NCBI RefSeq assembly: GCF_018143015.1 | Contig: NC_054742.1 | Location: forward strand, 11,577,632 to 11,641,631 | DNA length: 64,000 nucleotides | Origin: Lytechinus variegatus | Lineage: Eukaryota; Echinodermata; Echinoidea; Temnopleuroida; Toxopneustidae | Direction: 5' to 3' | Part shown: piece after piece, positions 1 to 64,000 of the stretch | Position numbering within the stretch: position 1 is the stretch's first letter | Layout of the letters: each line of letters opens with the position of its first letter | Notes under the pieces: model-generated | Told to the model about the DNA's origin: nothing | The model's input: only the letters and a program-made list of their open reading frames with translations | The model's database searches: none | Translations under genes and position numbers: made by a program

Positions 1-144
1 AGATAAAACTTACTCTAAACTAGAACACAATTTGACTTAGAAACTTAAGGCAATTCTTGATTTTGGAAAGCCGAAAAGGGGAATGCATTATCATTGACAT
101 TAAAATTTGTAAATGAGTACATCTCTAACTTTGTTAAGACTAGG

Positions 145-1628
145 GGCCCGTTTCTCAACACCGTCATAAGTCTAACTTCTTGACTAAATTGGAGATAGTG
201 AGCTACTTGTCCGCTACCCGTTTCACGAAGCCCTCTTTACCAAGATCGGGTATAACAACCTCACTAAATATTTATGACACCTCCGAACCTGTCATAACTT
301 CTTTCTTAATGACGTAGTGGGATCACGTGGGTAGACTATGACATGCAAAAGTGCCGAGAAATTTAAAAATTATAATCTTACGTAATCAATCATAGAGGTT
401 GAAATTACATCCCAAAATAAGTGGGATAATGCATTCAATGATCGTTGTAATACAAAGTAACTATGAAAACTGTTGGTAAAACGCCACAAAACCATCCATT
501 TTGAAATAGTAAAATAATTTGATCGATAAAAATTCTACCACATCAGGCCATCCATAACTGGACTTGTATTTGTCGTGTTCAGACCCTATTGACATTTGGA
601 TAAATTCTAATCTCTAATTTATGCATAGAACTTGTCAAATCTTAGGATCGGTATCAAAGATTTATTAAAAAAAAAATGTTAAACTATATTTCGATGATGT
701 TTGGAATCGTAAAACATTGTATAATTATCATAATTTTACAAATAAAACCGTTTTGGTTTACTTTCGTAAACTATTAAAATTGGATATCCCGGGGGTACCC
801 ATCTCAACGTCCACATGTGACTTTTTAGTCATGAAATAAATTATTCATAATTTCATTTTTCAGCAATTGAATGCCCCAGTCTTCATGGTCTAAGTTAGAC
901 CAAAAGCTTCGGTCTTTGTTATTTTGGTTGTTCAGCTGAACTCCGTTGGCTTCACTCACCAAATACAGAGACCGAAGTTCTAGCGCGATCTGTACAGGGG
1001 ACTCAACGGCCATATGTTTATGTACTTAAGATCGGATAAAACGGGGAAGTGAATTTACGCGATAGCCGAGGTAAGTCACTGTTTTTGTTCCTTTTAACTT
1101 GATTTTTCTCCGTTTTTTGGCAATTAATGCCAAGAGGGAATATTAATTTGCATTTTGGTCGCATTAATTTTCAAAATTTTTATTCATTAAAGACAAAAAT
1201 TGAAGAGCCCCGACGGGGGGATTTTGCATTGCAAGTCCCCTAATGGTGGCTGCATGATAGCGAGCCGTCTGTGTACGAGGAGAAATTTTTAAAAAAATGT
1301 TAAAAACTCCTCAAAACAGACGGCTGCCAGCTGTCTAGGTCTAAGTATGTATGATGCATAATTTACCTGTGCTATTATTTTTAAAAGATGTAATTCCCAA
1401 TTCATCACAATATTTGCAATTTCATCATAATTTTTCTTTTTGAAAATTATGCTATTTTGTGACTAAGGCTACCGTCTCGTCTGCTCTTTTTACCGATAGT
1501 ATCGATATCAAGGTATTTTAGTTAGGAAGCCTTATTTCGTGAAAACAGGTTTAGTAAGATTGGAACTAACTCCGTGGTTTGTGGATAAAGATATGACTAA
1601 CTTGTCCACGTGTTGAGAAACGGGCCCC
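145..1628. mobile_element. DNA transposon or large MITE with 19-bp TIRs
   Basis: The left end reads GGGGCCCGTTTCTCAACAC and the right end is its exact reverse complement, GTGTTGAGAAACGGGCCCC, about 1.48 kb apart. Further in, the inverted similarity decays. The interior is AT-rich, has no convincing coding region, and contains a small hairpin around 1262-1326 (GCCGTCTG paired with CAGACGGC). It looks like a non-autonomous DNA element; the superfamily is not identifiable by eye and the target duplication is unclear. Confidence 0.6.
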
Positions 1629-2490
1629 AGGAATCTAAAGAAGTCTAACGTTAACGTAAATTGAAATTTAATGAAGTCACGTTTGTCAATTTTTTTTCAC
1701 TCACATTCTAATTTTTGTTCAATCTAGCTAGGCTATAATTATAAAAGTAAGAAAAATAAATCTGCTGTTTCGTAAGAGTTTTTCAACATTTTCTGATTTC
1801 TGTTTTTGTCCTTCTCCTAAACATTAACGGAGGGGATGCCACGGAGCCAGACGAAGAAATTGACCTATTTCGGTCGATGTGCATGCCATTTGATTAAGTT
1901 TTAACTCAACTTCGCTCTTCCGACGCAGCCGGGCCGTGCGCTTCGAGAAAACAGGGCCAGTGCCGTAGTAGGTCCATCATAATTCATAATAACTCACATT
2001 AAGTCACAAGCTTACCATAACTCCTATTCAACTGAGTTGATTTACAGACTGAGGTTCATTCTCTGGAATTTTCTCACCTTTTCCAACCACAAGTGGAGTC
2101 CAATCTGAGACTTAAGTTCGTGTTTGGAGTTGGAGCATGAACAGCAGCGAAGCCAGAAGAAAATGTGCATCGTTTTATACTGTAGCTTGCAGTGTATGAT
2201 GATAGATCTAGATCATATCCATTCCATTTCCATTTCATGTGCGTGTATTTGAGTTTTGATCTCCTTAAAATCGGATAGGTTACTGTCAAGCCGTTATAGG
2301 TGTTAGAGAAAGCATGGAATATTGTAAATTTCTATTCCGTCCTCATTAAATACCATATTTTCAAAAAAATTCCTTTGATTTGTCTCTGAATTCAAAATTA
2401 CTATTTTTTAGTTTGTTTAAAATGTCTACTCTACTTTGGTTTTCTCCATGTCCGATCAATTGGCCGAAACGACTTTTAACGTAGGCTAGC
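1629..2490. other. intergenic, no gene seen
   Basis: AT-rich sequence between the TIR element and the SLC2A13 promoter. Only short open frames occur, without recognisable domains. It may hold distal regulatory sequence for SLC2A13, but nothing specific can be read. Confidence 0.5.
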
Positions 2491-2500
2491 TATATAAATA
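2491..2500 (+). promoter_or_regulatory. TATA box, candidate SLC2A13 core promoter
   Basis: TATATAAATA lies 257 bases upstream of the chosen start codon. A start of transcription about 30 bases downstream would give a 5' UTR of about 225 bases. Transcription has not been shown, so this is a motif call. An upstream ATG at 2620 opens a 78-codon frame that runs past the main start in another frame and could dampen translation. Confidence 0.45.
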
Positions 2501-2747
2501 GGACAAAAGTAGATACCGGTATACGACGAGGATGAGCAACTCCCACTTCCCTGTCAAACATTTCATGAATGACTTAATTTATGGGTTTGTCTTTTTCGTG
2601 TATATATTGAAATTGTTTTATGAGGAAACATAGGTCACATGCTACGTCCCTAGGAAATCATGTTCAATGTCATGTGATTTTGAATTGTCGACTTTTCATC
2701 GGGAGACGTCGAAGCTGTCAGACGAACACCACCATCGAAACAATAAC

Positions 2748-5700
2748 ATGTCGCAGCCCGAGAGTTCTGGCGAGAGAAGCATTCAGCATCCCGTTAACAG
2801 CGGGAGAACGGTCTCGCAGGCTCAGGGCAAGCCCCCTCCTATTCGACCTCTGGTGAAAGTGTTGGCATGCTTTGCAGCAATTGGAGGCTTTCTCTTCGGT
2901 TATGATACAGGGGTTGTGTCAGGGGCTATGATTCTTTTGAAAAAGGAATTTGGTTTAAATACAATATGGCAAGAATTGATTGTGAGTGTGACAATTGGCG
3001 CTGCTGCATTATCTGCACTCTGTGGTGGAATATTCAATGAAAAGTTGGGCAGAAGGAAAGTCATTTTGATGGCTAGTACTGTCTTTACTGCTGGAGCACT
3101 AATGATGGGACTTACACCAAATAAGGAGCTGCTTCTAGCTGGAAGACTTGTTGTTGGTATTGGTGTAGGTACGATTTACTTTGAAATTAATAAGAATATC
3201 AGTCAAAATTTAAGATTGAATTGAAACAAATAAATTTATCTAAATAGCTTTGTTTGCTAATCTGCATGGAATCTTCTGATCTTGGTCAGAGGGGACAGAG
3301 ACATAAGGGTGGACAAGTGTCACTGATCATTTGGAATTAATGGCACATCACATGATTAAGGTCAAATGTCAACATGGTCAGTGAACTTGACCATATATTT
3401 GTATCACAATCGATATTAGAAAAAAAACCTCAACCAAGGTTAAGATTTCTATTTTTCAAGATCTCTGAAGCTTAAGTCTCCATTCCATAATTATGTCTTA
3501 ATAAAATATCAACAAGTAGATGAATATAATTTCAGATCACTAAGCCATCATAGCCATGGTCAAAGGTCATTTGGGGATCAGTAAACCTAACTGGTATAAA
3601 AAAAAATAAGGAATTTGAATTTTCAAGATTATTTTGCAATCTTAATTAAGTTCTTAGTCCTTTCCATTTAATCTTGTTGTATTCACTCTGTAGTTTTTAA
3701 TAAGTTTTCTCCTAGTCGATGCCATTTTAGGCCCGTGAAATTTGAGTTTTAGAATCAAATAAATAATTTCTTTGAAAATGATCAGTCCTGTTCCCATATA
3801 CCATGGAGCTTGTGTAAAAGGAGTAGGCCTACTATTAAGCTTCCAGGCTGATACAAGTCTCGGAGTGGCATTAGCCTACCTATTCATGGCCTTGGGTTAT
3901 ATTTTAAATGGTAATTCAAAAAGATAACATACATTTTAATATTTTATGTTCATTTTATATGTTTACTTCTAGAAATACAGGTGAGATTGCCATAGGAGTT
4001 CCACTTGTTTGAATCATATTTGTGTAATTTGTGTTAAGATTTAAATGTTTTAATTAGGAAATCCAAATTTGCATTTCACAATAATTAAAAGATTTGTGGG
4101 GTATCTGTTGGGTTTAATATATTTGAAACAGTGTTTAAGGCCTCATCCTTTTATCTCATTTCTTGGTTCTGCTGTACATACTATTTGCTGTTTGACTAAG
4201 TATTTCTCTCTCTTTGGAGTACATTGTAATTTATCAGAAAATTGGGTACATAATCTGTATTTACATGTACATGCGCAATAGCACATATATGCTCAAGCAA
4301 CATTTTGTATGAAAACAAATATCACTGCTCATCATGGTGACAAAACTGTATTAGAAATTCCTTTCCAGCATTTAATTTTATATCACACAGTCATGTTGGA
4401 TTAGTGGTCAAGAAATCAAGTGTATACTGTATTCCTGCTGTACGTATAAGTGTTCATTAGTTTATAAATTGTTCTTATATTTGTACCTTACATGTAGGTC
4501 TGGCTTCCATGACGGTTCCCATGTACATTGCTGAAGTAGCTCCAGTCCATGTGAGAGGAAGATTGGTTACAATTAATAATCTCTTCATCACTGGAGGCCA
4601 GTTTGTGGCTTCAGTGATTGACGGGGCTTTCTCTTACTGGCCATGGGGATGGAGGTAAATTTAAATACTTTCATCACAAGATGATCAAATTTACCAAGAT
4701 CCCTTTGTTGAAGTTAATGTTCCTGTTATTTATTTGGTATCTGAGTCTTCTGAGACAAGCAAAACAACTTGTCACAAATCTTTAGAGATCTATGTTGGTA
4801 ACTGAGATTTTATGGTTTTAACTGGTTTCACAGCCTTAGTGGAAACACTGGTAAAAGTAATTCACAGTTCAGGACAAAAGGTTTTATTTCTAACAGTGAA
4901 TAGTAATTGTATATTTTTTAAGTCTAATGGCTTGTCTAAAATATTGAAAGTTGGTCAGTCAGCCTGGGCTTTGTGAAAAAAACCCACATTACTACTGTGT
5001 TATTATTTTCAGGGCAATGTTAGGTTTAGCTGGAGTTCCATCTGCTATTCAGTTAATTGGTTTCATCTTTCTTCCGGAGTCTCCTCGTTGGTTGATTGAT
5101 CATGGACATTTTGAAAAGGCTAAGGCTGTTCTCATCAGGACAAGGGGTTTGGATCATTGGGAAGAGCAATATCAACAGATAGTCCAAGACACAGAGAATA
5201 CAAAGAGGGACTGTGGTAAGTCACTTCATTGCATCAGAAGTAATGTTTTATAATTTCATGTAAACATCGTAAGAATTTAAGCTAATTATTTGTAAGGCTT
5301 TGATAAAAGTACTTGTATGTCAGATTAAGTAAGCTTTTGCAGTCAAACAATAATATTCTTCTTTTTGTGAACTTGCTAACTAAAACATTTGTTAATTTCA
5401 TTAATTATGTTTTTTTTGTGCTACATGTACAGCTGATGGAGTACCCATTGTAAGGATTTTCAGGACGCCACCTGTACTAAGAGCACTGATTATTGGATGT
5501 AGTCTTCAAATGTTCCAGCAATTAGCCGGCATTAATACTATTATGTAAGTATGATATTTGTTTTTTATATATCTTGACAGTTTTAATGTATAAAAAAAGT
5601 GGAGAAATATTTGTTGTGATATGGGATCCTTGCATATTGGTGTTCTAGTCATCATTGTGTATGTACAATGTAAGATGTAGTTTTCAAATGCCAATCCATG

Positions 5701-8700
5701 TGCTTGTTTCTTGTTGATTACAGGAGTTTTGTTCAATGTTGGGTGCAGTCTTGGATGAAAGAAAAGAATGATCACTATGTCAGTATAAGGCTAATACTTA
5801 TAGTGGCATACATAATGTATGTGTATCAGGCAGATGCCAATTATGGTCATCAGGTTGATCTGCTGTCAACATGTACAATGTGTATTGGGAATCTGGTAAC
5901 CCCACTTATTCTTTTTCAAGGGAGGGGGGGGGGGCAAATATTTGTGACATTGTGGGTCAAATTTGAGGGCAAGCAGTTAAAAGGGCTTCTTGCAAAATAG
6001 GTGTATTTCTTTCATCACTTTCAAGAGGGGGACTATACAATGTTTAACTTTTGGTCAAATAGACCCCTCCCCCCCATTTGGATTTGTACCCCTTATTTGG
6101 TAATTTGCTGTAGTTTATCTTTTGACAGTTACTTGCGATACTTCAAAATTGGAAAAAAAATCCTATTATGAAAGAGATACATTTATCTCTTTTTTTAATG
6201 CTCATTAACGTTTCAATTATGCAGAATTAGAAGTATGTTGATGTGTCCTTTGACAAGTCTTACAAAAAAATAATCCCTAAATCTGGTGGAGGTTGAGTAT
6301 GTTTTACAGTGTACTTTGCCAAACTATCCATTTAGTAACAGTTCAATTCTGGATTTTTTCAATACTGTGTTTCTTCAACAAATGGCATATGTTTTTGTAT
6401 TACCAGGTATTACAGTGCAACTATCATCCGTATGTCTGGTGTGAAGGATGATTCAACAGTTATATGGCTATCAGCAGTTGTAGCTTTTGTAAACTTTATT
6501 TTTACTCTGGCTGGTGTTTATCTGGTTGAAAAGGTTGGAAGAAGAATCCTCACTCTCAGTAGCTTTACAGGTGAAAAACCCCTTATTAAAATCACAAACA
6601 GCTTAAGTCATATGGATCTTTAATTATGTAAATACTTAATGAAAGAAGAGGAAGATGTAAATGCCATGCCAATATCAGATGTATTGATCTCATGATGCTA
6701 ATATAAAACTTGCTGTTTTGAAAGCTTATGATTTATTGTATTTGTCTCAAGAAAAGTTCAGATTGTTCAAAAAGAAATCTTTAAAGATGAAGTTGAAATA
6801 ACTCACGCCTCAGGGAACTGCTTTTCTTTAACATGAAATGTTTGTGACTTTCTATAGTCTTTTCATGCGTCATTGTTGAGATGCAATTGCATTTGTGAAC
6901 ATATAAGGTGATCATTATTTTTCCTTTGATGTATTTTGATGCTGTACTTAGTTTTATTCTGAAATTGATTTTGATTAAGATTGGCTGTGCATTTTTTCAT
7001 TCATTTGTCTAGGTTGTTTTGTGTTTACACGTTTTGTTATTTGTAACTATTAAATTATAATTTGTCCAAGTAATGATTTGCAGACAAATGACCATTATCA
7101 TAAAAGATAATTTGTTTTTAACAGGTGTTGCAGCATCAGTTCTCTTTCTTGCTGTGGCTTTCCTTCTGATTGCAGAAAGTTCTCCAGAAATTGATGTCCA
7201 TTCAACTGATAGATGCTCTATATACAAGTGAGTCATGTAACACTGATTTTCTTAGATAAAACCAACCTGACTTATTCATTTCTTAATAAAGCAAGCATCA
7301 GGCCTTGCCTTATGTGCATTAAGAACTTGAGACACATCATATCTGCCATCTGAATAAGGCATTCTTTTATTTTGGATCAGGAATTGTTGATTTTATCCTC
7401 CTGTTGAAAAAATAGTCAAATAGTAATAATCATTACTTTTGCTGATGTGGTTTACGGTACACCATGTGGAGTGTTATAGAAGCAGTGGATAGAAGAAGAG
7501 AGGAAGTGGATAGGCGAGAAAGTGGAGATTTTTGAGAATAGAGTATTCTTTCTTGAGAATAGTCCTGAAAAGGACTGTAAACCAGAAGGAATGTTGAGTG
7601 AGAACAGCTTGAGTAGTAGAGCTGATGAGGAGATGCTGGCTTGCGTCGGCGAGTAGAGATGATGAGTAGTAGAGAGACTCGACGTTTCGGACAGGTTGAC
7701 TGTCCGTCTTCAGGAGTGTCCTGAAGACGGACAGTCAACCTGTCCGAAACGTCGAGTCTCTCTACTACTCATCATCTCTACTCGCCGACGCAAGCCAGCA
7801 TCTCCTCATCAGCTCTACTACTCAAGCTGTTCTCACTCAACATTCCTTCTGGTTTACAGTCCTTTTCAGGACTATTCTCAAGAAAGAATACTCTATTCTC
7901 AAAAATCTCCACTTTCTCGCCTATCCACTTCCTCTCTTCTTCTATCCACTGCTTCTATAACACTCCACATGGTGTACCGTAAACCACATCAGCAATTGTA
8001 CATGCCACCATGCAAACCTTCAAACAACATCCCAATCATTACTTTGTTTATTCTATTGTCAAGTGAATCAATTCTACCTGTTCATACTATGAAAAAAGAA
8101 GCAAAATATGAATTATCCCAAATCAAGTTGCAGAGCAGTTTAATGTGAAGTGACATTCAGAGACACCTGGTTTCCCATTATAGTTTATATTTGATAAATC
8201 ATAGTTCACAGACAGAATACTAGTTGGTCTGGATGAATAAGTGTTAATCACATTAATGACAAATGAATGTAAACTTTTATTGCATCCCCCCAACAGAGTT
8301 CGGTGGATACTATGAATTTGGCCTCGTCGCGTTGCTGCCGCGTCCGCCGCAGAGATTTCCTTGCGAGCGCTCTATCAGCTGCATTTCTTCTCCGATCACC
8401 GACAAATTTGGCACAAAGGTTGAGTATGGTATAGAGAAGAAGCCTATTGATTTTGGTGTGGGTGGAGACATCATTGCCATGGTAACAAGAGTTTTTGTGG
8501 AAATAGCAGAGATGTCCTTGTGAGCGCTCTATCAGCTGCATTTCTTCTCCGATCATCTTCAAATGTGGCACAAAGGTTGAGTATGGTATAGAGAAGAAGC
8601 CTATTGATTTTGGTGTGGGTGGAGACATCGTTGCCATGGTAACAAGAGTTTTTGTGGAAATAGCAGAGATGTCCTTGTGAGCGCTGTATCAGCTGCATTT

Positions 8701-11700
8701 CTTCTCCGATCATCTTCAAATGTAGCCTAAAGGTTGAGTGTGGTACAGCAAAGCTGCCTCTTGATTTTGGTGTGGGTGGAGACATCATTGCCATGGTAAC
8801 AAGTTTTTGTGGAAATAGCAGAGATGTCCTGGTGAGGGCTCTACTGGCTGCATTTCTGTTCCGATCATCTTCAAATGAAGGTCCATTATGGTAAAGCAAA
8901 GCCGCCTAATGATTTTCGAGTGGATGGAGACATGGTTGCCATGGTTACCATATTTTTGTGGAAAATTTGGTAAAACCTGTAACTTCTGCTTTTTTTCCAC
9001 TTTGTCATAACAGTTGGCACACAGAAGCAATATTAGAAAGTGAAGTGAAGATGCATATCATTTTTGTCGGGGGGGGGGGGGGGGGGGGTTAGGGTTAATC
9101 CAGAGTACTCTATAATTGTATTCCCCAACAGGTGATACTGGACAATATATTAGGTTCTGCAGAGTCATGCTGCTATGTCACATTATTGTCATCAAATGGT
9201 ACCCACAGGAAAAATGTGGGCAGGGTCATTGTTGCCAATGACAATTGTATTTATTTATCAAATATCTGTGTGAGCTCTTTATTGCGATGACGGATGACGC
9301 GGTGGGTTTGGGGGATACATGTACGCAATGATTTTCACTAATGAATTTGCTCTCAGCCAATCCGATGCAAGTACCTTGTAACAGTTGCTAATGTAAATAT
9401 CTTGACTATTTGTTTCAAGAAATGCTCCCTCGATAGCATTTAGTTTAGATTTTTTATCAAAGCTGTTCAATTTTCAGTAATCCAGACAAGTTCATACAAA
9501 AAATAGATCACCCCGCCTACCTTCCCATTGGATCATGTAAACAACGAAACATATATATTGCTTTAATATTGTTATCATGCAATATACATGTACCTAAGAA
9601 TAGATCCATTACACTGTATATATAGCACTTTTGAAGTAATATTAGTATCGTTGTTATTATCACGTTTTCTTTTTAGTACGTGTGATGCTTGTATTCTCCA
9701 AGATGAGTGTGGATTCTGCTTCCAATCACTGAATAATACAATTTACAATGGGACATGTTTAGTTGCTGATCAACTACATGGAAACCAATCCTTGGATGGC
9801 CTTTGTTCTCAGAGTCATCTCCTTAAACATGAGAGTGAATGGGCTTATGATTACTGCCCATCTCCGTATGCATTCCTATCATTCCTGGGACTTGTACTTT
9901 ACCTCGTATTCTTTGCACCAGGTACATGTATTATCTTCAATTATCTCATTTTCTGTAGTTTGTATGAAAGTTTTAACTCTGAAAGGTGATGACTTAAGTT
10001 GCCATAAAGCAACACAAACTGTTTGATTTGAGCTTGAATATTTTCAGGCTCAATTTTCTGATAGTGATACTGTAGCAGGAATCAATATCTACATGAATGA
10101 CAGTATCAAAAGAAGAGGTGGGCACCATATTTTGAAATGAACACTTTTCACTTTGTATTGCACTGCAACTCTACAGACCTATACAGTGCATATAAAAAAA
10201 AGTTTACACTTAGAAAAAATCCTGTAAAATTATTCATTTGTAATATCCTGAACATTTTTCAAAATTTTAACATTGGTACAGATCCATTTAAGCAAATGAC
10301 GATATAACTGTCGAAGCATATTTCCGCTTGAGTGAGCACCACCTACTTTTGAAAAGTTAGTGAAAAATGATTTGCGCAGATCTTTGAAATAGTTATGCAA
10401 ATAAAAGTAGACCTTAATCATGAAGAACACATTCAATTTGGCAAGTAAAATTGATTTGAAGATATCTTTTACCTTCTTAAACTTGTTCCCTTGCCCAAAA
10501 TATTTTGAAGAGTGCATTGCGTCCCACCCCATTCCCCCACACACCGAGGCCATCATGACGATATTTGCTTTACACTAGGCTGTGATTTACAAGAAATGGC
10601 TTAGGCTTGACTTTCAATTTTTTAATAATTGTTAAGCTTGGGAAGAGTGTGGAAAAACAAGTATTAATGAAAAATGAAATGTAAACCCACTTTAAATGAT
10701 GAAAAATGCTGGAGATGTCTGATATAAACTTTTGTTCAGATTCAGTTATGTCCTCAGATCCAGCTGGCACAAAAAGGGTAAAGGTTGTGCTTACTAAGTG
10801 TTGAAATTTCAACTTGGGTGGCAAAATTGTTAAAAATGCTTTAATGTATCAGTTTTATTTAAATTGACCAAAAGTGCTAGGGAAATGTATGAGAAACGTT
10901 TTGCAGGGTAAGTTTGATTTTGCCCTTTCCCCTTGACATAGCGTGAAAACAAGCATTTCTGCGCAAACAGATTTCGGCGAGCTTTACAAAAATGGACAGT
11001 GCTCACTCAAGTGTAACATTCTGTCACAAACTTTTAATTCCATTGGATAGATGAGACCCAAACCAAAGATTATATGTGAAAAATTACCCACATGTTGTAT
11101 ATTTTTCAATTCCCATGGCTTTTTCAAAGTGTAAACCTTTTTTTTGACACGCACTGTACTGTAGTTGCTTACAGAAATGACACCTTTGTTTAGTACACAA
11201 TTTGATATTTACCTTCTCATACCCCTCTTACTTGTATTGGTTTGTATCCACTTGGTCTACTATCAGATATTCTCAGATCATTTAACACTATCATGGCTGA
11301 ACCCACTTGGTCTACTATCAGATAATCTCAGATCATTTAACACCATCATGGCTGAACCCACTTGGTCTACTATCAGATAATCTCAGATCATTTAACACCA
11401 TCATGGCTGAACCCACTTGGTCTACTATCAGATAATCTCAGATCATTTAACACCATCATGGCTAAACCCACTTGGTCTACTATCAGATATTCTCAGATCA
11501 TTTAACACCATCATGGCTAAACCCACTTGGTCTACTATCAGATATTCTCAGATCATTTAACACCATCATGGCTAAACCCACTTGGTCTGCAATCAGATAT
11601 TCTCAGATCATTTAACACCATCATGGCTAAACCCACTTGGTCTACCTTCAGATATTCTCAGAACATTTAACACCATCATGGCTAAACCCACTTGGTCTCT

Positions 11701-14350
11701 CAGATATTCTCAGATCATTTAACACCATCATGGCTAAACCCACTTGGTCTACTATCAGATATTCTCAGATCATTTAACACTATCATGGCTGAACCCACTT
11801 GGTCTACTATCAGATATTCTCAGATCATTTAACACCATCATGGCTAAACCCACTTGGTCTACTATCAGATATTCTCAGATCATTTAACACTATCATGGCT
11901 GAACCCACTTGGTCTACTATCAGATATTCTCAGATCATTTAACACTATCATGGCTAAACCCACTTGGTCTCTCAGATATTCTCAGATCATTTAACACCAT
12001 CATGGCTAAACCCACTTGGTCTACTATCAGATATTCTCAGATCATTTAACACTATCATGGCTGAACCCACTTGGTCTACTATCAGATAATCTCAGATCAT
12101 TTAACACTATCATGGCTGAACCCACTTGGTCTACTATCAGATAATCTCAGATCATTTAACACCATCATGGCTGAACCCACTTGGTCTACTATCAGATAAT
12201 CTCAGATCATTTAACAGTATCATGGCTAAACCCACTTGGTCTACCTTCAGATATTTAACACCATCATGGCTAAACCCACTTGGTCTCTCAGATATTCTCA
12301 GATCATTTAACAGTATCATGGCTAAACCCACTTGGTCTACCTTCAGATATTTAACACCATCATGGCTAAACCCACTTGGTCTCTCAGATATTCTCAGATC
12401 ATTTAACACCATCATGGCTGAACCCACTTGGTCTACTATCAGATAATCTCAGATCATTTAACACTATCATGGCTGAACCCACTTGGTCTACTATCAGATA
12501 TTCTCAGATCATTTAACACCATCATGGCTAAACCCACTTGGTCTACTATCAGATATTCTCAGATCATTTAACACTATCATGGCTGAACCCACTTGGTCTA
12601 CTATCAGATATTCTCAGATCATTTAACACCATCATGGCTGAACCCACTTGGTCTACTATCAGATATTCTCAGATCATTTAACACCATCATGGCTAAACCC
12701 ACTTGGTCTACTATCAGATATTCTCAGATCATTTAACACCATCATGGCTAAACCCACTTGGTCTACTATCAGATATTCTCAGATCATTTAACACTATCAT
12801 GGCTGAACCCACTTGGTCTACTATTGATTTGGTCCAGTTAACATTAGTTCCAACCATCACTTGGATTAATACTCACTTTGTCTAACTGATTTATGCCAGT
12901 AGGTCTAATTTGTACTTTATTAGAAAAATTATAGCAAATTGTTGGAAGATGAATTGGTTGCAGACAATCGAGATTTAAACAGTGTGGAATGAGATCATAT
13001 GAAAGTAGACAAAATAGTTGTAGTCCAAGTGACAAATTATCCCTGTATTCACTCCTATCTCTCTACCACTCCCCTCTTTCTTACTCTGTCATTCTTCTCT
13101 TTTCTTTTTATTGAAGGTATGGGTCCAATGCCATGGACCATCAACTCAGAGATCTATCCTCAGTGGGCTAGAAGTACTGGCAATGCAGTAGCCTCTACTG
13201 TCAATTGGTCTTTCAACCTTCTTATTGCAATGACATTTCTTAGCCTTACAGAAATAATTACACGACAAGGTAAATTAATAGACTTTCTGATTACAAAAAG
13301 CATTCAGTAGATGATTCTTGCCAATCATTATGTCAGTCATGTCACATTTCTTGTTGGTCTGCATATTTCATTTTCAAAAAGTATAATATTTATTTTGATA
13401 ATACAGATATGTTAATGCAAAAAAAGAAGCATTATTATTGTAATTTGATGTTAGGAAGATATGCAATTCATAGGGAGTATCAGTCTAAGTTTGTAGATGT
13501 TTACATATCTTATAGTAAACAGTCTATTATGTATTAAACCTGCAGGTGCATTCTTCTTATACTTTGGTATATGTGTGCTTGGCATCATCTTTTTCTTCCT
13601 ATTTCTGCCTGAGACGAAAGGGACACGTCTGGAAGATATTCAAAAACTATTTGAGAAACCATTTTGCTGTAGCTCAACCAATCTACTCAAACCCAATGTC
13701 AGTGTCCCTGAAGGTAGGAATCAATTTTTCTTTTATTTTCCTTACATTACAGTTCAAAGAGATGAAAATTCAAGTAAATTTATATGCTCCTCAATTCAGA
13801 AGCTTTAGCAATACATAATTCTATGCAGTCATTATACAGTGTCCAACTGATATGTACATTATCTCAACAGGTATGGGAAACAGGTTGGAGGATAAAGAAT
13901 TTTAATATGGATATGAAAAAAAGAAACAAGTTAACTGACACAAAGCTGTATTATCTCAAAGATGGAGTGAACATATAACTTCATATTCCTGTCACTACTG
14001 TTTACAAGTAGCCTATTTCTCATGCTTGATGATGTTTGGTATCAACAATCTGTATCATTTCATTTGAAAAGAAACCTATAAAATTTAAATATTTAGAATA
14101 TTCCCCTTTAAATCACTAACGTAAAACCAAGGTTAGAATTCAGATTAGCCATGATTACAAGAACATACCTTTAACCATTTAAAACATTCAAAGAAGCACA
14201 TGAGACATTCATTTGTGCATGCATAAATGTTGTTTATATTAAATCTCAAAGTTGATCTATAATGACTTTCTGCAATTATCATTTATCTTTTGAATTTCAG
14301 GATCAGATGCATCCAAGCCTTTACTCAGCAGTGATGCAGAATTTAATTAA
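2748..14350 (+). CDS. SLC2A13: proton myo-inositol cotransporter (HMIT, SLC2A13), 10 exons
   Basis: Sugar-porter MFS protein that in other animals imports myo-inositol with protons. Exons: 2748-3168, 4498-4654, 5013-5215, 5433-5544, 6407-6570, 7125-7227, 9677-9921, 13117-13269, 13546-13713, 14301-14350. All introns are GT-AG, phases agree throughout, and the product is 591 residues (human HMIT is about 648). Seen in the translation: [10 protein letters not shown] at 46-55 (TM1), PESPRWL at 214-220 after TM6, QQLAGIN at 289-295 (TM7), VEKVGRR after TM8, GMGPMPW at 469-475 (TM10-11) and PETKG at 541-545 after TM12. The long loop between TM9 and TM10 has eight cysteines (383, 389, 392, 398, 401, 414, 430, 447) and three N-glycosylation sequons (406, 411, 423), the hallmark separating HMIT from other GLUTs. 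The start at 2748 has A at -3; an in-frame ATG at 2667 would add 27 residues. Confidence 0.95.
3169..4497 (+). other. SLC2A13 intron 1
   Basis: Non-coding, AT-rich. It includes GGTCAAAGGTCA-like and related TGACC-rich stretches near 3300-3600 that look like a decayed dispersed repeat rather than a deliberate binding site. Nothing else is recognised. Confidence 0.5.
5545..7124 (+). other. SLC2A13 introns 4 and 5 with intervening exon
   Basis: Apart from exon 5 at 6407-6570 this stretch is non-coding. It contains short G and C homopolymers (about 5927 and 6067) and no recognised repeat or RNA gene. Confidence 0.5.
7439..7995. repeat. perfect 277-bp palindrome with hammerhead-like core, Penelope-type
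   Basis: 7439-7715 and 7719-7995 are exact reverse complements separated by GTG. The identity is at DNA level over all 277 bases. Diverging from the centre on each strand is CTGAAGA (7721-7727 on +), a stem GGACAG/CTGTCC (7729-7734, 7740-7745) and then GAAAC-GTC (7746-7753). This order matches a hammerhead ribozyme core with one extra base before stem II, as described for Penelope-like retroelements. No reverse transcriptase remains. It lies in SLC2A13 intron 6. An artificial origin of so perfect a palindrome is possible. Confidence 0.7.
8347..8985. repeat. ~157-bp tandem repeat, four copies
   Basis: Units begin near 8347, 8505, 8662 and 8817 and share GCTCTATCAGCTGCATTTCT, then CTTCAAATG, GGCACAAAGG, TTGATTTTGGTGTGGGTGG and GCCATGGTAAC. 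The open frames this creates on the minus strand repeat the same peptide and lie inside an intron, so they are taken as repeat shadows. The last copy is the most diverged. Confidence 0.75.
9068..9087. repeat. poly-G tract
   Basis: About twenty consecutive G in SLC2A13 intron 6, followed by TTAGGGTTAA. It is a simple homopolymer and its length is likely to vary between assemblies. Confidence 0.8.
10184..11156. mobile_element. mariner/Tc1-type non-autonomous element, TA target
   Basis: The left end CAGTGCATATAAAAAAAAG followed by TTTACAC matches the reverse complement of the right end, CAGTGCGTGTCAAAAAAAAG then GTTTACAC. Both ends are flanked by TA (10182-10183 and 11157-11158). Two short minus-strand frames inside resemble no transposase I recognise. 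It lies in SLC2A13 intron 7. Confidence 0.65.
11248..12829. repeat. 55-bp minisatellite, about 28 copies
   Basis: The unit reads CTTGGTCTACTATCAGATAT, TCTCAGATCATTTAACACCA, TCATGGCTAAACCCA. Variants include GCTAAA/GCTGAA, ATATTCTC/ATAATCTC, and shortened units missing ACTATC or TTCTCAGATC. Open frames across it on both strands are an effect of repetition. It occupies most of the late part of SLC2A13 intron 7. Confidence 0.9.
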
Positions 14351-14660
14351 AGATGATGGTCTCTGCTAGATATTTTCTGGGATTATGGTGAAATTCATGT
14401 TTGCTTTTGTAAAAATCTCATGATAATCACAAATATGTCAGTGCATTTTTGTTTGACCTAAAACAATGGCTAGATAAGACTGTCTTCTTTATTTGGTGTT
14501 TTCTTAATTCTATCTTAATATTAGATACAAGGAAGTTTTGTAATTGGTGAAAGAATCATGACTTGATGGTTCCATAATAGCTATGATTGAGTAGAGAAAA
14601 GATCATACCTAAATATTTGACTTGACTCTGCCATGAATGCCATTTGTTTACATTTGTTGC

Positions 14661-14666
14661 AATAAA
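14661..14666 (+). terminator. polyadenylation signal of SLC2A13
   Basis: AATAAA lies 311 bases after the stop codon and is the first clear canonical signal in the 3' UTR. Longer 3' ends cannot be excluded. Confidence 0.55.
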
Positions 14667-15730
14667 TCATATTTACACAATGTACGACACTATTTTTCTA
14701 TTACAGTGCATATTCTATTTTAAAGTTTATATCTCTTTATCTCAGGCAGAGCATTATAATATTTTATATTTAATATTTTAAAGTTTTTGAAGTTACAGTA
14801 ACTGAATTCATGTTGAAATTGCCTCACCTAAACCTCAAACTTTTAGTTCATTACCATTTTTGCAAAGTGTCCCAAGAGGGTAAAATCAATGACAAAATTT
14901 GTTTAAACTAGTTTGTTGAATGCCTACAATTTAAATTTTCTAGACATAAAAATGTTATATGAATTCAAATTCTAATCTTTCATGTTCTGATTATAAGAAT
15001 TAAAAGCACTTCTTGTCTATATCATATCACATTATATTAAATCATCTCAATGCACTTTCAAAATATTTGGATATCATTACATCTTGTCATGATACAAATT
15101 TACAGGAAGTTCAGGAGAATATTGAAAATGTAACCTGCAACAGAGTCATATCATTCTGAGCCATTAGATGTGAGCAATATGGTTCTTTTAAAGGCAACAT
15201 TTTTATGTTGAACTCCAAAGTGAATAAGAATATCATTACCTACATCTGTATAATGTTTGATTCAAACTGTTGTTTGTAGAATTTTATATGCCTGTTAGCC
15301 TGCCAATTATTTCTTAGGCACAACAAGAAAATGACAGATTTTGTGTTGTATAAAGTAATCATTTTGACAGACAAAATATGTCTTTTTAAAATTTTTATTT
15401 CCAGACTGCTTCATTCATTTAATGCCTATTATAAAACGGGTTGTATCTCAAAGATACTGTTTAAAAATGGAAAAATTCTCATCTCAAAAGTTTCAAAACA
15501 GATAACACTTCAATTTTAGAGACAAGTACATTACAGCCTTGTTCAGCTATTTTTGTCATGATGTTGAAAATATATATCCCAAAGCTGAATGTGTTGAATT
15601 AAAAACTTGGCTCAGGGATATCAACAATACTGCGTACCCGGTACTCTACGAATAGTTCACTAAGTAATTCTTTTTTAAACTCTTGATCAACAGTTCAGTA
15701 CTCTCTCAGGTACAAATAGAAAGACACAGT
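14667..15730. other. intergenic, no gene seen
   Basis: AT-rich sequence between the SLC2A13 polyA signal and the LINE ORF1 remnant. It could carry a longer SLC2A13 3' UTR. No repeats with recognisable ends. Confidence 0.5.
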
Positions 15731-15775
15731 AGCGATGCAACAAAAGTTATTTAATACATTTGGAAGAGAACAAAG

Positions 15776-16660
15776 TTACGTTGTAATAAATTTCCCATTA
15801 GGAGACTTCAGACGTTTGAATGCTCCAGCTTTGACTTTCCTCAGTTGTAGAACATGCTGTGAAAGGTCTTCAGCTACAAAGGCCTTCTGGTCTTGGAAGA
15901 GCAATTTTAATACCTTCAGCATCTTAATGCAGCATTTGCGAGCTCTTTCCTTTGAAGTAAACAAGCCAAACCAATGTGGATCCTGCACATTTTCTGACTG
16001 GGAATGAAATGATGGAGTACGGTGGCATCGCTGGATATTTTTGATGTCATCCTCTGGCACCTCTGCAAACTGTAGGAAATCATGGATCACCTTCTTACAA
16101 TCCTCGTTGTTGGACTCTTTTAATCCGAAGACTACTAGATTGTTTCTCCTTGAAAAATTTTTAAGGTGATCCAATTTTCTCTCCAGCTTTCCATTTTGAA
16201 CTTCCAAGGACTTAACAGCATCATTAAGAACAGTCAACTCAAAAGTCAAGGATTTGATTTTCCCATCCTGTTCTGACAGCTTTGAAGTAAGTTGATGCAG
16301 TTTCTTATCGAGAATTGACTCAATGCGGGCATCTTGTCTCTTCTCAAAATTCACTAGGGGTTCACGCCCATGGCCGGCGCCTGCAGTATCGGGGGATCCT
16401 TCGGGAGGAACTGCTAGGTCTGCATGTGCAGTGTCAGCTTGATTTTCTTATGAAGGGGCGAGTTATTATCCATGATAACGTCTTTGATAGAGTATGAATA
16501 GTAACAAAAACACGATGTAATAAGAAAAGACGAAATAAATCAACTTTACCGTCCACTTATCACTTATATTCGTCACCGGTGGTACAGGTCTGCTCAAATC
16601 TGCTCTCGACGCAAATCACATCACAAGCAGCCATTTTCTCCATCTCTATAAGGAATAAAC
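15776..16660 (-). mobile_element. LINE ORF1 fragment (coiled coil plus RRM-like)
   Basis: A 192-residue minus-strand frame (15776-16354) has a heptad-rich N-terminal half (LHQLTSKLSEQDGKIKSL, then a run to KLERKLDHLK) followed by FSRRNNLVVFGLKES, the signature at the start of the RNA-binding domain of L1/Transposase_22-type ORF1 proteins. An upstream ATG at 16473 starts a related frame (MDNNSPLHKKIK) that is offset by a one-base loss from the rest. Beyond it, ATGGCTGCTTGTGATGTG at about 16620-16640 looks like the LINE 5' UTR. No ORF2 follows, so this is a broken fragment. Confidence 0.7.
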
Positions 16661-17058
16661 TTAACTATGTCATCCAATCATCTTTTATGTACCTTTGTTT
16701 CAATTATCTTAAATAATCTTTTCTAATTAAACTACTGCCACAACTTTAATCATATCAACATATCAAACATGGATGTGCTAAAATTCCTACCAAATTATTC
16801 TAATACATATACGAACCCACATGTTCAACTATATGAAATATAAAGTATGAAATTGTACTATAAATCATTAACAGTATATTTCATGTCTGTACTTGAAATC
16901 CACTATCGACCAATTTGTTCGTTACTGTAAATGTCTTACAAATAGCTGTTTGATAAAATTATAAAGGCTTCAAAAATCCAACATTACGCGATTCCTGTGT
17001 TTAAAAAATACCCCACCAGCTTATAACACAGGAACCCCATTGCCCTGCGTGTTGTGTC
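16661..17058. other. intergenic, left target flank of the LTR element
   Basis: AT-rich. The last ~20 bases (GCGTGTTGTGTCAATGG) match the flank expected for the empty target site of the LTR element and resemble the tandem unit present on its other side at 38553. Confidence 0.5.
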
Positions 17059-17063
17059 AATGG

Positions 17064-17242
17064 TGTAGGAAGTAGTTACTATGACTCTCAATAAACTACT
17101 CTTTGAGACAGTGGGTTTGTAAACTATGAAGCTGAGTATATATTCTCGTTTCTCTCTGTCGCGCTGCTTACATTCAGCCTTTGCGATATTATACTCATGT
17201 CATCTGTTTTTCTGCCAAGAGGTGGCGCTGCACCTCTTTACA
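17064..17242 (-). repeat. 3' LTR of Ty3/gypsy element
   Basis: 179 bp, TG...CA ends in minus orientation, one mismatch to the copy at 38266-38444. Flanked outside by AATGG. Confidence 0.92.
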
Positions 17243-17252
17243 TCTTTCCCTT

Positions 17253-17302
17253 CATTTTTTTTTTTTTTTTTTTTTTTTTTTCAAATAAGGTCATGAACGA
17301 AA

Positions 17303-17342
<40 letters not shown>
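17253..17342. repeat. two poly-T tracts
   Basis: Two long T homopolymers (about 17253-17281 and 17307-17342) within the 3' non-coding part of the LTR element. They read as A runs on its coding strand. Confidence 0.8.
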
Positions 17343-17346
<4 letters not shown>

Positions 17347-17787
17347 GTACCACAAGTTAAATTCAGGCCAGATTCTTTTAGAGAATTTTACTTTTGGGTT
17401 GAATTGTGTCAGTGTAAACTGGAAGTTTACTGGATCCAAGTCAAAACTGAAAATTTGTGAAACTTGATAAGCAAATAATCAAGACTTTACATAGTGGCAA
17501 AATATGTCAGATGCCTGTAAGGGATTTCAATGTAACAAGGCATCAGTTTGTTTTGTTTTTTGTATTAAACAGTTAACTACAAAGAAAATACATACAAACA
17601 TAACAGATGTGCAACAAAAAAAAATGATAACAGTCCACTTTCACTGTAATAGTGTTGAACAGTCAGTAATTCGACGAATGTCCCAACAAAATGTCCATCA
17701 GTTTGTATCTATCAACAGTTCAATAACACACTTGAATCATCTTGTCCAGCATAATCAGTTCCTTAGTTCGTATTTCACATTGAATTC

Positions 17788-20700
17788 TTACTTCACAAAG
17801 TCTCGGAGATAGGCAGGGGGGTGGATAGTGCGACCACATCTTGTCTTTACTTCCTGCCTCTCTTGTGTTTCAGATCGGTCATCACACTCATCATCTGGGT
17901 TTGTCTGCTTATTTGGTTCAATCATCACTCCATCATCTGGTTCACGACGACTCCAGGTTTCACACACTAATCGCAGATGTCTGCGATTTCTACGATATGT
18001 AGCTCCATCCTCTGTCATCACCACATATGAGTGTGGTTCTGTTGCCATACGAAGGACCTTCGCTCTGCGCCACTCCCTTTGCCTATTGTGGGGTTGGATG
18101 CGAACTACATCTCCTGGTTTCATTGAAGGCAGTTCTTTGACTGAGCGATTGTAGTGATGAGCTTGTTTCTCCTTTGTCTTCTCCCTCTGTTCTTTCACAC
18201 CAGTGGGAACTGCAGGTTCAAGCAACTTCGCAGTTGTTGGTAGGGTAGTGCGGGTTCTTCTATTCATTAAACGCTGCACTGGACTAGAGGAGAATCCTGG
18301 TGTTGGCGTGTTTCTGAATGCCAACAAACTCAGATATGGGTCATTGTGTCCTTCCTTAGCCTTCTTGAGTAGTGACTTGGCAGTCTTCACAGCATTTTCC
18401 ACTTTCCCATTTGCCTGAGGATAAAGTGGAGATGTAGTTGTGTGCTTGAATTCCACTTGGCTCCAAACTTGGCAAATTCATCAGAAGTGAATTGTGGGCC
18501 GTTATCTGTTACAACTTCCTCTGGAATTCCGTGTCTGGCAAATTGGGCTTTCATTTTGTGTATCACACCAGATGAAGTTGTAGTTGTCAGATAGTCCACC
18601 TCAATGAAGTTGGAGTAGTAATCTGTTATAACAAGGTAGTCACGTGAGTCGAGGACAAACAGATCAGCACCAACTTTGGCCCATGGTCTCTCCGGTATCT
18701 CATGTTGCTTTAGCGGCTCCTTCTGCTGTCTGGTTCCCATGGCTCTACATACATCACATCTTTGTATGTAGTTCTTTACTTCACTGTTCATATTGGGCCA
18801 ATAGAGGCATTCTCGTGCTCTCTTCAGACAACTGCTTTCCCCTAGATGTGATGCATGTAGTCGTTCTATCATGCCTTGTCTCATGCTCTTTGGTATCACT
18901 ACCCTTTCACCTCTGAAGATGAGACCATTGGCGATGCTTAACTCATCCCGTATGTGAAAATAGGGTATGACACCAGATGGAAGATCCTGTTGCCTCATTG
19001 GCCATCCATTCATTACTACTGCCTGTATCTCTTGCATCACCTCATCCTTTGCTGTGCACTGTTTTAACTCTTCCAGCAGAGGTCTTGCAATTGGCAGGTG
19101 ATCCACCAGGTTGACCTGCTCCATCTCTGTCTGTTTTCCATCCACTTCCAACACAGGAAGATACGCTCGGCTTAGCGTGTCAGCAATGTACATCTGCTTG
19201 CCTGGATGATAAATGATATCAGCATCATAAGTTTGCAAGCGAAGGATGAGTCTCTGAAGCCTTTTGGAGCTTGATGCATGTTTTTTTTTGCAATGATCTC
19301 CAATGGCTTGTGATCACTTTGAACAGTCACCTTCCTTCCATAGGTATATTGGTGGAATCTTTCCAGTCCAAAGGTAACTGCAAGCAACTCCTTTTCTATT
19401 TGTGCATAGCGACTCTCTGCCTCAGTGAGCGCCCTACTTGTATACGCTATCGGTTGACCTTTCTGCAGGATGGCTGCTCCCAGGCCCTTTTCTGAAGCAT
19501 CTGCCTGCAGAACGAGCCCTATGTCCTTGTCAAAGTACCTCAGAACTGGTTCTGATGTCACAGCCTCCTTGATGCTTTTGACTGCAGCATCATGCACGTC
19601 CAGCCAGCACCATTCTACATCTTTCTTGGTTAGTGATCTGAGAGGTTCACACATCTCACTCAGGTTGGGGAGGAACTTACTCAGGTAATTTACAAATCCG
19701 AGAAAGCGTTGTACCCCAGCAACATCTGTTGGATTCTGCATGTCTCTCACTGCCTTTACCTTTGCTGGGTCTGGTTTCAATCCTTCCTCAGTTATCAGGT
19801 GACCCATGAAAGACACATCTTTCCTTTTGAATTTCAACTTCTGTTTGTTGAGTTTCAGATTTTTCTCCCTGCATCGTTCCATCAAAGCTCTCAGCTTGGT
19901 GTCATGGTCTACTTCTGCATCTGTCATTGTGTCACCCTCACCATACACCAGGATGTCATCTGCTATTGTTCTTACTCCTTGCAGACCTTCTAGTGCTTCA
20001 TCTAGCCTACGCTGAAATTCCTCTGGTGCCGATGCAATACCGAATGGCAGCCTCTTCCATCTGTAACGCCCAAACGGGGTGTTGAATGTAGTTAGGTACG
20101 AGCTGTCCTCCTCAAGTTCTACGTGCCAGAACCCATTCTTTGCATCGACTACTGAAAACACCTTTGCCCTGGACAAATCTGGCAAGATGTCTTCTATTAT
20201 CTTCATTGGGTAGTGGTTCCTTCTGACTGCTTTGTTCAGGTCCTGAGGGTCTAGACAAACCCTCAATTTGTTGTTAGGTTTGTTGACGCACACAAGACTG
20301 GAGACCCATTCTGTTGGAGTATCGACTGGGGCTACAACATCTGCTTCTACCAGTCTCACTAGCTCAGCTTTCAGTCTCTCTTTAATAGCAACTGGTACCC
20401 GTCTTGGAGGATGCACAACAGGTTTTACTGTTGGGTCCAGTTCTATCTTGTACTGGCCAGGTAGCTTCCCAACTCTATCATCGAACACATCAGAATACTC
20501 ATGGCTCAGTTGCTCCGCTGAGCTCAGCCGTGGCAAGTCAGTCACCTCCATGATGTTTTCATGTTGCACGGTGATTAGGCCCATCAATTGACTGGTTTCA
20601 CTACCCAGTATAGGAGTCAGCTTCCCATTATCCACAATGATGAACTCCACATCAAAGATCTCTTGATTCTTGGGATTGACAACTTCTATCGTGCACTTTC

Positions 20701-21721
20701 CCATTGGTTGTTCTGTACTCATATTGTACATTGACAGCAATCCCTTGGTAGGCTGAAGCGACATGGTACTTGTGTCAATGCATGAAGAAGGAAGCACGTT
20801 GCAGGTTGCCCCACAATCTACCTGAAATCTCACTGAATGCCCACGGACCATCATGTTTGCAAAGATCCGTTTCTTTGGCCTTTCTTGAATACTTTTTATC
20901 TCTTCTGGTTCAAGGGTGATCACATGTAGAGTGAAGTCTGGATCCTCCTCTTCTCCTTCTCTGCTAACACCATGTACGTTGCTCAGCATGGTCTTACACT
21001 GGTTCTTGAAATGGTTATATTTCCCACATCGTGCACACTGTTTCCCATAAGCAGGACATTTCTCCTTGATGAATTCATGCTCTTGCCCACAGTATCGACA
21101 TTTACGTGGTTTGCGGGTTCCAGGCTTCTGCTTTGTTGACTGCTTATGAGAGGAGTGCTGGATAGAGGACTCCCTCACTGCATGCACTGCGTCTCCATCT
21201 AATACACCCATTCTACTCTTTGTCAGTTCGGATGCACGGCAAATCTGGATGCACCCCTCCAAAGACAACGCCGTTTCTCTCAAAAGCCTCTCTCTCAAGC
21301 TTGACTCTCTAATTCCACATACAATGCGGTCTCTTAGTAGACCATCTGCAAGCGTAGAAAAATTGCAGTTGGCAGCCAGCAGTTTCAATGCTGTCAAGTA
21401 CGTGTCAAATGTCTCTCCAGCTTGCTGATCCCTTGTGAAGAATTTAAACCGATCCACAGTCTCGTTGCGGGGAGGATTGCAATGATTGTCAAATGCCTTG
21501 ACAACTTCCTCCAAGGTCTCTGTTGCTGGCTTTATGGTTTGATAAAGCTCTCTCCCTTTACTGCCAACAAGGTACAGCATCATCTTTACTTTTGTCTTAT
21601 CTTCTTTGTCAGCCATGGCAAGGTCAAGATATAACATCAATTCTTCCTTCCAGAGTGCCCATACCTGCGGGAGGTTTTGTGCCTCCAAATCAAGCTGCTG
21701 GGGAGGTTTTAGCGCTTCCAT
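17788..21721 (-). pseudogene. gag-pol coding region of the Ty3/gypsy fossil
   Basis: Order in the minus direction: gag from 21721; paired zinc knuckles around 21105-20995 (CRYCGQ, and CARCGKYNHFKNQC of CX2CX4HX4C form); aspartic protease around 20800 (VDCGATCNVLP); reverse transcriptase about 20300-19750 (FSVVDAKNGFWHVELEED, LPFGIASAPEEFQRRL, IADDILVYG); RNase H about 19600-19300 (LQADASEKGLGAAILQ); integrase zinc finger near 18850-18740 (HLGE, CDVC) and catalytic core near 18690-18430 (GADLF, TDNGPQFTSDEF); C-terminal region to 17788. Treated as a fossil with about two breaks. Confidence 0.9.
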
Positions 21722-21777
21722 ATTTGCTTACGCTAGGTCCACTCGACACTGGATGGTTCAAATCAGGGTATGTAGCC

Positions 21778-24700
21778 GGGTCCACCCGCCAGTCATAAGG
21801 ACCACTGGTCATAATACCCGCTAGTTATAAGGACCGCTAGTCATAATAGTCATAAGGGTCGCTATTCATAAGGGGCTTTGTTCATAGAGGTCGCTAGTCA
21901 TAATCAACGATGGGGGTCGCCATTCATAATCAAACAAGAGGGTCGCTAGTCATAATAAAGGAAGAGGGTCGCCAGTCATAAGGAGGAAAAAGGTTCGTTG
22001 ATCATAAGGGTCGCCATTCATAATAGTGGATGAGGGTCGCCAGTCATAATAGTAGAAGGGGTTCGCCAGTCATAATAATGGATGAGGGTCGCCAGTCATA
22101 ATAATGGATGAGGGTCGCCAGTCATAATAGTGGATGAGGGTCGCCAGTCATAATAATAGATGAGGGTCGCCAGTCATAATAATGGATGAGGGTCGCTATT
22201 CATAATAATGGATGAGGGTCGCCAGTCATAATAATGGATGAGGGTCGCCAGTCATAATAGTGGATGAGGGTCGCCAGTCATAATAGTAGAAGGGGTTCGC
22301 CAGTCATAATAGTAGAAGGGGTTCGCCAGTCATAATGGTAGATGAGGGTCGCTAGTCATAAAAGTAGAAGGGGTTCGCCAGTCATAATGGTAGATGAGGG
22401 TCGCTATTCATAATAGTAGAAGGGGTTCGCCAGTCATAATAATGGATGAGGGTCGCTGTTCATAATAATGGATGAGGGTCGCCAGTCATAATAATGGATG
22501 AGGGTCGCCAGTCATAATAGTGGATGAGGGTCGCCAGTCATAATAGTAGAAGGGGTTCGTCAGTCATAATAATGGATGAGGGTCGCTATTCATAATAATG
22601 GATGAGGGTCGCCAGTCATAATAATGGATGAGGGTCGCCAGTCATAATAGTGGATGAGGGTCGCCAGTCATAATAGTAGAAGGGGTTCGCCAGTCATAAT
22701 AATGGATGAGGGTCGCCAGTCATAATAATGGATGAGGGTCGCTATTCATAATAGTAGAAGGGGTTCGCCAGTCATAATAGTAGAAGGGGTTCGCCAGTCA
22801 TAATAGTGGATGAGGGTCGCCAGTCATAATAATGGATGAGGGTCGCCAGTCATAATAGTGGATGAGGGTCGCTAGTCATAATAGTAGAAGGGGTTCGCCA
22901 GTCATAATAGTAGATGAGGGTCGCTTTTCATAATAGTAGAAGGGGTTCGCCAGTCATAATAGTGGATGAGGGTCGCTAGTCATAATAGTAGAAGGGGTTC
23001 GCCAGTCATAATAGTAGAAGGGGTTCGCCAGTCATAATGGTAGATGAGGGTCGCTTTTCATAATAGTAGAAAGAGTTCGCCAGTCATAATAATGGATGAG
23101 GGTCGCCAGTCATAATAGGAGAAAGGGTTCGTCAGTCATAATAATAGATGAGGGTCGCCAGTCATAATAGTAGAAGGGGTTCGCCAGTCATAATGGTAGA
23201 TGAGGGTCGCTTTTCATAATAGTAGAAAGGGTTCGCCAGTCATAATAATGGATGAGGGTCGCCAGTCATAATAGTGGATGAGGGTCGCCAGTCATAATAG
23301 TAGAAGGGGTTCGCCAGTCATAATAGTAGAAGGGGTTCGCCAGTCATAATAGTGGATGAGGGTCGCCAGTCATAATAATGGATGAGGGTCGCCAGTCATA
23401 ATAGTGGATGAGGGTCGCTAGTCATAATAGTAGAAGGGGTTCGCCAGTCATAATAGTAGAAGGGGTTCGCCAGTCATAATGGTCGATGAGGGTCGCTATT
23501 CATAAAAGTAGAAAGGGTTCGCCAGTCATAATAATAGATGAGGGTCGCCAGTCATAATAGTAGAAGGGGTTCGCCAGTCATAATGGTCGATGAGGGTCGC
23601 TATTCATAAAAGTAGAAAGGGTTCGCCAGTCATAATAATAGATGAGGGTCGCCAGTCATAATAGTAGAAGGGGTTCGCCAGTCATAATGGTAGATGAGGG
23701 TCGCTTTTCATAATAGTAGAAAGGGTTCGCCAGTCATAATAATGGATGAGGGTCGCCAGTCATAATAATGGATGAGGGTCGCCAGTCATAATAGGAGAAA
23801 GGGTTTGCCAGTCATAATAATAGATGAGGGTCGCCAGTCATAATAGGAGAAAGGGTTTGCCAGTCATAATAATGGATGAGGGTCGCCAGTCATAATACTT
23901 AAAGGAGTTCGTCAGTCATAAAAGTAGAATGGGTTTGCCAGTCATAATGGTAGATGAGGGTCGCTATTCATAATAGTAGAAGGGGTTCGCCAGTCATAAT
24001 GGTAGATGAGGGTCGCTAGTCATAAAAGTAGAAGGGGTTCGCCAGTCATAATGGTAGATGAGGGTCGCTATTCATAATAGTACAAGGGGTTCGCCAGTCA
24101 TAATAATGGATGAGGGTCGCTGTTCATAATAATGGATGAGGGTCGCCAGTCATAATAATGGATGAGGGTCGCCAGTCATAATAGTGGATGAGGGTCGCCA
24201 GTCATAATAGTAGAAGGTGTTCGCCAGTCATAATAATGGATGAGGGTCGCTATTCATAATAATGGATGAGGGTCGCCAGTCATATTAATGGATGAGGGTC
24301 GCCAGTCATAATAGTGGATGAGGGTCGCCAGTCATAATAGTAGAAGGGGTTCGCCAGTCATAATAGTAGAAGGGGTTCGCCAGTCATAATGGTCGATGAG
24401 GGTCGCTATTCATAAAAGTAGAAAGGGTTCGCCAGTCATAATAATGAATGAGGGTCGCTATTCATAATAATGGATGAGGGTCGCCAGTCATAATAGTGGA
24501 TGAGGGTCGCCAGTCATAATAGTAGAAGGGGTTCGCCAGTCATAATAGTGGATGAGGGTCGCCAGTCATAATAATGGATGAGGGTCGCCAGTCATAATAG
24601 TGGATGAGGGTCGCTAGTCATAATAGTAGAAGGGGTTCGCCAGTCATAATAGTAGAAGGGGTTCGCCAGTCATAATAGTCGATGAGGGTCGCTATTCATA

Positions 24701-25499
24701 AAAGTAGAAAGGGTTCGCCAGTCATAATAGTAGAAGGGGTTCGCCAGTCATAATAGTAGAAGGGGTTCGCCAGTCATAATAGTGGATGAGGGTCGCCAGT
24801 CATAATAATGGATGAGGGTCGCCAGTCATAATAATGGATGAGGGTCGCCAGTCCTAATAGTGGATGAGGGTCGCCAGTCATAATAGTAGAAGGGGTTCGC
24901 CAGTCATAATAATGGATGAGGGTCGCCAGTCATAATAATGGATGAGGGTCGCTATTCATAATAGTAGAAGTGGTTCGCCAGTCATAATAGGAGAAAGGGT
25001 TTGTCAATCATAATAATGGATGAGGGTCGCCAGTCATAATACTTAAAGGAGTTCGCCAGTCATAAAAGTAGAAGGGGTTCGCCAGTCATAATGGTCGATG
25101 AGGGTCGCTATTCATAAAAGTAGAAAGGGTTCGCCAGTCATAATAGTAGAAGGGGTTCGCCAGTCATAACAGTAGAAGGGGTTCGCCAGTCATAATAGTG
25201 GATGAGGGTCGCTATTCATAATAGTAGAAGTGGTTCGCCAGTCATAATAGGAGAAAGGGTTTGTCAATCATAATAATGGATGAGAGTCGCCAGTCATAAT
25301 ACTTAAAGGAGTTCGCCAGTCATAAAAGTAGAAGGGGTTCGCCAGTCATAATGGTAGATGAGGGTCGTTATTCATAATAGTAGAAAGGGTTCGGCAGTCA
25401 TAATAATGGATGAGGGTCGTATGCAGTCATAATAGAAGAAAGTGTTCGCCAGTCATAATAGTAGATGGGGTCGATAGTCATAATGGTAGCTGAGGTAGA
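21778..25499 (+). repeat. left arm: 26-bp satellite array
   Basis: About 140 tandem copies of a 26-bp unit with two main alternating types, GATGAGGGTCGCCAGTCATA+ATAATG and GAAGGGGTTCGCCAGTCATA+ATAGTA. Near the outer edge the units are diverged and irregular; copies become homogeneous inwards. No coding potential. Confidence 0.93.
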
Positions 25500-25509
25500 T
25501 GGTAGATTT

Positions 25510-26732
25510 TGCGTATTGACCTTCAACCCACTACATTTAGCAAATGAATCCAAAATATTTAGTACATTACAGAAACTGGCAGCTGTACCATCGAGAAATA
25601 AAACTGTGTCATCCGCATATTAAAGAACTTTGTATTCTTTTAAGCCAACATAATTTCATTTGACAGAGTATGAATTTCGAATTAACAACCCATGAATTTT
25701 AGAGCATAGCAAAAACGAATCTTAATGTCATTTGCCCATTGACTATAACACTAGAAAATGCATTCTGATAAAGTATTTTTATTCATGTCATGAAAGATTT
25801 GCCAAATTCAAAAATGGAAAGCGTTTTAAACAAAAAATCATGAAAAATCAGAAATCAGGAATATGTTTCTTCTCCGTATACACAATTAAATCATACAAAA
25901 TTTTCCTATTTTCACCAATAAATCGTCCAGACAAGAATCCTGATTGATTAACATGAATAATTATATGGTAATACTTTTTAAAGTCTGTGAGCAATACAAC
26001 TTTACAACAGTTTATAAACAACATTCAACAATGAAATTGATCTCTAATTTTTGATGAAATGTCTTACTTTGTCACCTTAAGGAATTAATGTTATCAAGCC
26101 ATTATTGTTTGTGAGATGGATAATTTTCCAGAAATATAAGCAAAATTCATACTTCGTACCAAGAATATACCTAAGTCCTGAAAGAATGCTTTAAAAAAAA
26201 TCAGTTGAAAATCCATCTCGTCCAGGAGGCTTATTATTTTTCATATTTTTTTAATGCTAAATCAACTTCACTGTAAGATATTTCTCCTTAAGAAGAATCG
26301 TCTTCCTCTGTAAGACTATGGAAACTCTCTTCTCTAATAAGATAAAAAAAAGTTCTTCAGCATCACTATTTGCATATTTATATAACTGTTCATTATATGA
26401 GCCAATTTCTCTTAAAATGTCTGTTTGTTTTGCAATACTGTACCATTATCATGAATCAATTCAACAAATGTTTATTTCTGCTATCCTCTGCTTTTCAAGA
26501 TAAAAAAATATTTAGACGGTTTTTCTCCATATTGCATTATTTGAAGTCTTATCTAAATTGTTCTAATTATTTCCTAAGTAGCCTAATTTTTTGTAAATTT
26601 TCTCTAGTATTTATATTTTGGTCTAGAAGTTTTTCTAAGTTAAGTATTTCAATTTCGAGGTTTTTTTCTACACTCTCTTCTTTTCTCTTCTCTCTTATTA
26701 CATACAATATAGTCGCTGCTCTCAACTCCATC
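25510..26732 (-). mobile_element. L1-like LINE ORF2 fragment, reverse transcriptase part
   Basis: Decayed minus-strand translation shows, in order, MIHDNGTVLQNK, LITLIP, SGRFIGEN, ILYDLIVYTEKK, and at 25619-25608 YADDTVLFLDG followed by FAKCSGLKVN. These are the fingers and palm landmarks of L1-clade reverse transcriptases. It has several stops and frameshifts, and its 3' side stops at the left satellite arm. The 5' (endonuclease) part continues at 30568 beyond an inserted DNA element. Confidence 0.75.
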
Positions 26733-27815
26733 AACAGCAGGGGCGGATCTAGCCTTCGCCAATAGTGGGGGGGGCGGATTTTTTTCAGACATATTTTCCC
26801 CGATCGGCCACTCGAAGATGATTTTTGGTTTCTTTGAAGGGGTAATCCTAATACTCACTTCTTAGCTTTATTCCTATAAATAAACATTTATAGACAATAT
26901 CATATCTTTATTTATATAATGTGAGCGCGAAGCGCGAGCTAATTTTTTGGGAAATCTTTTGTATTTTTTCTGAAAAAGATGTGCATGCAAATGAATAACT
27001 ACTACAAACGTGAAGCACGAGCAGAAATGACTGAATGGCTGATTTTGTGGACAACTCTCCATTTGTTTTGTACACATATTTTCAGATTTTCCCCTTTATT
27101 CTACATATTTCACATTATCACCTCCTGACCTCCTCACTATTTCTTTTGTATTTTGTTAAATGAAATATGAAATATTTTTATTTTGTCGTCATTGTCTGTG
27201 AAATGAAGTTTCATTCCTCCCTGAACACGTGGAATTCCATTATTTTAACATTTTGTGCTTCACGCAAGGAGGACGGTCCTAATCGTCAAATTCGAAAAAA
27301 TTGAAATATTGTATAATTCAAACGATAAAAAACAAAAGAAATAGTGAGTGAGTGACATCATCGACTCTCTCATTTGGATGTAACTGGCTCGTTCATATAA
27401 CTATTTTGTTGAAAATAAGCGAAACTTTGAAATGTCATAACTTTTTTATTTTACATCCGATTTTGATGAAATTTTCATCATTGTGCTTGTCTGATTATTC
27501 TCTATATTGATTTAAATCAACATTTTTCTGAGGTGGACTTGACCTTTAATATAGCGAGCGCAAAGCGCGAGCAGAAATTTTTAATATATACGTTTTGATG
27601 TAATAAAAAATGATCTGTTAACGGCTGCTTGCAGTTAGCCTAAGAACGTTATATATTTCAATAATCAAATAATGCGAGCGCGAAGCGCGAGCTAAAAATT
27701 TTGATATTTCTACCTGAAAAACGAAATTCTGAGCACTTTTTGTCATCGTAAAAAGGATAAGTATGTAACTAAACAATTGATGCGAAGTGCAAGCGGAAAA
27801 ATTCGAGATTTACAC

Positions 27816-29371
27816 CAGTGGCGTAACAGGCGGGGGGGGGGGGGGGGCAGCGGGCAAGCTGCCCCCCGGCGGATTTCACCGGGAAAATAAAAAAAACGGG
27901 AAAAATAAAAGGGATGGAGAAAGAAAGGGAAAGGGAAGGAAAGAGAGAAAGGAAAGGAGGAAAAGGAAAGAGGAAGGGAAAAGTGGAAAGAAAACAAGGA
28001 AAAATGTATTTTTTGGAATAGAAAAGAAGGAAAGCGGGAAGAAGAACGAAAGAAAAACATTTGAGAAAGAACAAATCATTCTGAAATAGACCTATAGAGT
28101 GCAATAGCATGATGGGAAATAAATTAAAAGATGGCAAACAATAGCGGGAAATGAAGGTAGAATGGAATTAGTCCAAAGCAAAATTGGAAAACAAAGAAAA
28201 GGGACAAGAAATAAAAACTTAATAACACGACCGGGCTGACGAGGATAGAAAATAAAAGAGCGGGAAGAAAGAGGAACTGCATACAACATTGTGCTATTAG
28301 CTTGCTAAATTTTATGCAAAAAAAGCTACCGGGGCTTTGCCCCAGACCCCAAGCATAGGGGCTCTTCATCTATGACCTTCAAATGGCTCTATTACGCCCC
28401 CCCCTTAGGGACCCTTCCTACATTAAGCTTTACGTTCAATCACTGGCGTACAGGCGCGGGGGGGGGGTCTTGGTTCAACACCCAAGAGGAAATAAAAGAA
28501 TTTATGGGAGACAACGTATAATGAAATGAATGGAAACAATGAAATGTGTTATTTGCTGAATATAATGGAGAAATTATCACATAATTAGAATTTAATTTCA
28601 ATAGGCAATTTTTTTCCAGCTAGCTTTGCTCGCTTGCGACTTCCCCCCCCCCCACATTGCTATGTTTTGCCCCCTCAAAATATTTGGTTCAACTGGGTTG
28701 AATAAATGTGTTGTGTAAAAGCTATATTCTGTATATACCCGCAATTTGATTAAATAGCGGCAATCTGCGAGGTTTAAATGGCTTTGAGATCAAGAAGTTC
28801 CGGGGGCTCCGCCCCAGACCCCAACCGCATAGCACTGCCGTATATGAGTATGGAAGGGTTGGGCCATGGTCCCCAAAAGTTTTACCATGTAAAAAAAGAT
28901 ATCTCAAAGTTAGATTCTCATGAAAGGTGATTTTTTTCTCGCTTCGCTCGCTCGGGACTTATATTAAACAGCTTTTTAGCACATGCGCCATACTGCGCAC
29001 CTTGATTTTTGTTTTGTTTACTCTGCACGCTACTGCCGCAAATAATCCTGTTAACAGTGGCGTACAGATCACAAAAAAGGGATGGAAAGAGAGAAGAGTG
29101 AAATATATTCTCTGGATATCATGTCAAAATCTATCACAAAATTGGATTTTTGTATTAAAAATGTCAAAATTTTTGATCGCTCGCTCGCATCGCTCTCTCG
29201 CGACTTTTTTTTTAAAAGATAAATTCTGCCTGATACACAATGTCTTGCCCTTTCGAAATCGTCGCCTAATTACACCATTGCGCCTGTTTATACCATGATA
29301 TGACCGGGAAATTTTTGGCTCTTGCCCCCCCCCCCCCCCCCCCTTGGCCACCGACCCCTGTTACGCCGCTG
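27816..29371. mobile_element. nested element with CAGTGGCGTAACAGG ends
   Basis: Left end CAGTGGCGTAACAGG; inverted right end CAGCGGCGTAACAGG; TTTACAC repeated directly outside (27809-27815, 29372-29378), a 7-bp target duplication. Internally CTGGCGTACAG-like starts recur near 28443 and 29058, and a phrase GGGGCT..GCCCCAGACCCC occurs at about 28333 and 28803, so it appears to contain tandem or nested copies. Poly-G follows the left end. Confidence 0.6.
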
Positions 29372-30429
29372 TTTACACCTAAAAACGGGACACTCCATTC
29401 ATGTTTTGTAAATCGTGAAAAGGATGAGTAATTGGATATCTTTCTACATCGATATTGCGAGCGCAAAGCGCGAGCACAAATTTTTTATATTGTGGATTAA
29501 AACTGGATAATGATTTATACAGAGCACAAGCTGCGTATCTGAATAAACGCGCGCGTGTTTCAGATTTAGACCTAGAATCTGAGTGGGCATTCTAAATACC
29601 TTTTTTGATCGTTAAAATCGATAAAGTGAGCGCGAAGCGGGAGCTTAAAACATTTGATATTCCGATCTGAAAAGGGTCAATTTAAGCTCTGTATTTCAAG
29701 CACTTTGTAGGAAAAATTGTGAGGTGTGTATGGATGACATTAAAAAAAGAGTTTCATTATTTTAATTTCATTCAAAAGTTTCATTATTATTACTTTGAGT
29801 TTTGACATAGGACCAGGACATTCCAAGAGCATTATGTCATCATATTAAAATTATGACTATATCTTCTTATTTCTCTTCCTAAGCGCAAGATAAAACTTGT
29901 CGATATTGCATTCTGAAAAAGGGACAATTTGATTCTTGAATTAATATCTTATTTATTAACCTAATAAGCCTAATGTGAGAGCGTGAAATCTATTAATATT
30001 ATGGCCTGAAAACTGTACATTTAAAGCACTTTTGTATTTATGATTTATGAAGAAGATGCGTGAGTTGATAGATTTTCAACAATCAATGCGAGCGCGAATC
30101 GCGAGCCGAAATTTTAAAAATTCAGACCATAAAACAAAAAGTTTTGCAGAGCACTTTTTAAAAATCAATTTGAAAATCAAACAAAATAATGAAAGTACGA
30201 TTTCTGAGCTGAAATATGTTTTCTATGTTGACTTCAAAATTTGATATTTCAATCTCCATATTGATATGTAAATCACCTAACATGCAATGCGGGCGCGAAG
30301 CGCAAGCGATTTTTTTTATAGTGACATTAAGGATTTTAAAAATCATTTTTCTAGGCTTCCCCTCATCTTATTTTATTCACTCGTCTTCCTCTTCTTGTGT
30401 TTCCCCTTCTTTTTTCTCCTCTCTTTTCC

Positions 30430-30437
30430 CTTCTTTT

Positions 30438-30469
<32 letters not shown>

Positions 30470-30493
30470 TTCTTTCTTTCTTTCTTTCTTTCT
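30430..30493. repeat. CTTT microsatellite
   Basis: Pyrimidine run of TTTC/CTTT repeats. Simple sequence; the open frames through it are an artefact. Confidence 0.85.
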
Positions 30494-30567
30494 TCCCCCT
30501 TTTACTTTTTTTTTGGGGGGTGGGCCCCTCGGGCCCCCTAGATCCGCCTAGATCCGCCTATGAACAG

Positions 30568-31260
30568 TGTATAAACAAAACAACTGATATTCAATAATAA
30601 ATCTGAGTTTCTCTTTTCTAACAATTTCAAAAGCTTTATCATGAAGACAATCAATATCAAGATACTGTAAAAACATTCATCTAACACAGTCTCTAAACTG
30701 ACCATTGTGTGATCGGTACGATATCCTAAATCAATATCACATTTTCTAACCAAAGAAATAATATCTGAAGATATCAAAAAATAATGTTTTCTACTTTGCT
30801 TCAATGGTGTGGACTGTCTCCAAGTATAACATTTTGAATTTGGATTTAACTGACGCCATGGATCAACTAAATTAACTCACTGACTCAAAACTTTGGACCA
30901 GGTTCCAATCACCACATAGGATTTTATGAGGATCATCATAGTCCAATAAGATATTTTCTATACATCTAAAAAAATTAGGGTCATTTTGCCTATACAATGA
31001 TATCAATGAAATAAGCAACATAGTTTCCATCAGTATCGCATTTTACTCTCTTAATAACAAGTTGTATGTTTTTATCAAATAATATAGCATTGCATTAGAT
31101 GATTTATATGAGAAAAAAACCTTCCTCCCACTCCTTTAATATGTTTTCTTCCAAATCCTTTAAAAATGAGTGTCCTGTAAACAATAAATATTTGGGTTTT
31201 TTTCCTTTTCAAAAAATGAAATATATAATATGAAGGAATAATTTCATGCTCATATCATAT
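30568..31260 (-). mobile_element. L1-like LINE ORF2 fragment, endonuclease part
   Basis: Minus-strand translation in several frames shows IQLVIKRVKCDTDGNY, NDPNFF and DIDLGYRTDHTMVSLE. The last is the C-terminal signature of the L1-clade apurinic endonuclease domain (GYRTDHS/T). It is the 5' portion of the LINE whose reverse transcriptase lies at 25510-26732. Confidence 0.7.
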
Positions 31261-31472
31261 TCAACATCAACTAAAAATAAGTATAATATAGATAGAAAAC
31301 ACATTTTTCTGTAAAAAAACCAACCTCTATTGAAAAAAAGGCTTTTAGAAAGTACTGTGGTACAGGTTTAGGTCAACACTATCTTAAATGCATATATTCA
31401 AGGAATATTTCCTTGTTATTGGAATGATTCACAATCTACACCTTTTCGCCTAAAGATAATTTGATTTTTTAG

Positions 31473-31848
31473 GGGAGGGTATCATTTCTAACAACTTCTG
31501 CTGGTTATGATGAAAAAAAATCGCCGTAGGTAAAAAAAAATGCCCTTTTTCAAAAGTAAAAAGCCTTTTGGCGAAATGAAAAGTGCGCTTTTTTCAAAAC
31601 TAAATACTGTTCTTGAAGTCCAACATAAAACATTTCAGGATGGTCACAAAAGTAATGTCAATAACATGAGATAATCTATCTTTTTAAAGGGTGTCATTTT
31701 TAATAGCTCCTGCTGGTTATGATTAAAAAAAATCCCATTTTTCAAAATAAAAATGTGCTCTTATTCGAAATTAAATACCCTTCTTGAACTACAACATAAT
31801 ACATATTAGGCTTGAAAATCACCTTTTTTGTGTTCTCACGCTTTGCGC
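31473..31848. repeat. ~212-bp imperfect tandem duplication
   Basis: GGGTATCATTTCTAAC..CTGCTGGTTATGATGAAAA near 31476 recurs as GGGTGTCATTTTTAAT..CTGCTGGTTATGATTAAAA near 31688, each followed by AAATACTGTTCTTGAA / AAATACCCTTCTTGAA. The second copy abuts the right arm of the foldback element. Confidence 0.55.
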
Positions 31849-34800
31849 CCACCTCAGCTATTATGGAGCAAAGTTCCCTTCTACTGACATGCGAACCACT
31901 TCCACTATCATGGCTAGCAACCCTCTTCTACTAATAAGACTAGCGACCCTCATCTACTATTATGACTAGCAAACCCCTACTACACTGTAAAAATGAATTG
32001 CTAATTCAGCACTTACAGTGCTTGTATAGTGACTGCACTAGTAGTGCTGATTTTCTAGTTCACATTTAAACTAGAAAATCAACACTCCCAGTGCAGTCAC
32101 TATACAAGCACTGTAAGCGCTAGATTAGCACCTCATTTTTTACAATGTACTATTATGACTGGAGATCCTCATCCATTATAAATGACCCGCGAACCCCATC
32201 TACTATTATGACTAGCGACCCTCATCCATTATTATGACTGGCGAACCCCATCTACTATTATGACTAGCGACCCTCATCTACCATTATGACTGGCGAACCC
32301 CTTCTACTATTATGACTGACGACCCTCATCTATCATTATGACTGCCGAACCCCTGCTACTATTATGAATAGCGACCCTCATCCACTATTATGACTGGCGA
32401 ACCTCATCTATTATTATGACTAGCGACCCTCATCCATTATTATGACTGGCGAACCCCTTCTACTATTATGAATAGCGACCCTCATCCACTATTATGACTG
32501 GCGAACCTCATCTATTATTATGACTAGCGACCCTCATCCATTATTATGACTGGCGAACCCCTTCTACTATTATGACTGGCGACCCTCATCCATTGTTATG
32601 ACTGGCGACCCTCATCCATTATTATGACTGACGACCCTCATCCATTATTATGACTGGCGAACCCCTTCTACTATTATGAATGGCGACCCCCATCCATTAT
32701 TATGACTGGCGAACCCTTTCTTCTATTATGAATAGCGACCCTCATCCACTATTATGACTGGCGAACCCCTTCTACTATTATGACTGGCGACCCTCATCTA
32801 TCATTATGGCTGGCGAACCCTTTCTACTATTATGAATAGCGACCCTCATCTACCATTATGACTAGCGAACCCCTTCTACTATTATGACTGGCGACCCTCA
32901 TCTATCATTATGACTAGCGACCCTCATCCATTATTATGACTGGCGAACCCCTTCTACTATTATGACCGGCGACCCTCATCCATTATTATGACTGGCGACC
33001 CTCATCCATTATTATGACTGGCGAACCCCATCTACTATTATGACTAGCGACCCTCATCTACCATTATGACTGGCGAACCCCTTCTACTATTATGACTGGC
33101 GACCCTCTTCCACTATTATGACTGGCGACCCTCATCCATTATTATGAATAGCGACCCTCATCCACTATTATGACTGGAGAACCTCATCTATTATTATGAC
33201 TAGCGACCATCATCAATTATTATGACTGGCGAACCCCTTCTACTATTATGACTGGCGACCCTCATCCATATTATGACTGGCGAACCCTTTCTACAATTAT
33301 GAATAGCGACCCTCATCTACCATTATGACTGGCGAACCCCTTCTACTATTATGACAGGCGACCCTCATCTATCATTATGACTGGCGAACCCTTTCTACTA
33401 TTATGAATAGCGACCCTCATCTACCATTATGACTGGCGAACCCCTTCTACTATTATGACTGGCGACCCTCATCCATTATTATGACTGGCGAACCCTTTGT
33501 TCTATTATGAATAGCGACCTTCATCCAATATTATGACTGGCGAACCCCTTCTACCATTATGACTGGCGACCCTCATCCATTTTTATGACTGGCGACCCTC
33601 ATCCATTATTATGACTGACGACCCTCATCCATTATTTGAACTGGCGAACCCCTTCTACTATTATGAATGGCGACCCCCATCCATTATTATGACTGGCGAA
33701 CCCTTTCTTCTATTATGAATAGCGACCCTCATCCACTATTATGACTGGCGAACCCCTTCTTCTATTATGACTGGCGACCCTCATCCATTATTATGACTGG
33801 CGACCCTCATCCATTATTATGACTGGCGAACCCCTTCTACTATTATGACTGGCGACCCTCATCCATTGTTATGACTGGCGACCCTCATCCATTATTATGA
33901 CTGGCGACCCTCATCTATCATTATGACTGGCGAACCCCTGCTACTATTATGACTGGCGACCCTCATCCATTATTATGACTGGCGAACCCCTTCTACTATT
34001 ATGACTGGCGACCCTCTTCCACTATTATGACTGGCGACCCTCATCCATTATTATGAATAGCGACCCTCATCCACTATTATGACTGGCGAACCTTATCATT
34101 TATTATGACTAGCGACCCTCATCCACTATTATGACTGGCGAACCCCATCAACTATTATGACTAGCGACCCTCATCCATTATTATGACTGGCGAACCCCTT
34201 CTACTATTATGACTGGCGACCCTCATCCATTTTTATGACTGGCGAACCCTTTCTACTATTATGAATAGCGACCCTCATCTACAATTATGACTGGCGAACC
34301 CCTTCTACTATTATGACTGGCGACCCTCATCTATCATTATGACTGGCGAACCCCTGCTACTATTATGAATAGCGACCCTCATCCACTATTATGACTGGCG
34401 AACCTCATCTATTATTATGACTAGCGACCATCATCAATTATTATGACTGGCGAACCCCTTCTACTATTATGACTGGCGACCCTCTTCCACTATTATGACT
34501 GGCGACCCTCATCCATTATTATGAATAGCGACCCTCATCCACTATTATGACTGGCGAACCTTATCATTTATTATGACTAGCGACCCTCATCCACTATTAT
34601 GACTGGCGAACCCATCAACTATTATGACTAGCGACCCTCATCCATTATTATGACTGGCGAACCCCTTCTACCATTATGACTGGCGACCCTCATCCATTGT
34701 TATGACTGGCGACCCTCATCCATTATTATGACTGACGACCCTCATCCATTATTATGACTGGCGAACCCTTTCTACTATTATGAAGGGCGACCCCCATCCA

Positions 34801-37800
34801 TTATATGACTGGCGAACCCTTTCTTCTATTATGAATAGCGACCCTCATCCACTATTATGACTGGCGACCCTCATCCATTGTTATGACTGGCGACCCTTAT
34901 CCATTATTATGACTGACGACCCTCATCCATTATTATGACTGGCGAACCCCTTCTACTATTATGAATGGCGACCCCCATCCATTATTATGACTGGCGAACC
35001 CTTTCTTCTATTATGAATAGCGACCCTCATCCACTATTATGACTGGCGAACCCCTTCTTCTATTATGACTGGCGACCCTCATCCATTATTATGACTGGCG
35101 AACCCCTTCTACTATTATGACTGGCGACCCTCATCTATCATTATGACTGGCGAACCCTTTCGCCTATTATGAATAGCGACCCTCATCTACCATTATGACT
35201 GGCGAACCCCTTCTACTATTATGACTGGCGACCCTCATCTATCATTATGACTGGCGAACCCCTGCTACTATTATGAATAGCGACCCTCATCCACTATTAT
35301 GACTGGCGAACCTCATCTATTATTATGACTAGCGACCCTCATCCATTATTATTACTGGCGAACCCCTTCTACTATTATGAATAGCGACCCTCATCCACTA
35401 TTATGACTGGCGACCCTCATCGATTGTTATGACTGGCGACCCTCATCCATTATTATGACTGACGACCCTCATCCATTATTATGACTGGCGAACCCCTTCT
35501 ACTATTATGAATGGTGACCCCCATCCATTATTATGACTGGCGAACCCTTTCTTCTGTTATGAATAGCGACCCTCATCCACTATTATGACTGGCGAACCCC
35601 TTCTTCTATTATGACTGGCGACCCTCATCCATTATTATGACTGGCGAACCCCTTCTACTATTATGACTGGCGACCCTCATCTATCATTATGACTGGCGAA
35701 CCCTTTCGCCTATTATGAATAGCGACCCTCATCTACCATTATGACTGGCGAACCCCTTCTACTATTATGACTGGCGACCCTCATCTATCATTATGACTGG
35801 CGAACCCCTGCTACTATTATGAATAGCGACCCTCATCCACTATTATGACTGGCGAACCTCATCTATTATTATGACTAGCGACCCTCATCCATTATTATGA
35901 CTGGCGAACCCCTTCTACTATTATGAATAGCGACCCTCATCCACTATTATGACTGGCGAACCTCATCTATTATTACGACTAGCGACCCTCATCCATTATT
36001 ATGACTGGCGAACCCCTTCTACTATTATGACTGGCGACCCTCATCTATCATTATGACTGGCGAACCCTTTCTACTATTATGAATAGCGACCCTCATCTAC
36101 CATTATGACTGGCGAACCCCTTCTTCTATTATGACTGGCGACCCTCATCCATTATTATGACTGGCGACCCTCATCCATTATTATGACTGGCGAACCCCTT
36201 CTACTATTATGACTGGCGACCCTCATCCATTGTTATGACTGGCGACCCTCATCCATTATTATGACTGACGACCCTCATCCATTATTATGACTGGCGAACC
36301 CCTTCTACTATTATGAATGGCGACCCCCATCCATTATTATGACTGGCGAACCCTTTCTTCTATTATGAATAGCGACCCTCATCCACTATTATGACTGGCG
36401 AACCCCTTCTTCTATTATGACTGGCGACCCTCATCCATTATTATGACTGGCGACCCTCATCCATTATTATGACTGGCGAACCCCTTCTACTATTATGACT
36501 GGCGACCCTCATCTATCATTATGACTGGCGAACCCCTTCTCCTATTATGACTGGCGACCCTCATCCATTATTATGACTGGCGAACCCCTTCTACTATTAT
36601 GAATGGCGACCCTCATCCATTATTATGACTGGCGAACCCTTTGTTCTATTATGAATAGCGACCTTCATCCACTATTATGACTGGCGAACCCCTTCTACCA
36701 TTATGACTGGCGACCCTCATCCATTGTTATGACTGGCGACCCTCATCCATTATTATGACTGACGACCCTCACCCATTATTATGACTGGCGAACCCCTTCT
36801 ACTATTATGAATGGCGACCCTCATCCATTATTATGACTGGCGAACCCTTTCTTCTATTATGAATAGCGACCCTCATCCACTATTATGACTGGCGAACCAC
36901 TTCTTCTATTATGACTGGCGACCCTCATCCATTATTATGACTGGCGAACCCCTTCTACTATTATGACTGGCGACCCTCATCTATCATTATGACTGGCGAA
37001 CCCTTTCGCCTTTTATGAATAGCGACCCTCATCTACCATTATGACTGGCGAACCCCTTCTACTATTATGACTGACGACCCTCATCTATCATTATGACTGG
37101 CGAACCCCTGCTACTATTATGAATAGCGACCCTCATCCACTATTATGACTGGCGAACCTCATCTATTATTATGACTAGCGACCCTCATCCATTATTATGA
37201 CTGGCGAACCCCTTCTACTATTATGAATAGCGACCCTCATCCACTATTATGACTGGCGAACCTCATCTATTATTATGACTAGCGACCCTCATCCATTATT
37301 ATGACTGGCGAACCCCTTCTACTATTATGACTGGCGACCCTCATCTATCATTATGGCTGGCGAACCCTTTCTACTATTATGAATAGCGACCCTCATCTAC
37401 CATTATGACTGGCGAACCCCTTCTACTATTATGACTGGCGACCCTCATCTATCATTATGACTAGCGACCCTCATCCATTATTATGACTGGCGAACCCCTT
37501 CTACTATTATGACTGGCGACCCTCATCCATTATTATGACTGGCGACCCTCATCCATTATTATGACTGGCGAACCCCTTCTACCATTATGACTGGCGACCC
37601 TCATCCCTATTATGACTGGCGACCCTTATGATCAATGTAGCCTCTTCCTTTTTATGACTAGCGACCCTCATCTAGTATTATGAATTCCGACCCTCATTGT
37701 TGATTATGACTGGCGATCCTTATGATCAATTACCCTTATGGTCCATTATGAATAGCAACCCTTATCTTGCATTATGAAAATCGGACCTTATGACCCATGG

Positions 37801-37945
37801 TCCTTATGACCTTATGACTAGCGACCCCTTTTGCCTATTATGAATAGCGAGCTTTTGGGTATAGGATTTTACACGTTATGACTAGCGGTCCTTATGACCA
37901 GTTAGTATTATGACTTATGGTCCTTATGACTGACGGGCTTATCCC
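31848..37945 (-). repeat. right arm: inverted 26-bp satellite array
   Basis: About 225 copies of the same 26-bp unit as the left arm in opposite orientation (TATGACTGGCGACCCTCATC + CATTAT). Higher-order structure exists: the rare junction CGAACCCTTTCGCC occurs at 35151, 35697 and 36997, spaced 546 (21 units) and 1300 (50 units). The outer end is irregular, as in the left arm. Confidence 0.92.
31983..32147. mobile_element. 165-bp MITE inside the satellite array
   Basis: It interrupts a 26-bp unit. The ends CACTGTAAAAA and TTTTTTACAATG are inverted, the target is TA (31981-31982, 32148-32149), and long internal arms (CTAGAAAATC-centred; GACTGCACT / AGTGCAGTC; TATACAAGCACTGTAA on both sides) make it almost a hairpin. 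Tc1/mariner-type by its target. Confidence 0.75.
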
Positions 37946-37953
37946 ATGTAGCC

Positions 37954-38265
37954 AAAGGCAGAGTCAGAGATCAATTCACTGTTTCAAGCAAAATCACTGG
38001 TGCCAACCCAAATCTCCTTTGAATTCATATATGTCATGGATGCTCTAATACGGGCCAGATCCAGTCCCGATATGATTTATTTCTCGTTATAATGAACATT
38101 GACAGGCTTAATGAACTTAAGGCTATGGATGTAGAGTTTACTCACGTTCATTCTCTCTGCCTCTGACAGGGCAGTCCCACAGCTACAGTCTCGCGTAGGG
38201 TGCCTCAAATCTAGCACAAAATAAACACGTAACAGCTCCAAACATCGCCACCACTCCTGACACCA
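37954..38265 (-). other. leader of the Ty3/gypsy element with primer-binding site
   Basis: Non-coding 5' internal region of the LTR element between its upstream LTR and the foldback insertion. The primer site TGGTGTCAGGAGTGG lies at about 38251-38265 in minus orientation. Confidence 0.8.
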
Positions 38266-38444
38266 TGTAGTAAGTAGTTACTATGACTCTCAATAAACTA
38301 CTCTTTGAGACAGTGGGTTTGTAAACTATGAAGCTGAGTATATATTCTCGTTTCTCTCTGTCGCGCTGCTTACATTCAGCCTTTGCGATATTATACTCAT
38401 GTCATCTGTTTTTCTGCCAAGAGGTGGCGCTGCACCTCTTTACA
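38266..38444 (-). repeat. 5' LTR of Ty3/gypsy element
   Basis: 179 bp, one mismatch to 17064-17242, TG...CA ends in minus orientation, flanked outside by AATGG at 38445-38449. Confidence 0.92.
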
Positions 38445-38660
38445 AATGGGAGCTCAGGTGGGGAATCTGAAACCCCAATTTCAGATTTTGGGAGAGCTTC
38501 ATTTCTCCCGTTTAAACTGGGGTGGGGTTCATCTGACTGCTGATAATTTCTTGCGTGTTAGTCAATGGGAGCTCAAGTTGGGTATTGACACCCCAATTTC
38601 AGTTTTTGGGAAAGTTGCATTTCTCGCGTTTAAACTGGAGTGGGGTCGATTAAGTGACTG
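38445..38660. repeat. two ~120-bp tandem units at the LTR target
   Basis: AATGGGAGCTCAGGTGGGG at 38445 recurs as CAATGGGAGCTCAAGTTGGG near 38566, each followed by ACCCCAATTTCAG.TTTTGGG and CGTTTAAACTGG.GTGGGGT. The second unit is preceded by TTGCGTGTTAGT, which resembles the sequence just left of the LTR element at 17046-17058. Confidence 0.75.
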
Positions 38661-40005
38661 CTGCTGCTGATGAGCCGATAAAATCAGTGGATGCCACGTA
38701 CCACAACCAGGCTGATGAACAGCATGGAGTGGGATTGCAGCTGTCCTTGTTATATAATAGTGTAAACAAACTCTTCAGAGCTTCCTGGCTGACATTAATT
38801 TTAAAAGAATTAATTTGTATTCTATTTGTTTTAGGACATTAGCATATCTAAAAACGATTCGGAATTTAGATGAAGATCGAAATGAAATTTTGAACAATGC
38901 AAAATGACCCACAATTGGGGGAAGGTGGATTAACTGGGAGAGTGTGTGGTTGTTTACTTAGGATTACAATTCCTGCGGTACTTTGCTGATATCGGGGATG
39001 GGGGGGAGTGAAAGTATCTTGGAATTTGAAATTGGGGTGTCAGATGAGATCCATTTTTAAACACATAGTTTCGTAATGAAATCTTTCAAATGTAAGACTG
39101 TACTTTCTCAACACACTGTTACAATACGAATAATATGCATATTTTTATACAGATAGAGAAGAGTCTACTAGTGGAGCTCCCTGGGACACAGAAATCTGTT
39201 CAACATTGAAGGATTTTGATTTTTGAAAAAGCAATTAGCGCTGCACAAACTAGCCTGAAAAATAGCCCCAACTAGGTCACTGGACCTGATGAAGGACAAC
39301 ACAAGTAAACACTGCAGTCTGTATCATTTCTCGTAAATGCAGCTATACATACAATTACAATGTTTGCACAAAAATTAATAAATGAAGAAATACATGCAAC
39401 AGGTATCTGTTTGAATACTTTGAAATCAAAGAAAAAATATCTTTGAAACCTTCAAAATATAATACTGAATTTCAGTAAATATCACAAATTTGGTGAAATG
39501 TTTTCCGAAAACATGTGAAAAAATGATTTTGATCTCTTTTTCTTTTCCATTTTGCCAAAACAAATGAAAATTTCCTTAAGCATCATAACAAGCAAATTTC
39601 CTTCAAAATACTTCTTATAATCCACCGATAACAGGCACACCAGTAGAGATCTGTTCTGCAATTAAAAACAAACATCTTAATGACGTTACTCATATGCCAT
39701 ATTATACAGAAATATGTGATAAAAATCTCACACGTATGCATTAAATGTTGAAAGATCCAACGATGTTATCGTTGTTAAGCACCATCCTAAAGAGTCCTTT
39801 CTCATTGTATAACTGAGCTTGTTATACAATGAAATAATAGTCCTTTCAAAATATATTCTTTGAGATTGAATATGTCATTCCAAGAGATAACAATGATGAG
39901 TTTTCTCTTCCAAATAGTCTTCCTGACTTTGTAAAATGTAATCTCAAAGTAGTCTCTTAGTGTCCATTAAATCATGCATCATATCGCTCAAACTGTATAG
40001 CGTCC
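38661..40005. other. intergenic, no gene seen
   Basis: AT-rich DNA with a few short frames, none with recognisable domains. It may hide the 3' LTR of the adjacent BEL/Pao fossil, but no matching repeat could be found by eye. Confidence 0.45.
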
Positions 40006-40009
40006 GTCT

Positions 40010-43000
40010 TATTGCTGTTGTTCTGTAGATTCGATTAGACATAGTTTGTGTACCGGTCTAACCAGTATAGTTGATTTGGTTTTTATTTTTGCCGTCCTTA
40101 CTAAACCGTCTCTACCAGAAAATGTTTCTGTTATCATTTTCACTAACCGTTAATTCCTCAGCAATCTGTCCATCATGACAAAAAACTTCCATTTGAGAAC
40201 ACTATACCCCAGTTCCACTTCTCATCAATTCTCTTCTCCAACCGTAACTGCCGCAAGCAATTAAGTATCAAAACACCTGTTTCTTGACGTTGGTCTGAAA
40301 AATAACACAACAGCCCGGCGTATACAGTCACAGCAGGGGGCCACACACGATGGGATGCATGCGCAGCGCTGAGTGCGGTCCCTGTAATCATGCCGTCATT
40401 TTTATTTGCTTACTTTCCTTATTCCGAGGTCGATTTACCTCATTCGAAATTGAAAATGGACTAACATTGGGTTACTGAATACAATATGCCTTTGAAAACG
40501 TGATTAAATATGGAATACAATAATTTCATTCCGAAGGTCCTTCTACAGGCAGACAAGTCTTACGTAATAGCACAGCTGTTGTTTATCATTTCGTCCTTGG
40601 CTCAACGCTCGTTTGGCTGGCCCATGGTGGTGAAATTGAGACAAGGGGATTACCTGGCCAAGATGGGTTTATCGGGGTTGGAAATGTTTGAGAGTTTCCA
40701 AACGAAAATAGGGGTATCCGACCGCAGTTTGCAGTCCGAAGTGCGGTCGAGAATCAAACGGGAAATTTTTGTAATGTGAAGTCCATCTATGAACTAGGAG
40801 TCTGGATCTTGGCTCCTTCTTCAGACAGCAGTATGAATTCTGGTCCATGAATCCATCTATGGCTCACTACCAGATCTCGTGCACTCATGCCTCTGCTTAC
40901 ATCATCCGCTGGATTCTCCTTACTGTTGACATGGTGCCACTGCTTCACATCACTGACTGAGTGAATCACTGACAATCTATTGGCAACAAAGGTGTGAAAT
41001 CGTTTGCCCTCATTCTTGATGTATGCAAATACAATCATGCTGTCAGTCTGAAACACTGAGTCCTTTAGTGGTAGACCCAGGTTTCTCCTCACTCCTTCAC
41101 CGCAACAGTAGCAGCCATCAGCTCCAGGCGAGGTATAGTAGTCCTTTTCAGAGGAGCGAGGTGAGATTTGGCAAAGACAAGGCTGCTGCAGACTTGTCCA
41201 TCAGAATTCTTGGCTACCAGGTAGGTAACTGTTCCATAGGCTTCTTCAGAGGCATCAGCGAAATGATGTAGCTGATACTCAATCTTGGCACCATAGCTTG
41301 TGGGAATCATACATCTTGGCACCTTGAAGTGTTCTACCTCAGGAAGTTGTTTTACCCACTGTTGCCAAATCTCCTGTTCAACATCTGGAATTGGGTCATC
41401 CCATCCTAACTTCATTGTCGTCAGTCTTTGCATAAGATGCTTAGCTTTCAAGATGAAGGGACTCAAGAAGCCAAGCGGGTCATAAATGCTTGACACAATA
41501 CTAAGCAATCCCTTTCTTGTCAGAGGTTTGTCCTTTATCAATGTCTTGTACCTCAAGACACTGTTCCTGTATATCCCAGTTGATACCCAAGGCTCTCTCA
41601 ACTGGAAGTGGTTCCCTGTTTAAGTCTAAGCCTTTGACTTGCTTAGCCCTCTCTTCCTCTGGGATGGATTGAAGAACTTTGGTTCGATTGCTAATCCACT
41701 TAGTAAGTCTAAACCCTCCCTTCTGCTACAGGCTCCTCAACTCAGTAGCTATTCTAATTGCAGCATCTTCATCAGGCAAAGCCACCAAGCAATCATCAGT
41801 GTAGAAATTATACTTCACAATTCTTGTGACATCAGGGCTGAATTCAGTTTCATAGTCCTCAGCTGTCCTGCAGAGAGAGCATAGCTGCATACACTCGGAT
41901 TCCAGGTTCCCCCAAGCAAGTGAACACACATTCGGTAGGTTAGGGGGTTTTCTTCCATGTTACTTTTTGGCCACCATAGAAATCTCGGAACGTCTCGGTC
42001 TGCGGCAGGCACTCGTACTTGATGAAACATGGCTTCGACATCTGCCATCAAGGCCACAGGAGCTGATCGAAACCTCAACAACACCCCGATCAGCTTGTTT
42101 GTAAGATATGGTCCCTGGTAGACTACCTTCTTCAGCGACAAGCCTTTCCATTCAGTCGCACAATCGAAAACAATCCTTACTTTCCTAGGCTTCTGCGGAT
42201 GGAATACTGCATGGTGTGGCAAATACCATTCATATTGGTTCTTACTTTCCTCCTGTTCATTGACTTCTTCAGCATAACCTTTTTGCGAAGAGCTTTGTTA
42301 TGCCGTCTGCATACTTCTGGAGGAGGCCATCACTTTGGTTAAGCTTTCTCCTTAGGCTTTCAAGTCTCCTCGGAGCTAACCAAAGATTATTCTGGAGATT
42401 GGGAGGTCTCTTTTTGAAGGGGATAGGAAGCCGGTAGTGGCCGTCTTCTGTGCAGATGCCTTGCTCCCATTCTGCCAAAGCCTTCACATCGTTTCTGGAC
42501 ATTCCCCTCTCATCCTTCAGCAGATTAGCAGTCTCCAGCTTCCAGAATTTCTCTAACTGCTTCTCGAGACAAAGATTTCCTTTGGTGAAGGTCCTTGTGG
42601 CATATATTTCTTCCTTTTTCTCTGTGGTATTCAGAGGACCATGGAGCGTCCATCCGAGACAGGTCCTTATTGCGTACGGTCCCTCTTTTCCTTTTCTGAT
42701 CTCTAAAGGCAGCAAGGCTTCCGGCACGTCTTGGCCGATTATCAGACCCACTTCCTCCTCGGTTGCCAAAGGGATATTGAAACCTTTAAGGTTGGTCAAT
42801 CCTTTAATCTCTTCATACTTGGCCATGTGAATGCCCTTGACGTTGATACTGTCCTTTGTATAAACGCATGGCAGCTTCACCCTTTTACTGTCGTCTCCAG
42901 TATCCACTATAAGACTTACAGCTTCAGTGTGGACAATATTTTCTTTCCTCTCAAGAGTTGTTAGCAGGAGCTTCTCCTTTATGCCTTTAACTCCTAGGCG

Positions 43001-46000
43001 CCTCACTAGACTCGTCATAGAGAATGTGCTTGTAGAACTGGAGTCAAGTAGTGCATATGTCTTCAGCACTTGTCGGTCGCCTTCCGCTCGTACTCTCACA
43101 GGCACTATAGGTAGCACACTCTTCCTGCCGGCCCCTGTGGAATTGCAAGACGCCTCGACTTCCATACTGTTATTCTGTGCATCACCCTCTGGATTTTGGT
43201 CACCAGCTGTCTCCGACGTATGTTAGAGCTTATTGTGCTTTCGAAAGCAGCCTTCCACTGAGCAAGTCCTCTTGCTCTTGCATGCTCCAGTCATGTGACC
43301 TGGTCTTAAGCAGTTAAAGCACAGTCCTTTCTTTCGATCTTTGGGCACCAAGTCTTTGAACTGCTTGCAGTCCCACTGCTTGTGGTCACCTTTACACTCA
43401 AAACATCCTGGTTCCGCAGGCTTAATGGAACTTGATGAAGTTGAAAAGGAGCCCTTGGGTTTTACACCACTTGTAGATTTTCGTTGATCACTCTTGGAAG
43501 ACATAGGCCACCGTAGACAGGGTTGTTGATTTCTTGTGCAGCTTCTTGCACGAAGTACATCATGTCCTCGAAGCCCGGGATCCTGTTCTGACGACGAAGC
43601 ACACCGACTCTATTAAGCCATTTTCCTTCAGATGATAAGGCAGTCATTCAGCAATCGGTAGAAGCACCTTTTGAGATGAGAGTTCATGCTCAAACGCCAT
43701 GGCCTGAAAAGACATCAAGCATACACTCATATCATCTGCCAGAGCTCTCAGTGCATTTCTGTCTTGAGGGCCTATGCTCTTCCCATTTGTTATCTTCTTC
43801 ACCCAGGCCTCTGTTATAATGACTGGATTTTCATAACGCTCCTGTAAAAGATGCTTCGCTGTGGAATATCCCTGCATGGTAGGCATTAACAGGCAAGGAC
43901 TCGGTAATCTCTTCTGTTCTCCCTTACAGTAATGGAGCGATCTCGTCAACTTCGTCCTATTCTCCACTGGTGTGGCGTCCACACTGTCTTCGAAGCTACG
44001 CCAGAACTCTCAAAATCCCAATGGATCCTTCATATCAAGTCAGTTCAGATTTAGGGAGCTGCTTTGCTTCAAAGAGATGTTGTTGCTGCTTCTGACTTTG
44101 CTTCATCAGATTGATGAGATCTGAATTCTTATTCCTCGACTGATTCACTGATATCTTATCACCTTTACCATTGTTAGTCCAAGAAGAGTCACTCGTTACA
44201 TTTTACAACAGGCTTTGAGGTTGTAGTGTGAACAGCTGCCTCTGATGATCTAGCAACTGCTGTCTCTGAAGTCCTAGGAACAGTGTTCTCTGGCGTTCTC
44301 ATTGCCATATTATCTGACGGGTATAGCAAGGTTTCATCCTCTTTCTCAGGAGAGCTGACTCCAAATTTATTGGTTTCAAAGTCCAGGTAAACGTGTTCTG
44401 CAATCCACAGCTTGGTTTTCATAGTCTCAACTTACGCTGCATAAGTCAAAATTCTTCAAGTTCTAGATCTTGTCGTTCATCCATTGCAGCTGCTTCAGCT
44501 GCCAATGCTGCCTTGCGGGCCATCACTATGCTGGTCTCAGGGTGTAAACACTTGTCACCAGGCTAGCTAACCTCGCAACAAGATGAGGATGGGAAAAGCT
44601 TATGAGTTGGCGTACCAGTCTTTATTGGTGTTGCATAAATGGTAAAATTGTAATTGTCTGAATTAAGTATACAGACACATTATGGAATGTTCAAGAACAA
44701 ATTAATGCACATGTTATGAATTAAATCAACTGCAGTATGATTGACATTAATATTAAGTAATTACAGACAAAAGAGTTACAGCAGAATTTGGGGTATAGGA
44801 ACAAAAAGAAAGACATCCTTGACAACTTTAACCCTTGCAAGAGTAAATTTTTGCCAATTAATTGAATCTTTAAACAGCCTCCATCAAAGATTCTGTAGAA
44901 ACGTTACAGAGCAGAAAAAAGAAAATTCAATCTTAGCGGTAACAGAAATAATCTCATCTCAACAAGAAATTAGGCTCACATAACACAAAACAATTGAAGG
45001 AACCAGCCCTGAACCTTGATTAACACAGTTTTTGTATTATGTCGAGCCTCCACTGTATATACTCATTTATACACAAATATTAAAGTCTTTTAAAAGATCA
45101 CCTCTTGGCACAAACAGCTTATCATAAGTAAGATTTAAAATCTGTATAAACTTCCCTAAAACCACAGACATTTTCCACTTAGGATTTAAAGGAGGGTAAA
45201 TAACATCATACTTTAATGTGATGATGATATCAACTTACAGACTTGTGCACTTCCAAGCTCTCAATGACGCAAACAGAGATAAAATTACCCAAAGATCTGT
45301 AATGCTTGGTTCCATTCATACAACTGCAAAATAATTTGATATATTATAAAAAATACACAGCCCAACTAAAAACTATATACAAGATAGATTTCATTTCAAA
45401 TACGTTTGTCAAAAAAACCCTTTTAAGTATAGCTTAATTCAACAAGATACATGTACTATTATGAACAAGATTGCATTATACCTACTGTCTGTAGACTTAA
45501 AAAGGAGGGGAAAAGAAAGCAGTGATAACATATCAAAGCATAACAATTTGACATTCTGACGCAAATTTTCAAAATATGTGATAATGTGTCAATAGAAACT
45601 GCAATAATTGTTTACACATGGCAAGACAAGAAAGACTTCATATGGTATCCAGTAGGCTAGTGTTAAAAGATCATGACACAGTTCAAAGACAAATAAAACT
45701 GGCTGTAGAGTGTACAGTGAGATTTGTTCAATAAAATAAATTACAATAGCTCTCTGTATCAAATCTTAACACTTGTATTTGAAAAGTAATAGCGTAACAC
45801 TTATATTAAAAGATCTGAAACTGGAACTCAGTTCACACAGTTGAACAGCAATTAACTTGACCACAACATTGCATTAAATTTACATAACCCTAAGCAAAGG
45901 CTTCAAAAAAGTAAAACAATACATTAGATTGACACCACTTTGCTGGGGAGCGCCATTTTTCTTTTCCACCTATGGAAAGCCAAAATGTTAAACAGCACAA

Positions 46001-46160
46001 TCACTCTCAGCTTAGCTGATGAAGCAGAACTTGTGTAGCTTCCACACTGACTCGCAGAGTCTCCAGGCCGAACATCCTGGTCATCTTCCTGCCTCGGTTC
46101 TCTAACAGTGGTTGACTCACCAGCATCTCGAGGTTGACCTGCATCACTCATCCTGATGAT
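40010..46160 (-). mobile_element. BEL/Pao retrotransposon fossil
   Basis: Parts in minus order: gag from about 46150, including two zinc-knuckle motifs near 43420-43240 (CFECKGDHKQWDC, CFNCLRPGHMTGAC); protease region near 43100-42950 (ALLDSSSTSTF); reverse transcriptase about 42250-41700 (RIVFDCATEWKG, ADVEAMFHQVRV); Pao RNase H region about 41600-40790 (SIYDPLGFLSPF, WHHVNSKENPADDVSRG); and a C-terminal piece like the region after BEL/Pao integrases near 40290-40030 (DGLVRTAKIKTK, RPVHKLCLIE). The integrase core is not recognisable. Heavily broken, of the order of ten breaks, and old. LTRs were not found by eye. Confidence 0.85.
44528..45999. mobile_element. 1.47-kb insertion in the BEL/Pao fossil
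   Basis: ATCACT lies directly outside both ends (44522-44527 and 46000-46005), and BEL/Pao gag-like sequence resumes on either side. The ends are ATGCTGG at the left and CAGCACA at the right, weakly inverted. No coding region. It could be a solo LTR or a non-autonomous DNA element. Confidence 0.55.
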
Positions 46161-46219
46161 CATTATTGAACTTGATGTTGGGGATAGAACGCGACTACAC
46201 CATTGATAAATAATCAATC

Positions 46220-47930
46220 ATATGACACAGGTTGTATTGGCCTAGTATAATCATAAGACCCTGCTAACGGCACATCTGTACAGATCAGTACGGTTCAATC
46301 TGTAATTGAACAAAAACAACCAGTCAATATTGGAATACTTGAACACATTTGCGTATTCATACAATGTTACAATTATAATACTTGTCTGTCTAGCTGGTCT
46401 CGATAAGAAATCCATATCTGAATATGAACTGACTAGTTTGAGTATTCTGTCATACATCAAAGCAACTTCTAAACTATAACTCTGAATCAAAATGACATTA
46501 CTTGAAACATGGAATTATCTTCTTCCCTATTGTTAGCTGTAAAGTATCTAAATCGGTTAACTTAATGCTCTCAAGCATTTAAAACCAAGTCATAAATCTA
46601 TTTTTATCTCATCCAGAATGCTTGTAAAACTCATCTTTTATTGATCTAGGTATAGTGTCACTTATTCATGTACATCACTATTCTTCATTAAGTCCTTAAC
46701 ACATGTGTGGTCCTTTATATCAATACTTCATATACCATAATAACCAAACTGTAATCGAAAGCCTTATTACGGCTCACAAGTATAAATCCAATTAGTCCAA
46801 AAGATGTAACTAGTTCCGGTCACTAAATTTGCACGTGACGGCCCTATGGCTATGCAATGCTAAACTGTATTACTCGTGCAACAAAGCTTTTCTCGATACA
46901 TGACTTTCTCATCAATTTTTTCCCCCTTTAACATCAACATAATTAATAAATCTTATCACCTATCATCATACAACATATTATTAAGGGAATAACTTCATAA
47001 TTGTCTACTTACAACGTTGGGCTCATAAAAACAATCAATTTATTATCATAAACTCTCGGTCATCCGACCATTCCAAAACACAGAAAATAGAAAAATGCCC
47101 TCAAACATCATTAAGAGCCATTCTCCAGAAACCTCGTCTATGACGTCATATCTAGTACTTTCATTCTACAGACTTTCTAAAGGAAACTTTCTATTATTAA
47201 CATTAATTACAATATTAAGTTTTGATATGCACAGTAACATTTCTAATGATTGAAAAATTGTTCGTATTCATTATTAAATTTCTTTATTCTGTTTTTAGTT
47301 ACATTATTATTTACAACTTTTCAAATAAAAATAAATGAAATAAAAATATTTTCAGGATTTTTTGTTTAGAAACATAAGACTAGAAGAAACACTTTTTTTG
47401 TCCTACACTTCCCATGTTTTTTCTCTTAATTTATGATTATTTGTTCTTTTAATTGTAAATTGAGTACCAGGTAAACCATAAAATAGTAATGCATTAAATC
47501 CTTTTTTATTGAATCTTAAAACTAATGGATTCAGTCTTTAATTTTCTTTTTTAGTGCAGACATGAATATCTGCATTTTACAAGAATGAATAATATTTGGT
47601 GATTATCATTTTATTATATAAGATGGATGGTATGAGAGAAAGCTTCTGATTGGTCAATTGCAATTTCGTAATCCGCTATATGGCCACGATCGTGGCATAT
47701 ACCGGCAATTTCTACACGGTAGCTTGTGTACAAAACCTCATAAGGTGATCCATTGGTAACAATTTTGTGTTCCCATCTCATATAACGCATAGTACATGCT
47801 TATTATCGTTCAATATACAATATCATTCGTATCCATAACTCGTTGAAATATAAACGCATGCGAGAAATTTGAAATCTATGGACACTCATTATGGTATATT
47901 GAACTCAACAGCATGCACTATATGTATAAT
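46220..47930. other. intergenic, no gene seen
   Basis: AT-rich sequence upstream (in minus sense) of the BEL/Pao fossil. Its 5' LTR would be expected here but cannot be delimited. Near 47640-47720 the palindromic CCACGATCGTGG is embedded in otherwise unremarkable sequence. Confidence 0.45.
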
Positions 47931-47939
47931 ATTTCTCTT

Positions 47940-48245
47940 GCAGTTCTCAAATCCAAGAAATCGTAGGGGGAATAGTCACTTGCACATGCTGGACCATCCT
48001 TGTGGAATCAGTTGCCATATTCCATTCGTTGTATTTCAAACATCAATTGTTTCCTAATTGCTCTAAAAACCATTTGTTTAAAATTGCCTTTCAGTAGTTT
48101 CCTCTCATTTTCATGACTGTGTTTCTTTTATCCTTGTTTATTCCTGCTCCATGTTATTTTCTTATTTTTTTGCATCGCCTTGAGCACATAATCAATGTGG
48201 ATTTGGCACTTTTGAAATACTCTATATATTATTATTATTATGAAT
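47940..48245 (+). mobile_element. LINE 3' end, CR1-like, with ATT tail
   Basis: The plus strand encodes NPRNRRGNSHLH, then CHIPFVVFQTSI and KNHLFKIAFQ, the typical C-terminus of CR1-superfamily ORF2. Next comes a 3' UTR with GCCTTGAGCACATAATCAAT, TGTGGATTTGGCAC and a terminal (ATT)n run at 48230-48243. The conserved tail followed by ATT repeats is characteristic of such LINEs and their SINEs in marine invertebrates. It is 5'-truncated. Confidence 0.6.
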
Positions 48246-48589
48246 ATTGTATTTTATCTATTTAATCATGGTTAAAAAGCCTGCTTTAGCTAGGAGCTAC
48301 TTTTCAGCAAGGCAATGAACAAATGATAATAACAAATAATACCAACATAAAAATAAGAACGAAAAGCGTAATATATATCAAAGCATGAATAAAATACAAT
48401 TGGCAAAAGTAATATTGGAGTAAACAAATTAAAATGAAAAATAAAGAGATGAATTGGTAAACAAAGTAATGTCAAAATTAAACATTAAAATAAACAAAAA
48501 TGAGGTTATATAATGCAGTATCAACAAGAGTGGTCGGAGGTGGAGAATTGAATTAAGAAAGTGATATGAGACATGCAAATGTTTTCTGT

Positions 48590-48827
48590 TTGTGGTAACT
48601 CCCGTAGGAACTCGGCAGGACAGCATTTTTTGCTGGTAAACGCCAAGCTGGTATATAACCAATTGGAAACATTTTACGTCTAGGTTAATCAGTCATAGTG
48701 GCTGATGTAGTAGACGACAGATATCACTCTTGGGCCTTTTTATCAAAGTGGAGACAATGGCAGAGTTGGGATTCAAACTCACAACCTTGCGATTATGAGT
48801 CCAATACTCTAACCACTGGACCACAGG
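48590..48827 (-). mobile_element. tRNA-derived SINE
   Basis: In minus orientation it starts near 48827 with an A-box region TGGTCCAGTGGTTAGAGTA, a CTCATAA anticodon-loop equivalent (CAT, Met-like), and a B-box GGTTGTGAGTTTGAATCCC at 48786-48768. After about 100 bases follows a core TATATACCAGCTTGGCGTTT, ACCAGCAAAAAATGCTGTCC, GCCGAGTTCC that ends around 48590-48600. The tail is not clear and may extend to about 48255. It has the tRNA head but the expected acceptor pairing is absent, so it is not a functional tRNA gene. Confidence 0.7.
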
Positions 48828-48879
48828 TTTTTTCTAATCGGGTTGTTGCGGGTAAGTTATTGAATGTAGAAGCTGAATA

Positions 48880-49490
48880 AAAGAGGCTGTTTTTTTAGAT
48901 AATTAGAGTGAGGCTTTGATAATTGAACTTGTCCGTCTATGCTTCTTAGAAGATATTCTGCTGATTTAAGTGTGATTCGAGTACAAATGGAGCTAGATTA
49001 TTGACCAGTTTAAAAATGGTAAAAATTGACTGGTTGTTCCATCTCTTGTTGAGTTGATCAACCTTTCAAATGGCATATATATTCACCATACTTAATCGAC
49101 TGTTTACTTCTAAGACAAATTTCAGGGCCGTTTTTTTAACTTGGAGACAATTTAGTTGGCTTTTATTGCCATTAGTCCATATTGTACAATAGTCAAATAT
49201 CGGTTGGATTAAAGCCTTGTACAGCATAAGAGCTGTGTTTTTTTTTTATATATAACATAGAATGCATTTCAAAGAATGTCTGTAAAACTTTTTTCCAAAC
49301 ATTGTCAATTTGGGGGTCCAAATTTGGGAGCTGTCTGTTATTACGCCAAGATATTAACATTGGCTTACCCTTTACATTTCATAATTTTTCATTTGTATTT
49401 TTATATCATCAAATAGACAGAGCTTTGCTTTAGATCCTAATATAAATTGACACTTATTGGTGTTAATAGTTCATTGGGCAAAAGTGCGCA
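48880..49490 (-). mobile_element. CR1-like LINE ORF2 3' fragment
   Basis: Minus-strand translation gives NTNKCQFILGSKAKL, YLGVITDSSQIW, ALMLYKALIQPIFDYCTIW, LNCLQVKKTALKFVL and IFTIFKLVNNLAPFVL in order, the thumb and C-terminal landmarks of CR1/L2-type reverse transcriptases. At least one stop and frame changes interrupt it. It lies immediately upstream of the SINE in the same orientation. Confidence 0.75.
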
Positions 49491-49994
49491 CTGTCATGCT
49501 CGATATGTTCTCTCAACGTTGAACTGCGCATGCTCCATTACTTTACCGGATCCAGATCCATACCATTATTCGCAAAAATAAAGTAAAATACAAGCTCTTG
49601 CTCAGATTACTTGTCGACAATCTCAAAAGTCAATGTGGAATTGGGTCTACATTATCATGCGGAAAATATGATTCCATGACGGCCATTCATGCATGATCCT
49701 TAAGTTTGGAATAAGCATACCTAACGAGATGAATCGAGATCTGATACTATAGAGTCTATATTAACATTTAACCTGGGCGTAGGTTAATTTATTTACATCT
49801 TGAGTGGAACTGCACTGACGCAGCACAGCAGACCTCTCATTAATCAAAGTTTGGTACAAGCAGCGCAGCAGTCTACCCAGGAACTATTTAACATTAGCTC
49901 AAAAGGCCTAGAGTAGGACTAGGTCTGGCAATGTTAGAATTGGTCTATATTGGTTAAAAATCAGCAAAGATTAGGTCTACAAATTAAAGAAGAA

Positions 49995-50190
49995 TATAAA
50001 ACAAATATATCAGGCGTTTTCTTTGAAAGCACAGTAGGAATTATTAATCCTCGGTTGGACCAGCAATATAACTATTTTTCCCTCGGGGCTTCGCCCCTTG
50101 GAGAAAATAGTAATTGCCAGTCCAACCTCGGATAAATAATTCCCTTTATTCTTTCTCAAAGCCTGATATGTTTGCTGTTATATTGTTATG
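49995..50190. repeat. hairpin MITE with GGGGCTTCGCCCC centre
   Basis: Outer arms ATATATCAGGC and GCCTGATATG (inverted), then GGAATTATT / AATAATTCC (50037, 50143), CCTCGGTTGGAC / GTCCAACCTCGG and ACTATTTT / AAAATAGT meet at a GC-rich loop. The whole can fold on itself with a few mismatches. Confidence 0.65.
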
Positions 50191-50199
50191 TGGCTGAGA

Positions 50200-52100
50200 A
50201 GAATTTGATAATTATCTTTTTTATGCTTATAAGTGAGAATATTGTTTTGTTCTAGAGTTCCAAATGCCTTTCTTCATTGTAGAGTGCTTTCATATCTGGT
50301 GGAGGTCTCATTTATGATACTTGCAATATCTAAGTTCTTGTGGGCAATGGATAACAAACTTAACCAATTTATGTCAGTTTAAGAGGTCATATAATTCTGA
50401 GTTATGAGCTTGTAACCGATATCATACTATTTAATGTATACAGCACTTAATATACGTAAATGTATTTTTGTTTGATGTTCTCCATTCCTAAATATTTTAT
50501 GTTAGGGTTATTCTGTGACAGTTTAAATCAAGTCATTTTAGACTTTGCTTTAATAGTAAGAATGCTTGTTGTCTTTGTATTTACTTTTTTTCAACCCTGA
50601 CATTATCTGATCTGTTACTAAGTGGTTTACTATTAAAGTACCTATTCTGAAATGCAGTGTAAAGAGTGGCAACACATACAAATAAATCCATACTTTTTGC
50701 TTGTATTCTGTAAACAGAGAACTCTTTGCTGTTGAACTATTCATTAGTGCCAAAATATAAATAGTAATTGTTTTTATGTAAAGAAAAATAAAGGAAAGGG
50801 GGCTAAAAATGATGATAATCAAATCAAATCAGTACTATTCTTAAATATTTTTCGCATTTGGCTTTATGTGGTTAATTGATTTAAAGTTTGAAATAAAGGT
50901 GCACTGAAAATACTTCAAATTACAAAGTTTTGTGATCACCTTTTAGCAACTCAATTTAGGCAAATGCAAGTAAATATAATGAAAATAATAGGTCCATTTA
51001 TATAGCACAGCTACTGTATACATTTATTCTACTGTACTTAATCTTGTTATCTTAAGATTACCTTGGCTGTAGCTGCAAAATTCTTTGGGAGCTACGGCAT
51101 TCAAGCAATAACCTTACCAAGTACCAATTCATCCCACTTGGATCAAGAGCAGCCAATATTGATAAATATCTTGCTGAAGAAAATGAATGCATGAAGTAGG
51201 ATTAAACCCATAACACTTTCATTTAAAGGCAAAGAGTCAGAACTATTTCACTATGATGCTTCCATGAAATGGTTTGTGTTTATTTAACAACACTTCAGAT
51301 GATATGATGATAAATTGAACAAGACAACTCACTGAAACACAATGCATTGAGAAATAACATGAATTTCAAAATAGGTGTTTGAACTTACTCTAACGTCCAA
51401 CTGTTTTAATTCTTAAATGTGATAAATACAGATTGAGATGCTAATTCAATGAAAGAATATGATTATTTAAATGATCAAATAGCAACAAGATGGGGGCATT
51501 GTCAAACTGAATACCGAAATCAAGCAAGTGAAAATTTCATCAAAATCAGATTAAAATAATGATAAAGCTATTATAGAAATTAGTGAATTACGCTGTGTCC
51601 AAGAGAGAGGGATAATGAAAAATACAAACCATTTGGAGGCATTTATTACATAACATTACAAATGTGTAAATTTCTGTTTTTAAAGTTAGAAAATGGCTAG
51701 GCTCCATATGGACTACGAAAAAAAAAACTGCCTTACTTTAACTTATTTTGATCTGAAGAAAATACTGTTTATGTACATCTACATAAATATATAAGATATT
51801 GAATATCTCTGGAGTTCAAATACATGCATGTATATAAACAAAAATTGGCTATCATATCATGAGTGCAGAGTCTCACATGTATCTCCTCACATGCAATTTG
51901 CAATTTCACAAAATAACAAAACCTTAGATACCATGACTAAATCCAATTTCAATGACATTTTCTGTATTTTTGCTTATTTTATTTTCAAAAATATCCCATT
52001 TAATCAAATCAACACTTAATCTTGGGGTAGACCCTATTGCATTTATACTATTTCTTTTTATTTTTCCATAAACCAAAGATCAAAGACTTATCATTGCTGG
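50200..52100. other. intergenic, no gene seen
   Basis: AT-rich, short frames only, no repeat with clear ends recognised. Confidence 0.5.
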
Positions 52101-52457
52101 AGCTTGAGCATTGTTTGTTACACTACTTAAAAAACAGGGCTCTGGGCACTGTTACATAAAAGTTATTGTATGACACCTAGTTAGATCCTTGTGATTTGAT
52201 TGGTTGTTTGATATCGATCATTTAACCCATTTTGCAATGACGTCATCAACCGTGCATGTTTGTATCCATTCATCGTGCAATTTTGGATCCATATGATTTT
52301 GTCAATTGCACGCGCACACCGAGACTGCTGCAGCTGCAGGCACCAGCATTGCGCATGTTGTAATGACGTAACAATCAACAGACCGAACTCGCACTGCATG
52401 AGCGTGTTTTGCATCGATATGAAAAAAAACAAAACAATTTTTTGGTGTCATATAAAC

Positions 52458-52555
52458 CAAATAATGAATGTTTTTCATTCGTGCAATGGATCATTTCATC
52501 TTTCACCTCATGAAGCATTCTGTCCATTGCACGAATGAAAAACATTCATTATTTG
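52458..52555. repeat. perfect 33-bp inverted repeat
   Basis: Arms 52458-52490 and 52523-52555 are exact reverse complements (inner end TTCATTCGTGCAATGGA) with a 32-base loop. Upstream, TGACGTCA near 52239 and TGACGTAA near 52363 occur, but no gene follows. Confidence 0.8.
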
Positions 52556-52564
52556 TATACTATT

Positions 52565-52663
52565 ATGGTAACTATGCCATCCAAAGGTAACTACTATGGA
52601 CGATCAACAGCCAATCAGAGTCAAGGATTCTATTGATCTTACCACTGGATGGCAAAGTTACCA
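52565..52663. repeat. small foldback element
   Basis: ATGGTAACTATGCCATCCAA at the left matches the reverse complement of the right end (ATGGTAACTTTGCCATCCAG) with two mismatches, continuing with GGTAA on both sides. The interior contains CCAATCAGAGTCAAGG. Likely a MITE. Confidence 0.65.
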
Positions 52664-53079
52664 TAATGGTAACTTATATGCAACAGCCCCTGTTCATACA
52701 ATCTTTATATATATATATATATACAGATCATTTGGCCAACAGATTTACTGTAATACTGCCTTTTGTCTAATTTTGGTTGTGGTTATTGCAGGTAACACAG
52801 TACAGTGCATTTTTAAGTCACCAATGCAGTGCATTCCAAATGGAAAAGTCAAATACAATGGATTATGATCTATTCCAATTGAGCGATTTAAATCACAAAA
52901 TTATGTACATTTCTATACTTAATAAAATGTGACTCCAAGATACATTGAATATCATATATGTACTCTTTGTTTTCTTAAATGTATGTTAATGACAATGTAT
53001 AGAGAAGTTAGTGTGGATGAATGAGTTAACCTATCAATTGAATTTTTTTAATCATCCATTGTAAATAGTAACAAAATAT

Positions 53080-53310
53080 TTCGATTCCCTTGCTATTAAT
53101 CATGCGTTATAATATGGTATTACAATTGTTTGTTATTAATTATGCATTCTAAATAATAAGGTATTGAAATTCATTTGTTATTAATTATGCATTCTAATTA
53201 ATATTTAGCTATTGCAATTCGCTTGTTTATCAATCATGCATTCTGACTCATATTTTGGTATTGCAATTCACTTATGCATTCTGATTAATAGCAAGGTATT
53301 GTACTGCAAA
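53080..53310. repeat. ~50-56-bp degenerate tandem repeat
   Basis: Four to five units around TTGTTATTAATTATGCATTC then TAA..TATTTGGTATTGCAATTC. AT-rich, moderately diverged. Confidence 0.6.
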
Positions 53311-53329
53311 ACAACCAATACAGGCACAA

Positions 53330-55580
53330 GAAATATTCAAATGTAAACATTTCAACATTAACTTGATTTTTTAACAAAACATTCAACAAGTTTAGTATGT
53401 CAACAATACTTTGTAAGGATACTTTGTAAAGATTGACAAATAGATAAGACCAATGTAAATTGAATTAAAAAAACAACGGTTATCTGATTCTAGTGTAGTT
53501 AATACTTAAGATTAAGATGTGGCTTTACTTCAAAACCATTTTTTACAATTCAATCAAAGCGTTTTTTTAAGACCAGATAATGCAAAGTGTTGTGCCTTTC
53601 TTCTAAGTCGAAGTTCTCATACATTTTTATCTCAAAGGTCTACATTTTTAACCAAAATACATGTAATGCAATTCCTATACAGATGGTAGTAAATTGGATT
53701 AATGCCACCCTAATGCTATATTGAAGTTTTAATATTTACAATCTAAAACACTGTGCAATAAAGCAATTCAACACAAAGTTTTTTTAATAAAATCTCCTAA
53801 TGAATTTGTTCAGTAGAAGGGTTATTTTTGCCATGCTACCTGCAATCATTGATGTCTTGGAGTTTTATTTTTTGTTAAATGCTATTGACTATCAAACAGA
53901 ATTTCCGACACACTTTGGTAGTACAAGTACCAATCACATAATACAGTTATCAGTTCGACAGTGAATATTAATTACATATATGTAAATTACATTGAAAAAG
54001 TCCTGGCAGTTTAAATATTTACATTATGGGAATAATTTGTTCATGTGTATTACTGGAATTTAGTCTCTTCCATCAAATGCCAGTATGAATTTTGACAGAA
54101 TATCATGATTGAGCACTGCCTACTACTGTAAAGCTAACAGAATTGGGTCTGCACAAGATTGCTAATTTTCATGCTGTGTCAAGGAAGAAGTGTGCTGTTA
54201 ATTTCTTTGCATATTTTTGTCCATTAAAATAAAACAAGTACTTTGCAATTTGTTTGAAGAGCTTTGCTTCCAAAATAATAAACCTGACATCTAGGTTGTC
54301 AGTGGCAGCTGACTACATAAAATGAAATAAATAATTGCAAACAAAATCAATTCAGACATCTCCAGCATTTTTTAAAGTATGTTTTGTCCGTTGTTAAGGG
54401 TTTCACAATTAACACTTATTAAATACTCGTGTTTCCACACTTTCCAAAGCCTTACTTCAATGAAAAAAAATCTCAGAGTATTTCATTTAGTTTATGGCTA
54501 CATGTAACAAAAGATATGTCGGGATAGTCTTTTTGGAGAAAGAGGGGAGGGGGGGTGGAAGTCAGTGGAGCTTGAGGGAATGTGTTGGACAAGGAGAAAA
54601 GTTACAATAGAAACACATCCTCATAGCTGACATCCACTTTCTTCCATTTATTTCTTTCCAGTTCTTGTGAAAGTAACTTTCCACAAACTTTTAATGGAAG
54701 TGGTGCTCACTCAAGCTGAAGCTTTTGTTGACAGTCGTATAGTAATAATACTCTGATACTTTAGACTTGTACAAATATACAAAAGTGGAAAAAGTTTCAA
54801 GATATTACACATATTTCATTTTTATAGGATTTTTTTTCAAAGTTTAATGTGTATTTGCACTGTAGAACGAGAATATCTTTAACAGTTGTTATTTTTCTCA
54901 ACCTTATCTCCAACTATGAGAAAATTTACAAATGTACAATATCATAATTGTTAAATTTCCTGTTAAAGATAATTGGTTCATAATCAAAATTAAACTGTTT
55001 GAACAATACAGGAAGATACTTCCTTGTTTTCACTCCCAGGTTGCTTGAGTGCTAAATAGCAATTGTCACATGGTAAAGAAAAAAAAGAACCCTTGGAACA
55101 AGTTAGCTTGTGTAAAAAAAGAAATATCTAAGAATAAAATGAAAGAATGAGTTAAACGGGACAAACAATTAGAAGTTTATGAATATTTGAATGTTGAAGG
55201 CACTAAAGCTAAGGAGATGTTTTATTCACAATGCGACCAAGATTTGTGATGTCATGCAAGTACAAATCCACCGTTTTAGTAACACTTAAAATATACACCC
55301 AAAACATCTACTTTTGCTTTTTATTACAGTACAAACTCCTTGTCCATTATATGAAACGTCTATTACATGTCATCCCATGGAAAATATGCCTTATCTATGG
55401 AAAGACTTGATAAACGGACAGCAAAAAGAAATAAATAGAAAAGTGAAAGGAGTTGTACAAGTGTGACATCACACATGTTGGTAGCATTATCAATGGGAGG
55501 ATGTCTAGCCTATATCCATTAGTGATCTCAACATTTAAATGCTTGTAACTTTATCATCTGTTCAATTGTTCTCAAACTTT
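53330..55580. other. intergenic, no gene seen
   Basis: AT-rich DNA downstream of the minus-strand gene. Part of it may be its 3' UTR, since several polyA-like signals occur on the minus strand. Confidence 0.45.
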
Positions 55581-55607
55581 CAGTCTTTTATTCCAGACTT
55601 TCCAGTC

Positions 55608-55613
55608 TTTTAT
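55608..55613 (-). terminator. polyadenylation signal for the minus-strand gene
   Basis: AATAAA on the minus strand about 26 bases after the stop codon; a second copy lies at 55587-55592. Either would give a very short 3' UTR. Confidence 0.4.
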
Positions 55614-55638
55614 TCTCATTTGATATGATGTATCATTA

Positions 55639-58600
55639 TTATTGAGGTGTTGATGCACAGGATTCAAAATCATTTTCATGGGATAATACAGTATCAGCAT
55701 CAGAATCACAAGCACTAATCTGTTTCATTGTATCAATACATGTCACATCAATATCAGATGAATGCATGGATGATTCTACATCATTAATCTTTCCTCTAGA
55801 CATAGACAGAGGATCTCCAATCAATGAGCACTGAACAAAGCGATCACACATCACAACCTCTCCTTTTGGTTGGAACGTTGTGGAGGTGGATGTTGAAACA
55901 ACAGAGCCCATTTTAACAGGATCTTCATTGGTGCTAACTACAGTTGTGCTGATGGTATCCGTCTGTGATGTGAGGATGTTTTTCAAGCTTTCTGTTCCAC
56001 ATAAGCTTGTATTCTCTTGCAGCAACTGAGCTACTGGTTGTTCTTTTCGAGAAGAACTAACACTATTCTTGACTAGAACCTCAGCATTTGGTTTCCCCTT
56101 AATATTTGTGTTTTGATCTTTGTGACTGTGTCCTTTTCCCAAGGTGTCTTTAAGGTCACTGTTCTTAGTGTTGCTTGCTAACAACGTTTTTAACTTTGAA
56201 ACTGGAGATGTGTTATCTTTGATGCCTTCAATCCTGTCCTTGACACTAACTTCAGTATACAACTTTGAGCTACTAGTATCAGATAGCTTTTCCAACCTTC
56301 TTTCCTCACCACCAACAAATGCAAGAGTACTCTCCATATCATCTAGAATGATAAAACAATGTCTTGTAAGATAATCTACATTTCCTATTTCAGAGTTTAC
56401 ATAGTATCACGCAATAGTTAATGTGATTAGAAAATATGTATTTGTGTGAAGTCAAATGGTCTAAGCCAGATGAATTAGAAAGTTATTCAATTTCATGTGC
56501 AACAAGTGAAATTAAAATAAATATTGCTGATTAAAACGGTAATATTTTCAATGTTAAACTTTAAATGGATAGACTATGGTAATTGATCAATGATGTAATT
56601 GATTATACTTTTTTGAGTAATTATAATTGAGATTCCGAAAGGGAAATTGTAATTGAAAAAAAAAATGTAATTGACGTCTATTACTGTCAATTACTTTTAA
56701 TTACATTAAATTATTTTACAATGAACTTACTTAATTTATGATCTAATTTCATGACATTTTTCATATTAAGTGCTTCAGCATAAAAGAGTGTAATAGGCAG
56801 GATCCGTGCAATTGAACATAAACCATCACTTTGCCACTTTCTATTATGTTGAAATGGGTGGTGTTAGGGACGGAATACAAATTGATTTCATTTATGACTT
56901 CAACAGAAAGTTTTTAGAAAGTAATTGAAATCGTAATTAACAAAAGTAATTGGTAAATGTATTTGAAAAAAAGTAATCTAATTGAAAAGATATTGTAATT
57001 GAACATTTCTTAAATTATGTAATTGTAATTGAAGTGCATTTATCAACTAATTATAATGATACTCACATCGAGAACGGTTTGCTGGTAAACATAATGAATT
57101 AAAACCTTATGGCCCGAATTCACAAAGGCGGTTTTGAAAACCCTCGGTTGAGTTCACGGTTTATGCAGATTGCCTGTATAAATTACGTTTAATTTAGCGC
57201 GTATTGGGCGCGTGTATGAAAAATGTCCTATCCTGATGCGCGCTTTTGTCACAGTGCGCCAAATTGACGCCTGTTGCCGTGGTTATCAACGCTATTTTAT
57301 TCATGAGTCCACGCTTCAAACAGTGGACTCATGAATAAAATGGCGTATCTAACCATGGTAACAGGCGTCAATTTCGCGCCAAAAGCGCGCAGTAGCATTG
57401 GACATGTTTTATAAACGCGGTAAATTAAAACAGGAAATCTGCACAAACCATGGACTCAACCGAGGGTTTGGTTTTCAAAACCACCTTTGTAAATTCGGTC
57501 GTGATTATAATAAAATGCTTTTGATATATTTGTTATCTGGAAAAAGAAAATGCTTGATATGGTATTTCTTCCAGCTGTGTACCTGTTTTGGATTCCATTG
57601 CCTCCTTTTGCAATTGCCTGTCCAAGTCAATAACCTGCAAATTGAATGGATGAAATCATAAAAAGAAAATTAATAGTCCAATGAAATTTGAAGATAGAGA
57701 ACCTACTGTAGAATATTTTTGTGCATCACTGTTAGAGACAATATATATATCCAATGACAGAGGATGGAATGATCTCAGTACTCAAACTGGAAAGGTAAAT
57801 CATTTCTTGTAGCATCTACCATATGTTACACAAATAAACAATGTGGAAAGTTGAATAGATGAAATTCAGTAACAGAATCAACTTGTTTGAAATAGGAAAT
57901 TAATTCTTTTCCATGTTTTCTTTTTACCACTTTTTTATTCTTCCAGTATTACTTACCTCCTGTAACATTTGCTGAGCTGTACAAGGGACATCTTTGACAA
58001 ATCTGCTGTCATTTCTGTGATATCAGGAAGATAAGAATTATCAATCTAGCCTTCAAAATTACTCTAACTGTATGGGGGAGGGTGATGTGATCAACTCAAT
58101 TCTGAAACTATCAATGTAGCTATTATCTCAAGCAAATTTGAGGATAGAAAATATGAACATTTATATTACTAAAGAAGTAAAAGATATTCTTATTCCACTG
58201 AGACCATTAAGTGATTATTTGCTAATTATAAACTACTAGTATCTCATTAGTATACCAGAAGGAAGCATAGATTTTTCATAAACTTACACCTAACCTGAAA
58301 AGGCCCATTCAATGGACAAAATTACAATTCAGTAGTAAGAGTTGCAGCAAGGAAGGCACCGCCAGGGTTTTTTTTTTTTGGGGGGGGCAAGACAACCTAC
58401 TAATTTTTTTATTTTCATTGAATGATGGGAAATATTTAGCTACACAAATAGGATTTCTCTTGATAATCTTTACCCCTCCCCCCCATTTTTTTCTCTCCTT
58501 TTTACGGGGGGGGGGGGGGGGGGGGGGGCGGAATGAAGCATTTGCCCCTGAAACCCCTTACAAGTAGTAGTAGTTTTAGAAGTGGTAATTACAATTGTAG

Positions 58601-61600
58601 TATATCACCATTCACCATTTATACAATTATATTAATAATGAAGTAGACTTACTGAGCAGCCTCTGTGTTGTTCACCCCATGTACGTCTGCTGAAAAAAAT
58701 GATATTATGAAATAGGGCAAACTTATTCATCACGTTTTGTATGTACATGTACAACATAAAGGAGTGAATTACGGTAGACCTTTAGTGCGCCATCCTTGCT
58801 CTAAACCCCATCCAACCCTTCATTAAACTTCCTCCATACCTTCTGGATTTAGTTTTTATCATAAAGTCTATCATATACTTCTTGCATTCTGAGAAATAAC
58901 TAGAATGCAAAAATAATTGAAAATGTACATGTACCTGTTTTATGAAGTTATATTTTGTCCTTATTGAGATTCCTATTCATTATACTTTCTTTTTCCTCTT
59001 TCCTTCCTTCTTTTCTTTCTTTCTTTTTTTTCCTTCTTTCTTCCTTCCTTCCTTCCTCCTTTACTTTTTATCTTCATTTATTCTATAATTATTTTTTTTT
59101 TTTGGGGGGGAAAGGCCTCCTTGTTTCCACCCGATACCCAATAATCAATTTCAAACTGTTCCAAAATTATTCATAATGGGCAATCAATTAAAATGCCTTA
59201 CAGATCATGCTTATTTTTGCACAAGCATTTTGCAGTTTTGTTACTGGGCAAAAAATATTGATAAAACATTCAAGGTAGTTTTTGGCAGTCAGGAAAACAT
59301 TTACTTAGACAAGTGGAACGCCTCTTGCAGTCTCACCTGGCATCACGCAATAAAATATAGCAGCAGTGCTGACTTTGAAAACTACCTCACAAAAAACACA
59401 ATTCAAATATGGATACAATACTATTTTCATTCACAATAAATAACATTTGACCTTGATCATGCGACCCAAGACTTGTCAGTGAAAGTTGATTACCCCTATA
59501 TCCACATTTTATAAACTATATCTATAAACTTTGAAAGTTATGACAGCAATCTAATAATTACCTCCAAAATGGCAAAAGTTCATTGACCTTAAATTACCTT
59601 TGACTTTTGTCATGTGACCTGAAACTCGCATGTGATGTTCAGTGATACTTGATTACTCTTATACCTTGATCAAATTTGTCTACGGCGGCCGTACGGCAAG
59701 TCGAAAACAGTTGTTATATTTATTTTTCATTTTATTTAAACCACCTATACAGTGCGTCCCAAAAAAACGAAACCAAGATTTTTGCTCACTCATGCGTGAA
59801 TAAGAAATAATCTAAGTAATTTCTTATGAAAGAGGAGATTCTAAGCTTTACATTGGTAGGTCATTTGTCTATTTCATTTGTGATTAAATTATGATAAAGT
59901 GATAAATCTCAGTATTGTTTTTTCTGGGACGCACTGTATATAGCTGGTATAAAAAATGTTAAAATGGCGGTTTTCGGCGGCACCTATAGTCTCACTCTGC
60001 TATGTAGGTGAGACAAAAAATTAACTGGTCTAATGATAGATATGCTTACTATGCATAAATTCTTGCCAGTTGTTTATTGATGATGCATGAGAGTCTGTTC
60101 CAAGATCCATATCAGCTGATTCATCTGAGCTAGATGAAGCTATGCTTGAACTACATCCTGTCTCTTCTTCATTGACATCGCTTATAATGCCATCATTGCT
60201 ATCAACTATCACAGGAGCTGTATTTTCATGACTTAGCTGATTGTCTTCCAGTGACATACTTTGACTATCCCGAATATATGGCATTAAATGGTGTTTGCTG
60301 TATGGATGGACCTGCATGTCTCTTCCTTTCTCTTCATCTACTGGAACAACATGCTTTGATTCTCTAGTGTACAGATTCATAATGTCAATCTTTTTGTCTG
60401 GGTGAACCAATGCCTTTCCCCTCGCAAACTTCTTGATAACATATCTCTCTATCGATTGTTCTCGATTCGCATTACTACTGGATCTGTTACTTTCTCTTGT
60501 AATAGCATGTCCACTGACAGATATTTCAGCCTTAGCCCCAAGTCGATTAGGAAACTGCAATGAGGCATCGCTTTGCAAATGATGTACTTGACTGGCTTTA
60601 AAATCCTGTAGACCTGAATGGTGCCTATATCTGTCAAGCTGTGGTAAAATTGACATAGCAAAATGTTTATATCTTTATCAAAAGAGACATGATGGCAAAA
60701 AATGGATCAGCTTATTTTATCAACCCATTGACTCATGAAAAGGAAAGAAGCAAAATGTGTGAATTTCCTTCAGAGATACAACTGCAAAAAATTAGAAAAG
60801 CTATTTTATTGATGCACTGATTTATCAATCTTAATTTCATGCAGCAATATCTGATATTCTACAAATGGTATTCTGAAAATTAAGAATTTTTAATGAAATC
60901 AAAATAAGTGCAAAAAAATTTGCCTTGTGTTACTGAAATTGCAGTGTTACTATCTTCTTAAGATATGAAATAAGTTTCCACAACCAAATTTTTTTTTTTT
61001 TAATCCTGTCTGGACAGACTGCTTAAATTAGGATGAATAAATGAATGAATAAATAATGATTGAATTGATCACTGCAATCAAGGGTAAAAGAGACAAAATG
61101 GTAACAAATAGAACTTCGCCAATTCTGCAATAAGTTATGTTGCATATCTTCTGGAAGTTTAAAAATATAATTGCTTTAAAAGAATGTTACTTGATAAAAC
61201 TGTGAATTTGTGAATTCTAAAAGATGACATAATAATTTCATCCCTGTGAATAAAGATACAAGGCCCAAATAAATTCATTCAGATCTTGGTCCTTTTGCCA
61301 TTAGGATTGTACCACTATCTTCATGAGATGTAAAACTAGTTAACAATTTATTTTTTCTATTTTACTGATAATGTATATTTATCTGAGTGTGTTTTCACAG
61401 GTTGACTGGAAAAAAATCTGTAATGGAAATTGAGACAAAACAAAAGCATTCATAATTCAGACTGTGGCCTGATCTGTTAATTGGTATGTATCTCTATCTT
61501 CTTGAGATGTAAAACTATTTTTTCTAATAGAACATTAATGAAGGATTTAGGAGTATTAAACATGATGACACAATGAATTGATAACTCAACTCATTATAAT

Positions 61601-64000
61601 TCAAAGCTAAACAGAGAAGTGTATGCAACCCTGGGATCATTGTATCATTATCTTACTTAGATGTGAATCTAGCTCCTCATATATAGCAATGTGATTACAT
61701 CCAGATATGATATAGAATACACAATCAAATTAATCAATGTTATCAAATATCAATTTGTTTGTCATCCTATATAATTACCCAGATGAAAATACATTCTTGT
61801 TCTGTGAGAAACTAGATTCACATCTAAAGTAGATAATTCTTCATACCCCATTGTTCCCAAGTCGGTATATACTGCTCTGTTCAGCTTTGAATTATAATGA
61901 TTTTTAGAAAAAGATCAACGTATTTGCTGAAAATGGAATTAGATTATACAGACCCGAGCTTGTTTTGTCATGAGGTAGGTGCCGCTATCTTCTGGAGATG
62001 TGAAACTAGAACATTCATTACATGCCAAGTCTCTCTGCTCCTTGACACCATGACTCTGATCTAATGATGATCTCTGCTTTACATGCCCTTTGAACTGAAT
62101 TCTTCTACTTCTCCTCTGGTGTTTGTTTTTAAGTTGCTCAGTTTTTTTAACCATTGTAACCTCGGGGGCATCAGGCTGATCTCTTAGACCAGGTTGGTCC
62201 GTGTTTCTTGTTGGAACTTCATTATGAGCAGACATTTCATTTGCTGGATGGATATCAGTGGTGATATGTTTAGAGTATGTATGTTTCTGGACTTTGTAGT
62301 CTTCTTTCTTGTCTGAACTTGTATAATGTCCATCAGTGGTTGGTTGATGAAAAATCTGTGTGGGATGCCCTGTGGTGAAGCGTCCCATATGATTGTCTAT
62401 GTAATGATAATCCTTGAAATAATTGAATGTAGAATCAGGCACATCTGACATAGACTCCTCCTCAGTTGCTTGTAATGTCCACTGTTGTGTAGGCACGTCA
62501 TTAGATTGAAGTGATTCAGGAAATGACTGAGAAGGAACCTGTTTAAAATATTGGTGAGTTACAAATAAATATATCATTGTAAAACTTATCTTGAATAATG
62601 AACCAAAACTGTTACAATACTAGCATTTTTAAAGGAATAGTTCAAATAGACTCATTGTGAATGCAAAATTGCAAAATACAAACATGCTTTATACAAAATA
62701 TTATGAATTTCTTTTACTGAAATTTATTTACAATTTGTAAATTCTACCATTTTTTAATCACCTGGCAATCAGGACATAACTTTATGCCTTATTGAATTTT
62801 TAATGGTAAACATTGATTGCTCATTCTTTTATAGCTTTTTGATTCTGTCAGACAAAAGCCATCAACATTGCAATTATTTTTAGATTTCATAGTAGCTGAA
62901 AGTATTATAAAGGCTGAAATTAATTCAGTTATGTCATGACAAAGCTAAGCAACATTTTTGTCAAAGTCAATGGGATATGAGCCATCAAGAATAAACCCTG
63001 AGGCAAGTAAATTTTGTTTTGTTGCAAGGACCATTCAAGTTTTATCAAAATATTGATATTAACTATTGAAAAACAATCTGTCTAGAGCTGTCAAGCCAGC
63101 AAACTCATGATATTCAATGATTCATCAGATAATAAATTCATGTAAAAAGTAATATGAAATTAGCTGTGATATCAATCACATCATTATCAAATTATTATGG
63201 TGTCCATGGGGCGTTTCATGAAAGGACTTGTCAGACGTTTTATCCGACAAGTCCCATTTTATCTGACAGTTACCATAGTAACAGTAACTCTCAGCCAATC
63301 AACATCAGAGAAAGTTGTCAGACCTGACAACTTGTCGGATGAAAATGTTGATGAAACACTCCCCAGATTTTTTTCAGGTCAATTTTTGACCATTTTTCAG
63401 ACTTTTTTGTGTATGATGCAATTTGTGCATTTTTTTTCTCACCCAATCTAAACACTATGGGGAATGTTACTTAAATCATAAAAGTGCATTTAAATGAGGC
63501 TTGAGAATTTTCAATACTTTTTTTGAAAATATAGAAAGCCCCATTTATGTCAGAATGATCATTATCACCTGATTACTCCCTAGAACTTGATAGTCCAAAT
63601 CGTCACTGTCTATTGAAGGAACGGTTGCTTCATCTGTGTCTTCCATTAATGTTGAGAAGTCTGACCTGCGTACAGTAATGGAAATGAACCTTCTTAATAC
63701 AAACATGAATATTGCTTGAATGGCATGGACTGACTTAGGGAGTGAACAAAGCAATAATGAATACTCAATTTCTTGCAAGAAGGTTCTTATACATACTATA
63801 AAATATTTCTTTTTACTGAACGTTGCAAACACGTGATTTAATGTACATTTACAATCATAAAAATATTTTTTCATAATTCTGAAATTGTTCCAATATTGTG
63901 AAATTTTGTGCAATTGGATCATTTACCAGTCACTTCTATTACTGCCTGGAGTTTTGCCTTCCAAGTAATCACTGTCATCCATCATCTTCATCTGATCTTT
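55639..64000 (-). CDS. unidentified multi-exon protein, last eight exons (5' partial)
   Basis: Exons in minus order: 64000(open)-63927, 63665-63569, 62538-61954, 60638-60050, 58689-58653, 58014-57957, 57634-57583, 56342-55639. Phases agree at every junction and together give 731 residues plus a stop. Donors are GT and acceptors AG; the donor after 61954 (GGGTCTGT) is weak. The protein is rich in Ser, Thr, Asp, Glu and Gln and appears mostly disordered. One short helical, possibly coiled segment spans the small exons (AAQNDSRF, TAQQMLQEVIDLDRQLQKEA). Basic clusters occur (KNKHQRRSRR; RYVIKKFARGK). It has no transmembrane segment and no domain I recognise, and no function is proposed. The 5' part lies outside the window. 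Confidence 0.8.
56570..57060. repeat. TAATTG-rich element in an intron
   Basis: GTAATTGAA-type words recur densely at both ends (about 56600-56710 and 56920-57040) around a less repetitive middle, as in some non-autonomous DNA elements. Ends are not sharp. Confidence 0.4.
57111..57500. mobile_element. 390-bp palindromic MITE
   Basis: Left CCGAATTCACAAAGGCGGTT and right inverted CCGAATTTACAAAGGTGGTT start two arms of about 185 bases that include ACCCTCGGTTGAGT, CTGCGC-like and GGCGCGAAATTGACGCCTGT parts. They meet at GAGTCCAC / GTGGACTC with a 10-base loop. Lies in an intron of the minus-strand gene. Confidence 0.8.
58370..58535. repeat. poly-T and poly-G tracts
   Basis: T run plus G run at about 58371-58388, C run at 58478 and a G run of more than 20 at about 58505-58528. 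Simple sequence in an intron. Confidence 0.75.
58984..59060. repeat. polypyrimidine TTTC/TTCC microsatellite
   Basis: Degenerate CTTT/CTTC repeats in an intron of the minus-strand gene; the frame through it is an artefact. Confidence 0.75.
59450..59680. repeat. dispersed TGACCT-rich repeat, about two units
   Basis: TTTGACCTTGATCATGCGAC and, about 155 bases on, TTTGACTTTTGTCATGTGAC, each followed by CAGTGA.A.TTGATTAC and CCTATA/CTTATA. It resembles a repeat type common in marine invertebrate genomes. Confidence 0.5.
59750..59936. mobile_element. 187-bp mariner-type MITE
   Basis: CAGTGCGTCCCAAAAAAAC at the left and the inverted right end CAGTGCGTCCCAGAAAAAAC. TA flanks both ends (59748-59749, 59937-59938). 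Confidence 0.8.
60657..61950 (-). other. intron of the minus-strand gene
   Basis: Non-coding. Several related segments containing ATCTTCTTGAGATGTAAAACTA-like words (near 60956, 61318, 61497, and CTTCTGGAGATGTGAAACTAG inside the exon at about 61990) suggest imperfect duplication of exon-end sequence into the intron. Confidence 0.5.
63208..63364. mobile_element. 157-bp MITE with GGGGCGTTTCAT ends
   Basis: GGGGCGTTTCAT at the left and ATGAAACACTCCCC at the right are inverted. Inside, GACTTGTCAG/CTGACAA- and CCGACAAGT/ACTTGTCGG pair and TTACCATAGTAA sits at the middle. Lies in an intron of the minus-strand gene. Confidence 0.65.

Follow-up and report, generated by a model that had tools for sequence, protein, structure and literature searches.

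How a segment of some 16 kb with inverted satellite arms came to lie in the leader of a retrotransposon, and whether it arrived there as a single mobile unit, is the question raised by this locus, which was analyzed within a window of 64,000 nt (the whole stretch of DNA considered; features in Table 1). The host, which lies on the minus strand, is a Ty3/gypsy-type element with protease, reverse transcriptase, RNase H and integrase domains; the Pfam matches (protease, RVT_1, RNase H, Integrase_H2C2 and rve) fell in two of its three frames, and the frame at 17788–18477 gave no Pfam domain match on its own. Its LTRs were identical at 178 of 179 positions and were bordered by the 5-bp duplication AATGG, indicating that both flanks of the insert belong to one gypsy copy. 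The start of the leader, next to the 5′ LTR, resembles a primer-binding site of the tRNA-Leu type. The insertion site lies 312 bp from the 5′ LTR and, the duplication not counted, 48 bp upstream of the first ATG of the gag frame. An earlier sequence-only reading had described a Ty3/gypsy host split into leader and gag start, and the domains, the LTR pair, the AATGG duplication and the frame positions all agreed with this. Its term "young" held for the LTRs, which differ at a single position, but not for the coding region, where the open-frame listing showed two breaks, near 19.2–19.3 kb and 18.4–18.5 kb, separating three overlapping frames. The host is thus young by LTR identity, though its coding region is no longer open throughout. 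Since the insert parts the LTR promoter and leader from gag-pol, the insertion probably inactivated this gypsy copy.

Table 1. Coordinates of the gypsy host, the insert and their component parts (positions in the window)
Feature	Position	Strand	Basis
Gypsy target duplication AATGG, left copy	17059–17063		Pairs with 38445–38449
Gypsy 3′ LTR, 179 bp	17064–17242	−	178/179 identical to 38266–38444
Gypsy gag-pol region, three overlapping open frames, two frame breaks	17788–21727	−	Open frames and Pfam
Target duplication ATGTAGCC, left copy	21770–21777		Exact 8-mer adjoining left end
Left outer end: GGG terminus and outer domain, 16-bp-spaced units (TCATAAGG signature)	21778–22009	+	Alignment, anchor spacing, signature scan
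Left arm, 26-bp tandem units, overlapping outer domain at outer edge	21889–25507	+	Repeat scan, tiling
Core (middle domain), ~6.3 kb, borders approximate	25508–31849		No transposase domain in pieces searched
Decayed LINE-1-type ORF2 fragment (probable), split by 26738–30559	25515–31042	−	Pfam, PDB matches, recognized motifs
hAT-like (by appearance) non-autonomous element nested in LINE, 3.8 kb	26738–30559		End comparison
MITE-like hairpin, 155 bp, in inner right arm	31985–32139		62 identities between two 75-base half ends
Right arm, inverted 26-bp tandem units	31850–37626	−	Repeat scan, tiling
Right outer end and outer domain (CCTTATGA signature)	37624–37945	−	Alignment, anchor spacing, signature scan
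Target duplication ATGTAGCC, right copy	37946–37953		Exact 8-mer adjoining right end
Gypsy leader adjoining 5′ LTR	37954–38265	−	Sequence inspection
Gypsy 5′ LTR	38266–38444	−	Differs from 3′ LTR at 1/179 positions
Gypsy target duplication AATGG, right copy	38445–38449		Pairs with 17059–17063

The insert proper spans 21778–37945 (16,168 bp). The octamer ATGTAGCC stands immediately outside both of its GGG...CCC ends, so that the 8-bp duplication previously claimed proved exact on either side. Two random places of the window shared an exact 8-mer in 154 of 2,000,000 draws, or in 83 of 20,000 when 5 bases of play were allowed on both sides, pairs less than 2 kb apart being skipped yet kept in these denominators. 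Further copies of ATGTAGCC occur at 8720, at 54496 (minus strand) and, inside the right arm, at 37635; the last was considered as an alternative right border and rejected as a chance occurrence, since it carries no terminal motif. The inner duplication pair, the LTR pair and the outer duplication pair are concordant and therefore define one gypsy copy with one insert: a unit delimited to the base and flanked by an 8-bp duplication, within a host that is itself delimited to the base.

This concordance bears on the possibility that satellite reads joined unrelated segments within a gypsy copy during assembly. Arms of 3.7 and 6.1 kb made of a 26-bp repeat are hard to assemble, but the gypsy LTR pair, the AATGG duplication and the exact ATGTAGCC pair are independent features that agree, and the window contains no N; an artefact of this kind is considered highly unlikely. 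The outer frame is nevertheless better secured by the concordant LTRs and duplications than are the junctions between arms and core.

The two ends of the insert were compared with each other. The left end reads GGGTCCACCCGCCAGTCATAAGGACCA and the complement of the right end reads GGGATAAGCCCGTCAGTCATAAGGACCA; a 69-base alignment between them had 56 identities, 12 mismatches and 2 gaps (score 40). By comparison, the ends set against internal, in-register positions of the other arm reached best scores of 9 and 11 (n = 99 each), and 2000 shuffles gave a best score of 11. The terminal 20 bases, which had been reported as inverted matches, showed 15 identities, 4 mismatches and 2 gaps, so that the ends do match, albeit imperfectly. 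To speak of a match of the terminal 20 is too strong, because the ends agree poorly in their outermost 14 bases, with just 9 identities, a point that counts against the insert being a single foldback.

Both outer ends contain several TCATAA anchors spaced by 16 bp, and all ten such spacings (3 left, 7 right) are among the outermost 15 spacings of their own arm. The 16-bp unit, TCATAAGGACCGCTAG, corresponds to the 26-bp unit of the arms minus a 10-bp spacer, with agreement at 13 of 16 positions. Within the element, all starts of TCATAAGG fall between 21793 and 22002, and all those of its complement between 37624 and 37922, confining the 16-bp signature to the outer 232 bp on the left and 322 bp on the right; elsewhere in the window a single copy was present, at 47738. 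A scan of the window detected no exact copy of the signature at the inner ends of the arms, which are therefore not element ends. Such a distribution is relevant to a composite transposon, in which two separate satellite-bearing elements would flank the LINE segment described below and move together with it. In Drosophila, the Ising element sits between foldback copies (PMC6431247), and the non-satellite core found here between two similar arms of unequal length would suit such an arrangement. However, the inner arm ends of a composite should also show the terminal motif, and since the 16-bp repeat is limited to the outer ~0.3 kb at either end, one element is favored over a flanking pair. A composite is accordingly regarded as improbable, and a single element as the preferred reading.

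The arms of this element consist of 26-bp tandem repeats, which fill 21889–25495 and 32148–37626 and share the consensus TCATAATAGTAGATGAGGGTCGCCAG. Tiling with consensus units covered 95% of the left arm (136 units) and 92% of the right arm (215 units) at their assembled sizes. Description of the whole as almost pure satellite was thus appropriate for the arms, but not for the 6.3-kb core, which is other mobile DNA. The arms are inverted, with complementarity of up to 86% over 2803 nt. Counting against the single-foldback reading, complementarity is about equal, at 83–86%, in many arm registers, and the two arms lose collinearity once past the outer end. When left and right arm were aligned without gaps, the best offsets formed a series of 26-bp multiples (0.763, 0.762, 0.760 and so on), and the offset scan revealed no positional homology between the arms beyond the 26-bp register. 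Among open frames of at least 80 aa (stop to stop), two extend out of the host into the left outer end, and neither arm contains one in its entirety.

The relationship between the arms was assessed with those units whose anchors are spaced by exactly 26 bp (131 of 141 spacings on the left and 199 of 219 on the right). The two commonest unit types were identical in both arms, although just 7 exact types were common to the 38 of the left and the 50 of the right. Mean identity of units had the same value, 0.828, inside either arm and was 0.827 between arms. In spite of these equal means, the nearest neighbour of a unit belonged to the same arm with a frequency of 0.735, compared with 0.522 expected (s.d. 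0.017, largest value 0.594 in 200 label shuffles), pointing to amplification that was mostly local. The small number of shared types and the prevalence of same-arm neighbours likewise count against the single-foldback reading. The longest exact repeats measured 170 bp in the left arm, 342 bp in the right arm and 104 bp when shared between arms. We read the arms as descended from a shared ancestral array, which local duplication may since have reshaped in each of them.

The core held mobile DNA of other kinds. Pieces of a LINE ORF2, identified in part by what we take to be LINE motifs and several of them recognized by eye, lie in order on the minus strand, from an endonuclease (about 30690–31042) to a reverse transcriptase with YADD at 25619. 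Pfam matches of the upstream piece (Exo_endo_phos_2, E 0.0046) and of the YADD piece (RVT_1, E 0.0068) were below the curated cut-off. In searches of the PDB, the endonuclease piece resembled the end of the LINE-1 ORF2p endonuclease (residues 176–236 or 238), with E-values of 0.07–0.09 for four endonuclease chains and 0.3–0.5 for four full-length entries; the YADD piece resembled LINE-1 ORF2p residues 700–737 of 1275 (E about 0.006) and was slightly closer to two other reverse transcriptases (E 0.0015 and 0.004). The pieces are separated by 5071 nt, which falls to 1241 nt upon subtraction of a nested element with one copy of its duplication (3830 bp), against about 1390 nt expected. Each match is weak alone, but order, strand and spacing agree, and the core pieces are likely to represent one decayed LINE-1-type ORF2. 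The nested 3.8-kb element is hAT-like by appearance only: it carries GGCGGATCTAG near its ends and has a likely target duplication, ATCAACAG (26730–26737) and ATGAACAG (30560–30567), with 7 of 8 positions alike. The earlier reading had not noted this anatomy of the core, with its LINE ORF2 fragment and hAT-like insert, nor the right-arm MITE.

The LINE ends at the border of the left arm, at about residue 737 of 1275, and its 3′ part is missing. An independent LINE insertion would be expected to preserve the 3′ end; a cut at the arm border is therefore better read as the mark of a captured fragment, which is what the LINE looks like; halting where it does, it is a good candidate for a captured core. 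Alternatively, a smaller foldback could have transposed first and acquired its core later in situ, either when a LINE inserted or through exchange with a second copy. That the foldback does receive insertions, before or after its jump, is evident from the nested hAT-like element and the MITE. Such a history is unlikely, however, in view of the missing 3′ part (from about residue 737 onwards) and of the decay of the LINE, whose roughly 1.7 kb is split among at least six short frames, compared with two breaks in about 3.9 kb of the host, and which by this measure looks older than the host insertion; exchange with a second copy could still account for the core. Capture before the jump, by break repair or template switching, would fit these features. 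For capture of Ssk by FB4 in Drosophila, fork stalling with template switching has been proposed (PMC8277862), and by analogy a similar process may have operated here.

The original reading of a foldback in the gypsy leader is sustained by the combination of nested duplications, paired LTRs, outer ends that match and satellite arms in inverted orientation, and its insertion there by transposition is well supported. Probably, the segment is a single non-autonomous foldback DNA transposon inserted as a unit by cut-and-paste; entry of all 16,168 bp into the untranslated leader would have generated the 8-bp duplication. In line with a non-autonomous nature, and as had been claimed, no transposase domain was found in 37 stop-free core pieces searched against Pfam. 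In the nested element, these were 26 of 34 pieces with a length of 55 aa or more, the other 8 all being under 60 aa; in the rest of the core, they were 11 of 43 pieces with a length of 28 aa or more. The only Pfam matches among the pieces searched were the two sub-threshold LINE domains and two DUF matches (E 0.072 and 0.097) that were taken as chance. The window gave no Rfam match at the gathering score and no tRNA gene under bacterial settings. Outside the window, the 26-bp unit pattern had no match in viral contigs or genome contigs, both collections being free of eukaryote genomes. A 15-base end motif gave 19 isolated single matches in viral contigs; BLAST of these loci against the ends, the left arm and the core returned short matches of at most 26 bases (best E 3e-4), essentially the searched motif alone, and their surroundings contained no repeat of the element; they were attributed to chance.

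The transposase would have been supplied in trans. A duplication of 8 bp, together with long ends built of tandem repeats and a GGG terminus, suggests that it most likely belonged to the Mutator (MULE) superfamily, an assignment resting on duplication length and layout. Duplications of 8 bp are also made by hAT and some other elements; hAT ends begin with CAG or TAG, and the ends of the 16-kb element begin with GGG, which does not fit membership of hAT. MULEs are described as generating duplications of 8–11 bp, a range that includes 8 bp without making it specific to them, and as commonly having long ends (PMC6446971), and most foldback elements have been placed in the Mutator superfamily (PMC4079207). 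As an alternative, membership of the P superfamily alongside Galileo was considered, Galileo likewise having long, internally repetitive ends (PMC3573991, PMC3688188). Galileo differs in its P-superfamily transposase, its ends of up to about 1.26 kb and its duplications of 7 bp (PMC3573991, PMC3688188). An exact 8-bp duplication and core pieces devoid of any transposase domain in the search make a Galileo-like element extremely improbable.

Returning to the preferred Mutator-like assignment, the repeated core of the units, GGNYCGCYAGTCATAA, is a candidate for arrayed transposase-binding sites, by analogy with the internal TIR repeats of Galileo, which bind the THAP domain of its transposase (PMC3688188). 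Growth of the arms may have proceeded mostly via local duplication inside each arm. The confined outer domain and the 16 + 10 relation of the two units make it possible to test how a satellite could arise from a possible transposase-binding site. More speculatively, and with rather low confidence, the 26-bp unit could be a 16-bp terminal candidate transposase-binding unit joined to a 10-bp spacer of about one helical turn, so that amplification would keep sites in phase, build replication-stalling arms of several kb, capture foreign cores such as LINE fragments and spread the satellite through the genome.

The element was finally compared with known foldback and MULE systems. It has the long inverted ends of tandem repeats that characterize the foldback class and, in ATGTAGCC, a flanking target duplication of 8 bp, within the range of 8–10 bp in Tetris and Tm1, to which it is closest in layout. 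Tetris of Drosophila virilis is similar in having an outer flanking domain that encloses a tandem-repeat domain in its long inverted ends, a variable non-coding middle without transposase, and 8–10 bp duplications (PMC4079207). It differs in its units of about 220 bp and its ends of at most 1,735 bp; the arms reported here, of 26-bp units, are longer than these and than the Galileo ends. The Tm1 Mutator/Foldback elements of root-knot nematodes (PMC3169594) likewise have composite ends, in which tandem motifs of ~14 bp vary in number; their short boundary motifs are not inverted, and some copies contain nested insertions. Unlike the present element, they have mostly 9-bp duplications (8–10 bp in 45 of 53 complete elements), TIRs that are 93% identical on average and, in some copies, an encoded transposase. 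FB4 Pack-TIRs of Drosophila (PMC8277862) resemble it in having repetitive foldback ends round a captured foreign segment mobilized as a unit, although there the captured segment is the gene Ssk and several copies have been shown, and here it is a LINE fragment.

Among MULEs, some members of the Phantom and Rehavkus groups have a minisatellite near one end, and Phantom generates 8–10 bp duplications (PMC6446971). In those groups, however, the minisatellite is described beside a transposase gene, whereas here it forms both arms, and Rehavkus was rejected because of its 9-bp duplications (PMC6446971). Foldback elements of a further family, TU, are known from sea urchin (PMC4079207). A search of titles and opening lines of abstracts outside subscription journals, in which the TU papers appeared, returned no description of a foldback with 26-bp units. 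TU elements have 8-bp duplications and 15-bp outer repeats, and by this description they are similar to the present element in their short outer tandem repeats and duplication length. The locus is thus a large, base-delimited, non-autonomous foldback, a new example of a structural class already known.

Features observed elsewhere in the window, outside the foldback element and the Ty3/gypsy retrotransposon that carries it (the gypsy copy), are listed in the table. A near-perfect palindrome of 557 bp (self-complementarity of 99.5%) is contained in a unit bounded by a 12-bp direct repeat, AATCATTACTTT. By eye, the palindrome centre resembles two copies of a hammerhead-like motif arranged head-to-head; such motifs are found in Penelope-like elements. 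In Rfam, no family reached its gathering score here; of the three families matched below it, two are miRNA hairpins and the third is an lncRNA.

Remnants of a BEL/Pao retrotransposon include a frame matched by Pfam Peptidase_A17. The adjoining frames look, by eye, related to these remains, and the frame at 42269–43222 (minus strand) was without a Pfam match. A frame of 223 aa adjoining the gypsy copy resembles, on inspection, a LINE-1-type ORF1, its sole Pfam match being a weak one to tropomyosin. The Pfam Sugar_tr match probably marks an exon of a host gene for a sugar transporter.

Positions of the additional features in the window
Feature	Position	Strand	E-value
Sugar_tr match	2634–3224	plus	1.2e-18
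Palindrome-containing unit with its flanking repeats	7428–8045
12-bp direct repeats	7428–7439, 8034–8045
Palindrome	7439–7995
Tandem array, 157-bp unit × 4	8349–8964
Tandem array, 55-bp unit × 29 (93% matches)	11248–12824
223-aa frame (E-value: tropomyosin)	15776–16447	minus	0.0077
BEL/Pao remnants	40787–43222	minus
Peptidase_A17 match	41089–41619	minus	6e-45
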